A stretch of 46,092 nt of DNA, taken from positions 1 through 46,092 of the forward strand of contig DAHVAR010000226.1 in NCBI GenBank assembly GCA_027314515.1, in the 5' to 3' direction. The translations under genes were made by a program, and so were the position numbers. This DNA comes from Actinomycetota bacterium. GTDB lineage: Bacteria; Actinomycetota; Actinomycetes; Streptosporangiales; Streptosporangiaceae. Shown here piece by piece: positions 1-46,092 of the stretch. Every line of letters begins with the position of its first letter. Within the stretch, counting starts at the first letter, position 1. The notes under the pieces were generated by a model that saw nothing but the letters and a program-made list of their open reading frames with translations, was not told the origin of the DNA and made no database searches.

Positions 1-46
1 GCTGCACCGGTAGGAGCCGACACGGGCGCGCTGTGGCCCCGCCGGG

Positions 47-1204
47 CTACAGCGTGACCCCGACCAGGACCGGTTCCGGGGTGAGCGAGACGCCGAAGGC
101 GTCCCGGACCCCGTCCCGGATGTGCCGGGCCAGCGCCAGCAGCCCCGTTGTGGTGGCCGACCCGGAGTTGACCAGCGCGAGCGTGTGCTTGGCGGAGATC
201 CGCGCCCCGTCGCCCAGCCCGTAACCCCGCCCGAAGCCGGCCCGCTCGATCAGCCACGCGGCGGGCACCTTGACCAGCCCGTCCCCGGCGTCGAAGCGCG
301 GCACCCGGGTCTGGTCCCCGCACCTGGCCCACGCCGCCGCCTCGACCCCGGCCAGCGCGGCGCCGTCGAGGACCGGGTTGACGAAGAACGACCCGGCGCT
401 GCGGGTGTCGGGATCCGCGGAATCGATCACCATCCCCTTGCGCCGGCGAAGTTCGATGACGGCCGAACGGACCCGGGTACTCGCCACCTGGTCACCGGTC
501 TGCGCACCCAGGGCGGACGCCAGTTCGGCGTAGCGCAGTGGCCGGGACGCGGACTGCTCGGCGAGCCGGAACGTCACGCTCAGCACGACGTGCCGGCGGG
601 CGTCATCCCGCTTGAACACGCTGGTGCGGTACCCGAATCCGCACTGGTCGTTCGGGAAAATAATGATTTCCTTGGTGACCCGGTCGTAGGTCCGTACGGC
701 GGTGATCGTCTCGCAGACCTCCTGGCCGTAGGCGCCGACGTTCTGGATCGGGGTGGCGCCCGCGCGGCCGGGGATGCCGGACAGGGGCTCAAGGCCGGCG
801 AGGCCTTCGGCCACGGAGGCGGCGACCACGTTGTCCCAGTCCGCGCCGGCCGCGGCCGTCCGGTCGACGAATCCGCCGCCGGCGTCGACGTAGGTGAGGC
901 CGCGGGTGTTGACGTGCACGACCGTGCCAGGGAAGCCCTCGTCGGAGATGACGAGGTTGGAACCGCCGCCGAGCAGCAAGACCGGCTCGCCGGCCAGGTC
1001 GGCGTTGCGGACGGCGCGGATGAGGGCCGGCTCGGTGTCCGCCGAGACGAAGACCTGCGCTGGCCCGCCGAGGCCCAGCGTCGTGTAATCGGCCAGCACC
1101 GTCGCGTTCTGGAGACCCGACACGATGGCGGGGATCGCCAGCGGATCCCCGGGGCGGGCCATCGGGCGGTACGCGGGGGCGTCCCCCCGGGAGACATCGG
1201 TCAC
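47..1204 (-). CDS. murB: UDP-N-acetylenolpyruvoylglucosamine reductase MurB
   Basis: Flavoenzyme that reduces UDP-GlcNAc-enolpyruvate to UDP-MurNAc with NADPH, a cytoplasmic step of peptidoglycan synthesis. The 385-aa product shows the FAD-binding signature LLGGGSNLVISDEG, the IPGRAGATPIQNVGAYGQE segment, the catalytic-serine loop SAGSFFVNP and a C-terminal PEPVLVG carrying the catalytic Glu; the order matches type I MurB. The GTG start overlaps the stop of the upstream MaoC gene by 4 bp (GTGA), so it is translated as the last gene of rpmG-MaoC-MaoC-murB. The stop lies 46 bases from the window edge. Length is normal for actinobacteria. Identification is secure. Confidence 0.95.
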   Translation of the reverse strand: MTDVSRGDAPAYRPMARPGDPLAIPAIVSGLQNATVLADYTTLGLGGPAQVFVSADTEPALIRAVRNADLAGEPVLLLGGGSNLVISDEGFPGTVVHVNTRGLTYVDAGGGFVDRTAAAGADWDNVVAASVAEGLAGLEPLSGIPGRAGATPIQNVGAYGQEVCETITAVRTYDRVTKEIIIFPNDQCGFGYRTSVFKRDDARRHVVLSVTFRLAEQSASRPLRYAELASALGAQTGDQVASTRVRSAVIELRRRKGMVIDSADPDTRSAGSFFVNPVLDGAALAGVEAAAWARCGDQTRVPRFDAGDGLVKVPAAWLIERAGFGRGYGLGDGARISAKHTLALVNSGSATTTGLLALARHIRDGVRDAFGVSLTPEPVLVGVTL

Positions 1205-1626
1205 GGGAGACGGACGGTGGCGCGGGCGCGGGTCAGCACCTTCGTACCGTCGGCTCTTGCCACGATGTCGACGGTGACCCTGTTGCCCTCGAGCTTTTCC
1301 AGGACCTTGCCGCTGAACTCGACGGCCGCACCCGCGTCATCGTCGGGGACGGGGACCATCGCGGAGAACCGCACGCCGAAGTCGGCGACCGCGCCGGGAT
1401 CGCCGCCGGCCCACTCGGTAACGAACCTGCCCGCCTGCGCCATCGTGTACATGCCGTGCGCGATGACGTTCGGGAGGCCCACCGAACGGGCGACGCGCTC
1501 GTTCCAGTGGATGATGTTGAAGTCGCCCGAGGCACCCGCGTACTTGACGAGGTCGAGCCGGGTGACCCGGTACGTCCGCGGCGGGAGTTCGGTGCCCTTG
1601 CCGACGCTGTCGTAGGTGACGGTCAT
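1201..1626 (-). CDS. MaoC-like (R)-hydratase, HadB-type
   Basis: A 141-aa hot-dog fold hydratase. It carries the hydratase-2 signature ASGDFNIIHWNE, with the Asp and His of the catalytic pair, followed by GLPNVIAHGMYTMA. The ATG at 1626 was chosen because it overlaps the preceding gene's stop (ATGA); the frame is open further upstream but is not coding-like there. In Mycobacterium the same position after rpmG holds hadA-hadB, the (3R)-hydroxyacyl-ACP dehydratase of FAS-II. Here no hadC follows, and murB is next. Probably forms a heterodimer with the upstream gene product and acts on hydroxyacyl thioesters; the substrate is an inference. Confidence 0.85.
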   Translation of the reverse strand: MTVTYDSVGKGTELPPRTYRVTRLDLVKYAGASGDFNIIHWNERVARSVGLPNVIAHGMYTMAQAGRFVTEWAGGDPGAVADFGVRFSAMVPVPDDDAGAAVEFSGKVLEKLEGNRVTVDIVARADGTKVLTRARATVRLP

Positions 1627-2072
1627 GACTCCGGCCCCCGCTCGACAAGGTTGGACCTGGCGGTGCAGACGTGCTCGCCGTCGACTGTGTCGATGCTGGT
1701 GGACGTCACCATCATGGACAGCGCGCCGACCGACTTGATCGACTCGACCGTGGTGGTGGCGACCACGACGTCGCCGGCGTGCAGCGGGCGGACGTAGCTG
1801 AAACCCTGCTCGCCGTGCACGACCATCGAGTAGTCGAGCCCAAGCCCGGGGTCGGTGACGACCGCGGCGGTCGAGCGCTGATCGATGATCACCGCGAACG
1901 TCGGCGGCGCGATCACGTCGGGGTAGCCGGCCTTGAGGGCGGCTTCCCGGTTGCGGCACAACTCGCTCGCCTCGCCGATCGCGTCAGCGAAGTCGGCGAT
2001 CTTGACCCGGCTCACCTCGTAAGGCTCACCGGGTCCATAGACACGGCCAACGTACTCGGGGTTCAGCGGCAT
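1623..2072 (-). CDS. MaoC-N domain dehydratase subunit, HadA-type
   Basis: A 149-aa protein of the FAS1-like dehydratase (MaoC N-terminal) family. It starts MPLNPEYVGRVYGPGEPYEVS, typical of HadA and related subunits, and contains the hot-dog segment APPTFAVIIDQRS followed by VHGEQGFSYVRPLHAGDVV. Such subunits lack the catalytic Asp-His pair and supply the substrate-binding half to the adjacent HadB-type subunit. The ATG is preceded by a purine-rich GGGGGGAG. The stop overlaps the next start by 4 bp, fitting the equimolar production expected for a heterodimer. Confidence 0.83.
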   Translation of the reverse strand: MPLNPEYVGRVYGPGEPYEVSRVKIADFADAIGEASELCRNREAALKAGYPDVIAPPTFAVIIDQRSTAAVVTDPGLGLDYSMVVHGEQGFSYVRPLHAGDVVVATTTVESIKSVGALSMMVTSTSIDTVDGEHVCTARSNLVERGPES

Positions 2073-2093
2073 GCTTACTCCCCCCGGATCCGG

Positions 2094-2258
2094 CTAGCGG
2101 GTCTCGCGGTGGTCGGTGTGCCGACGGCAGTTCGGGCAGAACTTCTTCAGGTCAAGACGGTCCGGGTCGTTGCGCCGGTTCTTCTTGGTGATGTAGTTGC
2201 GGTGCTTGCACTCCTGGCAAGCCAGCGTGATCTTGGGCCGGACATCGGTGGCAGCCAC
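2094..2258 (-). CDS. rpmG: 50S ribosomal protein L33
   Basis: A 54-aa protein, short and with a GTG start. The translation begins [19 protein letters not shown] and ends [15 protein letters not shown]. Two CxxC pairs (CQEC and CPNC) make this the zinc-binding (C+) form of L33. GAAAGG lies about nine bases before the GTG. It heads the MaoC-MaoC-murB cluster, as in other actinobacteria, where rpmG commonly precedes hadAB-type genes. A C+ form means the protein can store or lose zinc, and many actinobacteria also encode a C- paralogue under Zur control; that paralogue is not in this window. Confidence 0.95.
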
Positions 2259-2376
2259 GATGGAGTGCCTTTCTACTACGGAGACGGACGATCTAAGTTA
2301 CCTGACCCCGTCGCGGACGAAGCCCGCACCGGGAATCTGAGGGTCGCCCCCCAGATGAAAGGCTACGAGACAGCGG

Positions 2377-2401
2377 GGACAGTGACCGCGGGTCACTGTC
2401 C
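2377..2401 (-). terminator. Hairpin terminator candidate after tRNA-Met
   Basis: Perfect inverted repeat with 11-bp arms, GGACAGTGACC at 2377-2387 and GGTCACTGTCC at 2391-2401, and a 3-base loop. It begins 16 bases past the 3' end of the tRNA gene on the minus strand. There is no U-tract, which is common for GC-rich actinobacterial terminators. It would end the tRNA transcript before rpmG. Confidence 0.6.
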
Positions 2402-2417
2402 ACAGTCCACCGTCGAG

Positions 2418-2491
2418 TAGCGGAGACCGGACTTGAACCGGTGACACAGCGATTATGAGCCGCTTGCTCTGCCTGACTGAGCTACTCCGCC
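2418..2491 (-). tRNA. tRNA-Met (CAT), elongator type
   Basis: Minus-strand 74-base cloverleaf. The acceptor 5' strand GGCGGAG pairs with CTCCGCT, and the discriminator is A. The D arm is GTAGCTCAGTCAGGCAGAGC. The anticodon stem-loop holds CAT in the context CTCATAA, and the T arm is ACCGGTTCAAGTCCGGT. CCA is not encoded. The acceptor stem and anticodon arm resemble elongator tRNA-Met of actinobacteria: the C1-A72 mismatch and GGG/CCC pairs of an initiator are absent. The location just before rpmG is typical. Confidence 0.93.
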
Positions 2492-3068
2492 GCCCCTGCC
2501 CGCCTGGCGCGGTGCAGACCGGTAAGCAGCCGGTCAGCCCCGCCATAGCCCTAGGGCTGACCTAGCTTACCGGAAATAACCGCGCCCCGGTTCCGGGCAC
2601 CCGCCGCCTGCTGCCAGTTCCCGGCAGCCAGCGCAACCGGAGCCGGCGGCCGGCTCGCCCGTGGCGGATCCGTTACTTATCGTATAGGCACCGGCTAACC
2701 CGCACAGCGCCGCCGCCGCCGCCATGGCGTTACCAATTTGTCATCAAATCCCGCAGGTCTGCCGTTTCAGTGGTGACCAGCGGGTAGATTTGAGTACTGT
2801 AGAAACCCGAGTCCGCTTCCGGAGGCCGGCCAGCCAGGCCGCCTGCCGGGGACGCGCACGGTGCCGCACTCAGGTGGGTGACTACGCAGCGCAGCGAATC
2901 CCGGCGGGTTAGCACTCCGCAGCCGCCTGGCAGTTGTACGGTCGATAACTAGCACAACCCGCCACGACGGTGCGGGACCGTGAATCACGTGAATGATGTC
3001 GGCGCGTCCAAGTTGCGGCTATTGTGGACCGTCATAACCCTTGGGCCGGACCGGGAGAGACGACGTAG
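2492..3068. other. Intergenic region between tRNA-Met and GT2 gene
   Basis: About 580 bases without a convincing gene; short frames here lack coding character. It must hold the minus-strand tRNA promoter and the plus-strand promoter of the glycosyltransferase. A GC-rich perfect palindrome lies at 2640-2656 (arms GAGCCGGC/GCCGGCTC). A locally AT-richer stretch at about 2733-2755 contains ATTTGtcatCAAAT. No canonical -35/-10 pair stands out. Confidence 0.5.
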
Positions 3069-3971
3069 ATGTCGAGGCGAGAGCAGCCAGCGGGTGTTAC
3101 GTATCACGGGTTGCGAGAGGCGCCGGACACATCCGAGGTCACCTCCGCCGCGCTCACGGCGTTCGCCGAGGCATATCCGGACCTCAAGCTGCAGCCGCTG
3201 GTGATCGTGATCGCTGCGCTCAACGAGGCGGACAACATCGGCGCGGTCCTGGACGAGGTGCCGCACCAGATTGCCGATCTCCCGGTTTCGCTGCTGGTCA
3301 TCGACGACGGCAGCACTGACGGCACGACCGAGGTGGCACAGCGGCACGGCGCCCTGGTGTGCACGCTCAAGGTCAACCGCGGGCACGGCGTCGCACTTCG
3401 GCTCGGTTACCGGATCGCCCGTGACGGCGGCGCGCGCTACATCGGCACCCTGGACGGGGACAGCCAGTGGGATCCGGCCGACCTGCCGGCGATGGTCGCA
3501 CTGCTGGAGTCCGGGCAGGCGGACTTCGTACTGGGCTCGCGCCAGCTTGGCCAGACCGAGAACACCGACGCGTTCAGGAACCTGGGCGTGAAGTTCTTTG
3601 CCCGCGTCATCAGCCAGCTCACCGGTTCCCGTATCACCGACACCTCTAGCGGCCTGCGGCTGATGCAAGCCGGCCTGACCGGCACGGTGACCCAGACCCA
3701 GCCGCAGTACCAGACGTCCGAACTGCTCATCGGCGCGCTGCTGCAGGGCTACCGGGTTGCCGAGGTGCCGACAGTCATGCGGCAGCGGTTGTCCGGTGAG
3801 AGCAGGAAAGGCCGCAACCTGGCCTACGGACTGCGGTACGCGCGGGTCATCGCCGGCACCTACCGGCGCGAGCGGCGGGCCGCCAAGACCAGGCCGCCCC
3901 GGGTCGAGCACCCGGCGGCCGAGCGAGCCACCGCGGACACGGCGCCGGCTTCCCAGTCCCAGTCCAACTGA
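3069..3971 (+). CDS. Family 2 glycosyltransferase (dolichol-P-mannose/glucose synthase-like)
   Basis: A 300-aa cytoplasmic GT-A enzyme. The nucleotide-sugar site is VIVIAALNEADNIGAVLDE near residue 40, followed by VIDDGSTDGT, and the metal-binding DxD region is GTLDGDSQWDPADLP. The later FVLGSRQ and DTSSGLRLM segments match polyprenyl-phosphate glycosyltransferases (DPM1/DPG-synthase-like). No C-terminal membrane domain is present; the tail is charged and proline-rich. A GGGAGAG motif precedes the ATG. It is a single gene, convergent with sdaA 34 bases on. The likely role is transfer of a sugar to a lipid or other acceptor for cell-envelope glycans; the acceptor is unknown. Confidence 0.85.
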   Translation: MSRREQPAGVTYHGLREAPDTSEVTSAALTAFAEAYPDLKLQPLVIVIAALNEADNIGAVLDEVPHQIADLPVSLLVIDDGSTDGTTEVAQRHGALVCTLKVNRGHGVALRLGYRIARDGGARYIGTLDGDSQWDPADLPAMVALLESGQADFVLGSRQLGQTENTDAFRNLGVKFFARVISQLTGSRITDTSSGLRLMQAGLTGTVTQTQPQYQTSELLIGALLQGYRVAEVPTVMRQRLSGESRKGRNLAYGLRYARVIAGTYRRERRAAKTRPPRVEHPAAERATADTAPASQSQSN

Positions 3972-4005
3972 CCCGCAGCCGGGTTCTGGACGCGCCTGCC
4001 TGCTC

Positions 4006-5379
4006 CTAGCACTCGATGACGTTCACGGCGAGGCCGCCGCGGGCAGTTTCCTTGTACTTGACCTTCATGTCGGCGCCGGTCTCGCGCATCGTCTTGATCG
4101 CCTTGTCCAGCGACACCTTGTGCTCACCGTCACCGCGGATTGCCATCCGCGCGGCCGTGATCGCCTTGACCGCGCCGATCGCGTTCCGCTCGATGCACGG
4201 GATCTGCACCAGGCCGCCGACCGGGTCACAGGTCAGGCCGAGGTTGTGCTCCACCCCGATCTCGGCGGCGTTCTCCACCTGGCCGGGCGTGCCGCCCAGC
4301 ACCTCGGCCAGGCCGGCCGCCGCCATCGAGCACGCCGAGCCGACCTCGCCCTGGCAGCCGACCTCGGCTCCGGAAATCGACGCGTTCTCCTTGAGCAGCG
4401 AGCCGACCGCGCCTGCCGTGAGCAGGAAGCGGATCACCCCGGCGTCGTCGGCTCCCGGCACGAACCGGGTGTAGTAATGCAGCACGGCCGGCACGATGCC
4501 GGCCGCGCCGTTGGTCGGTGCGGTGACAACTCGCCCGCCCGCCGCGTTCTCCTCGTTCACCGCCAGGGCGTACAGCGTGACCCACTCCAGCGCGTAGAGC
4601 GGGTCGGAGGTGTCGTTCGCCTGCTCGAGACTCTCGCGCAGTGCCCTGGCCCGCCGCCGGACCTTCAGCCCGCCGGGCAGCACTCCGCCGGTCGAGCAGC
4701 CGCGAGCGACGCACTCCTGCATGACCGACCAGATTCGCAGCAGCCCCGAGTCCACCTCGGCCCTGTCCCTGCGGACCAGTTCGTTCGCCAGCATGATGCC
4801 GCTGACCGGCAGCCCGGTACGGCCGCAGGCAGCGAGCAACTCAGCCGCGCTCCCGAACGGGTACGGCACCGGCGTCGGGTCTGCCACGATCGCCGGGCGG
4901 CCTGCCTCGTCCTCGCCCAGCACGAAGCCACCGCCGACCGAGTAGTAAGTGCGCTCGGACAACGGCGACCCGGCAGCGTCCAGCGCCGCGAACCGCATGC
5001 CGTTGGAGTGGAAATCCAGCCGCTTACGGCGATGCAGGACGATGTCGTCGCCGACGTTGAACCGGATCTTCTGGCGGCCGAGCAGCGCTAGCTCACCGGT
5101 GGTCCGCAGCCGCGCGACCAAAGGCTCGGCCGCGGCCGGATCGGTGGTTTCCGGCTGCTCGCCGCACAAGCCGAGAACGACGGCCGTCACGCTCCCGTGC
5201 CCGTGCCCGGTCGCGCCGAGCGAGCCGAACAACTCGGCCCTGACGCCGCGCACCTGACCGAGCAGCGCGTCTTGCTCCAGCGAGCTGGCGAACATGAACG
5301 CGGCCCGCATCGGGCCGACGGTGTGCGAACTCGACGGGCCGATGCCGATCTTGAAGAGGTCGAAGACGCTGACCGTCAT
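4006..5379 (-). CDS. sdaA: L-serine ammonia-lyase, iron-sulfur, single chain
   Basis: Deaminates L-serine to pyruvate and ammonia. The 457-aa protein fuses the SDH beta domain (N-terminal, [21 protein letters not shown]) to the alpha catalytic domain. The [4Fe-4S] ligand region is visible as [13 protein letters not shown] and [20 protein letters not shown] lies before the ATG. It is followed at its 5' side by the flavoprotein gene on the same strand (63-base gap), so it may be the distal gene of that unit. In the dimethylglycine to sarcosine to glycine to serine route this enzyme would deliver the final pyruvate. Family assignment is secure; the pathway link is inferred from neighbours. Confidence 0.95.
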
Positions 5380-5442
5380 CGGGTCACTCCCTGGTCTAGG
5401 ACGACGTTGTCCAGGTGGATGAGGCCGCCGCCGGGTCCGGCG

Positions 5443-7977
5443 CTAATCCTTAATCTTCGTACCTGCCGGGTCATACGGCGGCCGCAGTCCCACGGTCGCG
5501 CTGGTGAGAGTTCCGCCAATGTTGACGTCGTACCGGCCGGCCCGGACGAAGTCGGCTGTGACCGCTGCGCCGGCCGGATCGCGCAGGTAGGCAAGCCCGA
5601 CCGCGGCACCGAGGGTCTCCCCCCAGGCCGCCGAGGTTAGCTGCCCGGCCGGCTCACCATCCCGCAGCAGCAGCTCGCCGCCCCACATCATGGCCTCGGG
5701 GTCGGCGAGGACCACCGAAACCAGCCGCCGCTGCGCCCCGGCTGCCTTCGCCTTCTCCACGGCCTCCCGGCCGAGGAATCCGACGGCGCCGCCGAGCTTG
5801 CAGGCGAAGGTGAGCCCCGCCTCGACCGGGCTGTACTCCGGGGTCAGCTCGCGGCCGAACGCCCGGTAGGCCTTCTCCAGCCGGAGCGACTCGATCGCAT
5901 AGTAACCAGCGTTGGCGATACCCAGGTCCGCTCCGGCCGCCATCAGGTCCTGGTACACGCCCGCCGCGAACTCGGCCGGAACGTACAGTTCCCAGCCCAG
6001 CTCGCCGACATAGGTGATCCGGGTGGCCCGCACCGTCGAGTAGCCGAGGTCGATGAGCGCGCTGGTGCCGAACGGGAAGCCCGCCTCGCTCAGGTCCGCC
6101 CGGCTGAGCCGGGCGAGTAGCTGCCTGGATGCCGGGCCCATCACGCCGTACACGGCATAGGCCGAGGTGACGTCGGTGAGCGTGGCGCGGTTACCGGGCG
6201 GCAGGTGCCTGCGGATGTGATCGGCGTCACGCTCGGTCGTGGCCGCGCTCGCGACGAGCAAGTATTCCGTCGCCGACAACCGGGTGACGGTGATGTCCGA
6301 CTCGTAGGTACCGCGGTCGTTCAGCATTCCGGTGTAGACGGTGCGGCCCGGCTGGACGGCAACGTCGTTGGTGCACAACCACTGCAGCGCCGCGCTGGCG
6401 TCCTCGCCGCTGACCAGGTACTTGGAGAACGAGGTCTGGTCGAACACAGCGACCCGCTGCCGGGTGGCCAGTTGCTCGGCAGAGGACCAGGGCTGCCAGT
6501 TCTGCTTGTCCCAGGAGTACTCGATCACCGGCGGCTGGCCAGGCGGGGCGAAAAAGTTGGGCCGTTCCCAGCCCATCCTGGAGCCGAAGCAGGCGTTGGC
6601 AGCACGCAGCATCTCGTGCGCCGGGGACCGGCGGAACGGCCGTGCCGTCTCCAGTTCCCGGTTCGGCCATCCGATCGCGTAGTGCAGGCCAAGCACTTCA
6701 CCGACCCGGTCGCGGAGCCAGCGGGAGTTGCCGTTGAACGCGGCGAACCGGCGGATGTCAACCGCCGTCAGGTCACCGTCCGGTTGCCCGTCGACGATCC
6801 ACTGAGCGAGCGCGAGCCCGGCACCGCCGGCCGAGGCGATGCCGACCGAGTTGAAACCCGCCCCGACGAAGAACCCGGCCAGCCCGGCCGCCTCGCCGAG
6901 GATGAACTGGTTGTCCGGAGTGAAGCTCTCCGGCCCGTTGTAGAACGTGCGGATGCCGGCCCGCTCCAGCACCGGGAGCCGGTGCAGCGCGCTGTCCATC
7001 AGCACGGCGAAGTGCTCCCAGTCCTCGCCGAGCAGCTGGAACTCGAACGGGTAGGGCAGTTCCTCCGGCGACACCCACGGCTTGGCCTGCGGCTCGAAGC
7101 CGCCGACTACCAGGCCGCCGACCTCTTCCTTGAAGTAGGTGTAACCATCCGGATCGCGCAGCACCGGCAGGTCCGGGCGCACGCCGTCGATCTGCTCGGT
7201 CACCACGTAAAAGTGCTCTGCTGAATGCAGCGGCACCGTTACCCCGGCCATGGCGCCGACCTGCTTGGCCCACTGGCCTGCACAGTTCACCACCACCTCG
7301 GCCTGGACGTCACCATGATCGGTGCGCACGCCGCTCACCCGGCCGCCGCTGATGGTGACGCCGGTCACGCGAACCCGCTCGCGGATGGCGACCCCGCGCT
7401 GCCGGGCGCCGCGGGCAAGCGCCGCGGTGAGATCGACGGGGTTGGCCCTGCCGTCACCGGGCAGCCAGATCGCGCCGGCCAGATCGGCGGTGTTGAGCAT
7501 CGGGTACCTGGCGGCTGCCTGAGCCGGGCTGAGCAGCTCGCAGTCGATGCCGTACGCCTGCGCCGTCGCGGCAGTCCGCCGCAGCGCGGTCATCCGGTCC
7601 GCCGTCCGCGCCACGGTCACGCCGCCGCACCGGCGGAACCCGGTAGCCTGGCCGGTCTCAGCCTCAAGCCGCTCGTACAGCTCAGTGGAGTACTGAACCA
7701 GTCGCGTCCCGGCCTCGGACGCGCGCAACTGCCCGACCAGGCCTGCCGCATGCCAGGTTGTCCCGCACGACAGCTGGCCCTGCTCGAGCAGCAGCACGTC
7801 GGTCCAGCCGGCCGCGGCCAGGTGATAGGCCACGCTGGCGCCGATCACGCCACCGCCGATAATCACGACGCGGGCGCGGTCCGGCAGTGCCGCGCCGGTA
7901 CCGCCGGCGCCGGCCGTGCCGGACGGGCTGCCCGTGCTGCCCGTGCCGCCCGTGCCGCCCGGCCCATTCGTCGCCAT
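5443..7977 (-). CDS. FAD-dependent dimethylglycine/sarcosine dehydrogenase-like protein with GcvT domain
   Basis: About 844 aa from the ATG at 7977, chosen because it follows GAGGACGGG and leaves a 14-base gap to the kinase gene. The N-terminal DAO fold carries VVIIGGGVIGASVAYHL. TTWHAAGLV contains the His that binds FAD covalently in dimethylglycine and sarcosine dehydrogenases. A central FAO_M domain is followed by C-terminal folate-binding GcvT and GcvT_C domains (from about residue 440), containing GELGWELYVP. It should demethylate an N-methyl amine such as dimethylglycine or sarcosine, passing the one-carbon unit to tetrahydrofolate. The Gly/Ser/Thr-rich N-terminus (GGTGGTGSTGS) is low complexity. 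Confidence 0.88.
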   Translation of the reverse strand: MATNGPGGTGGTGSTGSPSGTAGAGGTGAALPDRARVVIIGGGVIGASVAYHLAAAGWTDVLLLEQGQLSCGTTWHAAGLVGQLRASEAGTRLVQYSTELYERLEAETGQATGFRRCGGVTVARTADRMTALRRTAATAQAYGIDCELLSPAQAAARYPMLNTADLAGAIWLPGDGRANPVDLTAALARGARQRGVAIRERVRVTGVTISGGRVSGVRTDHGDVQAEVVVNCAGQWAKQVGAMAGVTVPLHSAEHFYVVTEQIDGVRPDLPVLRDPDGYTYFKEEVGGLVVGGFEPQAKPWVSPEELPYPFEFQLLGEDWEHFAVLMDSALHRLPVLERAGIRTFYNGPESFTPDNQFILGEAAGLAGFFVGAGFNSVGIASAGGAGLALAQWIVDGQPDGDLTAVDIRRFAAFNGNSRWLRDRVGEVLGLHYAIGWPNRELETARPFRRSPAHEMLRAANACFGSRMGWERPNFFAPPGQPPVIEYSWDKQNWQPWSSAEQLATRQRVAVFDQTSFSKYLVSGEDASAALQWLCTNDVAVQPGRTVYTGMLNDRGTYESDITVTRLSATEYLLVASAATTERDADHIRRHLPPGNRATLTDVTSAYAVYGVMGPASRQLLARLSRADLSEAGFPFGTSALIDLGYSTVRATRITYVGELGWELYVPAEFAAGVYQDLMAAGADLGIANAGYYAIESLRLEKAYRAFGRELTPEYSPVEAGLTFACKLGGAVGFLGREAVEKAKAAGAQRRLVSVVLADPEAMMWGGELLLRDGEPAGQLTSAAWGETLGAAVGLAYLRDPAGAAVTADFVRAGRYDVNIGGTLTSATVGLRPPYDPAGTKIKD

Positions 7978-7991
7978 CGTTCCCGTCCTCG

Positions 7992-8939
7992 TCAGTCCTC
8001 GCACTGCACGTCATCGAGCAGGCGGCCGAACGCGGGGCTGGTAAAACCGGCCGCGGCGGCCTCGAAGCGCTCCATCGCCCAGGACCAGAAGTCGAAATCG
8101 AGCTCGCTGGTTCCGTGCTGGATGGCTCCCCAGAGCGTCCAGCCATACCGGGATACCAGGTTGAACAGCTTCGCCCTGGCGATCCTGCTGTGTCGCGGCC
8201 TGCCGTAGTAGGCAGTCACCAGCGCGGCCAGCGCATCAGCGTCCAGGCCGCACTCGCCGGCGATGTTGCCGAGCTCGAAGCACGGGTCGTTGTTGCCCGA
8301 GTACTCGTAGTCGATGATCCATATTCGCGAGCCGTCGTCGATGAAGTTGGCGGCCAGCAAGTCGTTGTTACAAGGGACAGTGCCCTCGGCACGGACGGCG
8401 AGCGCGTCGCGTGCGGCGCTGAAGGCCGCGCTCAGTTCGTCGTAGCCGGCCGGCAGCGCCAGGCCGTGGCGGCGGACGGTCATGCGGTAGGCGGCCTGCA
8501 CCTCGAACATGTCGAAGTCGCAGGCAAACCGGCCGGCGCCGTGCAGGGTGGCGCAGACGTTAGCGATCCTGGCCAGGGTGGCCGGCTGCGCCACGTCGGC
8601 GCTGGTCAGCGTCCTGCCCTCGATGAATCCGAGCACGAGCAGGCGATCGGCCGGCCGGTACTCGACCACCGGCGCCCCGACGCCTGCCGCCGCCGCGATC
8701 AGCGAGTTCCGGTACTCGTGCTCGCGGTCAATGCACAACAGCTGGCCGCCATCGGAGAACAATCGCGCGACATAGACGCCATCGGGCGTCGTTACCTTGA
8801 AGTTCTGGTTGGTCAGGCCGCCGGGCAGCGGGGTGACCCGGCGGGGCGCCCCGGCCAGGCTCGGCGCTCGCGCCAGTACCGCTGGCAGGTCCGGGCTCCG
8901 GACTGGCTGGCTGGGAACTGGCTGGCGGGGGTTGGCCAC
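7992..8939 (-). CDS. Choline-kinase-like (APH fold) phosphotransferase
   Basis: A 315-aa aminoglycoside-phosphotransferase-fold protein of the choline/ethanolamine kinase family. The ATP-binding lobe begins TPLPGGLTNQNFKV. The catalytic loop reads PCNNDLLAANFIDDG and the metal-binding motif IWIIDYEYSGNNDPCFELGN. The usual His of the HND loop is Asn here, while the catalytic Asp is kept. The GTG start is preceded by GCGAGG very close by, so the exact start is uncertain. It is co-directional with the demethylating flavoprotein 14 bases downstream, suggesting it acts on choline, a methylated amine or a related alcohol. Substrate unknown. Confidence 0.8.
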   Translation of the reverse strand: MANPRQPVPSQPVRSPDLPAVLARAPSLAGAPRRVTPLPGGLTNQNFKVTTPDGVYVARLFSDGGQLLCIDREHEYRNSLIAAAAGVGAPVVEYRPADRLLVLGFIEGRTLTSADVAQPATLARIANVCATLHGAGRFACDFDMFEVQAAYRMTVRRHGLALPAGYDELSAAFSAARDALAVRAEGTVPCNNDLLAANFIDDGSRIWIIDYEYSGNNDPCFELGNIAGECGLDADALAALVTAYYGRPRHSRIARAKLFNLVSRYGWTLWGAIQHGTSELDFDFWSWAMERFEAAAAGFTSPAFGRLLDDVQCED

Positions 8940-8969
8940 CCTCGCACATTAGGCGGGATGGCCGCAAAG

Positions 8970-8977
8970 GTCTAGAC
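8970..8977. promoter_or_regulatory. HutC/GntR-type operator candidate
   Basis: Perfect palindrome GTCTAGAC in the 230-base divergent region between the kinase and permease genes. It fits exactly the GT-N-TA-N-AC consensus known for the HutC subfamily of GntR regulators. A near copy, GTCTGGAC, lies at 9003-9010, 33 bases away (about three helical turns). The UTRA-domain GntR gene at 10868 is the obvious regulator. Confidence 0.55.
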
Positions 8978-9169
8978 GGAAAGCCAGCCAAAAGCCCTTA
9001 GGGTCTGGACAGTTTGCCGTGGCGCGCCCTACGCTCCTGCCACTGAGTTACGTAGGTCACAATGTCCGCCCCCGCATCGTTTCCCGGCAAGGTTCAGCCC
9101 GCCGGCAGCGGTCGCCCGCAGCAGCGGTCCGGCCCGCCCGGCCAGTAAGCCAGACGAACAGGAGCCTTC

Positions 9170-10714
9170 GTGAGCGCAACCGGAGAGGTCACCAGCGATC
9201 ATGACCGCGATGCTGCTGACCTGGCGAGGTTTGGCTATCGCCAGGAACTGAAGCGCTCGCTCGGCACGTTCAGCTCGTTTGCGGTGGCCTTCAGCTACAT
9301 CTCGCCGTCGACGGGCATCTTCACGCTGTTCGCGCTCGGGCTGACCACGATCGGCGGCGTGTTCATCTGGACCTGGCCGGTTGTCGCGCTCGGCCAGTTC
9401 ATCATCGCGCTGAACTTCGCGGAGGTGACCAGCCACTTCCCGCTCGCGGGCTCGGTGTTCCAGTGGTCGAAGTACATGGCGAACCGGGCCTACTCGTGGT
9501 TCACCGGCTGGATTTACCTGTTCGCCGGCATCCTGACCGTCACCGCCGTGGTCGCGACACTGCCGCTCGCGCTGGTCCCGGCGCTCAACGGGCTCGGCTG
9601 GCACTCGCTCAATCTGACTTTGCACACCGAGCTTGTGGTCGCGCTGATCACGCTGGTGGTGATCACCGTGCTGAACATCTACGGAGTGAAGCTGGTCGCG
9701 ATCATCAACAACACGGGCGTGCTCTTCGAGATCCTCGGCATGTTCGTGTTCGCGCTGATCCTGATCATCTTCCACGACCACCAGCACTTCCACGTGATAA
9801 CCAACAGCGGCGGGCTGCACGTGGGGGCGAACACCTTCCTGATCGCGATGTTCATGTCGCTGTTCGTGATCTACGGCTTCGACACCGCTTCGACGCTGGC
9901 AGAGGAGACCCGCGACCCGCGCCGGGCCGCGCCCAAGGCCGTGCTGTTCTCCGTGATCGGCGCGTTCATCATCGGCGGCGTGTTCCTGCTCGGCTGCCTG
10001 ATGGCGATCCCCAACATGCATCAGGCGATCACCGGGAACGCGGGCTTCGGCTGGAGCCCGGCCAACATCATCGAGGCGAACTTCTCCTCAGCCTTCGCGA
10101 CGCTCTACCTGTTCGTCGTGTCGGCGGCGATCTTCGTCTGCTGCCTGTCGATTATGGCGGCGACCATCCGGCTGACGTTCGGGATGGCGCGCGACAACCA
10201 GCTGCCGTTCTCCACCCCGCTCGCCAGGGTCTCGCCGAGCCTGCACACGCCGGTCTGGACCTGCGTCGCCGTGGCCGTTCTGGCGGCCGTCCCGTTCATC
10301 CAGTTCTCGGGCGCCGGCACCATCGCGATCGCCGCGACGGCGATGATCTACCTGAGCTACTTCCTCGGCAACCTGGCGATCCTGCGGGACCGGCTGAGGG
10401 GCTGGCCGCGCACGAGCGCACCGTTCCGCCTCGGCAGCTGGGGCCTGATCGTCAACATCATCGGGCTGCTCTACGGCGGCGCAATGCTCGTCAACTTCGC
10501 CTGGCCCAGGATCCAGAGCAACCCGACACCGACACAGAGCGGCGTGCTCAACTTCCACATCGGGTTCCTGAACGGCATCCCGATCCTGTGGACTGTGCTG
10601 ATCTTCATCCTCGTCGTGGGAGCGCTCTACTACCTGATCACCGGCCGGCGTAAGGATTTCGCGCCGGTGACGGCGCCCGCCGACGAGCCAGTGCCGGCCG
10701 GCGGGGCAGCCTAG
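9170..10714 (+). CDS. APC-family amino acid/amine permease
   Basis: A 514-aa membrane protein with about 12 hydrophobic segments. The start region (residues 20-60) has the SFSYISPSTGIF-like motif typical of the APC superfamily, and GFDTASTLAEETRDPRRAAPKAV is the consensus helix 6-7 loop. The GTG start at 9170 has AGGAG at 9160-9164. It is divergent from the kinase/flavoprotein unit and followed by the GntR regulator. It probably imports an amino acid or methylated amine used by the neighbouring catabolic enzymes; the substrate is not deducible from sequence. Confidence 0.88.
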   Translation: MSATGEVTSDHDRDAADLARFGYRQELKRSLGTFSSFAVAFSYISPSTGIFTLFALGLTTIGGVFIWTWPVVALGQFIIALNFAEVTSHFPLAGSVFQWSKYMANRAYSWFTGWIYLFAGILTVTAVVATLPLALVPALNGLGWHSLNLTLHTELVVALITLVVITVLNIYGVKLVAIINNTGVLFEILGMFVFALILIIFHDHQHFHVITNSGGLHVGANTFLIAMFMSLFVIYGFDTASTLAEETRDPRRAAPKAVLFSVIGAFIIGGVFLLGCLMAIPNMHQAITGNAGFGWSPANIIEANFSSAFATLYLFVVSAAIFVCCLSIMAATIRLTFGMARDNQLPFSTPLARVSPSLHTPVWTCVAVAVLAAVPFIQFSGAGTIAIAATAMIYLSYFLGNLAILRDRLRGWPRTSAPFRLGSWGLIVNIIGLLYGGAMLVNFAWPRIQSNPTPTQSGVLNFHIGFLNGIPILWTVLIFILVVGALYYLITGRRKDFAPVTAPADEPVPAGGAA

Positions 10715-10806
10715 CCGCCTGCCAGGAACCGGATGGCGTGCCGTAGAGCCGGGACCGGGCCGCGCAGGCCGGCTGACGGCGGGGAGGGCGGCGCGCCATC
10801 CGCCAG

Positions 10807-10848
10807 GCGGCGGACCGCAGCGGCCGGACGGCAGCTGCGGTCCGCCGC
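10807..10848. terminator. Strong hairpin between permease and GntR genes
   Basis: Perfect 14-bp inverted repeat: arm GCGGCGGACCGCAG at 10807-10820 and its complement at 10835-10848, with a 14-base loop. It lies 93 bases after the permease stop and 20 before the GntR start. A terminator for the permease transcript is likeliest; a long-arm operator or leader structure for the regulator gene is also possible. No U-tract follows. Confidence 0.55.
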
Positions 10849-10867
10849 GTAGGAGAAACTGGGGAAC

Positions 10868-11683
10868 ATGCAGGGACGGCAGCGCTCCTGGCGCGACACG
10901 ACCGTGGCCAGGATCGCCACCCTGCCCCGCAAGCCGCCGATGATCGTCAGGGAGTCGGGGCTTACCGCGCATGCCCAGATCGAGGACTGGCTCGCGGACG
11001 CGATCGCGGTCGGTCTCCTGACCCCCGGTGACCGGCTGCCGACCGAGCACGACCTGGCCGCCTGGCTCGGGGTGAGCCGGATGACACTGCGGCACGCGCT
11101 CGGTGAACTGGCTCAGCGTGGCCTGGTGACAAGGACGGTGGGGCGCGGCGGCGGCACATTCGTCGCCGAGCCCAAGCTCGAGCAGGACCTGACCACGCTG
11201 GCGGGCTTCTCCGAGCAGCTGCGCCGGCACGGCAAGGTCGCCGGAGCCAGGGTGCTGGCCGCGACCCGGATCCCGGCGAGCTCGTCTGCCGCGGCCGCAC
11301 TCAAGCTCGCCGAAGGCGATCCGGTGCATGACGTCCGGCGCATCAGGTTTGCCGACGGGCGCCCGATCGTGATCGAGCATTCGCAGTTCCCCGCCGGCCT
11401 GTTTCCCGACCTGCTGGACTGCCGGCTCGACGGCTCGCTGTACGACCTGCTGGCCGAGAACTACGGGCAGCGGCCGCACCGAGCCAGGGAGTCGCTGGAG
11501 CCGGTGATCGCCGGTGTCCGCGAAGCCGAGGCGCTCGACATCGCCGAGGGCGCACCGCTCATGCTGGTGGAACGCACCGCGTACTCGCTGGCAGGACAGC
11601 CGCTTGAGTACGCCCGCGACCTGTTCCGCGGCGACCGGACCAGGGTCGTGGTCTGGACATCCGAGCTTGGCGGCGAGCTCTAG
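10868..11683 (+). CDS. GntR-family (HutC subfamily) transcriptional regulator
   Basis: A 271-aa repressor-type protein. The winged HTH lies at about residues 33-100 (GDRLPTEHDLAAWLGVSRMT, then LRHALGELAQRGLV). It is followed by a UTRA ligand-binding domain (about 110-260) with SSAAAALKLAEGDPVHDVRR and ending RDLFRGDRTRVVVW. UTRA marks the HutC subfamily. The ATG at 10868 is used; a shorter start at 10940 is possible. A matching HutC-type operator occurs 1.9 kb upstream between the kinase and permease genes, so it probably regulates those divergent units in response to a small-molecule effector. Confidence 0.9.
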   Translation: MQGRQRSWRDTTVARIATLPRKPPMIVRESGLTAHAQIEDWLADAIAVGLLTPGDRLPTEHDLAAWLGVSRMTLRHALGELAQRGLVTRTVGRGGGTFVAEPKLEQDLTTLAGFSEQLRRHGKVAGARVLAATRIPASSSAAAALKLAEGDPVHDVRRIRFADGRPIVIEHSQFPAGLFPDLLDCRLDGSLYDLLAENYGQRPHRARESLEPVIAGVREAEALDIAEGAPLMLVERTAYSLAGQPLEYARDLFRGDRTRVVVWTSELGGEL

Positions 11684-11760
11684 CAGGTCACGAACGCGGC
11701 CGGTGACGTCGGCGCGCAGGCTGGTGACAGGATGTCCGCGGGGCTGTAGCGTCCGGGGAC

Positions 11761-12069
11761 ATGACAGTCAAACTCGTAGTCCTGTACACGCAGCCAGACG
11801 ACCCAGCCGCTTTCGATGAGCACTACCTCGCAGTGCACATGCCGCTCGCCATGAAAATCCCTGGCCTGCAGCGCGCCGAGACCGGGAAGGTGGCTGCCGT
11901 GCTCGATGGCGGCGAGCAGACCTACTACCGGGTTGCCGAGCTTTACTTCGCCGACCAGGCGAGCATGGAGGCCGCGTTCGGATCAGCCGAGGGCGCAGCG
12001 ACGGCGCAGGACTATGCGCAGATCGCGCCGCCCGGCTCGCGGATGCTCGTCGAAGTACTCGACGACTGA
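11761..12069 (+). CDS. EthD-family protein
   Basis: A 102-aa dimeric alpha-beta-barrel (ferredoxin-like fold) protein. VVLYTQPDDPAAFDEHYLAVH is the EthD signature, followed by IPGLQRAETGKV and a C-terminal half with FADQASMEAAFGSAEG. EthD proteins accompany ether or aromatic degradation genes, and many have no assigned reaction. It is 77 bases downstream of GntR on the same strand and only 3 bases from the convergent glucosidase gene. The function here is unknown; the family assignment is firm. Confidence 0.88.
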   Translation: MTVKLVVLYTQPDDPAAFDEHYLAVHMPLAMKIPGLQRAETGKVAAVLDGGEQTYYRVAELYFADQASMEAAFGSAEGAATAQDYAQIAPPGSRMLVEVLDD

Positions 12070-12072
12070 GGC

Positions 12073-14211
12073 TCAGCCCGACCCGGCCGGCCGCGCGGCG
12101 GGAATCACCTCGAAGCTGATCGGCTCGAGCCCGGTGATCTCCCACCGCCCTTCGCCGATTGCCACGCTGAGCCTTGACTTGCCGACCCGTACCCCGCTGA
12201 CCCGCAGCGGCAGATACCGGTCAGGGATCTCCGGAGCGCACCAGAGTTGCCCGCCGCCGACGTCCGGGGCGAGCCGAAGCAGGCTGTGCAGCAGCAGCAG
12301 CGGCGCCCCGGCCGCCCAGGCCTGCGGCGAGCACGAGGTCGGGTAGGGCACCGGGCTGGCGAACTCGTCCCGGCTGAAGCCGCAGAACAACTCGGGCAGC
12401 CGGTAGCCGAACGCCGCCGACGCGTCGATGATCGCGCTGGTAACCCGCTGCGCGTGCTCGACGTAGCCGTAGCGCATCAGGCCGGCCGCGCAGATGGCGT
12501 TGTCGTGCGGCCAGACTGAGCCGTTGTGATAGCTCATCGGGTTGTACGACCCCATCGAGCTGGCCAGCGTCCGGATGCCCCAGCCGCTGAACATCTCGGC
12601 GGACATCAGCTGCCTGGCAACCGACGACGCCTTCTCCTTGTCGGCGATGCCGGTCCACAGGCAATGGCCGATGTTCGAGGTGAGCGAGTCGATAGGCCGC
12701 TTGGCCGCATCCAGCCCGAGCGCGTACCAGCCATGGTCGGGCAGCCAGAACCGGTCGTTGAAGGCCCGCTTCAGCTGCTTGGCCTTCTTGCGCCAGGCGA
12801 CCGCGCCGCTCTCGTCGCCGGCCCGCCTGGCGAGCTGCGCCCTGGCCCGGTAGGCCGCGTAGACGTAAGCCTGTACCTCGGCCAGCGCGATTGGCGCCTC
12901 GGCGATCGTCCCGTCGGCGAAGCTGATCGCGTCGAAGGAGTCCTTCCAGCCCTGGTTGACCAGCCCGTGGCCGGTCTTGCGGCAGTACTCGACGAAGCCG
13001 TCGCCGTCGGCGTCGCCGCACTGCTGGATCCAGTCGAGTGCGCGGTCGGCATGCGGCAGCAGGCTGGCAATCGCGTTGTCCTTGCCGCCCCACCGCTGCA
13101 GCTCACCGAGCAGCATGACGAACAGCGGCGTCGCGTCGGCGCTGCCGAAGTAGGCGCTGCGGCCGCCGAGCGCGAACGACGCGGCCGGGCCGAAACGCAC
13201 CTCGTGCAGTATCTTGCCCGGCTCCTCCTCGGACGCGGCATCGAACTCCTTCCCCTGCCATGCGGCCAGGGTGCGGAGGGTGCCGAGCGCGAGTCCGGGA
13301 TCCCAGGGCAGCAGCATCCACGCGGTCAGCATCGAGTCGCGGCCGAACAAGGCCATGAACCAGGGCGCTCCCGCGGCCACTACCGGCCAGCGCGGGTGGT
13401 CGGGGTCGAAGATGCGCAGCGCGCCGAGGTCCTCGACGCTGCGGCCGAGCACCTCGGACAGGTTCCGGTCCGGAGTGCGGACCTGCGGGCCACGCTGGCG
13501 CCACTTACGGAGCCGCTTGGCCGGGAGGGTGCGGTCGACCGCCTGGCCGCGCGGATGGCGCAGCTTCATCGCCACGCCATCGTCGACCGGCACGACCTCG
13601 ATGCTGACGGTCAGCTCGGAGTGCCCGGACACCGACAGCCGCCAGGCCAGGCCGCCGTCATCGGTCACCGACGGGTTCTGATCGCCGGTAATCCTCAGCT
13701 CCTGCCGGCGCTCCCGCCGGCCGCTGGTGATGACGAGCCCGGCATCCTCCATCGCCGTGCTCGCCACCGCGCGGGGCTTCGCCCGGCCCTTGACCTCGAA
13801 CAGATCCGCAAAGTCGGCTTCCGCGACGAGCGTCAGCCGGAAGCGCTTGGCCTTGCCCGAGGTGTTGCGCAGCGTGATGTCCTCGCGCATGCCATCACCG
13901 ACGTAGCGCCGCCGGATCACCAGCAGCGTGCTGTCCGCGATGCCGCCGCGCGGCGGCATCCGGCCGAGGAACGACGCGGCGTAGGGCTCGGCATGCTGGA
14001 CCGACAGCGGCTGGGGCTCGATCCCGTCGACCGTCAGTTCCCAGCGCGAGAGCATCCGGGTGTCCCGCACGAACAGGCCCTGCGAGCGATCCGGCAGGAT
14101 GTCGCCGCCCGGTTCGCTGATGCAGAAGGTGGAGCCCTCGATCAAGGTCACCGGACTGCACGCGGCACCCTGGCCCGGCGGCAAGTCGCCGGACGACCAC
14201 GGCTCGGTCAC
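12073..14211 (-). CDS. Glycogen-debranching-type enzyme (amylo-alpha-1,6-glucosidase family)
   Basis: About 712 aa from the GTG at 14211. The frame is open to a GTG at 14319, but those extra residues are Arg/Pro-rich and not family-like. The N-terminal GDE_N_bis beta-sandwich begins LIEGSTFCISEPGGDILPDR, near residue 20 to about 230. A GH15-like (alpha/alpha)6 barrel follows, with APWFMALFGRDSMLTAWML, GWKDSFDAI, YHNGSVWPHDNA and SCSPQAWAAGAP. These proteins hydrolyse alpha-glucosidic linkages in glycogen-like or storage glucans. The gene is downstream of a GT4 glycosyltransferase on the same strand, a pairing that suggests alpha-glucan or trehalose turnover. Confidence 0.88.
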   Translation of the reverse strand: MTEPWSSGDLPPGQGAACSPVTLIEGSTFCISEPGGDILPDRSQGLFVRDTRMLSRWELTVDGIEPQPLSVQHAEPYAASFLGRMPPRGGIADSTLLVIRRRYVGDGMREDITLRNTSGKAKRFRLTLVAEADFADLFEVKGRAKPRAVASTAMEDAGLVITSGRRERRQELRITGDQNPSVTDDGGLAWRLSVSGHSELTVSIEVVPVDDGVAMKLRHPRGQAVDRTLPAKRLRKWRQRGPQVRTPDRNLSEVLGRSVEDLGALRIFDPDHPRWPVVAAGAPWFMALFGRDSMLTAWMLLPWDPGLALGTLRTLAAWQGKEFDAASEEEPGKILHEVRFGPAASFALGGRSAYFGSADATPLFVMLLGELQRWGGKDNAIASLLPHADRALDWIQQCGDADGDGFVEYCRKTGHGLVNQGWKDSFDAISFADGTIAEAPIALAEVQAYVYAAYRARAQLARRAGDESGAVAWRKKAKQLKRAFNDRFWLPDHGWYALGLDAAKRPIDSLTSNIGHCLWTGIADKEKASSVARQLMSAEMFSGWGIRTLASSMGSYNPMSYHNGSVWPHDNAICAAGLMRYGYVEHAQRVTSAIIDASAAFGYRLPELFCGFSRDEFASPVPYPTSCSPQAWAAGAPLLLLHSLLRLAPDVGGGQLWCAPEIPDRYLPLRVSGVRVGKSRLSVAIGEGRWEITGLEPISFEVIPAARPAGSG

Positions 14212-14364
14212 CTTGGCGTCGTCCCGACCGTGGTCCAGGTCCGCAACCCGCCCCTGCCCCCGGCCGGTGACGCGGCCGGCTGGCCGGAGCGGCAGGGCGG
14301 GAACGCGGCCCGGCCGCACGCGGTCTGCTGACCGCGCGCAGCCGGGCGAGTCGCGCCGGGCGGT

Positions 14365-15447
14365 TCAGGCGCTGATGAGACGGCGGCTGGCGGCCGGGAT
14401 TTGGCCCACGAGGCCGGACTCCCGCTCCAGCACCCGGCGGTACAGGCGCTCGTGGTCGCGCGCCATCCGGTGCAGCGAGAACCGCTGCTCGGCCGCGCCG
14501 CGGCACAGGTTACGGTCGATCTCGGCCACCCGGTCAACTGCGCTGATCATCTCCCCCTCGTCGCGGCAGAGATACCCGGTCCTGCCCGGATCAATGATCT
14601 CCGGCGCCGCCCCGTTCCGGAAGGCAAGCACCGGGGTGGCGCACGCGAGCGCCTCGGCCATGACCAGGCCGAATGGCTCACGCCAGGTAATCGGGTTGAG
14701 CAGCGCGTCGGCATGGCGGAGCAGGTCGATCCGGCGATCGAGCGGCATCTCCGACGGCACTTCGTCGTCCGGGTCGAGCAGCGGCTTGACCTCCGACTCG
14801 AAGTAGCTGATCTCGTTGTCCTCGCGCATCTTGACCGACAGGTAAAGGCGCTTGCCGGCCTTCTTGGCGATCCGGACGGCATGGTGCACGCCCTTGTCCG
14901 GGGACATCCGGCCGACGAACATCAGGTAACCCCCGCCGCCGGGGCCGGTGGCGTAGACGTCCAGGTCGATGCCGTGATGGATGACGCCGGTGATCGGGAC
15001 GCCGCCGTAGGCCTGGGCCTGGCGCGCCTGCGAGTGCGAGATGGCTACCAGCGACGAGTATTTGGCGATCTGCGCCAGTATCGGATGCGTCTCGCCGTTG
15101 AACGGGCCGTGATTGGTGTGCACCACGGGTGGCCGGCGCATGCCGCGCAGGCCGGCGATGAGCGGGCCGAGGAAGGTGTGGTCGTGGATGACGTCCATGT
15201 CCGCCAGCGACTCGTAGGCGGCTAGCACGTGCGCGGTTTCCGGGACGGTAACGCCGATTGGCGCGATCGCCTTGGGGTACAGGAAGTCGGTTGGCACTGG
15301 GCACTCCGATTCGCCCACCGTGAAGAGCCGGACCTCGTGACCGAGATCTTGCAGTCCCCTGGCGAGGTTGCCGATGACGACCTCGGTTCCGCCGTAGGCG
15401 GGCGGCGGTACTGGGACCCAGGGCGGGGCAATCAGGCCGATCCGCAT
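14365..15447 (-). CDS. Family 4 glycosyltransferase
   Basis: A 360-aa GT-B enzyme. The N-terminal Rossmann half begins MRIGLIAPPWVPVPPPAYGG, with the glycine-rich GGTE acceptor loop, and the middle has VVHTNHGPFNGE. The C-terminal half has FVGRMSPDKGVHHAVRIAKK and the donor-binding EALACATPVLAFRNGAAPEI (E-x7-E type). The ATG at 15447 is preferred to the GTG at 15453 because GAGGAGG lies 8 bases upstream. It precedes the debranching-type enzyme by about 150 bases, so the two probably form one unit in alpha-glucan or exopolysaccharide metabolism. Donor and acceptor are unknown. Confidence 0.87.
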   Translation of the reverse strand: MRIGLIAPPWVPVPPPAYGGTEVVIGNLARGLQDLGHEVRLFTVGESECPVPTDFLYPKAIAPIGVTVPETAHVLAAYESLADMDVIHDHTFLGPLIAGLRGMRRPPVVHTNHGPFNGETHPILAQIAKYSSLVAISHSQARQAQAYGGVPITGVIHHGIDLDVYATGPGGGGYLMFVGRMSPDKGVHHAVRIAKKAGKRLYLSVKMREDNEISYFESEVKPLLDPDDEVPSEMPLDRRIDLLRHADALLNPITWREPFGLVMAEALACATPVLAFRNGAAPEIIDPGRTGYLCRDEGEMISAVDRVAEIDRNLCRGAAEQRFSLHRMARDHERLYRRVLERESGLVGQIPAASRRLISA

Positions 15448-15964
15448 CTGCACTGCCTCCTCGTGTCAAACCGCGTGACCATCACGCTCCGCCAGGCCAG
15501 GCAGCAGGCGCCCGGCCTGACGTGGGTGGACGCGCAGCCGGCACTCGCGCCGTGTGGACGGGAACGCCCGGTTGGCGGTCCGCGGCGTGGCGCGGGCACA
15601 CGGCGGCACGGGGAGTTAGTCCGGTTGTGCCGGTCATGTGACCAGTTCCGGCTCCCTTTACCTTGCGCGCCCGCGGGGAGGCGCCATGGTTATAGGCAAG
15701 GTCCAATTACCTTGCGTATGGAGCCGATAACCGAATGCAATCTTCCCTCGGGAAAGGCACGGCAAACGTTACGCAGACCTCGACGATGATCACCCCGATG
15801 CGCCGGGCGTCGCGCCCCGCCGCCCGGAAACCGGGCCGGACCTGACCGGCGACCCGCCCCTGACCGGCAACCCGCGCACAGTGGCAGGTCAGCCGGCCTG
15901 ATCATGTCAACGACCGGCAAACTGCCTGCAGGTAAAGCTGCCCGGCGGGGGTAGGTTTGCCGTT
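15448..15964. other. Intergenic region with repeated operator-like motif
   Basis: About 520 bases with no supported gene. It holds divergent promoters for the GT4 unit (minus) and the small membrane-protein pair (plus). TTACCTTGCG occurs twice in direct orientation (15658-15667 and 15707-15716), and the second copy forms an inverted repeat with GCAAGGT. An 18-bp tandem duplication, CCTGACCGGC(G/A)ACCCGC-, lies at 15841-15876. Confidence 0.5.
15696..15715. promoter_or_regulatory. Operator-like inverted repeat GCAAGGT-N6-ACCTTGC
   Basis: Perfect 7-bp arms, GCAAGGT at 15696-15702 and ACCTTGC at 15709-15715, separated by CCAATT. A third half-site, ACCTTGC, is at 15660-15666. A 20-bp dyad with an extra half-site 49 bases away looks like a binding site for a dimeric repressor controlling one or both divergent genes. 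The regulator is not identified. Confidence 0.45.
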
Positions 15965-16696
15965 GTGACCGATGCTGCCGGGCAAGCGGAGAACCCGCCT
16001 GTCGCGCAGGCCAGCACCAACGCACTGTCGCCCGGCCGGGCGGCGGTGGCCGGGCTGCGCCGGCCGATCGTGGCCATTCTGCTGCTGATGGCCCTCTTTA
16101 CCGCAATAAGCGGCAAGCCGCTCGATGGATTCCTCATGCTCGCGGTGGCCACCCTGCTGATCTTCGACGCGGCCAGGGCCCGGCGCCAGGGCACGGCTGA
16201 GGGTGGCGGCGGCGGCGCCGGCCAGGCCGACAGCGCCGCTGCGATAGCGTCGCCGGCCGCTGCGATAGCGTCGCCGGCCGCTCCGGCCAGCCGCCCGGCT
16301 CGGCAGCGCAGGCTGCTGGCTCGCGCTGGATGGCTTGCCGCGGGCGCGCTGTACTGCGGCGTGGTCGGATCGTTCCGCCGCTACTCCTGGCCGGCCACAG
16401 CGGCGGTGGTCGCGCTCGGCTGCCTGATGATCGCCGTCGGCTGGCAGGGTCCGCTCCGGCACCGGCCCGCACTGGCCGGCGCGGCGCTGCGCCGAGCCTG
16501 GCTGTGGGCCGTCGTGCTGGTGAGCGGCGGCCTGCTGGAACTCAGCTCACTGCTCCAGCAACCGCACCTCACCACGGACTCCTACGCGCATCCGACCATC
16601 AGCGCGCTTACCGACCCGGTGCTGGCTAGCTCCCCCGGCAGGTCCATCCTCCTCGGTGGATGGCTGCTCATCGGCTGGTTGCTGGTCGGCCGATGA
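15965..16696 (+). CDS. Hypothetical multi-pass membrane protein
   Basis: A 243-aa product with a GTG start. Six hydrophobic segments are visible, near residues 34-50, 53-70, 117-137, 141-160, 178-197 and 226-242. A charged, Ala-rich cytoplasmic-type linker (about 72-115) contains a perfect 21-bp tandem duplication encoding AAAIASP twice. The stop overlaps the start of the next small gene (ATGA), so the two are coupled. I do not recognise the family. The pairing with a DUF6186-like protein suggests a small conserved actinobacterial membrane unit of unknown role. Confidence 0.7.
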   Translation: MTDAAGQAENPPVAQASTNALSPGRAAVAGLRRPIVAILLLMALFTAISGKPLDGFLMLAVATLLIFDAARARRQGTAEGGGGGAGQADSAAAIASPAAAIASPAAPASRPARQRRLLARAGWLAAGALYCGVVGSFRRYSWPATAAVVALGCLMIAVGWQGPLRHRPALAGAALRRAWLWAVVLVSGGLLELSSLLQQPHLTTDSYAHPTISALTDPVLASSPGRSILLGGWLLIGWLLVGR

Positions 16697-16893
16697 ACAG
16701 CCACGACGCCACGATCATCGGCTACCTGACAGTGCTGGCAGCCGGGATCACGCTGCAGGTGGCGGCGGCCCTTCGGCCCGATCGGCTGCCGTCGCTCGGC
16801 GGGGTCCTGACGCACGTGATGCGGACCAGAACGGGCCGGGTCGGCGTCTTCGTCGCCTGGTCGTGGATCGGCTTGCATTTCTTCGCCCGCTAA
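16693..16893 (+). CDS. DUF6186-like small membrane protein
   Basis: A 66-aa protein from the ATG at 16693, which overlaps the preceding stop by 4 bp. An N-terminal hydrophobic helix (TIIGYLTVLAAGITLQVAAA) is followed by LPSLGGVLTHVMRTRTGRVG and a C-terminal VAWSWIGLHFFAR. The conserved MRTR-GR and W-HFFAR pattern matches, from memory, the actinobacterial DUF6186 family. Function unknown. A hairpin follows the stop immediately. Confidence 0.75.
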   Translation: MNSHDATIIGYLTVLAAGITLQVAAALRPDRLPSLGGVLTHVMRTRTGRVGVFVAWSWIGLHFFAR

Positions 16894-16915
16894 CCGCCCG
16901 CCATTCACCGGGCGG
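16894..16915 (+). terminator. Hairpin after the small membrane-protein pair
   Basis: CCGCCCG at 16894-16900 and CGGGCGG at 16909-16915 with an 8-base loop, starting on the base after the TAA stop. Short but perfect and GC-rich, with no U-tract. It probably ends the two-gene transcript. Confidence 0.4.
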
Positions 16916-17495
16916 GGGCCGACATTTCTGGCGTGCGCTTACCGGAATTCCGCTATTGGCAGCCGGCCGCTGGCGGCCGCTGACCTTCGCGCTGCCCTGA
17001 CGGCGCCGGGCCAGCACAACGCCAACCTAGGCTGCCGGGCCCTCCCCTGTCGGGTCCGGCAGCCCGGTCAGTGACGGAACCATCCGTCGGCCTCCCTTTG
17101 CGGACCGGCAGCATCCACGCTGCTGATCTGCGGATGTGCTACGGACTGCACTGATACATGCGATTGCGCACTTTCCGTTTCCGCCAGCCAGCGGCGTATC
17201 AGCGGCCGGGGTACTGCATCCGGCTTGGGAAGGAGCCGACCGCCTGCCGCTGTTACGGCCAGCCGATCCCGGAAGGGGACACATGAACCCGACACACGGG
17301 GATGTCCGGGTCAGACGTCGCTGCGGGGAACTGAGCGCTCCGGCAGGCGGTCGGCGCCGCCGTGCGGGCCATCAGCAGCCGGGCGGTCGCTGCCTGGATC
17401 CGCAATCGGGTCAGTTCGTGCCAGGACTCCGCAAGGTCCGTGCGCCGTGCCGATTACCATTCAGGTGGGTCCGCCGGCCTCGGAAAGGACGCACC
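16916..17495. other. Intergenic region upstream of the ECF sigma gene
   Basis: About 580 bases before the sigma factor. The sigma frame is open far upstream (to 17136), but that part is Arg/Pro/Cys-rich and unlike any sigma family. A perfect 9-bp inverted repeat, GGCTGCCGG (17030-17038) and CCGGCAGCC (17056-17064), could be a terminator or operator. GGAAC occurs at 17327-17331, but no CGTC -10 lies at proper spacing. The sigma promoter is not resolved. Confidence 0.4.
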
Positions 17496-18101
17496 ATGCG
17501 CGACGACCCGTCAGTGATTGCCCTGGTGAGAAGGGTGAGCGACGGCGACAAGGAGGCCTGGAGCGAGATCGCCGAACGGTACTCCCCGCTGGTGTGGTCG
17601 ATCTGCGCCCGCTACCAGCTGAGCCGGCCAGACATTGACGACGTCGCCCAGGGTGTGTGGCTCATGCTGGTGGAGAAGGTCCGCGACCTGCGGGAGCCGG
17701 CCGCCTTGCCGGGCTGGCTGGCGACCACGGCCAGGAACGAGTGCCTGCGGGTACTGCGGACAGCGCGCAGGTACGATCCGGACGGCTTGCCGGCCGACGA
17801 CATGATGCCGCCGGACCTCGCTACCAGGGCGATCGAGGAAGGCCTGCTCGAGGCGGAACTCGGCGTGGCTCTCCGCGCCGCTTTCGCTGAACTGCAGCCA
17901 GCCTGCCACAAGCTGCTGTCGCTGCTGATCAGTGATCCGCCGCCGGCTTACGCGGACGTCAGCAAGACCCTCGGCATCCCGGTTGGCAGCATCGGGCCGA
18001 CGCGAGCCCGCTGCCTGGGCCAGCTGAGGAGATCGCCGCACCTGGCCGGTTTCCTGACCGAGCGGGTCGGCGCGATCAAGATCAAGGAAACGGGGAGGTG
18101 A
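17496..18101 (+). CDS. ECF-type RNA polymerase sigma factor
   Basis: A 201-aa sigma-70 family protein from the ATG at 17496, chosen for GGAAAGGA six bases upstream. Region 2 spans about residues 20-90: AERYSPLVWSICARYQLSRP, IDDVAQGVWLMLVEKV, then LPGWLATTARNECLRVLR. Region 4 spans about 125-180, with PPPAYADVSKTLGIPVGSIG and TRARCLGQLRRS as the -35-binding HTH. There is no C-terminal extension. The stop overlaps the partner gene by GTGA, the usual arrangement of an ECF sigma with its regulator. A candidate ECF promoter lies before the nearby CHAT gene. Confidence 0.92.
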   Translation: MRDDPSVIALVRRVSDGDKEAWSEIAERYSPLVWSICARYQLSRPDIDDVAQGVWLMLVEKVRDLREPAALPGWLATTARNECLRVLRTARRYDPDGLPADDMMPPDLATRAIEEGLLEAELGVALRAAFAELQPACHKLLSLLISDPPPAYADVSKTLGIPVGSIGPTRARCLGQLRRSPHLAGFLTERVGAIKIKETGR

Positions 18102-18559
18102 GCGCGGTGGGCACCGGCATGACCGATGACGAGCTCCTGGATGCGCTTCGGCGCGCCGTCACGGCCCGGCACGAGGTGCCGGCCGACTTCGTGGCGGCAG
18201 CCAGGGACGCTTTTGCCTGGCACAACATTGACGCCGAGCTTGCCCGGCTGACCTATGACTCGCACACGGCAGACCACGCGCTGGCGACGCGGACCGAGGC
18301 GGCCTCCATCCGGGCACTCACGTTTACCTCGGGACGGCTCACGATCGAGCTTGAAGTCGGCCATGATTCGCTGGTCGGCCAGGTCGTGCCCGCGGAGCCC
18401 GCGGTTATCACGGTGCTGCCGAAAACCGGCCGCGAGACCGTGCTGCAGGCAGACGAGATCGGCTGCTTCTGCGTCGAGCCGATTCCGCTCGGGCAGTTCC
18501 GGCTGCGCTGCCGGACGCCGGCCGGCGTCGAGACGATGACAAGCTGGATCACGCTGTAA
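18098..18559 (+). CDS. Putative sigma partner protein, soluble, unknown family
   Basis: A 153-aa protein whose GTG start overlaps the sigma stop (GTGA). The N-terminal 60 residues are helical, with ELLDALRRAVTARHEVPADF and AARDAFAWHNIDAELARLTY. The C-terminal 80 residues are beta-rich and end like a carboxypeptidase-regulatory/Cna-B-like strand set: LQADEIGCFCVEPIPLGQFR then TSWITL. There is no zinc-binding HxxxCxxC motif and no membrane helix, so it is not a classical ZAS or membrane anti-sigma. Position and coupling argue for a sigma-modulating role, but function is inferred only from context. Confidence 0.7.
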   Translation: MSAVGTGMTDDELLDALRRAVTARHEVPADFVAAARDAFAWHNIDAELARLTYDSHTADHALATRTEAASIRALTFTSGRLTIELEVGHDSLVGQVVPAEPAVITVLPKTGRETVLQADEIGCFCVEPIPLGQFRLRCRTPAGVETMTSWITL

Positions 18560-18599
18560 GACGTGTCCCGCTCTGATCGGCCCGTTTCCTGCGCTTGCG

Positions 18600-21236
18600 T
18601 CAGTCCGCTCCGAGCAGGAGCAGCGACATCGCGGCGGCGTGCTGCACGGGATCGGCGACGGCGCCGGCCCTGACGGTCAGCAGCGCCTCGGCGAGGGAAT
18701 CGCCGGCCCGCAGCCTGTTGTGCAGGCCGACCATCAGCGGCACCGTGGCCTGGTCATTCAGCGGCACGACGCCGGCGATGACTCCGGCCGTTCCGAGCGG
18801 CAGCAGGCTGCTCACCAATCCGAGAAGCTCGTCGGCGCCCGCGGGCGCCAGCACGCCTGAGTCGCAGCTCGGCAGGATCAGCCGGTACGGGGCGCGCTCC
18901 AGCCGCTCGAAGTCGTAGACGGTCAGCGGCCCATCGTGCAGGCGCAGCGACGAGAACATCGGGCTGTCCGCGCGGAACGTACCGTGCGCGGCGAGATGCG
19001 CGAGCCAGGCGCCGTCGAGCGCCTGAAGTACGCGCGCGGTCGTGGCTGCCGCGCCGGACAGGACGGTGACGTCGTCATACATCCGGGCCGCCACGGGTAC
19101 TTCCGCACCGTCGGTGACCAGGCCCGGACCGCTGGCAAGCACCACGTGCTGCCGGTCCGGCGGCTTGGCCGCGTGTGCCCGGAGCCAGGCGCCGGCCGAC
19201 GGGGCAACGCTGAACGGACGGCGCGCGAGCGCCGGCAGCAGCGCCCACGGGATCGCGTGCAGCCGGCCAGGCGGGACGATGACCAGCGGCCCCTCGCGCA
19301 GCAGCGCGACTGCGGGGCCAAGAGTCGCCGCTTCGAGCCGGGCACCGGCGGCCGACAGGATCGCGGTCGCGCTGGCCAGGTCGTCTGCATGCCTGCCGCG
19401 CGCCAGGCGCCGTAGCGCGAACCGGGCGAAGTCGGCGGCGCGGACGGCGTCCGCGGTGCTGCCTGCCGTTATCTGCCGGACCCGGCCGGCCCCGCAGAGC
19501 AGTACCTGCACGGTGCCGTCAATGTCCACGATCTCGGCTAGCTGCGCAGCGCCGAGTTGATCGAGCAGCTCGGCACTGTCGATCACGCGACGAGCTGGCA
19601 CGGCGGCACCCTTAGTCCGCAGCGAGGCAGCCCGGACTGCCTTCTCCAGCCGCAGCAAATCGCGTTCGACCGACACGGTCGGCTCGCCCTGCCGCCGCGC
19701 TTCCTCCAGCCGGCTCGTGGCCTGGCGTAGCGCCGCCAGGTCGGCGTCGAACCCGGCGCCTGCCGGGGGCCGCACCGGCGGCACCGCGAGCGCGGTGGCG
19801 CGCCAGCGCTCACTCCAGGTCAGCAACAGCCGCGGCTTGTGCGCCGTTGCCGCGTGGCGCTGAGCGAGCGCGGCGAGCTCGGCCCCGTGCGCCGTCGCCC
19901 GGGCGCGCAGCTCCGATGCGCCGAGAGTCCAGCGGTGCTGGTCGAGTACCTCAAGCCCGCGCTTGCAGGCGATCTCCAGTCGCCGGGTGTCCACTGCGGC
20001 GCTGGCGAGGAGTGCCTCTGCCAGCCATCCGGCAACGCGGGAGATCGCGGAACCGCGGCGCCTGCTGTGCGCTGCCGCGGTGAGGTGGCGTTCGGCGTCC
20101 GCGAGCTGACCCAGGCTGAGCGCCACCCGGCCGGCTAGCAAATGCGCCTGCGTGGCTTCGGCCGAGTGCAGCGCCTCGAGTTGCGCGGCTACCTGTCCGG
20201 CGGCCTCGACAACGCGTGGCGAGACCTGACCGATCGCGTACTGCGCCTGAAGCACAACGAGCCTGGCCTGAGGTTGCCCGTATGCGCTCTGCTGGGACCG
20301 GAACAGGCGGTGCGCGCCACGCGCCCGGTCGAGCGCCGTCTGCGGCTGCCCGGCCGCGAGCGCGCAGCTGGCCGCCACGAGCAGCAGTTCAGCACGCTTC
20401 GTAGACCACCCGCGGGCGCGCTCGATCTCGGCTATCGCGGCGTCCGCTTCGGCTAGCGCGTCACGAGCCAGGCCCGCCGCGAGCAGGACGGCGCATCGCT
20501 CGACGCTGACCAGCGGCGTCGGCGCCGCAAGCCGGGCATGGTGAGCGCTCGCCTCATCAAGCAAGGCGAGGGCGGCGGGAACATCGGCCGAACGATACGC
20601 GGCCACGCCGCGATTAACCAGCGTGTGGGCAAATTCCAGCTCCTGGCCGTTCTCGGCCAGCAATCGCCCGGCGGCAACGAAGTCGGAGTCAGCCTTGGCC
20701 GGCCAGCCGAGGTCCAGGTACACCAGCCCGCGGCCATTGAGAGCGCGTGCAGTCCAGATAGCGTCCTGCGCCCGCTGGAGCACGATGACCGCGCGCCGGA
20801 AGTCCTCCAGTGCAGCCGCGTTCCGGCCGAGCATCCAGAGCGCGGTCCCGCGCCTGTGGAGCACGCGCCCGGCAAGCGGACCGCTGGAGAGCTCCACCGC
20901 GCGATCGAACGCGGCGAGCGCGTCCGCCGAGCGGCCCGAATACAGCAGTGCGCCGGCCATCGAGGCCAGCACATCGGCCTCCCGCTCGCGCGAGGCGATG
21001 GCCTGTGCCAGCCTGAGGGCTCGCCGGAACTCGCGGATGGCTGCGCTGACGTCGCCGCTTTCGCGCAGGACGATGCCGGCCGCCTGATGCGCAACGAGCG
21101 CCTCGCCAGGAGCAGGGCGCTGCGACAGCAGGCTTCTGGCGATGGCGAGCGCCTCGCCCGGCCGCGACATGGCTAGTGGCAGCAGGTCGTCAACGTCCCG
21201 CAAGCCCGACCGGTCGGCCAGAACGGCATTCGCCAC
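18600..21236 (-). CDS. TPR-CHAT caspase-like protease
   Basis: An 878-aa protein with a GTG start. Residues about 10-450 form tandem TPR-like helical hairpins (GDVSAAIREFRRALRLAQAI, GRSADALAAFDRAVELSSG, GRNAAALEDFRRAVIVLQ). A helical linker (about 490-560) follows. The C-terminal CHAT domain (about 590-878) has the caspase-like dyad: His751 in HLAAHGTF and Cys791 in LPSCDSG, at the usual 40-residue spacing. Both catalytic residues are intact, and there is no signal peptide. TPR-CHAT proteins include the protease of type III-E CRISPR (Craspase), but no CRISPR is present here. It is convergent with the sigma/partner pair and divergent from the S8 protease; a candidate ECF promoter lies about 35 bases upstream. 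Confidence 0.9.
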   Translation of the reverse strand: MANAVLADRSGLRDVDDLLPLAMSRPGEALAIARSLLSQRPAPGEALVAHQAAGIVLRESGDVSAAIREFRRALRLAQAIASREREADVLASMAGALLYSGRSADALAAFDRAVELSSGPLAGRVLHRRGTALWMLGRNAAALEDFRRAVIVLQRAQDAIWTARALNGRGLVYLDLGWPAKADSDFVAAGRLLAENGQELEFAHTLVNRGVAAYRSADVPAALALLDEASAHHARLAAPTPLVSVERCAVLLAAGLARDALAEADAAIAEIERARGWSTKRAELLLVAASCALAAGQPQTALDRARGAHRLFRSQQSAYGQPQARLVVLQAQYAIGQVSPRVVEAAGQVAAQLEALHSAEATQAHLLAGRVALSLGQLADAERHLTAAAHSRRRGSAISRVAGWLAEALLASAAVDTRRLEIACKRGLEVLDQHRWTLGASELRARATAHGAELAALAQRHAATAHKPRLLLTWSERWRATALAVPPVRPPAGAGFDADLAALRQATSRLEEARRQGEPTVSVERDLLRLEKAVRAASLRTKGAAVPARRVIDSAELLDQLGAAQLAEIVDIDGTVQVLLCGAGRVRQITAGSTADAVRAADFARFALRRLARGRHADDLASATAILSAAGARLEAATLGPAVALLREGPLVIVPPGRLHAIPWALLPALARRPFSVAPSAGAWLRAHAAKPPDRQHVVLASGPGLVTDGAEVPVAARMYDDVTVLSGAAATTARVLQALDGAWLAHLAAHGTFRADSPMFSSLRLHDGPLTVYDFERLERAPYRLILPSCDSGVLAPAGADELLGLVSSLLPLGTAGVIAGVVPLNDQATVPLMVGLHNRLRAGDSLAEALLTVRAGAVADPVQHAAAMSLLLLGAD

Positions 21237-21270
21237 GAATGAAGCCTAGTTGGCCGTACTCGGCAGGTGT

Positions 21271-21296
21271 CGGACGATCGCGAGCGAATCTGTTCC
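21271..21296 (-). promoter_or_regulatory. Candidate ECF-sigma promoter of the CHAT gene
   Basis: Read on the minus strand: GGAAC (21296-21292), 15 bases, then CGTCC (21276-21272). This fits the general ECF pattern of a GGAAC-type -35 with a CGTC -10 at 15-17 bases. The transcript would start about 28 bases before the CHAT GTG. The ECF sigma gene 3.2 kb away is the natural candidate to read it. Confidence 0.5.
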
Positions 21297-21464
21297 GCGC
21301 ATACGCGACTAAGTCGATATTTATATAAAACTTATTCATCGCCTGAGGTATCACATACTCGATCGGCGACTCCGTCTGGCGGACGGCGCGAGGTAGCCGG
21401 GCGGGTCACCGCGCCCTGACCGCGCGACGGCAAGTGCACGTTACCTACTTCTGTGGAGACCACA

Positions 21465-22769
21465 ATGCCTGAAGAGACCGAGAACTGGAGAGACGGCCTC
21501 GGCCCGAAGGTCGTTGACGAAGTCGACTGCATCGTCAAAGCCTTCCGCGGCTCCTCGGATCATCGGCTGGGAGTCAAAGTCGCCAGCAACGGTGCCGGCG
21601 TGGATCATCTCTACGCTGAGGGCCAGATTCTGGTCCGCGCGGGCTACCTGGATCGGGTTCTGGAGATTCTCGGACAGCCGGCCGAACGCGATCTGGCAGC
21701 CAGCGCGCCCGACCGCCTCCGCCGGGTCATCAGCGGCGTCGTGCTCCTGACGCTGGCGGATCCCTGGCCCACCGCGAACGAGGCGCTTGCCGAGATCGAT
21801 CGGCAACTTGGCCGCGGGATCGCCACGCCCGACCATGTGCTGACGGTCGCACGAGGTATCGGGCTCATGTGCCCGGCCACCGAGCCGCAGGCTGTTTACG
21901 AGGGAGCCGAGCCCTACCCGTCGGTCAGCGGCGACAACGGCGGTGCTGGTGCGCTGATTTACGTGGCCGACACGGGCCTGCTCGCGGGCGCAGCCGACGC
22001 ATGCTCCTGGCTTACCGGGGTGCAGGCGGCCGACATCGACCCGCTGCCGCCCAAGCTGCCCGGCGGAGTCCAGCCCATCCCGCCGTATACCGGCCACGGG
22101 ACGTTCGTGGCCGGCGTCTTGCGGGCAGTGGCCCCGGCAGCGGACGTCGTTGTCAGCAACGCCTTTTCGATCGCCGGAAGCCAGCTGGAATCTGACCTCG
22201 TCATGAGGCTGGAGGACGAGCTCCGGCGCGGGGCCGACATCTTCCACCTGAGCATCGCTGCCCGGTCCCGGCATGACCTGCCGCTGATCGCGTTCGAGCA
22301 ATGGCTCAAGCGGCTGAACCAGTACAAGGGCAGCATCTGCATCGCCCCCGCAGGTAACGACAGCTCGCGGCGGCCCAACTGGCCGGGCGCGTTCCCTGGC
22401 GTGATCGCTGTCGGGGCGCTCGGCAGCGACTGGCACGGCCGGGCGAGCTTTACCAACTTCGGCGGCTGGGTCGATGTGTACGCGCCGGGCCGTGACCTCG
22501 TCAACGCGTTCGCCACCGGCACCTACACCTGCCACGTCGCTCCCTACAGCGGGCAGGTAAGGGAGTTCTACGGGATGGCGAAGTGGAGCGGCACGTCGTT
22601 CGCCACGCCCATCGTGACCGGCCTCATTGCCGCCCGGATGTCCCGTACCGGGGAGACCGCAGCGCAGGCCGCCGCCGCGCTGCTCACCGAGGCCCGGGCG
22701 CAGGCCATCCCTGGCGTCGGGCCTGTGCTGCTGCCCCACCATTTCGGCGGCTGGGTGCAGTCCGGCTAA
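21465..22769 (+). CDS. S8-family (subtilisin) serine protease, cytoplasmic
   Basis: A 434-aa protein from the ATG at 21465; GGAG sits six bases upstream, so the in-frame GTG at 21453 is probably part of the ribosome site. The catalytic triad is complete: Asp169 (YVADTGLL), His211 (GHGTFVAG) and Ser378 (SGTSFATP), with oxyanion Asn298 (APAGND). There is no signal peptide, pro-peptide cleavage signal or membrane helix. The first 150 residues are a non-catalytic helical domain (VDHLYAEGQILVRAGYLDRV) unlike an I9 pro-domain, possibly regulatory. It diverges from the TPR-CHAT gene across a 228-base region. An intracellular subtilisin beside a CHAT protease suggests a proteolytic cascade. Confidence 0.9.
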   Translation: MPEETENWRDGLGPKVVDEVDCIVKAFRGSSDHRLGVKVASNGAGVDHLYAEGQILVRAGYLDRVLEILGQPAERDLAASAPDRLRRVISGVVLLTLADPWPTANEALAEIDRQLGRGIATPDHVLTVARGIGLMCPATEPQAVYEGAEPYPSVSGDNGGAGALIYVADTGLLAGAADACSWLTGVQAADIDPLPPKLPGGVQPIPPYTGHGTFVAGVLRAVAPAADVVVSNAFSIAGSQLESDLVMRLEDELRRGADIFHLSIAARSRHDLPLIAFEQWLKRLNQYKGSICIAPAGNDSSRRPNWPGAFPGVIAVGALGSDWHGRASFTNFGGWVDVYAPGRDLVNAFATGTYTCHVAPYSGQVREFYGMAKWSGTSFATPIVTGLIAARMSRTGETAAQAAAALLTEARAQAIPGVGPVLLPHHFGGWVQSG

Positions 22770-22986
22770 CCCGCCCGGTCAGTTAGCGGAGCAACGGGTC
22801 GGCTACGGGACAACCGAACCCTGCCACCGCTAGCGGCTCACGCTCGGCCTTCTGTCCCGGCGCTGGTTGCTCCCCGGAGTCCAGTTAGGCTCAGATAGTT
22901 GCTCGATAAGCGTGTGCTGTATCCAGTAAAATCGAACAAGAAAGCGGGGCCAGCAAAGCCCGCCTGACGGCGGAGGGAGGCGCGCG

Positions 22987-23342
22987 ATGACGGACCCTGG
23001 CTGGGACATTCCCGGCGTGCCGCGCGAGGCGCCTCCTGATGTCGGCGCGGCTGCCATGGATGGTTCGGCGCTGTCGCCTGGCGGTTCGTCCGCCACCGTC
23101 TCGTCTGCTCGGCGCAGCAAGTCGGCGCTCCAGGGCCGGGCGAGGACCCCTCTGTGGCGCGGTCGAGTTGCTGCCGACCAACTTCAGCTACTGGCAGTTC
23201 GCCGGGTAACCGGATCGCCGCGATCGCCTCGCTTCTTCGCGGCGGCTGGTACGTGCACGACCTGCACGGCGTGGCCGTGACCGGGACGCCGGCTGAGAGT
23301 GACCGGACCGCCGTCCCGGTCGCAAGTACCGCCAGAACCTGA
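22987..23342 (+). pseudogene. Degenerate reading frame downstream of S8 protease
   Basis: An ATG at 22987 has a very strong GGAGGGAGG upstream and opens MTDPGWDIPGVPREAPPD. The protein-like signal then jumps frame. VELLPTNFSYWQFAG is read in a second frame ending at a TAA at 23207-23209, and NRIAAIASLLRGGWYVHDLH continues directly in a third frame after one extra base. It ends with TGA at 23340-23342. The continuity of these segments suggests a former small protein broken by at least two frameshifts. I do not recognise the family. It could instead be spurious. Confidence 0.4.
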
Positions 23343-23391
23343 CGGGAACGGGCACGAACCGGCCAGCCCTGACAACGACCGCGCGGAGTAC

Positions 23392-24213
23392 TCAGCTGGT
23401 GACTGCAAGCTCTTCCCCGTCAGAAACCGCGGACGTCGCCAGCGACTGCGAGCGGCTGCGCTCATCGCTCGCGGCCGGCAAGAACAGGTAGTTGCGGGTA
23501 TGCGTGCACACCACATCCGCCTCCTGCCAGCTGCCCTGCCAGGTGCGCATCACGTAGTCGCGCTCGCGGAGCCAGGCCGCCACGTCGGCACCCGGATGCC
23601 GGTAACGGGCTGTATGCCGGTCCTCGATTTCGACCAGCACCGCAGGCCGGAAGCGCTCGATGGAGGCCTGGCCGCCCTTGAGCACCTGAAGTTCGGCCCC
23701 TTCGACATCGATCTTGATGAAGTCCAGGCGGGTCAGCTCCGCGGCGGCGCAGACGCTATCGAGCGTCTGGACCTCGACGTCCACGCCGATCTGACCGCGG
23801 AACTCGGCGTTGGAACCCGGCCCGTCGCAGTCGGCGTCCAGGAACGACCGGCCGGTGACCGGTCCGTGCTTGCCCACCGGCACGCTCATGACGCCGTGGC
23901 CGGGCTCGACGCCGAGAGCGATCGGATGGTGACGGACGTTCTCGCTGGAGCGCCCGCCGAGCAGCCGGGTGAGCGCCGGATGAGCGAACGGCACCGGCTC
24001 GAAGCTGTGCACCTGCCCCTGCGGACCGGTCAGCCGCGACAGCACCAGCGTGTAGAGGCCGGCGGCGGCTCCGATGTCGAAGCAGACGCTGCCCGGCTTG
24101 ACGACATCGCTCAGGCCTAGCATTTCCGGCTCGACGAACCGGGTCCGGCGGGCGAGTTGCAGGACTATCGCCATTGCCAGCGCCTGGCGCGTCTTGCTCG
24201 GCTGCGACGTCAT
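23392..24213 (-). CDS. FkbM-family methyltransferase
   Basis: A 273-aa SAM-dependent methyltransferase. The ATG at 24213 follows AGAAGGAG; the frame extends upstream but without coding character. The SAM-binding loop is VCFDIGAAAGLYTLVLSRL, then VHSFEPVPF (acidic ribose-binding loop), and the family hallmark FIKIDVEGAELQVLKGG is followed by VLVEIEDRH. FkbM enzymes O-methylate sugars or natural-product hydroxyls. It stands alone, with tandem repeats upstream and a convergent decayed frame downstream, so no substrate can be named. Confidence 0.88.
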   Translation of the reverse strand: MTSQPSKTRQALAMAIVLQLARRTRFVEPEMLGLSDVVKPGSVCFDIGAAAGLYTLVLSRLTGPQGQVHSFEPVPFAHPALTRLLGGRSSENVRHHPIALGVEPGHGVMSVPVGKHGPVTGRSFLDADCDGPGSNAEFRGQIGVDVEVQTLDSVCAAAELTRLDFIKIDVEGAELQVLKGGQASIERFRPAVLVEIEDRHTARYRHPGADVAAWLRERDYVMRTWQGSWQEADVVCTHTRNYLFLPAASDERSRSQSLATSAVSDGEELAVTS

Positions 24214-24260
24214 CGTGCTCCTTCTCGGCTCAGTTCCCAGCGCTGGCCGGCCTGATTCCG

Positions 24261-24290
24261 GTAAAGCTAAGCACCGTAAAGCTAAGCACC
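24261..24290. repeat. Tandem 15-bp duplication
   Basis: GTAAAGCTAAGCACC twice in direct tandem (24261-24275 and 24276-24290), perfect. It lies 48 bases upstream of the FkbM start on its promoter side. Confidence 0.9.
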
Positions 24291-24398
24291 GGGGCCCGCC
24301 GCCGGGTAATCGCTGCGACGTAGCGATTGCACCGTACACGGTCGCGGCAGCCCCGCGGTAATGCCGACGGCCAGCCTGGCAGACTGGCCTCGGGGCGC

Positions 24399-24439
24399 AC
24401 CGACGGCCGGGCACACCGACGGCCGGGCACACCGACGGC
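24399..24439. repeat. Tandem 16-bp repeat at the dehydrogenase stop
   Basis: ACCGACGGCCGGGCAC at 24399-24414 and 24415-24430, plus a partial third copy, ACCGACGGC, to 24439. The last copy runs into the TAG stop of the aldehyde dehydrogenase. Confidence 0.9.
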
Positions 24440-25818
24440 TAGCCGCCGATCCAGACGGTCTTGACGTTGCAGAACTCGCGGATCCCCTGGCTGGACAGCT
24501 CCCGGCCGAATCCGGAGTTCTTGATGCCGCCGAACGGCAGCTCGGGGTAGGACGTCACGTTCCCGTTGATGAAGACCAGGCCCGCCGCCAGATCGCTGAT
24601 GAACCGGCTCCGCTCCGCCTCGTCGCTGGTCCAGGCGTTCGCGCCGAGGCCGAACTCGGTGTCGTTAGCCAGGCTGATCGCCTCGGCTATGTCCGCGACC
24701 CGGTACAGTGACGCCACGGGCCCGAACACCTCCTCGCGGTAGACCCGCATGTCCGGGGTGATCGCGGCCAGCACGGTCGGCAGGTAGTAGAAGCCGGGCC
24801 GATCCGGCGCCGCGCCGCCGCAGAGCACCCTGGCACCCTTGGCGGCCGCGTCGGCGACGAGATCCTCGACGTCGTCGCGCTGCTGCTCAGACGCCAGCGG
24901 ACCGACGTCGGTGCTCTCCAGCATCGGGTCCCCGACGGTCTTGCCGGACATCTCCTTGACGAACAGGCGCTCGAACTCGTCGTAAACGGCGTCGTGAACG
25001 ATGAACCGCTTGGCCGCGATGCAGGACTGGCCGTTGTTGATGCACCTGGCGGTTGCCGCCCCCCGGGCGGCGGCCGCGAGATCGGCGGACGGCATGACCA
25101 CGAACGGGTCGCTGCCGCCGAGCTCGAGCACGACTTTCTTGATCACGCTGCCGGCGATGGCCGCCACCGACTGCCCGGCCGGGCCCGATCCGGTCAGGGT
25201 CGCCGCGACCACCCGGTCGTCGGTGAGGATGCGCTCGACTCGCGCCGAGCCGACCAGCAGCGTCTGGAACGCCCCGGCAGGGAAGCCCGCCTCGGCGAAC
25301 AGGTCCTGCATGAACAGCGCGGTCTGCGGCACGTTCGAGGCGTGCTTGAGTAGCCCGGTGTTGCCGGCCATCAGGGCGGGCGCGGCGAACCGCATGGCCT
25401 GCCAGAGCGGGAAGTTCCACGGCATGATCGCCAGTACCGGGCCGAGCGGCTCATACCTGACATAGGCCTGGCCCGCTCCGACCGCGGCGGCATCGGCCGG
25501 CTCGTCGGCCAGGAATCCGGCCGCGTGCTCGGCGAAGTACCGGCAGGCGACCGCGCACTTGGCCACCTCCTGCTTCGCCGAGGCCAGCGTCTTGCCCATC
25601 TCCGTGGTCATCATCGCGGCGACCGAGTCCCGCCGCCCGTCCAGGATGTCGGCTGCCGTCCGCAGCCAGCGGGCGCGGTCGTCAAGGCTGGTGAGCCGGT
25701 AGCTGGCGTGCGCCTGCGCGGCTGCCGCCAGGCACTGGTCGAGGTCTGCCTCGCTCATCTCGGCAAAGACCTGCACGGTCTCCCCGGTGGCCGGGTTCAC
25801 GGTCGCGATCGCCATCAT
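24439..25818 (-). CDS. NAD(P)-dependent succinate-semialdehyde dehydrogenase-like
   Basis: A 459-aa aldehyde dehydrogenase. MPWNFPLWQAMRFAAPALMA and GNTGLLKHASNVP form the cofactor site, ELGGSDPFVVMP holds the general-base Glu, and NNGQSCIAAKRF holds the nucleophilic Cys. EEVFGPVASLYRV and PELPFGGIKNSGFGREL are typical of the GabD1/SSADH subgroup, which is 450-460 aa long. It oxidises succinate semialdehyde or a similar short aldehyde to the acid. It starts MMAIATVNPATGE, and either Met is possible. It is monocistronic as far as can be seen; the precise substrate is unproven. Confidence 0.85.
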   Translation of the reverse strand: MMAIATVNPATGETVQVFAEMSEADLDQCLAAAAQAHASYRLTSLDDRARWLRTAADILDGRRDSVAAMMTTEMGKTLASAKQEVAKCAVACRYFAEHAAGFLADEPADAAAVGAGQAYVRYEPLGPVLAIMPWNFPLWQAMRFAAPALMAGNTGLLKHASNVPQTALFMQDLFAEAGFPAGAFQTLLVGSARVERILTDDRVVAATLTGSGPAGQSVAAIAGSVIKKVVLELGGSDPFVVMPSADLAAAARGAATARCINNGQSCIAAKRFIVHDAVYDEFERLFVKEMSGKTVGDPMLESTDVGPLASEQQRDDVEDLVADAAAKGARVLCGGAAPDRPGFYYLPTVLAAITPDMRVYREEVFGPVASLYRVADIAEAISLANDTEFGLGANAWTSDEAERSRFISDLAAGLVFINGNVTSYPELPFGGIKNSGFGRELSSQGIREFCNVKTVWIGG

Positions 25819-26344
25819 GTCCGCCTCTCGCCGGAGCGTGCCCTCGCTGGACCACTAGCTCTCACCCTAGTTCGCGGGCGGCGGCCAGGCGGATCCTCCG
25901 GTGGCCAGCCGCATCAGGTCGGCGTCGAGATCGATGGACGTCCGCGTTCCGCCGGCGCTGCCGTATTCGTGCTGACCACGGCGAGCTTGAGCGGCGCGGC
26001 GGTCGCTGTGCTCGTCATCGGCTGGTCTCTTCAGTTCAGTGCTGCGGGGCGTGGTCGCTGACGGTGCGGGAGCTTGCCCGGCCCGCTTGAGGCAGATGCC
26101 TTCCAGCGCAGACAGCTCGGGCTGGCTCAGCAGGACATGCCGGTGCAGCTCGCTGATCCGTCAGGTCTATTCCCGCGATGCCACGGGCTGGCACCGCCGC
26201 CGGCCGGTAAGGCTGCGGCAAAAAGCCGCAGAAACAGGCGCAGACCACGGATACACTTCGCATGAACTTTGCCAGCCGCAGGCTGCCAGCTGACCTAGTG
26301 CCGCCGCGCCTTCCGGAAACTCCGCAGGCAGGACAGGAGAGCAG
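25819..26344. other. Intergenic region between divergent dehydrogenase and LCP genes
   Basis: About 525 bases with no supported gene. A hairpin CTGCGGC-AAAAA-GCCGCAG lies at 26213-26231, about 110 bases before the LCP start. Otherwise only promoter sequence is expected, and no clear -35/-10 pair is seen. Confidence 0.4.
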
Positions 26345-28042
26345 ATGCCGCACGGGCGTTACGACTCCGGCGAGGGGGACAATTACCCGCCCCGGCGAGC
26401 CAGGCCCGGCGAGGATCGCTGGGCCGCGGAGGCCGGCCGCAGACCGCCGGGCATGCCCCGCCAGCAGCCCGCGCGAGCCAGGCCGGGCGGTCGCGGCAGG
26501 GCGTCCGCGCCGCCCGCCCGGTTGGCGCGCCGGAACTGGCTCGGCGGGGCGGGATACGTCCTTGCCACGTTCGTCGCCGTGATCGCCGTGGTCGTCGCGC
26601 TGGCCGGCTACGCCACCTACCGGCGGCTGGACGGGAACATCACGGTCGTCAAGGTCCACGGCCTGTCCGGCCGGACCGTCTACGGCGCGCTGAACGTCCT
26701 TGTGCTCGGCTCCCAGATGCGGGCCGGCCAGCATGGTCATTTCGGCGTCGCGGCGGGCAGTTCCCCGCTCACCAGTAACTCCGACAACCTGCTGCTCGTG
26801 CACCTGAACCCGACCCACACCAGGGCCATCATCCTGTCCATCCCGCGCGACCTGTTCGTCTACGAGCCCGGCTGCCAGGCCCGCAACCGGTACATCGGCA
26901 TCGGCATCCAGGGTCCCTATACCTACCCGCCGGGCAACCTGATCGACGGCGCGCTGAACATCGGCGGCCCGACGTGCGCGGTGTCCACTGTCGAGGACCT
27001 GACCGGCATCAAGCTCGACCACTTCGTGGAGTTCGACTTCAACTCGTTCCGCACGATGGTCGACGCTCTTGGCGGGGTGGAAGTCTGCGTGCCGAAGGGC
27101 GGGTACCACGATCCGAAGTCGCACCTGAATCTGCCCCAAGGCCTGCACCTGCTCAAGTACAACCAGGCGCTGGCGTACGTGCGCACCAGGCACGCGCTTG
27201 GCGGCCCGGACGCGGGCGGCGACCTGCCCCGGATCCTGCTGCAGCAGGCATTTATCTCCTCGATCGTGCAGAAGGTCAACAAGGAGGGCTTGTTCAGCAA
27301 CATCCCGCAGCTGCTGTCCATCGCCGGTACCGCCACCAAGGCCCTGACCGTCGACAGCGGCCTCGGCTCGGTCGACGCACTGCTGACGCTGGCCAGGTCG
27401 CTGGTCCACCTCAAGTCCAGGGACGTCACCCTGCTCACGCTGCCGACCACCATGGACACCTATAACTACCCGACCTACGACCAGCACCTGATGGCCGTGC
27501 AGCCGCAGGACGACGTGCTCTACCAGATGATCAGGACCGGCCAGCGGTGGACCGGTCAGCTGCCCGTGCTGCGGCACAGCAAGGTCTCGGTGCGGGTACT
27601 CAACGGGACCGGCCAGGCCGGGCTGGCCACGGTCACCGCCCGGAAGCTGCGCAGGCTGGGCTTCACCGTGACCGGCGTCGGCAACGCCGCGTACACGAGC
27701 ACAACCACGGTCGACTACGCCGGCCTCGACCAGGCAGAGGGCGCGTACACGCTGATGACCGCCCTCAAGTCGTTCCCGGCCGGGCAGAACACGCTGGCCG
27801 AGCCCGCCTGGCAGGTCGGCACGCCGGGCACGGTGACGCTGATCCTCGGCACCGACTTCGCCGGAGTGAACCCGCGAGCGACTGCCACCTCCCCGGGTGC
27901 CGGCAAGAAGCGCAAGAAGGGGGCCAGGAGCGGCGGCGGCGCCACGGTCGCGGTCAGTAACGCGATCAAGAACGGCCCGGGCGCGGTTCAGTCGCGTAAC
28001 GCCGGCGCGAACATCTGCTCCGGACTGCCACCGGGCCGCTGA
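26345..28042 (+). CDS. LytR-CpsA-Psr (LCP) family cell-wall glycopolymer ligase
   Basis: A 565-aa membrane-anchored protein. A basic, Pro-rich cytoplasmic N-terminus (1-62) precedes one transmembrane helix (about 64-90, YVLATFVAVIAVVVALAGYA). The extracellular LCP domain (about 115-330) has SNSDNLLLVHLNP, ILSIPRDLFVY (catalytic Arg-Asp), LGGVEVCVPKG and YVRTRHALGGPDAGGDLPRI. A LytR_C domain (about 415-510) follows, with VLNGTGQAGLATVTARKLRR. The Ser/Lys-rich tail is about 40 aa. LCP proteins transfer polyprenyl-linked glycopolymers onto peptidoglycan. The ATG follows AGGAGAG. It is a single gene, convergent with the PaaX-family regulator. Confidence 0.93.
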   Translation: MPHGRYDSGEGDNYPPRRARPGEDRWAAEAGRRPPGMPRQQPARARPGGRGRASAPPARLARRNWLGGAGYVLATFVAVIAVVVALAGYATYRRLDGNITVVKVHGLSGRTVYGALNVLVLGSQMRAGQHGHFGVAAGSSPLTSNSDNLLLVHLNPTHTRAIILSIPRDLFVYEPGCQARNRYIGIGIQGPYTYPPGNLIDGALNIGGPTCAVSTVEDLTGIKLDHFVEFDFNSFRTMVDALGGVEVCVPKGGYHDPKSHLNLPQGLHLLKYNQALAYVRTRHALGGPDAGGDLPRILLQQAFISSIVQKVNKEGLFSNIPQLLSIAGTATKALTVDSGLGSVDALLTLARSLVHLKSRDVTLLTLPTTMDTYNYPTYDQHLMAVQPQDDVLYQMIRTGQRWTGQLPVLRHSKVSVRVLNGTGQAGLATVTARKLRRLGFTVTGVGNAAYTSTTTVDYAGLDQAEGAYTLMTALKSFPAGQNTLAEPAWQVGTPGTVTLILGTDFAGVNPRATATSPGAGKKRKKGARSGGGATVAVSNAIKNGPGAVQSRNAGANICSGLPPGR

Positions 28043-28049
28043 CCGGGAC

Positions 28050-28085
28050 CGCCTGGCAGTCAGCACCCGCCTGGCAGACAGCACC
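28050..28085. repeat. Tandem 18-bp duplication in a convergent gap
   Basis: CGCCTGGCAGTCAGCACC (28050-28067) followed by CGCCTGGCAGACAGCACC (28068-28085), with one mismatch, filling the 45-base gap between the LCP and PaaX-family stops. Confidence 0.85.
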
Positions 28086-28087
28086 CG

Positions 28088-28948
28088 TCAGGCGTGGATG
28101 ACGGCCATCGCGTGACGGCGGGCTGGCTCCCGCAGCGCCTTGTTCAGCTCGGCAAACAGCCCGGTAGCGGCCTCACCGCTCCAGCCGGTGGGCAACAGCT
28201 CCAGCGGCAGGCCAGGGTCCAGGTACGGCAGCCGTCGCCAGGTGGTCAGCATCGGCACATACTGCCTGAATGCCTCGGCGTCGCTGGCGGTGCGCCCGGC
28301 CAGCCAGCCCGCCACCGGCCGGTACAGCGCCGTGAAGGCGGCCGACTGGGCTGCTAGCTCATCGAGGTCCCACCACTGCCGAACCTTGACGGCCAGGTCG
28401 GCGAAACCCAGGTGATCGGCGCGGAACAGATCGACATACCGGTCGAGCCCGGACCGCGCGAGCACCCGGGCGGTCTCGCGCGCGAGCTGGGCCGGGGCCA
28501 CCCACACGCCGGGAGCCGCCGTGCCGAACCCGAGCCGGGACAGTTGCGTGCGCAGCTCATGCCGCCTCTCGCGCTCGCTCTCGGGTACCGAGAAGACGAC
28601 AACCAGAAAGCCGTCGGCCAGCACGGCCCGCCGGGACTGGAAAATCCGGGCGTCGCCATCCCGCAGCGCCTCCAGCGCCGCGGGCGACAGCGAATAGCCC
28701 GCCGAGCCGGCCACCGCAAGGCTGCGCAGCGTGTCGCGCCGCTTGAGTCGGGACACCGATGACCGCACTGCCTGACTGTCGACGCCTAGCTCGCTCATCA
28801 GCCGCACCAGGGCTGCCACCGACAGCCAGTTGCGCCCGTCCCGGCCGTACAGCCCGTCCCGGCCGTACAGCCCGTACAGCGTCACGATCAGCTGCCGGGG
28901 CTGCAGGTCAGGGCGGGCGTTCTCGGTGAATGTCGCAGCTATGGCCAC
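28088..28948 (-). CDS. PaaX-family transcriptional regulator
   Basis: About 286 aa from the GTG at 28948 (the GTG at 28957 is also possible; GGAG lies upstream of both at imperfect spacing). The N-terminal winged HTH has RQLIVTLYGLYGRDG then VRSSVSRLKRRDTL. The middle domain has FQSRRAVLADGFLVVVFSVP, and the PaaX C-terminal domain ends LLPTGWSGEAATGLFAELNK. Family members repress phenylacetyl-CoA or other aryl-CoA catabolic genes and respond to a CoA thioester. An 18-bp perfect tandem duplication inserts LYGRDG twice near the N-terminus. It is divergent from the aryl-CoA monooxygenase operon, which it probably represses. Confidence 0.88.
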   Translation of the reverse strand: MAIAATFTENARPDLQPRQLIVTLYGLYGRDGLYGRDGRNWLSVAALVRLMSELGVDSQAVRSSVSRLKRRDTLRSLAVAGSAGYSLSPAALEALRDGDARIFQSRRAVLADGFLVVVFSVPESERERRHELRTQLSRLGFGTAAPGVWVAPAQLARETARVLARSGLDRYVDLFRADHLGFADLAVKVRQWWDLDELAAQSAAFTALYRPVAGWLAGRTASDAEAFRQYVPMLTTWRRLPYLDPGLPLELLPTGWSGEAATGLFAELNKALREPARRHAMAVIHA

Positions 28949-28993
28949 AGGGCACACCGCTCCAGGTGATCGAGCCACGTCTATGTCGGATAC

Positions 28994-29021
28994 TTGACTG
29001 CCGTAAAGAATAGAGCATACT
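28994..29021 (+). promoter_or_regulatory. Sigma-70-type promoter of the aryl-CoA operon with ATACTTG repeats
   Basis: TTGACT (28994-28999), 16 bases, CATACT (29016-29021), about 33 bases before the ATG at 29055. Three related heptamers overlap it: ATACTTG at 28990-28996, ATACTTG at 29017-29023 and GTACTTG at 29025-29031. They cover both promoter elements and are the natural candidates for PaaX-type regulator binding. Confidence 0.55.
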
Positions 29022-29054
29022 TGGGTACTTGAGCGGAGGCGGGAGGACGTGCTG

Positions 29055-31490
29055 ATGCGCATCGCGGTCGTCGGCGGCGGTCCCGGCGGGCTGTACTTCT
29101 CGGCGCTCGCCAAAGCCCTTGACCCGTCTGCGGACATCACCGTCTGGGAGCGGAACGCTCCCGACGACACGTTCGGTTTCGGTGTCGTGTTCAGTGACGA
29201 GACGCTCGGCGGCATCGAGCATGCCGATCCGGTCTTCTACGCGCGGATGGCCAGGCAGTTCGCGCGCTGGGACGACATTGACGTCCACTTCAACGGCACG
29301 GTCACGACGGTCGGCGGGCAGGGTTTCGCCGCCATGAGCCGTAAGACACTGCTGCAGTTGCTCCAGCAGCGGTGCGCGGGGCTGGGCGTCGGGCTGGAGT
29401 TCCAGACCGAGGCGCCGGACGTCGAGTCGCTCAGCCGCGAGCACGATCTGGTGGTCGCAGCCGACGGGGCCAACTCCGCGGTCCGCGCCAGGTATCCCGG
29501 CGTCTTCTCGCCCTCGGTCGAACTGCACCGCAACAAGTACATCTGGCTCGGCACTGACCTGGTGTTCGAGGCGTTCAAGTTCTACATCTGCCAGACGCCG
29601 TACGGCATCATGCAGGTGCACGGCTACGCGTACGACACCAGCGGCAGCACGTTCATCGTTGAGATGCACGAGGACGTCTGGCGCCGGGCCGGCTTCGACG
29701 CGTCAGCCGCGAGCGCACTGGCACCGGGCGTGAGCGACGAGAAGTCGGCGGCCCGCATCGCTGAGTTGCTTGGTGATGTGCTGGCCGGCCACCGGATCTT
29801 CGTCAATAACTCGAAATGGCAGAGCTTCGGCACGCTGTCGAACGCGACCTGGCGGCACGGCAACATCGTGCTGCTCGGCGATGCCGCGCACACCGCGCAT
29901 TTCTCCATCGGCTCGGGCACCAAGCTCGCGATGGAGGACGCGCTGGCGCTGGCCGCCTGCCTGCACGAGCATGCCGCGATCGACGCGGCGCTGAAAGCGT
30001 ACGAGGCGGAACGGCGCCCGGTAGTGCTGTCGACGCAGCGCGCGGCACGCGCCAGCCTGGAGTGGTTCGAGAACATCAGCCACTACACCGGGCAGGGCAG
30101 CGAGCAGTTCGCATTCAACATCGTTACCCGCAGCCGCCGCATCACCTACGACAACCTGCGGCTGCGCGACCCGGAGTTCGTCGCGGCAATGGACGCGTGG
30201 TATCGCCGGCACGAAGCCGAGCGCGGCGTCATGCCGGCAGTCCACGACGCCCGTCCGCCGATGTTCCACCCGTTCCGGCTGAGGACGCTGATCCTGGATA
30301 ACCGCGTCGTGGTATCCCCGATGGACATGTACTCGGCAGTCGACGGGGTCCCCGGCGACTTTCACCTGGTGCACCTCGGTGCGCGTGCGCTGGGCGGCGC
30401 CGGGCTGGTCATGACGGAGATGGTGTGCGTATCGCCGGAGGGGCGGATCACGCCGGGGTGCGCCGGCATCTACACCGCCGAGCAGGAGCGGGCCTGGGCC
30501 CGGGCGGCCAGTTTCGTCCACGCCGCCAGCAGCGCGAAGATCGGGATCCAGCTCGGCCACTCCGGCCGCAAGGGCTCTACCAAGCTGATGTGGGAAGGCA
30601 TAGACGAGCCGCTGGAGGAGGGCAACTGGGACGTCGCCGGCCCGTCGGCCGTGCCTTATTCGGCGAGCAGCCAGACGCCTCGCGAGCTCGGCCGCGCCGA
30701 GATGGACGCGATCACCGCGCAATTCGCGGCTGCGGCGCGGGCCGCCGCACGGGCGGGCTTCGACCTGCTCGAGCTGCATTGCGCGCACGGCTATCTGCTG
30801 TCCTCCTTCCTGTCGCCGTTGTCCAACCTGCGGCAGGATGACTATGGCGGCACCCTCGCGGGCCGGCTGCGGTACCCGCTCGAGGTGTTCGACGCGGTGC
30901 GCGCCGCGTGGCCGGCCGAGCTGCCCGTCAGCGTGCGGATCTCCGCCACCGACTGGCACGAGGGCGGGAACGAGGTGGAGGACGCGGTGCAGATTGCCGC
31001 GGCGTTCGCGGCGCATGGCGCCGACGCGATTCATGTCTCGACCGGCCAGGTTGTCAGCGATGAGCAGCCGCGGTTCGGGCGCAGCTACCAGACGCCCTAC
31101 GCCGACCGGATCCGCAACGAGGTCGGTGAGCGCTATGGCGTGGCGGTCATCGCGGTCGGCGCCATCTCCTCCTACGACGACGTGAACTCCCTGCTGCTGG
31201 CTGGCCGGGCAGACCTGGTGGCGGTCGGCCGGCCGCACCTGTACGACCCGAACTGGACTCTTCATGCGGCCGCCGACCAGGATTACTCCGGCCCCGGCGC
31301 GTGCTGGCCGCCGCAGTACCTCGCCGGGCGCCGTAAGCCGCCAGCCGGCCGGACCGACGGGCCGCGGCCGCGCCTTACCCTGGTCAGGCAGCCCGATACC
31401 GGTACCAGGCACAGCCGCTGGCGTCCCGGCAGTCAGGCCGGCCCCGCAGTTCAGCCATCGCTGGAGGCGGCATCCGTTGACGAACGCTGA
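29055..31490 (+). CDS. Bifunctional salicylyl-CoA 5-hydroxylase / 2-aminobenzoyl-CoA monooxygenase-reductase type
   Basis: About 811 aa from the ATG at 29055, with GGGAGGA seven bases upstream (an in-frame GTG at 29049 is too close). The N-terminal flavin monooxygenase (1-390) has [34 protein letters not shown] and [20 protein letters not shown]. The C-terminal old-yellow-enzyme (FMN) domain (about 400-755) has [43 protein letters not shown] and [13 protein letters not shown]. This fusion hydroxylates an ortho-substituted benzoyl-CoA and reduces or oxidises the ring further in aerobic CoA-dependent aromatic degradation. The ~50-aa C-terminal tail is low complexity. It overlaps the next gene by 14 bp. 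Confidence 0.9.
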
Positions 31491-33090
31491 CCTGGTGATC
31501 ACCGCCGACGCCGTCGCGCCACTGGCTACCGAGGCCAGGCCCGGCTTCGGCGTGGCGATCCGGGACGGCCGGGTGCTCGCGGTCGGCCCGGTCGCCGGGC
31601 TCGATGCCGTCACCGGCCCCGGCACGGTCGTCGAGCACCGCGCCGGGCTGCTGCTGCCCGGCTTCTTCGACTCGCACAATCACATGCTGATGACCGGCCT
31701 GGGCCTGCTCTCGCCAGACCTGGGCGGGTGCCGCAGCATCGCCGACGTGCTGCAGGTGGTGCGCACCGCCGCGGACCGCGCGGCGGACGGCGAGTGGATC
31801 GTGACCTCGCCAGCCTGGCACGAATCGAGCCTGGCAGAGCAGCGCATGCCGACCGCCGCGGAGCTCGACTCCGCTGCCGCCGGGCATCCGGTCTTCATCC
31901 GCCGGGGCGGGCACAACCTGGTGCTGAACACGCTGGCTTTCGGCCTGCTGGACGTGGACGCGACCAGCCATGACGAACCCGGCACCACGGTCATCCGGCG
32001 GCCGGACGGCTCACCGACCGGCCACATCGTCGGGACGGCCTACGTGGGGCGGCTGGCCGCGCAGCTTCCCGCGGTGCCGCAGGCGCGCAAGCGGCAAGCG
32101 CTGGCGCAGGTCGGCGATGCCTACGCCAGGGCGGGCATCACCGGCGTGGTGGAGCCTGGCCTGACACCAGCGGACATCGAGTTGTTCCGGCGGCTCGGCG
32201 ACGAAAGCGCGCTGCGGCAGCGGGTCGCGATGATGTGGCGGATTGCCAGCAGCGACCGGGACATCGAACAGGCGGTCACGGCGCTGGCCGCGGGCGACGG
32301 CCCCGCGCCGTTCCGCGGCGAGTGGACCAGCCTGTTCGGCCTCAAGCTGGGCGCCGACGGCGGCGTGGAGACCGGCTACTACCGGGACGCCTACGCTCAT
32401 CCCGACGACGATCAGCACCCGCACGGCAAGCCGCTGATCAGCGCCGAGAGCCTGCGCGCGATCTGCACGGCCGCGGCCGCGACGAACTGGCACGTCGGCG
32501 TGCACTGCGTCGGGGACGCTGCGATCGACTCGGTGCTGGACGCGTTCGAGGCGGCCGACCGCGTCGCGTCGATAGCCGCCCGCCGGTGGACGCTCATCCA
32601 CATGATGTACCCGCGGGCCGATCACTGGCCGAGGGCCCGGAGCCTGCGGCTGACCGTCACCGCACAGCAGCCGCTGCAATTCGCGCTCGCTGCTGGTTTC
32701 CGTCACTACCTCGGCGCGGAACGGGCACGCGACATCGAGCCGCTGCGAGGCTACCTGGCCGAGATCGCGCTGCCGGTGGGCGGTGGTTCCGACAGCCCGG
32801 TCGCACCGTACGAGCCGCTGCTGGGCATCCGCAGTTCGCTCACCCGGCTGACGCGTGCCGCCGGGGTCGTCGGACCGGAGTGGGCGATCAGCGTCGGACA
32901 GGCGCTGCGCATGTACACCTCGGCCAGCGCCTGGTGCGCCTTCGAGGAAGACCGCGCCGGCGCGATCGCACCGGGCATGGCCGCCGACCTGACGTGCCTG
33001 TCGGAGAACATCCTGGATACCCCGGATGCGATCGCCGACACGGAGGTCACCTGGACCATGGCCGGCGGGAAGGTCACCTACGCCAGTTAG
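31477..33090 (+). CDS. YtcJ-like amidohydrolase
   Basis: A 537-aa metal-dependent hydrolase. The TTG start at 31477 has GGAGG nine bases upstream and gives a sensible N-terminus, [16 protein letters not shown]; the longer open frame overlaps the previous gene. Metal ligands are visible: [10 protein letters not shown] (HxH), [22 protein letters not shown] and the Asp in [10 protein letters not shown]. The C-terminal strand set [20 protein letters not shown] is typical of amidohydrolases. It hydrolyses an amide or similar bond, possibly releasing the aromatic acid used by the upstream monooxygenase. The substrate is inferred from context only. Confidence 0.87.
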
Positions 33091-33097
33091 CCGTTGA

Positions 33098-33133
33098 GGA
33101 GCCCGGAATGAGAGCGGAGCCTGGAATGAGAGT
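33098..33133 (+). repeat. Tandem duplication of ribosome site and start codon
   Basis: GGAGCCCGGAATGAGAGC (33098-33115) and GGAGCCTGGAATGAGAGT (33116-33133), 16 of 18 identical. Each copy contains GGAG and an in-frame ATG at similar spacing, so the RidA gene has two possible starts. Confidence 0.85.
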
Positions 33134-33542
33134 CCTGCAGCCGCCCGGCTGGCCACGCCCGCGCGGTTACGCCAACGGCGTGACGGCACGGGGTGAGCTG
33201 GTGTTCGTCGCCGGGATGATCGGCTGGGACGCTGACGGCGTCTTCCGCACCGACGATCTGGCCGGCCAGGTCCGGCAGGCACTGCGCAACGTCGTGGCAG
33301 TGCTCGCCGAGGCCGGCGCCGAGCCCGCTGACATCGTGCGCATGACCTGGTACGTGACCGACGTCGAGGCCTACAGCAGGGCCCGCAGGGAGATCGGGGC
33401 TGGCTTCCGTGAGGTGATCGGCAGCTTCAGCGCCGCGATGAGCGTGATCCAGGTCGCCCGGCTCGTCGAGAGCCAGGCCAAGGTCGAAATCGAGGTGACG
33501 GCGGTCATCCCTGACGCACGCGAGGAGTTCCTACCGACGTAG
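33126..33542 (+). CDS. RidA (YjgF/YER057c) family protein
   Basis: A 138-aa protein from the second duplicated ATG (144 aa from 33108). It shows the trimeric RidA fold signature: RGELVFVAGMIGWDADGVF, QVRQALRNVVAVLAEAGAEP, then IVRMTWYVTDVEAYSRARRE and a C-terminal AKVEIEVTAVIPD. The conserved Arg that binds the imine carboxylate in true RidA (IPGxR-type) is not seen in the usual place, so it may be an Rid1-7-type hydrolase acting on a specific imine or enamine. It closes the operon; in aminoaromatic degradation it could remove an enamine nitrogen from a ring-reduced intermediate. Confidence 0.83.
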   Translation: MRVLQPPGWPRPRGYANGVTARGELVFVAGMIGWDADGVFRTDDLAGQVRQALRNVVAVLAEAGAEPADIVRMTWYVTDVEAYSRARREIGAGFREVIGSFSAAMSVIQVARLVESQAKVEIEVTAVIPDAREEFLPT

Positions 33543-33545
33543 GAA

Positions 33546-33557
33546 CTACCATGGTAG
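33546..33557. promoter_or_regulatory. 12-bp palindrome before the antitoxin gene
   Basis: Perfect palindrome CTACCATGGTAG, ending 10 bases before the antitoxin GTG. The position fits an autoregulatory operator for a ribbon-helix-helix antitoxin. Confidence 0.5.
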
Positions 33558-33567
33558 AAAAATCGGC

Positions 33568-33813
33568 GTGAAAGTCGACAAGCTGAGTATCTCGTTCGAG
33601 GCCGAGCTTGGTGATGCCGTCAGGTCTGCGGCAGCCCATGCGGGCCAGCCGGTGTCGTCGTGGCTAGCCGAAGCCGCAGCGAGCAAGCTGCGGGCCGAGG
33701 CACTCGCCGAGTTCCTGGCCGGCTGGCAGGCAGAGCATGGCGCGCTGACAGCCCAGGAAATCGGCAAAGCCGAGCGCGAGCTCGGCCTTGCCGCAGGGGG
33801 CACCGCCGCGTGA
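33568..33813 (+). CDS. VapB-like antitoxin
   Basis: An 81-aa protein with a GTG start. The N-terminus (VDKLSISFEAELGDAVRSAA, then PVSSWLAEAAASKLRAEAL) looks like a ribbon-helix-helix DNA-binding domain. The helical C-terminal arm (ALTAQEIGKAERELGLA) would wrap the toxin. The stop overlaps the GTG of a PIN-toxin remnant by 4 bp, as in working VapBC pairs. It appears intact although its toxin is destroyed, and an orphan antitoxin may still repress its own promoter. A 12-bp palindrome precedes it. Confidence 0.7.
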   Translation: MKVDKLSISFEAELGDAVRSAAAHAGQPVSSWLAEAAASKLRAEALAEFLAGWQAEHGALTAQEIGKAERELGLAAGGTAA

Positions 33814-33920
33814 GCGCCCCTGGTCCTGGACGCCGGTGCACTCCTGGCCGTCGACCGCGGTGACCGGGCGATGATCGCGCGGCTTCAGGTAGCCCAGCGC
33901 GCAGGACTGGAATTGCGCAG
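33810..33920 (+). pseudogene. Truncated, frameshifted PIN-domain (VapC) toxin
   Basis: After the GTG overlapping the antitoxin stop, the PIN N-terminus LVLDAGALLAVDRGDRAMIA, then RLQVAQRAGLELR, is read only if one C of the CCCC run at 33817-33820 is removed. The protein signal stops at about 33919, where unrelated sequence begins. The gene therefore carries both a +1 frameshift near its start and a 3' truncation that removes most acidic catalytic residues. No active toxin can be made. Confidence 0.7.
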
Positions 33921-33923
33921 CAC

Positions 33924-34130
33924 GCCGCCGCGCTGCAGGCATTCGAGCAGATCCGCCGACAGCTCAGCGCCGATCTCGGCCTGCCGCCAGGACCGGAACT
34001 GCGAGCAGCCCACGCCAGCGTCCTGCAACAGCAAGTTTCAGTCGCCTCATTCGCCCCGTGGTTTGACGGCCGACTGCCGTCGCCGGTGCCGCACTTACCG
34101 CCCGCATCGCGGCGCCGCACGCGGCACTGA
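33924..34130 (+). pseudogene. Fragment of a SARP/AfsR-type regulator (BTAD end)
   Basis: The frame starting around 33927 reads ALQAFEQIRRQLSADLGLPP followed by GPELRAAHASVLQQQ. This matches the last helices of the bacterial transcriptional activation domain of SARP/AfsR regulators. A linker-like segment (RLPSPVPHLPP) and a TGA at 34128-34130 follow. Neither the DNA-binding OmpR-type domain nor an ATPase domain is present. It is fused directly to the PIN remnant, so it marks a recombination or deletion scar. Confidence 0.65.
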
Positions 34131-34252
34131 TGCTGCGTGGCCTGGACCCGGCTCCCTGGCCGACTCGTGCAGACGATCAAGCTGCTTGTCAGGTCACGAT
34201 AGAATTACCGCACGGCGATGGAGCTCGTCGAGAACCGCCCTCGTGGCTGATG

Positions 34253-34288
34253 GCTCCTGTCCAACCGCCCGCGCGGCGAGACAGGAGC
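34253..34288 (+). promoter_or_regulatory. Inverted repeat covering the ribosome site of the first MutS-like gene
   Basis: Perfect 9-bp arms GCTCCTGTC (34253-34261) and GACAGGAGC (34280-34288), with an 18-base loop containing a further CGCC/GGCG pairing. The only Shine-Dalgarno-like AGGAG (34283-34287) before the ATG at 34299 sits inside the 3' arm, so in RNA it would be hidden. It could act as a translational switch, an upstream terminator or a DNA operator. Confidence 0.45.
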
Positions 34289-34298
34289 GTGGCGTGCC

Positions 34299-35846
34299 AT
34301 GACCGGCCCTGCGAGGTTCGCGAGCCTGCTCGGCGAGGAACCTGCCGAGCCGGGGAGCAGTGACGCGCTCGATGACGAGGTTCTGTCCGACCTGAACTTC
34401 GATCAGGTCATCGACAGCGTGGCCGGTGACCGGGATGAGCGGGAGCTCATCAGGCGGCTGCTCAGGCAGCCGGCCAGGGACCTGGAAACCGTGAGCTTCC
34501 GGCATGAGGTCTTCCGCGACCTGGAAGAACCCGCCTTGCTCGAGGCCGCTAGGCAGTTCACCGGGCAGCTGCGCCAGGTACGGGCACACCTGTCGCAGCT
34601 CGGCAAGATGCACTCCGTTCACCAGCGAGAAGGCTGGTTCCTCGACGCCGCGATCAGCTACTGTGACGCCGTCAGGAAGCTGGCGGACGTCCTGGCCGAG
34701 CGGCCGGTGGCAGCACGCGGGCTCGTGGCCTTGCGTGACTACCTCTTCGACTACGCCGGCTCACCCGGCTTCGCCCGGCTGGCCGCGGAGGCAGCCGACC
34801 GCAAGAACGAGCTTGCCGAGATTACCTACCAGATCCGGATCAAGGGTTTGCGGGTGGAAGTCAGCCGATACAACGGCGAGCCCGACTACAGCGCGGAGAT
34901 CGAGAAGACCTTCGAGCGCTTCCAGCAGGGAGCGGTGAAGAACTACCTGGTGCCGTACCGCACGTGGCCCGGCATGAACCACGTCAGCGCACAGATCGCC
35001 GAGCTCGTCGCCCGCCTGTTCGCCGACGAGTTCGCCGCACTCGCCGGATTCTGCCGGCGGCACCAGCAGTTCATGGACCCGGCGGTCAGCCAGGCTCACC
35101 GCGAACTGCAGTTCTACCTGGCCTACCTGGACTACATCAGGCCGCTGCGGTCGGCCGGGCTGACGTTCTGCTACCCGGAGCTCACGACGCGACCGAAGGA
35201 TATCTATGCGCGCGAGACCTTCGACCTCGCTCTCGCCGCCAGGCTCACGGCACGCGGCCAGCCAGTGGTCACCAACGAGTTCCAGCTGACCGGGCCGGAA
35301 CGAGTCATCGTGGTGTCCGGCCCTAATCAGGGCGGCAAGACGACGTTCGCGCGAACCTTCGGCCAGCTCCACCACCTGGCCCGCACCGGCTGCCCGGTGC
35401 CGGGGCAGGCGGCCCGGCTGCATGTGTACGACCAGATCTTCACCCACTTCGAGCGCCAGGAAGACATCGCCGACCTGGCAGGGAAACTGGAACAGGATCT
35501 GCTGCGCATCCAGAAGGTGCTTCAGGCGGCCACGCCGGACAGCATCGTGATCATGAACGAGATCTTCACCTCCACCACCGTCAGCGATGCGTACTTCCTC
35601 GGGCAGCGAGTGCTGGCCCGCGTCATCGGGCTTGACCTGCTGTGCGTCTACGTCACCTTCATCGACGAACTCGCCGCTCTCGGGCCGTCCGTCGTCAGCA
35701 TGGCGAGCACCATCGTCCCCGGTAACGCCGCCGAGCGGACCTACCAGGTGGTGCGCAAGCCCGCCGACGGCCTTGCCTACGCGCTGGCCATCGCGCGCAA
35801 GCACGGCGTGACCTACGACCAGCTCAAGGGACGGCTGGCGCCATGA
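34299..35846 (+). CDS. MutS-core ATPase, first of a pair
   Basis: A 515-aa protein lacking the MutS mismatch-recognition and connector domains. Residues about 30-290 are helical, corresponding to MutS core/lever and clamp helices, with RVEVSRYNGEPDYSAEIEKT in the middle. The C-terminal ABC-type ATPase (about 300-515) has Walker A SGPNQGGKTTFART (Lys347), signature-like ERQEDIADLAGKLEQDLLRI and Walker B IVIMNEIFTSTTVSDAYFLG, where the usual Asp is Asn. The stop overlaps the second MutS-like gene (ATGA), arguing for a heterodimer. It is not a canonical mismatch-repair MutS. Its biological role is unknown. Confidence 0.82.
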   Translation: MTGPARFASLLGEEPAEPGSSDALDDEVLSDLNFDQVIDSVAGDRDERELIRRLLRQPARDLETVSFRHEVFRDLEEPALLEAARQFTGQLRQVRAHLSQLGKMHSVHQREGWFLDAAISYCDAVRKLADVLAERPVAARGLVALRDYLFDYAGSPGFARLAAEAADRKNELAEITYQIRIKGLRVEVSRYNGEPDYSAEIEKTFERFQQGAVKNYLVPYRTWPGMNHVSAQIAELVARLFADEFAALAGFCRRHQQFMDPAVSQAHRELQFYLAYLDYIRPLRSAGLTFCYPELTTRPKDIYARETFDLALAARLTARGQPVVTNEFQLTGPERVIVVSGPNQGGKTTFARTFGQLHHLARTGCPVPGQAARLHVYDQIFTHFERQEDIADLAGKLEQDLLRIQKVLQAATPDSIVIMNEIFTSTTVSDAYFLGQRVLARVIGLDLLCVYVTFIDELAALGPSVVSMASTIVPGNAAERTYQVVRKPADGLAYALAIARKHGVTYDQLKGRLAP

Positions 35847-37387
35847 AAGCCCACCTGCTGTGCGCAGACCAGGACTTCGACTTCGCCGCCGACCTGCCCC
35901 CCAGCAGCGCCGACTTGATCGCCGACCTCGAACTGGACACCGTGCTGACCGCGATGGCCGCGGGCGACAAGTTCCTCTACCAGATCTCGGCGAAGGTACT
36001 GCTGGCGAGCGTTACGGACCAGGCCGCGATTCGCTACCGGCAGAGTGTCCTGGCCGACTGCATCGCGGTGCCGGATGTCGTCCGCCTGATGTACGACATC
36101 GCGGTGGCAGCTCTGGCGGAGAAGCGCCGGATCTGGGGATTCCTGTCGTCGCAGTACCCGGCGTCGATCCTGTCGTCAGCCGTCAACCAGCTTGAGGTCC
36201 TGATCGTCCGGCTTAGGGACCTGCGCCGGCTCGCCGATGACCACGTCGCGAAGTTCCGGTCCGAAGGGCTGGTCACTTTGCTGCACACGCTCCAGCGCGA
36301 GCTCGATGACGACTATTTCGAGGTTCTCAGCGGGCACCTCGGGCAGCTGCGGTTCGCCGGCGGCGAGCTGATCAGCGCGCAACTTGACCGGGACAACAGC
36401 GGGATCAACTTCGTCCTGCGGGCGGGCAGCGCCAAGCGCGGCTGGAAGGAACGGGTCCGGATCGAGCCGCGCTCGGTTTACTCCTTCGCCATCTCGCCGC
36501 GCGACGAGGCCGGCGGTCAGGCCCTGCAGGACCTGGCCAACCGCGGTCTCAACCTCGTCGCCAACGCGGCCGCCCAGGCGGCCGACCACGTGTCCAGCTT
36601 CTTCACCATGCTCCAGGCTGAGCTCGCGTTCTATGTCGGCTGCCTGAACCTGCACGATCAGCTCACCGCGCGAGGACAGCCGCTCACCTTCCCCGATCCG
36701 CTGAGCTGGACCTCGCCCCAGTTCACCTGCGAGGACCTGCGCGACACCAGCCTCAGCCTGCGTACCGAGCGGGTGGTCGGCAACAACGTGACCGCCGACG
36801 GCAAGGCGCTGGTGATCATTACCGGCGCCAACTCCGGCGGCAAGTCAACATTTCTGCGCAGTGTCGGGCTCGCCCAGCTCATGATGCAGTGCGGCATGTT
36901 CGTGACGGCCGGGGCCCTGCGGGCAAGTGTCTGCCGGCAGCTGTTCACGCACTTCATCCGCGAGGAAGACGCCGAGATGGTCAGCGGCCGCCTGGACGAG
37001 GAACTCAGCAGGATGAGCAGGATTGCCGGCCAGATCGGCCCGCACTGCCTGATCCTCTTCAACGAATCGTTCGCAGCGACCAACGAGCGCGAAGGATCGG
37101 AGATCGGCCGTCAGGTCGTGCGCGCGCTCCTGGAAGCGGACATCAGGGTTTTCTTCGTCTCCCACCAATTCGACTTCGCCGACGGTTTCGGCCGTGAGCT
37201 CCCGGACCTGACTCTCTTCCTCCGTGCCCCGCGCGAGCCCGACGGCACGCGCACCTTCAAACTGGTCGCCGCGCAGCCACTGCCGACCAGCTACGGACAG
37301 GACATTTACCACCGTATCGGCGGGTGGCCCGACCAGCCGCCCGCGACCGCACCACCCGAAGGCGATTGCGGCGCGTCGGCCGAGTGA
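35843..37387 (+). CDS. MutS-core ATPase, second of a pair
   Basis: A 514-aa paralogue of the upstream gene, with a 4-bp overlap (ATGA). Helical core to about residue 290. The ATPase domain has Walker A TGANSGGKSTFLRSVG (Lys334), the MutS-like AQLMMQCGMFVTAGALRASV, signature region REEDAEMVSGRLDEELSRMS, Walker B LILFNESFAATNEREGSEIG and a switch motif VFFVSHQFDFAD. The Walker B acidic pair is NE rather than DE, as in the partner. There is no mismatch-recognition domain, nuclease or membrane helix. The Pro/Gly-rich C-terminus is short. Two unequal MutS cores suggest an asymmetric ATPase clamp acting on DNA or another polymer. Confidence 0.82.
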   Translation: MKAHLLCADQDFDFAADLPPSSADLIADLELDTVLTAMAAGDKFLYQISAKVLLASVTDQAAIRYRQSVLADCIAVPDVVRLMYDIAVAALAEKRRIWGFLSSQYPASILSSAVNQLEVLIVRLRDLRRLADDHVAKFRSEGLVTLLHTLQRELDDDYFEVLSGHLGQLRFAGGELISAQLDRDNSGINFVLRAGSAKRGWKERVRIEPRSVYSFAISPRDEAGGQALQDLANRGLNLVANAAAQAADHVSSFFTMLQAELAFYVGCLNLHDQLTARGQPLTFPDPLSWTSPQFTCEDLRDTSLSLRTERVVGNNVTADGKALVIITGANSGGKSTFLRSVGLAQLMMQCGMFVTAGALRASVCRQLFTHFIREEDAEMVSGRLDEELSRMSRIAGQIGPHCLILFNESFAATNEREGSEIGRQVVRALLEADIRVFFVSHQFDFADGFGRELPDLTLFLRAPREPDGTRTFKLVAAQPLPTSYGQDIYHRIGGWPDQPPATAPPEGDCGASAE

Positions 37388-37426
37388 CAGCCGCCGCTGC
37401 CGGACTGCTGGGAGCCGCGCACTGGT

Positions 37427-37861
37427 TCACAAGTCGTAAGGCAGCAGCATGAAGTGGCCCGCTCCCCACAGCGGCCGAAGCCGCCGGAAGTGCCGCTGGT
37501 CGAGAGTGAGCAAGCGCGTTGTGCGGTACCGGTCGGCAAGCACTACATTGGCCGCGTCCGCGATTCCGATGTAGTTGCTGTCGTCCGAATTCCGGTTGAT
37601 GACATCCAGAGCCGCCGAGTGGTCGGCCGCAGTCCATTCCGGCAGCTCGTATGCCTCAGCGGCCACGTCGGCCGCGAACTGCCGCGCGGCCGCGGCACCG
37701 AGCCTCGTGAACAGCATGTAATCGCTCTCGGCGGCGACCATCGGCGAGACGACCAGCAGGCCGTCAGCGTCGGCGAGGATCGCAGCGATCGCCTCGTGCT
37801 CTGCATAGGCCTCATCAAGGCTCGCCAGGACGGCGCTGGTATCAACGATGATCGCAGTCAT
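37427..37861 (-). CDS. PIN-domain toxin (VapC family)
   Basis: A 144-aa PIN-domain ribonuclease-type protein. The acidic metal-binding residues are present: Asp in IIVDTSAVLASLD, Glu in VAAESDYMLF and the C-terminal IADAANVVLADRYRTTRLLT with LDQRHF. The start overlaps the antitoxin stop by 4 bp. VapC toxins cleave tRNA or rRNA and are held inactive by the cognate antitoxin. It is convergent with the MutS-like pair across 39 bases. Confidence 0.9.
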   Translation of the reverse strand: MTAIIVDTSAVLASLDEAYAEHEAIAAILADADGLLVVSPMVAAESDYMLFTRLGAAAARQFAADVAAEAYELPEWTAADHSAALDVINRNSDDSNYIGIADAANVVLADRYRTTRLLTLDQRHFRRLRPLWGAGHFMLLPYDL

Positions 37862-38070
37862 TCGCCGAAGCCGACAGCGAGCTGGCCGTCGATCTCCTCA
37901 GCGGTCAGCGGCCGGCTGCTGCGAAACCCGCCAGTGGCGGGCCGGGGCCGCGGCGCGCGTTCTCTGACCAGCTTGTCGATCTCCTGCGCGAGCGTGACCC
38001 CGTCTGCGGCGGCCAGCCGGTGCAGCCGGTCCCGGGTGGCCTTCGGCACCTTGATGGTCGTCATAGTCAT
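37858..38070 (-). CDS. VapB-type antitoxin (CopG/ribbon-helix-helix)
   Basis: A 70-aa protein. The N-terminal strand-helix-helix TTIKVPKATRDRLHRLAAAD, then GVTLAQEIDKLVRERA, is a ribbon-helix-helix domain. The acidic C-terminus (RPLTAEEIDGQLAVGFGE) is the expected toxin-wrapping arm. The ATG at 38070 is favoured over the second Met because a TATACT -10 element ends 7 bases before it, predicting leaderless translation. It is coupled to the toxin gene by a 4-bp overlap. Confidence 0.88.
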   Translation of the reverse strand: MTMTTIKVPKATRDRLHRLAAADGVTLAQEIDKLVRERAPRPRPATGGFRSSRPLTAEEIDGQLAVGFGE

Positions 38071-38077
38071 ACCAGTG

Positions 38078-38083
38078 AGTATA
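38078..38083 (-). promoter_or_regulatory. Near-consensus -10 element, leaderless VapBC promoter
   Basis: TATACT on the minus strand, separated by 7 bases from the antitoxin ATG, so transcription should begin at or next to the start codon. GGTATAC and GGTATGA repeat across the -10 and the start, a possible antitoxin-binding pair. No ribosome site is present. Confidence 0.55.
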
Positions 38084-38126
38084 CCCGTGAGATCGCTGGG
38101 CGACGGGCGAGCGAGGGTCTTGCCGC

Positions 38127-40217
38127 TCAGCGGAATCCGGTGACCACGGCGAGCAAGGCGATCAGCGCGACCAGCATGTACGCCAGGTAGGCGTCAAGCC
38201 GGCCGGACTGAAGCCGCTGAGCCAGCCGCACCAGCATCGCGAATGGCCGCCGGAACGGCCGGTAAAGGTACTGCTCGGTGACCTCGACGACGTCGGAGCT
38301 GTACTCGATGTGCGGAGCGGCCGGAACGGCGGCTGCACCGTCATCCTCGTTCCCGGTCCCGAGCCTGGTGACCCCAGCCCTGGTGTGCAAGACCCCGGCG
38401 AGGACGCGGCGAGCCGGGTTGGCGAACCCGAACGCGGTGTAGCTGTCGTGCCCGGACACCCCGGCCGTTGCCGAGCGCCAGGCGGGCACGCGGCGCACTC
38501 GCAGCAGCCGCGAGCCGGACACCAGCCAGGTCGCCGCCGCGACCACGAGGAACAAGGCCGGCATGACGACCCACAGCCAGGACGGCGACAAGATCGAGAA
38601 GGCGGCGAAGACAGGCTGCACAACCCACGGCGACTTCAGCGCCGCGGTCACGGCCGACGTCGGCAGCACCGGCGCGAGGCCGGCCCCGATCAGCCTGATC
38701 TCCAGCGGCGTCACCGCCGCCAGCGCCAGGCAGGCTACCGCCAGCGCGGTGATGCCTGCTCGCCCGGCCAGGCCGGCGTCGGCGGCGACGGCGCGTTGCT
38801 CCCCCGCGGGGCGGCGCCCGAGCACCACCAGCCCGATGATGCGCACGAACGTGACGCCAGCGAAGCCGGCTGTCAGGGCGACGGCCGCGCCGGTCACCGC
38901 GAGCACCAGCCGGTCGGCCAGGCCCGGCACCCTGAACTGCTGCATGAGCGCCTCGAGCAGGAACCATTCCGAGACGAACCCCGCCGTCGGCGGCAGGCCC
39001 GCCAGGGTCAGGCTGCCGATCGCAAGCCCGGTGCTCGCCCACGGCGTACGGCGAACCGATCCGCGCATGCCGTCAAGGTCGTCGGAACCACCGGGCGACT
39101 GGATGCTGCTGCTGGCCGTGAACAACAGCGACTTGGCCACGGCATGCGCAATGACCTGCAGCGTAGCGGCCAGCAAACCGACTGCCTGCAGTGCGCGGCT
39201 GCCGGTGGCGGCGCCGACCAGCGCTACCCCGAAGCCAGCGAGAATCAGGCCGGCGTTCTCCACGCTGGAATAGGCGATGACCCGCTGCAGGCTCCCCTGG
39301 ACCGCGGCGTGCGCGATGCCGAGCAGCGCTGTCAGGCTAGCCAGCAGCAGCAGGATGTCGATCACGGCGGCGGGCGGCGGGCCGAGTACGGCCAGCGTGC
39401 GCCACATTCCGTAGAAGCCGACGTTCACGCCGACCCCGGCCATGATCGCCCGGGCGGGGCCGGGCGCCGCAGCGTAGCCGCGTGGCAGCCAGACCTGGAA
39501 GGGCACCAGGCCCACCTTCACCGCGAAGCCGGCCAGCAGCAGCACGCATGCGGTCGCTCGCAGCGGTCCGGCAGGCACATGGGCCAGGCCGGCCAGGGTC
39601 AGCGACCCGGATCGGGTCACCAGCAGCAGCAGGCCAGCCAGCAAGCTGGCACCGCTGAGCCGTCCGAACGCGAGGGTGATCAATGCCGCCCAGCGCCGGC
39701 TGGCGAAGCTCCGCTCGTATCCGGCGAGCAGCCAGAACGCGAGCGTCAGCGACTCCCAGCCGAACAGCAGGGTGACGGCATCCTGCGCGGTGAGCACGAC
39801 GGCGACCGCGCCGAGCGCGAGAGCGTAGCCGGCCCCGAGGCCGCGCCTGCCGGGGCCAGCGGGGCCAGCGGGGCCAGCCGCCCAGGAGGCGAACCCGAGC
39901 GAGACCGCGGCAGCCGCACCGAATGCGATGACAAGGAACAAGCCGGACAGCCGGTCAGCCGCCAGCCCGGACACTGCGGAGAAGAGGTGAGGTCCGCCGA
40001 CCGCGACGCTGCCGAGGACGGCAGCGGACCGGATCGCCACCGCCCGGCCGGCCACCGCTCCGGCGCCGGCCACCAGCAGGCATGCCGAGCCGGCCGTGCC
40101 GAGCAGGTACGGCACCCGGCGCCAGGCCTGCCGCCGGGTCCCGGCCAGCAAGTCCGTGCCCGCTGCCAGGGCCAGCAGGATCAGCCCCGCGGCCAGCACG
40201 CCGCCGAACGCGGTCAC
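38127..40217 (-). CDS. Hyf/Hyc-like proton-translocating membrane subunit (HyfB-type)
   Basis: About 696 aa from the GTG at 40217, chosen because it overlaps the preceding gene's stop (GTGA); the frame is open to 40364 but that part is non-membrane and unlike the family. It has some 14-16 hydrophobic segments and a proton-antiporter (MrpA/NuoL-like) core: LLFGWESLTLAFWLLAGYE, VGLVPFQVWLPRGYAAAPGP and YSSVENAGLILAGFG. The TM core includes Glu and Lys residues expected for proton transfer. A 9-bp unit repeated three times (39852-39878) encodes Gly-Pro-Ala. It is the last gene of the operon. The role is an ion-pumping arm of a complex-I-like enzyme. Confidence 0.87.
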   Translation of the reverse strand: MTAFGGVLAAGLILLALAAGTDLLAGTRRQAWRRVPYLLGTAGSACLLVAGAGAVAGRAVAIRSAAVLGSVAVGGPHLFSAVSGLAADRLSGLFLVIAFGAAAAVSLGFASWAAGPAGPAGPGRRGLGAGYALALGAVAVVLTAQDAVTLLFGWESLTLAFWLLAGYERSFASRRWAALITLAFGRLSGASLLAGLLLLVTRSGSLTLAGLAHVPAGPLRATACVLLLAGFAVKVGLVPFQVWLPRGYAAAPGPARAIMAGVGVNVGFYGMWRTLAVLGPPPAAVIDILLLLASLTALLGIAHAAVQGSLQRVIAYSSVENAGLILAGFGVALVGAATGSRALQAVGLLAATLQVIAHAVAKSLLFTASSSIQSPGGSDDLDGMRGSVRRTPWASTGLAIGSLTLAGLPPTAGFVSEWFLLEALMQQFRVPGLADRLVLAVTGAAVALTAGFAGVTFVRIIGLVVLGRRPAGEQRAVAADAGLAGRAGITALAVACLALAAVTPLEIRLIGAGLAPVLPTSAVTAALKSPWVVQPVFAAFSILSPSWLWVVMPALFLVVAAATWLVSGSRLLRVRRVPAWRSATAGVSGHDSYTAFGFANPARRVLAGVLHTRAGVTRLGTGNEDDGAAAVPAAPHIEYSSDVVEVTEQYLYRPFRRPFAMLVRLAQRLQSGRLDAYLAYMLVALIALLAVVTGFR

Positions 40218-41059
40218 CGTCGCCCGCCAGCCGTCCGCTTGCCCGCCGGGGCTTGCGACGGGCCCGCCGCGGCTTGCGAGCCGGGCGCCGCCGGCAGCCT
40301 GCCCAGCGCTAGGAGCAGGGCGGACATGATGGCAAACGGGCTGGGCGGAGAGCCGGGCAGCCATACCTCGACCGGCACGAGGTCGCCGACGCCGCCGCTG
40401 GTGGCATAGGACGGACTGATGAGGCCGCCGCCGACGGCGTCAGAGCCGACGGCGACGACGACCTTCGGATCCGGCATCGCTTCGTAGGTCTCCCGCAGCG
40501 GGCCGGCCATCCCGTGCGCGCCCGCTCCGGTCACCAGCAGGACGTCGGCGTGCCGCGGGCTGGCGGTGAAGAACATGCCGAGCCGGTGGATGTCGTAGAC
40601 CGGGTTCAGCAGCGCCAGGATCTCCCACTCCTCGCTGCCGTCCGACCCGGCGTCGACGTGCCGCAAGTGCACTGACCGGCGCAGCGCCCTGGTCCTGGCC
40701 CGCAGCGCGGCAGCCACCGCCGCCAGCGACTGCGGGTTCTCCTCCGGCGGGACGACCAGGCCAGCGCGGGTCAGCGTCGCGCCCCCGGGCCCGGAGGACC
40801 AGCCGAACACATCCGGGCGCAGCTGCACGCACCGGCCGCACAGAATGCACCGGCCCTGGTCGACTCGCGCCTGCCCGCGCTGATCGACGCTGATCGCGCC
40901 GGCCGGGCAAAGGCCGGCCACCGCCGGCTGACCGGACGTCAGGACGTCCGGGCCGCCGAGCACCGTCGCCGGCCCGCGCGTGCTCGCCGCGTACTCGTCC
41001 GGCCGGGCAGGCCACTTCGTGGTGAGGACGCCGTCACGCAATCCGCGCAGTACCCACAT
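40214..41059 (-). CDS. Hydrogenase small-subunit homologue (HycG/NuoB-like) fused to ferredoxin, N2 cysteines lost
   Basis: A 281-aa protein. The N-terminal ferredoxin-like part holds one complete [4Fe-4S] site: Cys51 (GLCP) with Cys71, Cys74 and Cys77 (CILCGRC); the other half-site is gone (Arg81 where the eighth Cys should be). The C-terminal NuoB/HycG fold is well kept (HLRHVDAG, NPVYDIHRLGMFFTASPRHA, TYEAMPDPKVVVAVG). All four N2-type ligands are replaced: AGSCNGCE reads AGSDGSEE (Cys positions now Asp140 and Glu143), GDCA reads GSDA (Asp207) and PGCPP reads PGSPP (Ser237). The ancestral electron path to a catalytic site is therefore broken. It starts 21 bases after the large-subunit stop. 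Confidence 0.85.
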   Translation of the reverse strand: MWVLRGLRDGVLTTKWPARPDEYAASTRGPATVLGGPDVLTSGQPAVAGLCPAGAISVDQRGQARVDQGRCILCGRCVQLRPDVFGWSSGPGGATLTRAGLVVPPEENPQSLAAVAAALRARTRALRRSVHLRHVDAGSDGSEEWEILALLNPVYDIHRLGMFFTASPRHADVLLVTGAGAHGMAGPLRETYEAMPDPKVVVAVGSDAVGGGLISPSYATSGGVGDLVPVEVWLPGSPPSPFAIMSALLLALGRLPAAPGSQAAAGPSQAPAGKRTAGGRR

Positions 41060-41080
41060 CTAACTTCTCACCTGACCCCG

Positions 41081-42613
41081 TTACCTGGCGGCACCCGCGA
41101 CGGACAGCCCGAAGCTCGCCTCGATGAACGGGAAGTCCGTCAGGATGTCCCCGGCGAACACCTCGTGCATCAGCACCAGGTTGTGGAACGAAGCGGACCG
41201 CGACCGGCACCGGGTGATCCGCCCCGACTCGATCCGCACGTCGTAGAGCACCTCTCCCTGGGGCGCCTCGGCCCAGCTCACTGCCCTGCCGTCGGCGCCC
41301 GTGAAGTCGGCGCCCGTGAAGTCGGCGCCCGTGAAGTCGGCGCCCGTGCGGTCGGCGTGCAGTGGCCCCGAGTCAGCCTCGGACAGCTCGTCGGCTGCCT
41401 GCCGGAGCAGGTGAAACGCGCCGGCGATCTCGTCGACGCGGACCTCGAGCCGCGCCAGCGCGTCGCCTTCGTCCCGGGAGCTGACGGTCGTGCGAAGCGA
41501 TCCGTAGGCGGCATAAGGCCGCGACTGCCGTGCGTCGTCGACGATGCCGGACGCGCGGCCGACCGGACCGAGCGCGCCGTGCTCCGCGGCCCTCGCGGGC
41601 GGGAACGGGCCTGTTCGGCGGAGCCGGTCCAGGAAGGACGCGGTTCCCATCAGCAGCTTGAGGTCTGCGGAGAGCTGTCGTTCTAGCTGCCGGAGCGCGG
41701 CCAGGATCCCGGCCGGGTCCAGCTGCGGCGCGGCCGTGACCCCGCCGGGCGTGACCACGCCCCGGCCGAACCGGCTGCCGCAGATCTGGCCGGTCAGTCG
41801 CAGCACCTGTTCCTTGTGCCAGCCGAACCGGGCGGTCGCCACGGCCAGCCCGGCTCCGTCGGCGAGGCGCACGACGACATCCAGGTGGCAGGCCAGCCTC
41901 TCCAGCTCGGCGTGCAGCGTCCGGATCAGGGCCGCCCGCCACGGCACCGGCGTCCCGGAGATCTGCTCGACCGCCTGGCAGAACGCGATCGCGTGCGCCA
42001 CCGACGCGACGCCCTCGGTTCGTTCCGCGAGCAGCACCGCGTCGGCCGGCCGCATCCCCGCGTACCGTGCTTCGATTCCGCGGTGCTTGTAGAACAGCCG
42101 CATGTTCAGGTGCGCGATGTCCTCACCGGGCGTTTCGACCAGGTACTCGATGGACTCGGTCACTCCGGACCTGACCGGGCCGTGCGGGATCGTGAACAGG
42201 CCAGGCCCTACCGCGTGGCTCGGCAGCAGCCGCGGATCCGGATCGATCCGGCCAGGCGCGCCATCACCGCCCGGCAGCGGCAGGCCCGGCCCGCTGGCCG
42301 GCCGGAGCAGCGGCTCCAGCCGCGGATGCCCCTCCGGCACCACGCCGAACATGTCATGGATCTCGCGCTCGTACCAGAACGCGCTGCCGGCCACCGGCGT
42401 GACGGCCGGGTAGCTTGCCTGGCCGGCCGGCAGGATGACATCGACGGTGGTGATACCGTCCGGCCCGGCAAGCTGCGCGGTGATCAGCAGCCCCGCCTCG
42501 TGCACGGTGCCGAACAGGTCAGCCAGCCGGCCGCCGGCCTCGATGTGCCCGGTCACCCGGTCGCGCAGGCTGGTGACGCTCCCGGCGAGCTCGTACTCAG
42601 CGGCCGCGGTCAC
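41081..42613 (-). CDS. Hydrogenase large-subunit homologue (HycE/HyfG/NuoCD-like) without Ni-Fe ligands
   Basis: A 510-aa protein from the GTG at 42613, overlapping the upstream stop by GTGA. The N-terminal NuoC-like domain (about 1-130, ASYPAVTPVAGSAFWYEREI then HDMFGVVPEGHP) is followed by a NuoD-like domain (FTIPHGPVRSGVTESIEYLV, FYKHRGIEARYAGM). The L1 motif, normally R-C-G-x-C, reads ERTEGVASVAHA; no C-terminal CxxC exists, the end being RSRSASFHNLVLMHEV. No [NiFe] site is possible. Four 15-bp repeats at 41291-41350 insert TGADF units. This matches Ehr-type (hydrogenase-related) complexes, as in the mycobacterial hyc-like locus. Confidence 0.87.
   Translation of the reverse strand: MTAAAEYELAGSVTSLRDRVTGHIEAGGRLADLFGTVHEAGLLITAQLAGPDGITTVDVILPAGQASYPAVTPVAGSAFWYEREIHDMFGVVPEGHPRLEPLLRPASGPGLPLPGGDGAPGRIDPDPRLLPSHAVGPGLFTIPHGPVRSGVTESIEYLVETPGEDIAHLNMRLFYKHRGIEARYAGMRPADAVLLAERTEGVASVAHAIAFCQAVEQISGTPVPWRAALIRTLHAELERLACHLDVVVRLADGAGLAVATARFGWHKEQVLRLTGQICGSRFGRGVVTPGGVTAAPQLDPAGILAALRQLERQLSADLKLLMGTASFLDRLRRTGPFPPARAAEHGALGPVGRASGIVDDARQSRPYAAYGSLRTTVSSRDEGDALARLEVRVDEIAGAFHLLRQAADELSEADSGPLHADRTGADFTGADFTGADFTGADGRAVSWAEAPQGEVLYDVRIESGRITRCRSRSASFHNLVLMHEVFAGDILTDFPFIEASFGLSVAGAAR
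41291..41350. repeat. Four tandem 15-bp units inside the large-subunit gene
   Basis: GTCGGCGCCCGTGAA at 41291, 41306 and 41321, and a fourth copy ending GCG at 41336-41350. On the coding strand they give Thr-Gly-Ala-Asp-Phe repeated in frame, an addition between conserved NuoD-like blocks. Confidence 0.95.
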
Positions 42614-44211
42614 GACGCACCGCCGCCGAGCAGGGTGATCGCCCGGGCGAAGAGCTCGTCGAGTACGGCGGGCGGGTGCAGTCCGAGCCACAGCAGCGCG
42701 AGCGTTCCCGCCGCGACCGGTACCACCATCCAGGCACTCGGCTCGCCGCGGGCAGGCCCTGGCGCCGTAACGCCCGTTACCCTGGTGATCTGCGGAGCCG
42801 CACTGGCCGGATCCGCCGCGGGGGCGCCTGCCACCGCCGCCGCATGCGCGGGCACGAGCGTGCGCTCGGGGTGTGCTTGCGGCCGGGACAGCGACGGCCG
42901 CGACAGCGGCAGCATCAGCATCCGGGTGACCGAGCCAGCCAGCCCGGCGAACGCGATCGTGACCGCGATGATCAGCACCGCGGCGGCCGCGTAACTGCCC
43001 GAGCGCAGACCGCCGGCCACGATCTCGAACTCGCTGCGGAACAGCCCGAACGGCGGCATCGCGCCGAGCGCGAACACCGCCAGCAGGAAGAGCGGCCCGC
43101 TGGCCGGCAGCAGGTCCAGGCCGCCGCGGATCGCCATGATCTGCTTGGTGCCCAGCTTGCGGACCAGCGCGCCCGCGCCCATGAACGCATTGCCCTTGGC
43201 TGCCGCGTGCCCCAGCACGTGCAGCAGCACGCCGGCCAGCGCGGCCGGGGCTCCGAAGCTGACCCCGACGGCAAGGATGCCCATGTGCTCGACGCTCGAG
43301 TAGGCCAGCAGCCGTTTGACGTCCCGCTGCCCGAACAGGTACAGCATGGACAGCACCAGCGACGCCACCCCGAACACGAGCAGCACGTTGCGCGGGAACG
43401 CCGGTCCGAGTGCGACCTGCGTTACCTGGTAGAAGCGGAGTATGGCGTAGAAGCTGACCGCCAGCAGCGAGCCGGACAGCAGCGCGGACACCGGCGTCGG
43501 CGCCTCAGAGTGCGCGTCCGGCAGCCAGGTGTGCACCGGCACGAGGCCCATCTTGGTGCCGAAGCCGAGTACCGCGAGGACGAACATCAGCCGGACGGCG
43601 GTGTGCGGCAGCCGGCCAGCGACCGACAGCAGCTGGGTGAAGCCGAGGTCGTAGGACTGGCCAAGGACGTGCGCGCCCGCGTAGTAGGCGAAGATCGTCG
43701 CGAGCAGCGCCAGCCCTAGCCCCGTCGAGGCCAGCAGCACGTACTTCCAGGCGGCTTCGGCAGCGCCGTCGGTGTCCTCGATCGCCACCAGCAGCGCCGA
43801 CACGATCGTGGTCACCTCGATAGCGACCCAGAGCAGCGCGAGGTTACTGGCCATCGGTGCGGCCAGCATGGCCCAGGCGAACAGGTTGAGCCCGGCCCAC
43901 AGCAGCCGCGTGCGCCTGCCCGGCGGGTGGCCAGCGCCGTCGCCGGACAGATAGCCGATCGAGTAGACCGCCACCGCCGCGTAGAGGAATCCGGTGGCCA
44001 GCATGAACACGGCGCTCAGCGCGTCGACACGCAGCACGTGCAGGTAGCTGACGTCGTGCCGGGCGGCGGCCGGCACCAGCACCAGGACTGCCGCGAAGCT
44101 CGCGGTGCCGCTCAGCGCGGTGACGACCCGGCCGACCGCGACCGGGGAGCACAAGCAGATCAGCGCAGCTGCCAGCGGCAGCGCGAGCAGGAGGAGCAGG
44201 ACAGCGGGCAC
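42610..44211 (-). CDS. HyfF/HycQ-like proton-translocating membrane subunit
   Basis: A 533-aa NuoN/NuoL-like membrane protein with about 14 hydrophobic segments. Core signatures are LLWVAIEVTTIVSALLVAIE (with the conserved TM5 Glu), GTKMGLVPVHTWLPDAHSEA, then PTPVSALLSG, LLAYSSVEHMGIL and HVLGHAAAKGNAFMGAGALV. A Pro/Ala-rich loop of about 60 aa lies before the last helix. The GTG start is 2 bases after the preceding stop, and the end overlaps the large-subunit start (GTGA). It supplies a second antiporter-like channel of the complex. Confidence 0.88.
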   Translation of the reverse strand: MPAVLLLLLALPLAAALICLCSPVAVGRVVTALSGTASFAAVLVLVPAAARHDVSYLHVLRVDALSAVFMLATGFLYAAVAVYSIGYLSGDGAGHPPGRRTRLLWAGLNLFAWAMLAAPMASNLALLWVAIEVTTIVSALLVAIEDTDGAAEAAWKYVLLASTGLGLALLATIFAYYAGAHVLGQSYDLGFTQLLSVAGRLPHTAVRLMFVLAVLGFGTKMGLVPVHTWLPDAHSEAPTPVSALLSGSLLAVSFYAILRFYQVTQVALGPAFPRNVLLVFGVASLVLSMLYLFGQRDVKRLLAYSSVEHMGILAVGVSFGAPAALAGVLLHVLGHAAAKGNAFMGAGALVRKLGTKQIMAIRGGLDLLPASGPLFLLAVFALGAMPPFGLFRSEFEIVAGGLRSGSYAAAAVLIIAVTIAFAGLAGSVTRMLMLPLSRPSLSRPQAHPERTLVPAHAAAVAGAPAADPASAAPQITRVTGVTAPGPARGEPSAWMVVPVAAGTLALLWLGLHPPAVLDELFARAITLLGGGAS

Positions 44212-44213
44212 GG

Positions 44214-44969
44214 CTACCCCTTCAGGCTCGTCAGCTCGGCGGTGGACAGCGAGTCGGCGCGGCCGTGATGCACCCGGATCAGCAATCCGAATACGACCGC
44301 CACGACGAGCAGGTCGAACAGGAACGCGATCTCCAGGATCAGCGGCAGGCCGGCCGCGACGACGAGCGCGGTGAGCGAGACGCCGTTCTCCAGCGACAGG
44401 AAGCCGATCGCCTGGGAGATCACGTCCCGGCGCACGATCATGAGGACGAAGGCGACCAGGATGACCGCGACCGAGATCGACAGGGCCGTGGCAGGCAGGA
44501 CCGGGCTGCGCAGGCCGAGCGCGGCCGCCGTGAAGAAGCCGAACGCGGCAACGACGATGGCGATCAGCACCGCGCTCGCCACGCTCAGCGCATGGCTGCC
44601 GGCGATGTCGCTCCAGCGCGGGTCACCGCCGATCGCGCCGATGCCGCGCAGCATCCGGCGCAGCACGACCGGCACGATCACCACCTTGAGCGCGAACGAC
44701 AGCGCGGCGAGCGCGTACACGTCGGGCAGGTGCCGGGTGGCCGCGACCACGATGCACAGCACGGACAGCAGCCCTGACTGGACCGCGTACAGGCGGACCT
44801 GGTCGCGCAGCAGAGCCTGGCGGAACATGCCGAACTCGGCCAGCAGGACCCCGACCGCGATCACGCTCGCGCCGCCTGCCAGCGCGCTCGGCGCGGCCAC
44901 GGTTGAAGCCAGCCCGGTTGAAGCCAGCACGGTTGAAGCCAGCACGGGGGCCGCCACGATCCCGGACAT
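44214..44969 (-). CDS. HyfE/HycP-like membrane subunit
   Basis: A 251-aa membrane protein from the ATG at 44969, which overlaps the upstream stop (ATGA); the longer open frame upstream lies antiparallel to good coding sequence and was rejected. About seven hydrophobic helices, with a NuoK-like end: VISQAIGFLSLENGVSLTAL, EIAFLFDLLVVAVVFGLLIR. An N-terminal stretch contains three 15-bp tandem units (44901-44945) giving LAST(V/G) repeats. This subunit joins the antiporter modules to the NuoH-like subunit in Hyf and Ehr complexes. Confidence 0.87.
   Translation of the reverse strand: MSGIVAAPVLASTVLASTGLASTVAAPSALAGGASVIAVGVLLAEFGMFRQALLRDQVRLYAVQSGLLSVLCIVVAATRHLPDVYALAALSFALKVVIVPVVLRRMLRGIGAIGGDPRWSDIAGSHALSVASAVLIAIVVAAFGFFTAAALGLRSPVLPATALSISVAVILVAFVLMIVRRDVISQAIGFLSLENGVSLTALVVAAGLPLILEIAFLFDLLVVAVVFGLLIRVHHGRADSLSTAELTSLKG
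44901..44945. repeat. Three tandem 15-bp units in the HyfE-like gene
   Basis: GGTTGAAGCCAGC(C/A)C at 44901-44915, 44916-44930 and 44931-44945. In frame on the coding strand, near the N-terminus, encoding Ala-Ser-Thr-(Val/Gly)-Leu units. Confidence 0.95.
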
Positions 44970-45931
44970 CAGCCACCGCCCAGGTAGAGGGTGAACACGC
45001 CGAGCACGGCGAGCAGGAACGCGCCCGCGGCGAACTCGGTGATCTTGAACAGCCGCAGCTTGCCGAACGAGTTGTCGATGACCGCCACCACGACGCCGAG
45101 CAGCGCCGCCTTGCCGATCAGCGCGGCCATCGCGAGCAGCACGGAAACCAGGCTCGGTGTGGCGGCAAGTCCCCAGGGCGCGACGAAGACGTTGATCAGG
45201 ATCGTGAACAGGATCAGCTGCTTCATCGCCGACCCCCACTTCAGCAGCGCGAAGTAGGGTCCGGAGTGCTCGAACGGCCGGGCTTCCTCGATCATCCCGA
45301 ATTCGTTCGTGCCGGAGTGCGTCTCCACCGGGATGCGCCCGGTCTCGTACAAGATCACCATGAACAGCGCCGCGGCGGCCAGCAGGTGCGCCGGCCTGAT
45401 GATCTGGCCGGCGCTCGAGCGCACGGTGGCGGCCAGCGCGTAGGGCAGGTCGGTGCCGGTGACCAGCGCCACGGTGAACACCACGAACAGCACGACCGGC
45501 TCGGTGATGGCGCCGAAGGTCTTCGCCCGGCTGGCGCCGAGCTGGGCGTACGGGCTGCCGGAGTCCAGTGCCGCGACCGCGACCACGAAACTCGCCAGCG
45601 ACAGGATGAACCCGCCGCCGAGGATGTCGCCCATGTACCCGAGCGGCAGCCCGAACGTGGTCAGCACCGGGATCAGCAGCGGCACGGTGAGATAGCAGGT
45701 GATCGCCGCTACCGGCGCGGCCAGGAAAACCCAGCTCGACCCGATCGGTGCCAGCGCTTCCTTGCGGAACAGCTTGCCGAGGTCGTAGTAAGGCTGCAGG
45801 ATCCGCGGACCGGTCCGGCCCTGCAGCCGCGCCTCGACACGACTGATCACGCCCGACACCCCGGGTGCCGCGGCAGCGATGGTGACAACCTGCAACAGCT
45901 GGACGAGGAGTATGGGCAGCGCCGGGCTCAC
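44969..45931 (-). CDS. HyfC/HycD-like (NuoH-type) membrane subunit
   Basis: A 320-aa protein with eight or so hydrophobic helices. NuoH-family loops are visible: VEARLQGRTGPRILQPYYDL (quinone-chamber loop 1), YAQLGASRAKTFGAITEPVV, PVETHSGTNEFGMIEEARPF and SGPYFALLKWGSAMKQL. The charged Glu residues of loop 5 are kept. The GTG start overlaps the TGA of a 31-codon frame. As the proximal gene for the membrane anchor, it couples the hydrophilic NuoB/NuoCD-like arm to the ion channels. Confidence 0.92.
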   Translation of the reverse strand: MSPALPILLVQLLQVVTIAAAAPGVSGVISRVEARLQGRTGPRILQPYYDLGKLFRKEALAPIGSSWVFLAAPVAAITCYLTVPLLIPVLTTFGLPLGYMGDILGGGFILSLASFVVAVAALDSGSPYAQLGASRAKTFGAITEPVVLFVVFTVALVTGTDLPYALAATVRSSAGQIIRPAHLLAAAALFMVILYETGRIPVETHSGTNEFGMIEEARPFEHSGPYFALLKWGSAMKQLILFTILINVFVAPWGLAATPSLVSVLLAMAALIGKAALLGVVVAVIDNSFGKLRLFKITEFAAGAFLLAVLGVFTLYLGGG

Positions 45932-46023
45932 GGATTTGCTCTTCTCGGGCGAGACCCTGCGCTGCTGGCCTGGGGTCCGCCCGGACTATCTTTGCCCGGC
46001 GGTGCCGTCACTTCCGCGCTCAC
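45928..46023 (-). CDS. Small leader-type ORF coupled to the Ehr operon
   Basis: A 31-aa frame from the GTG at 46023, with GGAGGAGAC (46036-46028) just upstream, the strongest ribosome site in the operon. It encodes MSAEVTAPPGKDSPGG and a Pro/Arg/Ser-rich tail, and its TGA overlaps the GTG of the NuoH-like gene (GTGA). It has no recognisable domain. It may be a leader peptide that delivers ribosomes to the operon or a small protein; alternatively the operon's first gene has a different start. Confidence 0.45.
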   Translation of the reverse strand: MSAEVTAPPGKDSPGGPQASSAGSRPRRANP

Positions 46024-46092
46024 TGATGTCTCCTCCCACGCCGGGATCCCCGGCAGCAGTGGTAGAGGCCATCAGCGAGACATTTCGCGGTT

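Follow-up and report, generated by a model that had tools for sequence, protein, structure and literature searches.

Organization of the ehr locus

The stretch of DNA analysed here, called the window at its full length of 46,092 nt, is part of a 280-contig draft assembly. Six genes on its reverse strand form an operon that encodes the core of an Ehr complex, i.e., NuoB-, NuoC/D-, NuoI-, NuoH- and antiporter-like subunits:

45928–46023, reverse strand: putative leader ORF of 31 codons, its stop overlapping the ehrC start (direct sequence reading)
44969–45931, reverse strand: EhrC, NuoH/HycD/HyfC-like membrane subunit, 320 aa (Pfam NADHdh, E 2e-32)
44214–44969, reverse strand: EhrE, HyfE-like membrane subunit, 251 aa (NCBIfam hydrogenase 4 membrane subunit, E 1.1e-16)
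42610–44211, reverse strand: EhrF, HyfF/NuoM-like antiporter-type subunit, 533 aa (Pfam Proton_antipo_M, E 6.6e-48)
41081–42613, reverse strand: EhrL, HycE/NuoCD-like large subunit, 510 aa (Pfam Complex1_49kDa, E 1.2e-33)
40214–41059, reverse strand: EhrS, HycG/NuoB-like small subunit with a fused ferredoxin domain, 281 aa (Pfam Oxidored_q6, E 3.5e-19)
38127–40217, reverse strand: EhrB, HyfB/HycC/NuoL-like antiporter-type subunit, 696 aa (Pfam Proton_antipo_M, E 1.6e-44)

The ATG of ehrE, as read in the sequence, overlaps the stop of ehrC, and leader-like ORFs, read by eye, also precede the operon in L041 and L070. The six genes include none for an NADH module, formate dehydrogenase (FdhF), HyfA or HyfD.

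Ehr (energy-converting hydrogenase-related) complexes were reportedly described by Marreiros et al. in 2013. The accessible portion of PMC6349859 defines them as group-4-hydrogenase-like complexes with antiporter-type membrane subunits and without Ni–Fe ligands. An earlier sequence-only reading of the window had assigned the complex to this type, and the assignment holds: the group-4-like core is present and the Ni–Fe ligands are missing.

Cofactor sites of the cytoplasmic arm

EhrS was aligned with E. coli HycG (7z0s_G, E 7.4e-29), P. furiosus MbhJ and NuoB/PSST chains. The N2/proximal-cluster cysteines of HycG, MbhJ and NuoB fell on four other residues, identified by alignment and codon reading:

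40640–40642, reverse strand: D140, codon GAC, at an N2 cysteine position
40631–40633, reverse strand: E143, codon GAG, at an N2 cysteine position
40439–40441, reverse strand: D207, codon GAC, at an N2 cysteine position
40349–40351, reverse strand: S237, codon TCT, at an N2 cysteine position (motif PGSPP instead of PGCPP)

The only cysteines of EhrS are C51, C71, C74 and C77, which make up one ferredoxin-type cluster with the N6b-type set kept and the N6a set gone; ligand motifs elsewhere in the protein are thus ruled out. The AlphaFold2 model of EhrS (mean pLDDT 77.1) had 7z0s_G as its top Foldseek match (E 2.3e-15), and MbhJ gave a TM-score (target) of 0.85.

The ligand columns were compared across actinobacteria in 58 distinct small subunits of the Cys-less form (A type), all with the eight positions read; "distinct" means a different score or ligand string, and three further rows cut by contig ends were left out. 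Cysteine occurred at no N2 position in any of the 58, all four ferredoxin cysteines were present in 57, and D-[E/D]-D-S occupied the N2 positions in 49. The small subunit of M. branderi has Asn instead of Asp at position 140. The sequence-only reading had proposed the replacement of the N2 cysteines by Asp140, Glu143, Asp207 and Ser237, the survival of a single ferredoxin cluster (Cys51, 71, 74, 77) and the retention of a HycG/NuoB fold. The codons, the homologues and, for the fold, the Oxidored_q6 domain with the HycG/MbhJ/NuoB alignments agree with it on all three.

The Ni–Fe ligands of the large subunit are lost as well, as had been claimed: EhrL residues 198–203 are RTEGVA where RVCGIC is expected, and the C-terminal CxxC is missing. 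The first Cys of RCGxC is replaced by Glu in 58/58 A-type large subunits, L108 being the single one with Cys at the second position, and no CxxC occurred among the A-type C-termini inspected. In the alignment, the columns of the quinone-site residues His38 and Tyr87 of T. thermophilus Nqo4 hold Thr and Gly in EhrL.

Membrane subunits

The NuoH-like and both antiporter-like subunits had been judged intact, and most known ion-pathway residues are indeed present. EhrC R135, E144, E203, E210, E221 and K274 correspond to NuoH R148, E157, D213, E220, E228 and K274, and the equivalents of NuoH E216, E218, E241 and D295 are not retained. EhrF E132, K220, H309, H335 and E394 match NuoM E144, K234, H322, H348 and E407, with A251 at the position of NuoM K265. 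EhrB has E155, K234, H358, K362 and E417 at NuoL E144, K229, H338, K342 and K399. The matches to the five NuoM residues, and likewise to NuoL E144, K229, H338 and K342, are retained in 48–50 of 49–50 A-type proteins. Since the equivalents of NuoM K265 and of NuoH E216, E241 and D295 are altered, transport may be changed. Antiporter modules isolated from complex I are proton-conducting, according to the accessible text of PMC11496545.

Fluoride riboswitches

A putative truncated and a complete fluoride riboswitch aptamer were found in the window, the complete one in front of a MutS-like gene pair convergent with the Ehr operon:

46056–46092, reverse strand: fluoride riboswitch aptamer, 3′ half, cut by the window/contig end (RF01734, 17.9 bits, E 0.014)
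34205–34266, forward strand: full-length aptamer of a fluoride riboswitch, upstream of the MutS-like genes (RF01734, 46.8 bits, cut-off 34, E 5.8e-10)
34299–35846, forward strand: MutS-like ATPase 1, 515 aa, only MutS domain V found (Pfam MutS_V, E 1.3e-17)
35843–37387, forward strand: MutS-like ATPase 2, 514 aa, in the same sequence cluster as ATPase 1

The aptamer before ehrC covers model positions 29–64 of RF01734 and scores under the 34-bit Rfam cut-off because it is truncated; our home-made model R2 gave 31.0 bits (E 1.1e-6). Its 3′ end lies 125 nt upstream of the ehrC start, and the spacing is 122–124 nt in the close relatives L041, L044, L045 and L117.

An aptamer, called by a pattern composed after inspection of 21 leaders or by the Rfam cut-off, precedes 38 of 43 distinct A operons; the pattern occurred in 0/10 other Ehr/hydrogenase operons. 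The Rfam cut-off alone places a site before ehrC in only 19 of the 36 A loci checked. RF01734 sites over the cut-off were found in the window's genome only before the MutS pair and a second Ehr operon. Genome-wide, 30/37 A-carrying genomes had RF01734 sites vs. 4/14 named genomes, the groups being unmatched for phylum and only 104 candidates being scored in each genome out of several hundred. The clusters flanking the operon in 65 gene sets were MutS-like (18), DUF190 (15), Usp (11), dynamin-like (11), CrcB (8) and enolase (8). A CrcB (FluC) pair lies at C277 of the window's genome, whose CLC protein has none of the CLC-F signatures looked for.

Apparently, to judge from these leaders and neighbours, the A-type Ehr operon belongs to the fluoride-riboswitch regulon, which would give it a concrete physiological role. 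The earlier guess of a machine driven by another signal or acting as a pure transporter fits, but was too narrow, the fluoride riboswitches having been missed. The accessible part of Weinberg et al. 2010 (PMC2864571) puts the crcB motif before "formate hydrogen lyase" and mutS genes. A 2024 review, as far as its accessible text goes, ranks Na+/H+ antiporters as the second most common riboswitch-associated class, behind exporters, and still ascribes formate oxidation to the riboswitch-linked formate hydrogen lyase (PMC11139923). A search of the open-access literature, outside which most subscription journals lie, found no paper in which the fluoride riboswitch is connected with Ehr complexes or with N2 loss.

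The A-type clade and a second Ehr complex

The Cys-less A-type complexes form one clade. The dN/dS ratio was 0.21–0.25 in nine of ten pairs (dS 0.68–0.92) and 0.43 in the closest one, the window and L042 (dS 0.096); on these ratios the clade is under purifying selection. Restriction of the Cys-less form to one genus is ruled out by 61 loci from many actinobacterial groups, found in a scan biased to Cys-less forms because one of its two peptide patterns contains PGSPP. One locus, L109, appears frameshifted.

Loss of redox sites in the fluoride clade is graded. The N6a set and the Ni–Fe site are gone in A, in the second complex (B type) and in f39; N2 is fully lost in A and altered in two other lineages. 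At the N2 positions the f39 loci (L122–L125) have C-C-P-S and L130 has C-C-C-N. The N2 loss of f39 is not counted as proven because Cys residues two positions either side of the third site could act as ligands. A stepwise N2 loss may be considered on this pattern. L129/L131, with T-C-D-D at these positions, belong to a complex that falls outside the fluoride clade and has no riboswitch before it. A tblastn search of plasmids with the large subunit gave 190 records, headed by Mycobacterium branderi (A type) and followed by rhizobial complexes (~34% identical); in the rhizobial records L150 and L151 the small subunit retains all four Cys, and no RF01734 site reached the cut-off.

The B-type complex lies in the same genome (G000:C192) and belongs to the same clade. 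Its gene order is like that of A, both have fluoride riboswitches and both have lost the Ni–Fe ligands and the N6a set; unlike A, B keeps the four N2 cysteines and has its ferredoxin as a separate gene. Among 60 relatives searched, A was found in 13 genomes and B in seven, the B locus itself being read in five of them.

Proposed function

Altogether, we lean towards the view that the window complex is a fluoride-induced, complex-I-like ion transporter whose cytoplasmic arm cannot carry electrons by the usual route. Fluoride induction, ion transport with its direction and ion, and the absence of a redox drive are what we infer. Fluoride entering as HF would bring protons and fluoride into the cytoplasm and reduce the proton-motive force, and the riboswitch before ehrC would switch on the six-gene operon. 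EhrB and EhrF, linked via EhrC and EhrE, would then transport protons and/or cations across the membrane and restore pH and ion balance, as the Na+/H+ antiporters of the same regulon presumably do. The HycE/HycG-like arm would stay as a scaffold or gate, the remaining [4Fe-4S] cluster would probably serve in structure or redox sensing, and a conserved acidic site has taken the place of the old N2 site. More speculatively, this D-[E/D]-D-S site may bind a proton or divalent metal, perhaps with fluoride, and gate the membrane arm, the L-shaped complex then being a ligand- or pH-gated proton/cation transporter and not a redox pump; we regard this extension as rather improbable.

The ferredoxin cysteines kept in 57/58 small subunits are odd for a non-redox machine and count against the transporter reading, as does the retention of N2 by the fluoride-linked sister complex B. 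Conservation of the N6b-type cluster speaks for a continuing role of some redox or structural kind. There is a minor chance that the complex is still redox-driven, electrons passing from an outside donor via this cluster to some acceptor bound near the old N2/Ni–Fe cavity and pumping ions. C51, C71, C74 and C77 and a whole hydrophilic arm similar in fold to HycG and MbhJ would suit such a route. However, N2, the Ni–Fe site and the quinone-site His/Tyr are gone, the operon supplies neither NADH-module nor formate dehydrogenase genes, and, judging by complex I structures, N6b probably lies too far from the old active site for one hop.

Export of fluoride itself (or of HF/F− coupled to cations) by the complex seems unlikely: the riboswitch and neighbours typical of fluoride resistance speak for it, but the CrcB pair at C277 is already there for the task, the subunits come from cation/proton families and no fluoride-binding feature was found in them. 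We are similarly doubtful that A and B are one working unit in which Cys-less A is the non-redox partner of Cys-bearing B in a mixed dimer or through shared subunits. All seven B genomes among the 60 relatives also carry A, and the two share one contig in G001, G008, G051, L075 and L103; against this, B was not seen in six of the 13 A genomes (some incomplete), and in G474 B was found but A was not.

An ordinary formate hydrogenlyase or [NiFe] hydrogenase under fluoride induction, to which the kinship with HycE/HyfG/HycG and the gene name used under this riboswitch in the accessible text of PMC2864571 and PMC11139923 would point, is highly improbable: the Ni–Fe and proximal-cluster ligands are missing, so the complex is not such an enzyme unless it has a different metal site. 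Sequencing error or gene decay, for which a 280-contig draft and the frameshift in L109 could be cited, is dismissed by 58/58 homologues that concur on the N2 loss, an open reading frame and low dN/dS.

Comparison with known systems

As with the crcB-motif "formate hydrogen lyase" genes, a fluoride aptamer stands in front of hydrogenase-like and mutS genes here; loss of cofactor ligands is not described for them in the accessible part of Weinberg et al. 2010 (PMC2864571). The data suggest that the "formate hydrogenlyase" long associated with fluoride is really an ion transporter against fluoride stress. Those genes of the clade studied here would then not be formate hydrogenlyases, which offers a testable answer to the 2010 puzzle of their control by a fluoride riboswitch and points to a contribution of pH/ion homeostasis to fluoride resistance.

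The complex shares with E. coli Hyc (formate hydrogenlyase) and Hyf (hydrogenase 4) the fold and the HyfB, C, E, F, G and H/I make-up, and its top PDB matches are 7z0s_G and 7z0s_E. In contrast to them, it lacks RCGxC, CxxC and the proximal cluster, has one ferredoxin cluster instead of two, and is encoded by a six-gene operon without HyfA, HyfD or FdhF genes.

In respiratory complex I, electron transfer at N2/quinone drives ion movement 100–200 Å away by a mechanism that is debated. The window complex has a similar NuoB, C, D, H and L/M-like core that retains most of the central Lys/Glu/His residues, whereas N2 and the NADH module are absent and the quinone-site His and Tyr are substituted. 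It would thus be a natural, conserved complex I relative that keeps the ion machinery without N2, Ni–Fe or the usual quinone residues, and a ready test of how the membrane arm acts without their chemistry.

The closest description is that of Ehr complexes, with which the window complex shares group-4-hydrogenase-like subunits, antiporter-type membrane subunits and the lack of Ni–Fe ligands. It differs from them in the missing N2/proximal-cluster ligands, in a small subunit that carries a fused one-cluster ferredoxin domain and in the fluoride riboswitch that precedes the operon. Ehr itself was already known; what is new here is the apparent fluoride-riboswitch regulation of a cofactor-poor Ehr operon.

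Gene Organization and Cofactor Ligands of the Ehr Complex

The end of the window carries a six-gene operon on the minus strand, ehrC-ehrE-ehrF-ehrL-ehrS-ehrB (names assigned in the present analysis), encoding an Ehr (energy-converting hydrogenase-related) complex. The operon and two aptamer sites are located as follows:

34205-34266, plus strand: complete fluoride riboswitch (Rfam model RF01734, 46.8 bits, Rfam cut-off 34)
38127-40217, minus strand: ehrB, HyfB/NuoL-like
40214-41059, minus strand: ehrS, fusion of a ferredoxin domain and a HycG/NuoB-like domain
41081-42613, minus strand: ehrL, HycE/NuoCD-like
42610-44211, minus strand: ehrF, NuoM/HyfF-like
44214-44969, minus strand: ehrE
44969-45931, minus strand: ehrC, NuoH-like
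46056-46092, minus strand: 3' half of a second aptamer (Rfam 17.9 bits; home-made model R2, 31.0 bits), the rest being lost at the contig end

The sequence-only reading had placed D140, E143, D207 and S237 of the small subunit where cluster cysteines belong, and these residues indeed occupy the cysteine positions of HycG, MbhJ and NuoB. The only cysteines of EhrS, C51, C71, C74 and C77, align with the final cysteine of motif I and cysteines one to three of motif II in E. coli NuoI, HycF and HyfH, which make up the N6b set. The N6a set is absent from the ferredoxin domain of the window and from the B-type and L122-L125 ferredoxins compared. The loss of Ni-Fe ligands from the large subunit, also claimed earlier, was borne out: RTEGVA replaces RVCGIC and the C-terminal CxxC is absent. 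His38 and Tyr87 of T. thermophilus Nqo4 align with Thr and Gly in EhrL.

The AlphaFold2 model of EhrS (mean pLDDT 77.1, pTM 0.60) retrieved HycG (E 2.3e-15) and MbhJ (TM 0.85) in Foldseek. The hydrophilic arm keeps its fold, and the sites handing electrons to Ni-Fe or quinone are absent.

Conservation of the Cys-Less Form

The fused Cys-less small subunit was present in 13 of the 60 related genomes searched. A scan of species genomes yielded 61 loci of the A type (the complex of the window and its relatives) in Actinomycetota; many hosts are metagenome genomes, and the named ones include Amycolatopsis, Streptantibioticus, Micromonospora, Actinocatenispora, Microlunatus, Flexivirga, Streptacidiphilus and Mycobacterium sp. 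141. The phylum was also sampled evenly, with six candidates scored in each genome; at least 4 of 396 genomes, counting that of the window, reached an A-type score.

Across all fetched loci, 58 distinct A-type small subunits could be read at all eight ligand positions. None has a cysteine at an N2 position (the four cluster ligand positions of the small subunit), and the four ferredoxin cysteines are complete in 57, the exception being L103. The N2 positions read D-[E/D]-D-S in 49 proteins; rarer states are DADS, DVDS, DDDN, DEDA, DDDA, DEES, NDDA (M. branderi) and DERS, the last in locus L109 (Streptacidiphilus), which is probably frameshifted. An apparent frameshift is seen there in both the large and the small subunit. 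In the large-subunit alignment, the first cysteine of RCGxC is replaced by Glu in 58/58 A-type rows, and the second position is Cys in a single row, L108. The dN/dS values were 0.21-0.25 for nine wider pairs and 0.43 for the closest pair.

Nearly every A-type protein retains the equivalents of NuoM E144, K234, H322, H348 and E407, of NuoL E144, K229, H338 and K342, and of NuoH R148, E157, E220, E228 and K274. Glu substitutes for NuoL K399, as in Hyf/Hyc, and for NuoH D213; the equivalents of NuoM K265 and of NuoH E216, E218, E241 and D295 are lost. Judged by these residues, the membrane arm looks functional.

Relationship to Other Ehr Complexes

A second Ehr operon (B type) with identical gene order lies on contig C192 of the same genome. 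It has all four N2 cysteines and a separate ferredoxin gene, and the Ni-Fe cysteines are absent. B was present in 7 of the 60 relatives, all seven of which also have A, and was not seen in 6 of the 13 A genomes among them; in genome G474, B was present and A was not found. Hence, neither type strictly requires the other.

In a quick large-subunit tree (59 rows, SH-aLRT support only), the 31 A rows formed a single clade (support 100), and A, B, L122-L125 and L126/L130 together formed a 44-row fluoride clade (support 98). Outside it fell the other Ehr complexes (the C type and L127/L128) and the formate hydrogenlyase-like rows. Within the fluoride clade, the N2 ligands of L122-L125 and L130 are partly changed (C-C-P-S, with cysteines nearby, and C-C-C-N). 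A further loss of N2 ligands (T-C-D-D) is seen in two Ehr complexes outside the clade, L129 (8945-9505, minus strand) and L131 (8883-9440, plus strand), before which no aptamer was found. A further complex in genome G006 (L056, 3350-5302, minus strand) may retain a [NiFe]-type metal site, since its large subunit has RACAAC and CYAC.

Fluoride Riboswitches at the Ehr Operons

The truncated aptamer lies 125 nt from ehrC; a complete one lies 122-124 nt from ehrC in L041, L044, L045 and L117, and the aptamer is position-locked upstream of ehrC in other A loci. A putative leader ORF of 31 codons (45928-46023, minus strand) lies between riboswitch and ehrC, and its stop codon overlaps the start of ehrC; visual inspection showed comparable ORFs in L041 and L070.

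A strict two-part aptamer pattern, partly fitted as it was written after 21 leaders had been read, occurred within 700 nt of 37 of the 45 A operon starts having upstream DNA. Removal of two pairs with common upstream sequence left 43 distinct operons, 35 of which fit the pattern and 38 either fit it or attain the Rfam cut-off. The remaining five are L077, L096 and L106, with sub-cut-off Rfam scores (33.6, 31.5 and 20.7 bits), L075, in which both aptamer halves were visible by eye, and L110, with the 3' half only. Fully independently of the pattern, RF01734 reached the cut-off within 700 nt in at least 19 of 36 A loci.

The pattern was also matched at 7/9 B operons and 4/6 other fluoride-clade operons, and at none of ten C-type or other operons. 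Its background rate in the remaining locus DNA was 0.008 per 700 nt, many matches being riboswitches of other genes. L132, L134 and L126 lack the pattern, yet have model hits (28.1, 34.7 and 28.6 bits) directly upstream of ehrC; the aptamers of L130 (45.4 and 39.6 bits) lie at least 1.7 kb upstream. The B-type operons of L040, L051 and L057 have two aptamers each: one precedes a Usp or other gene, and the other lies some 20 nt upstream of ehrC.

In the genome of the window, RF01734 scored above the cut-off twice, before the MutS pair and before the Usp-B operon, and a third site (30.9 bits) immediately precedes ehrC of B. A fourth (14.6 bits) was rejected as noise. The search of this genome gave no RF01734 site at the CrcB pair on contig C277.

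Neighboring Genes

The complete riboswitch of the window precedes two MutS-like genes convergent with the Ehr operon. These tandem ATPase genes (34299-37387) are the sole representatives there of the recurrent neighbor clusters; the first shows MutS domain V only. Across 65 A and B gene sets, the clusters, named by Pfam from one member each, included MutS-like (18 sets), DUF190 (15), Usp (11), dynamin-like GTPase (11), CrcB (8), enolase (8), MFS transporter (6) and NUDIX (6).

The M. branderi operon, whose genes carry annotations of NADH-quinone oxidoreductase, hydrogenase and ferredoxin, neighbors enolase, DUF190, MFS, NUDIX and Usp genes, with RF01734 (40.9 bits) upstream of its NUDIX-ehrC unit. 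On an M. branderi plasmid (L149), a 53.6-bit fluoride riboswitch (3576-3636, minus strand) precedes PE/PPE/WXG100 (type VII secretion) genes adjoining the A-type operon. In L102 (plus strand), a riboswitch-like site (11410-11470; 48.0 bits, home-made model R1) precedes a dynamin-like GTPase gene (11662-13434).

Proposed Role and Comparison with Known Systems

The complex would balance pH and ions under fluoride. Such a role agrees with known physiology: the cytoplasm becomes acidic when HF enters, and Na+/H+ antiporters rank second in frequency among the gene classes under fluoride riboswitches (PMC11139923). Antiporter modules isolated from complex I conduct protons (PMC11496545). Ion transport without redox chemistry, and its direction, are what we infer.

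Already in 2010, a paper linked the fluoride riboswitch to genes for 'formate hydrogen lyase' and to mutS (PMC2864571), and in the 2024 review the 'formate hydrogen lyase' under the riboswitch is still taken as formate oxidation (PMC11139923). The open literature searched contained no report that the riboswitch-linked complexes lack Ni-Fe and, in the A lineage, N2 too. By its subunits, missing Ni-Fe ligands and tree position the complex is an Ehr; unlike hydrogenases, formate hydrogenlyase and complex I, it is without the sites that define them.
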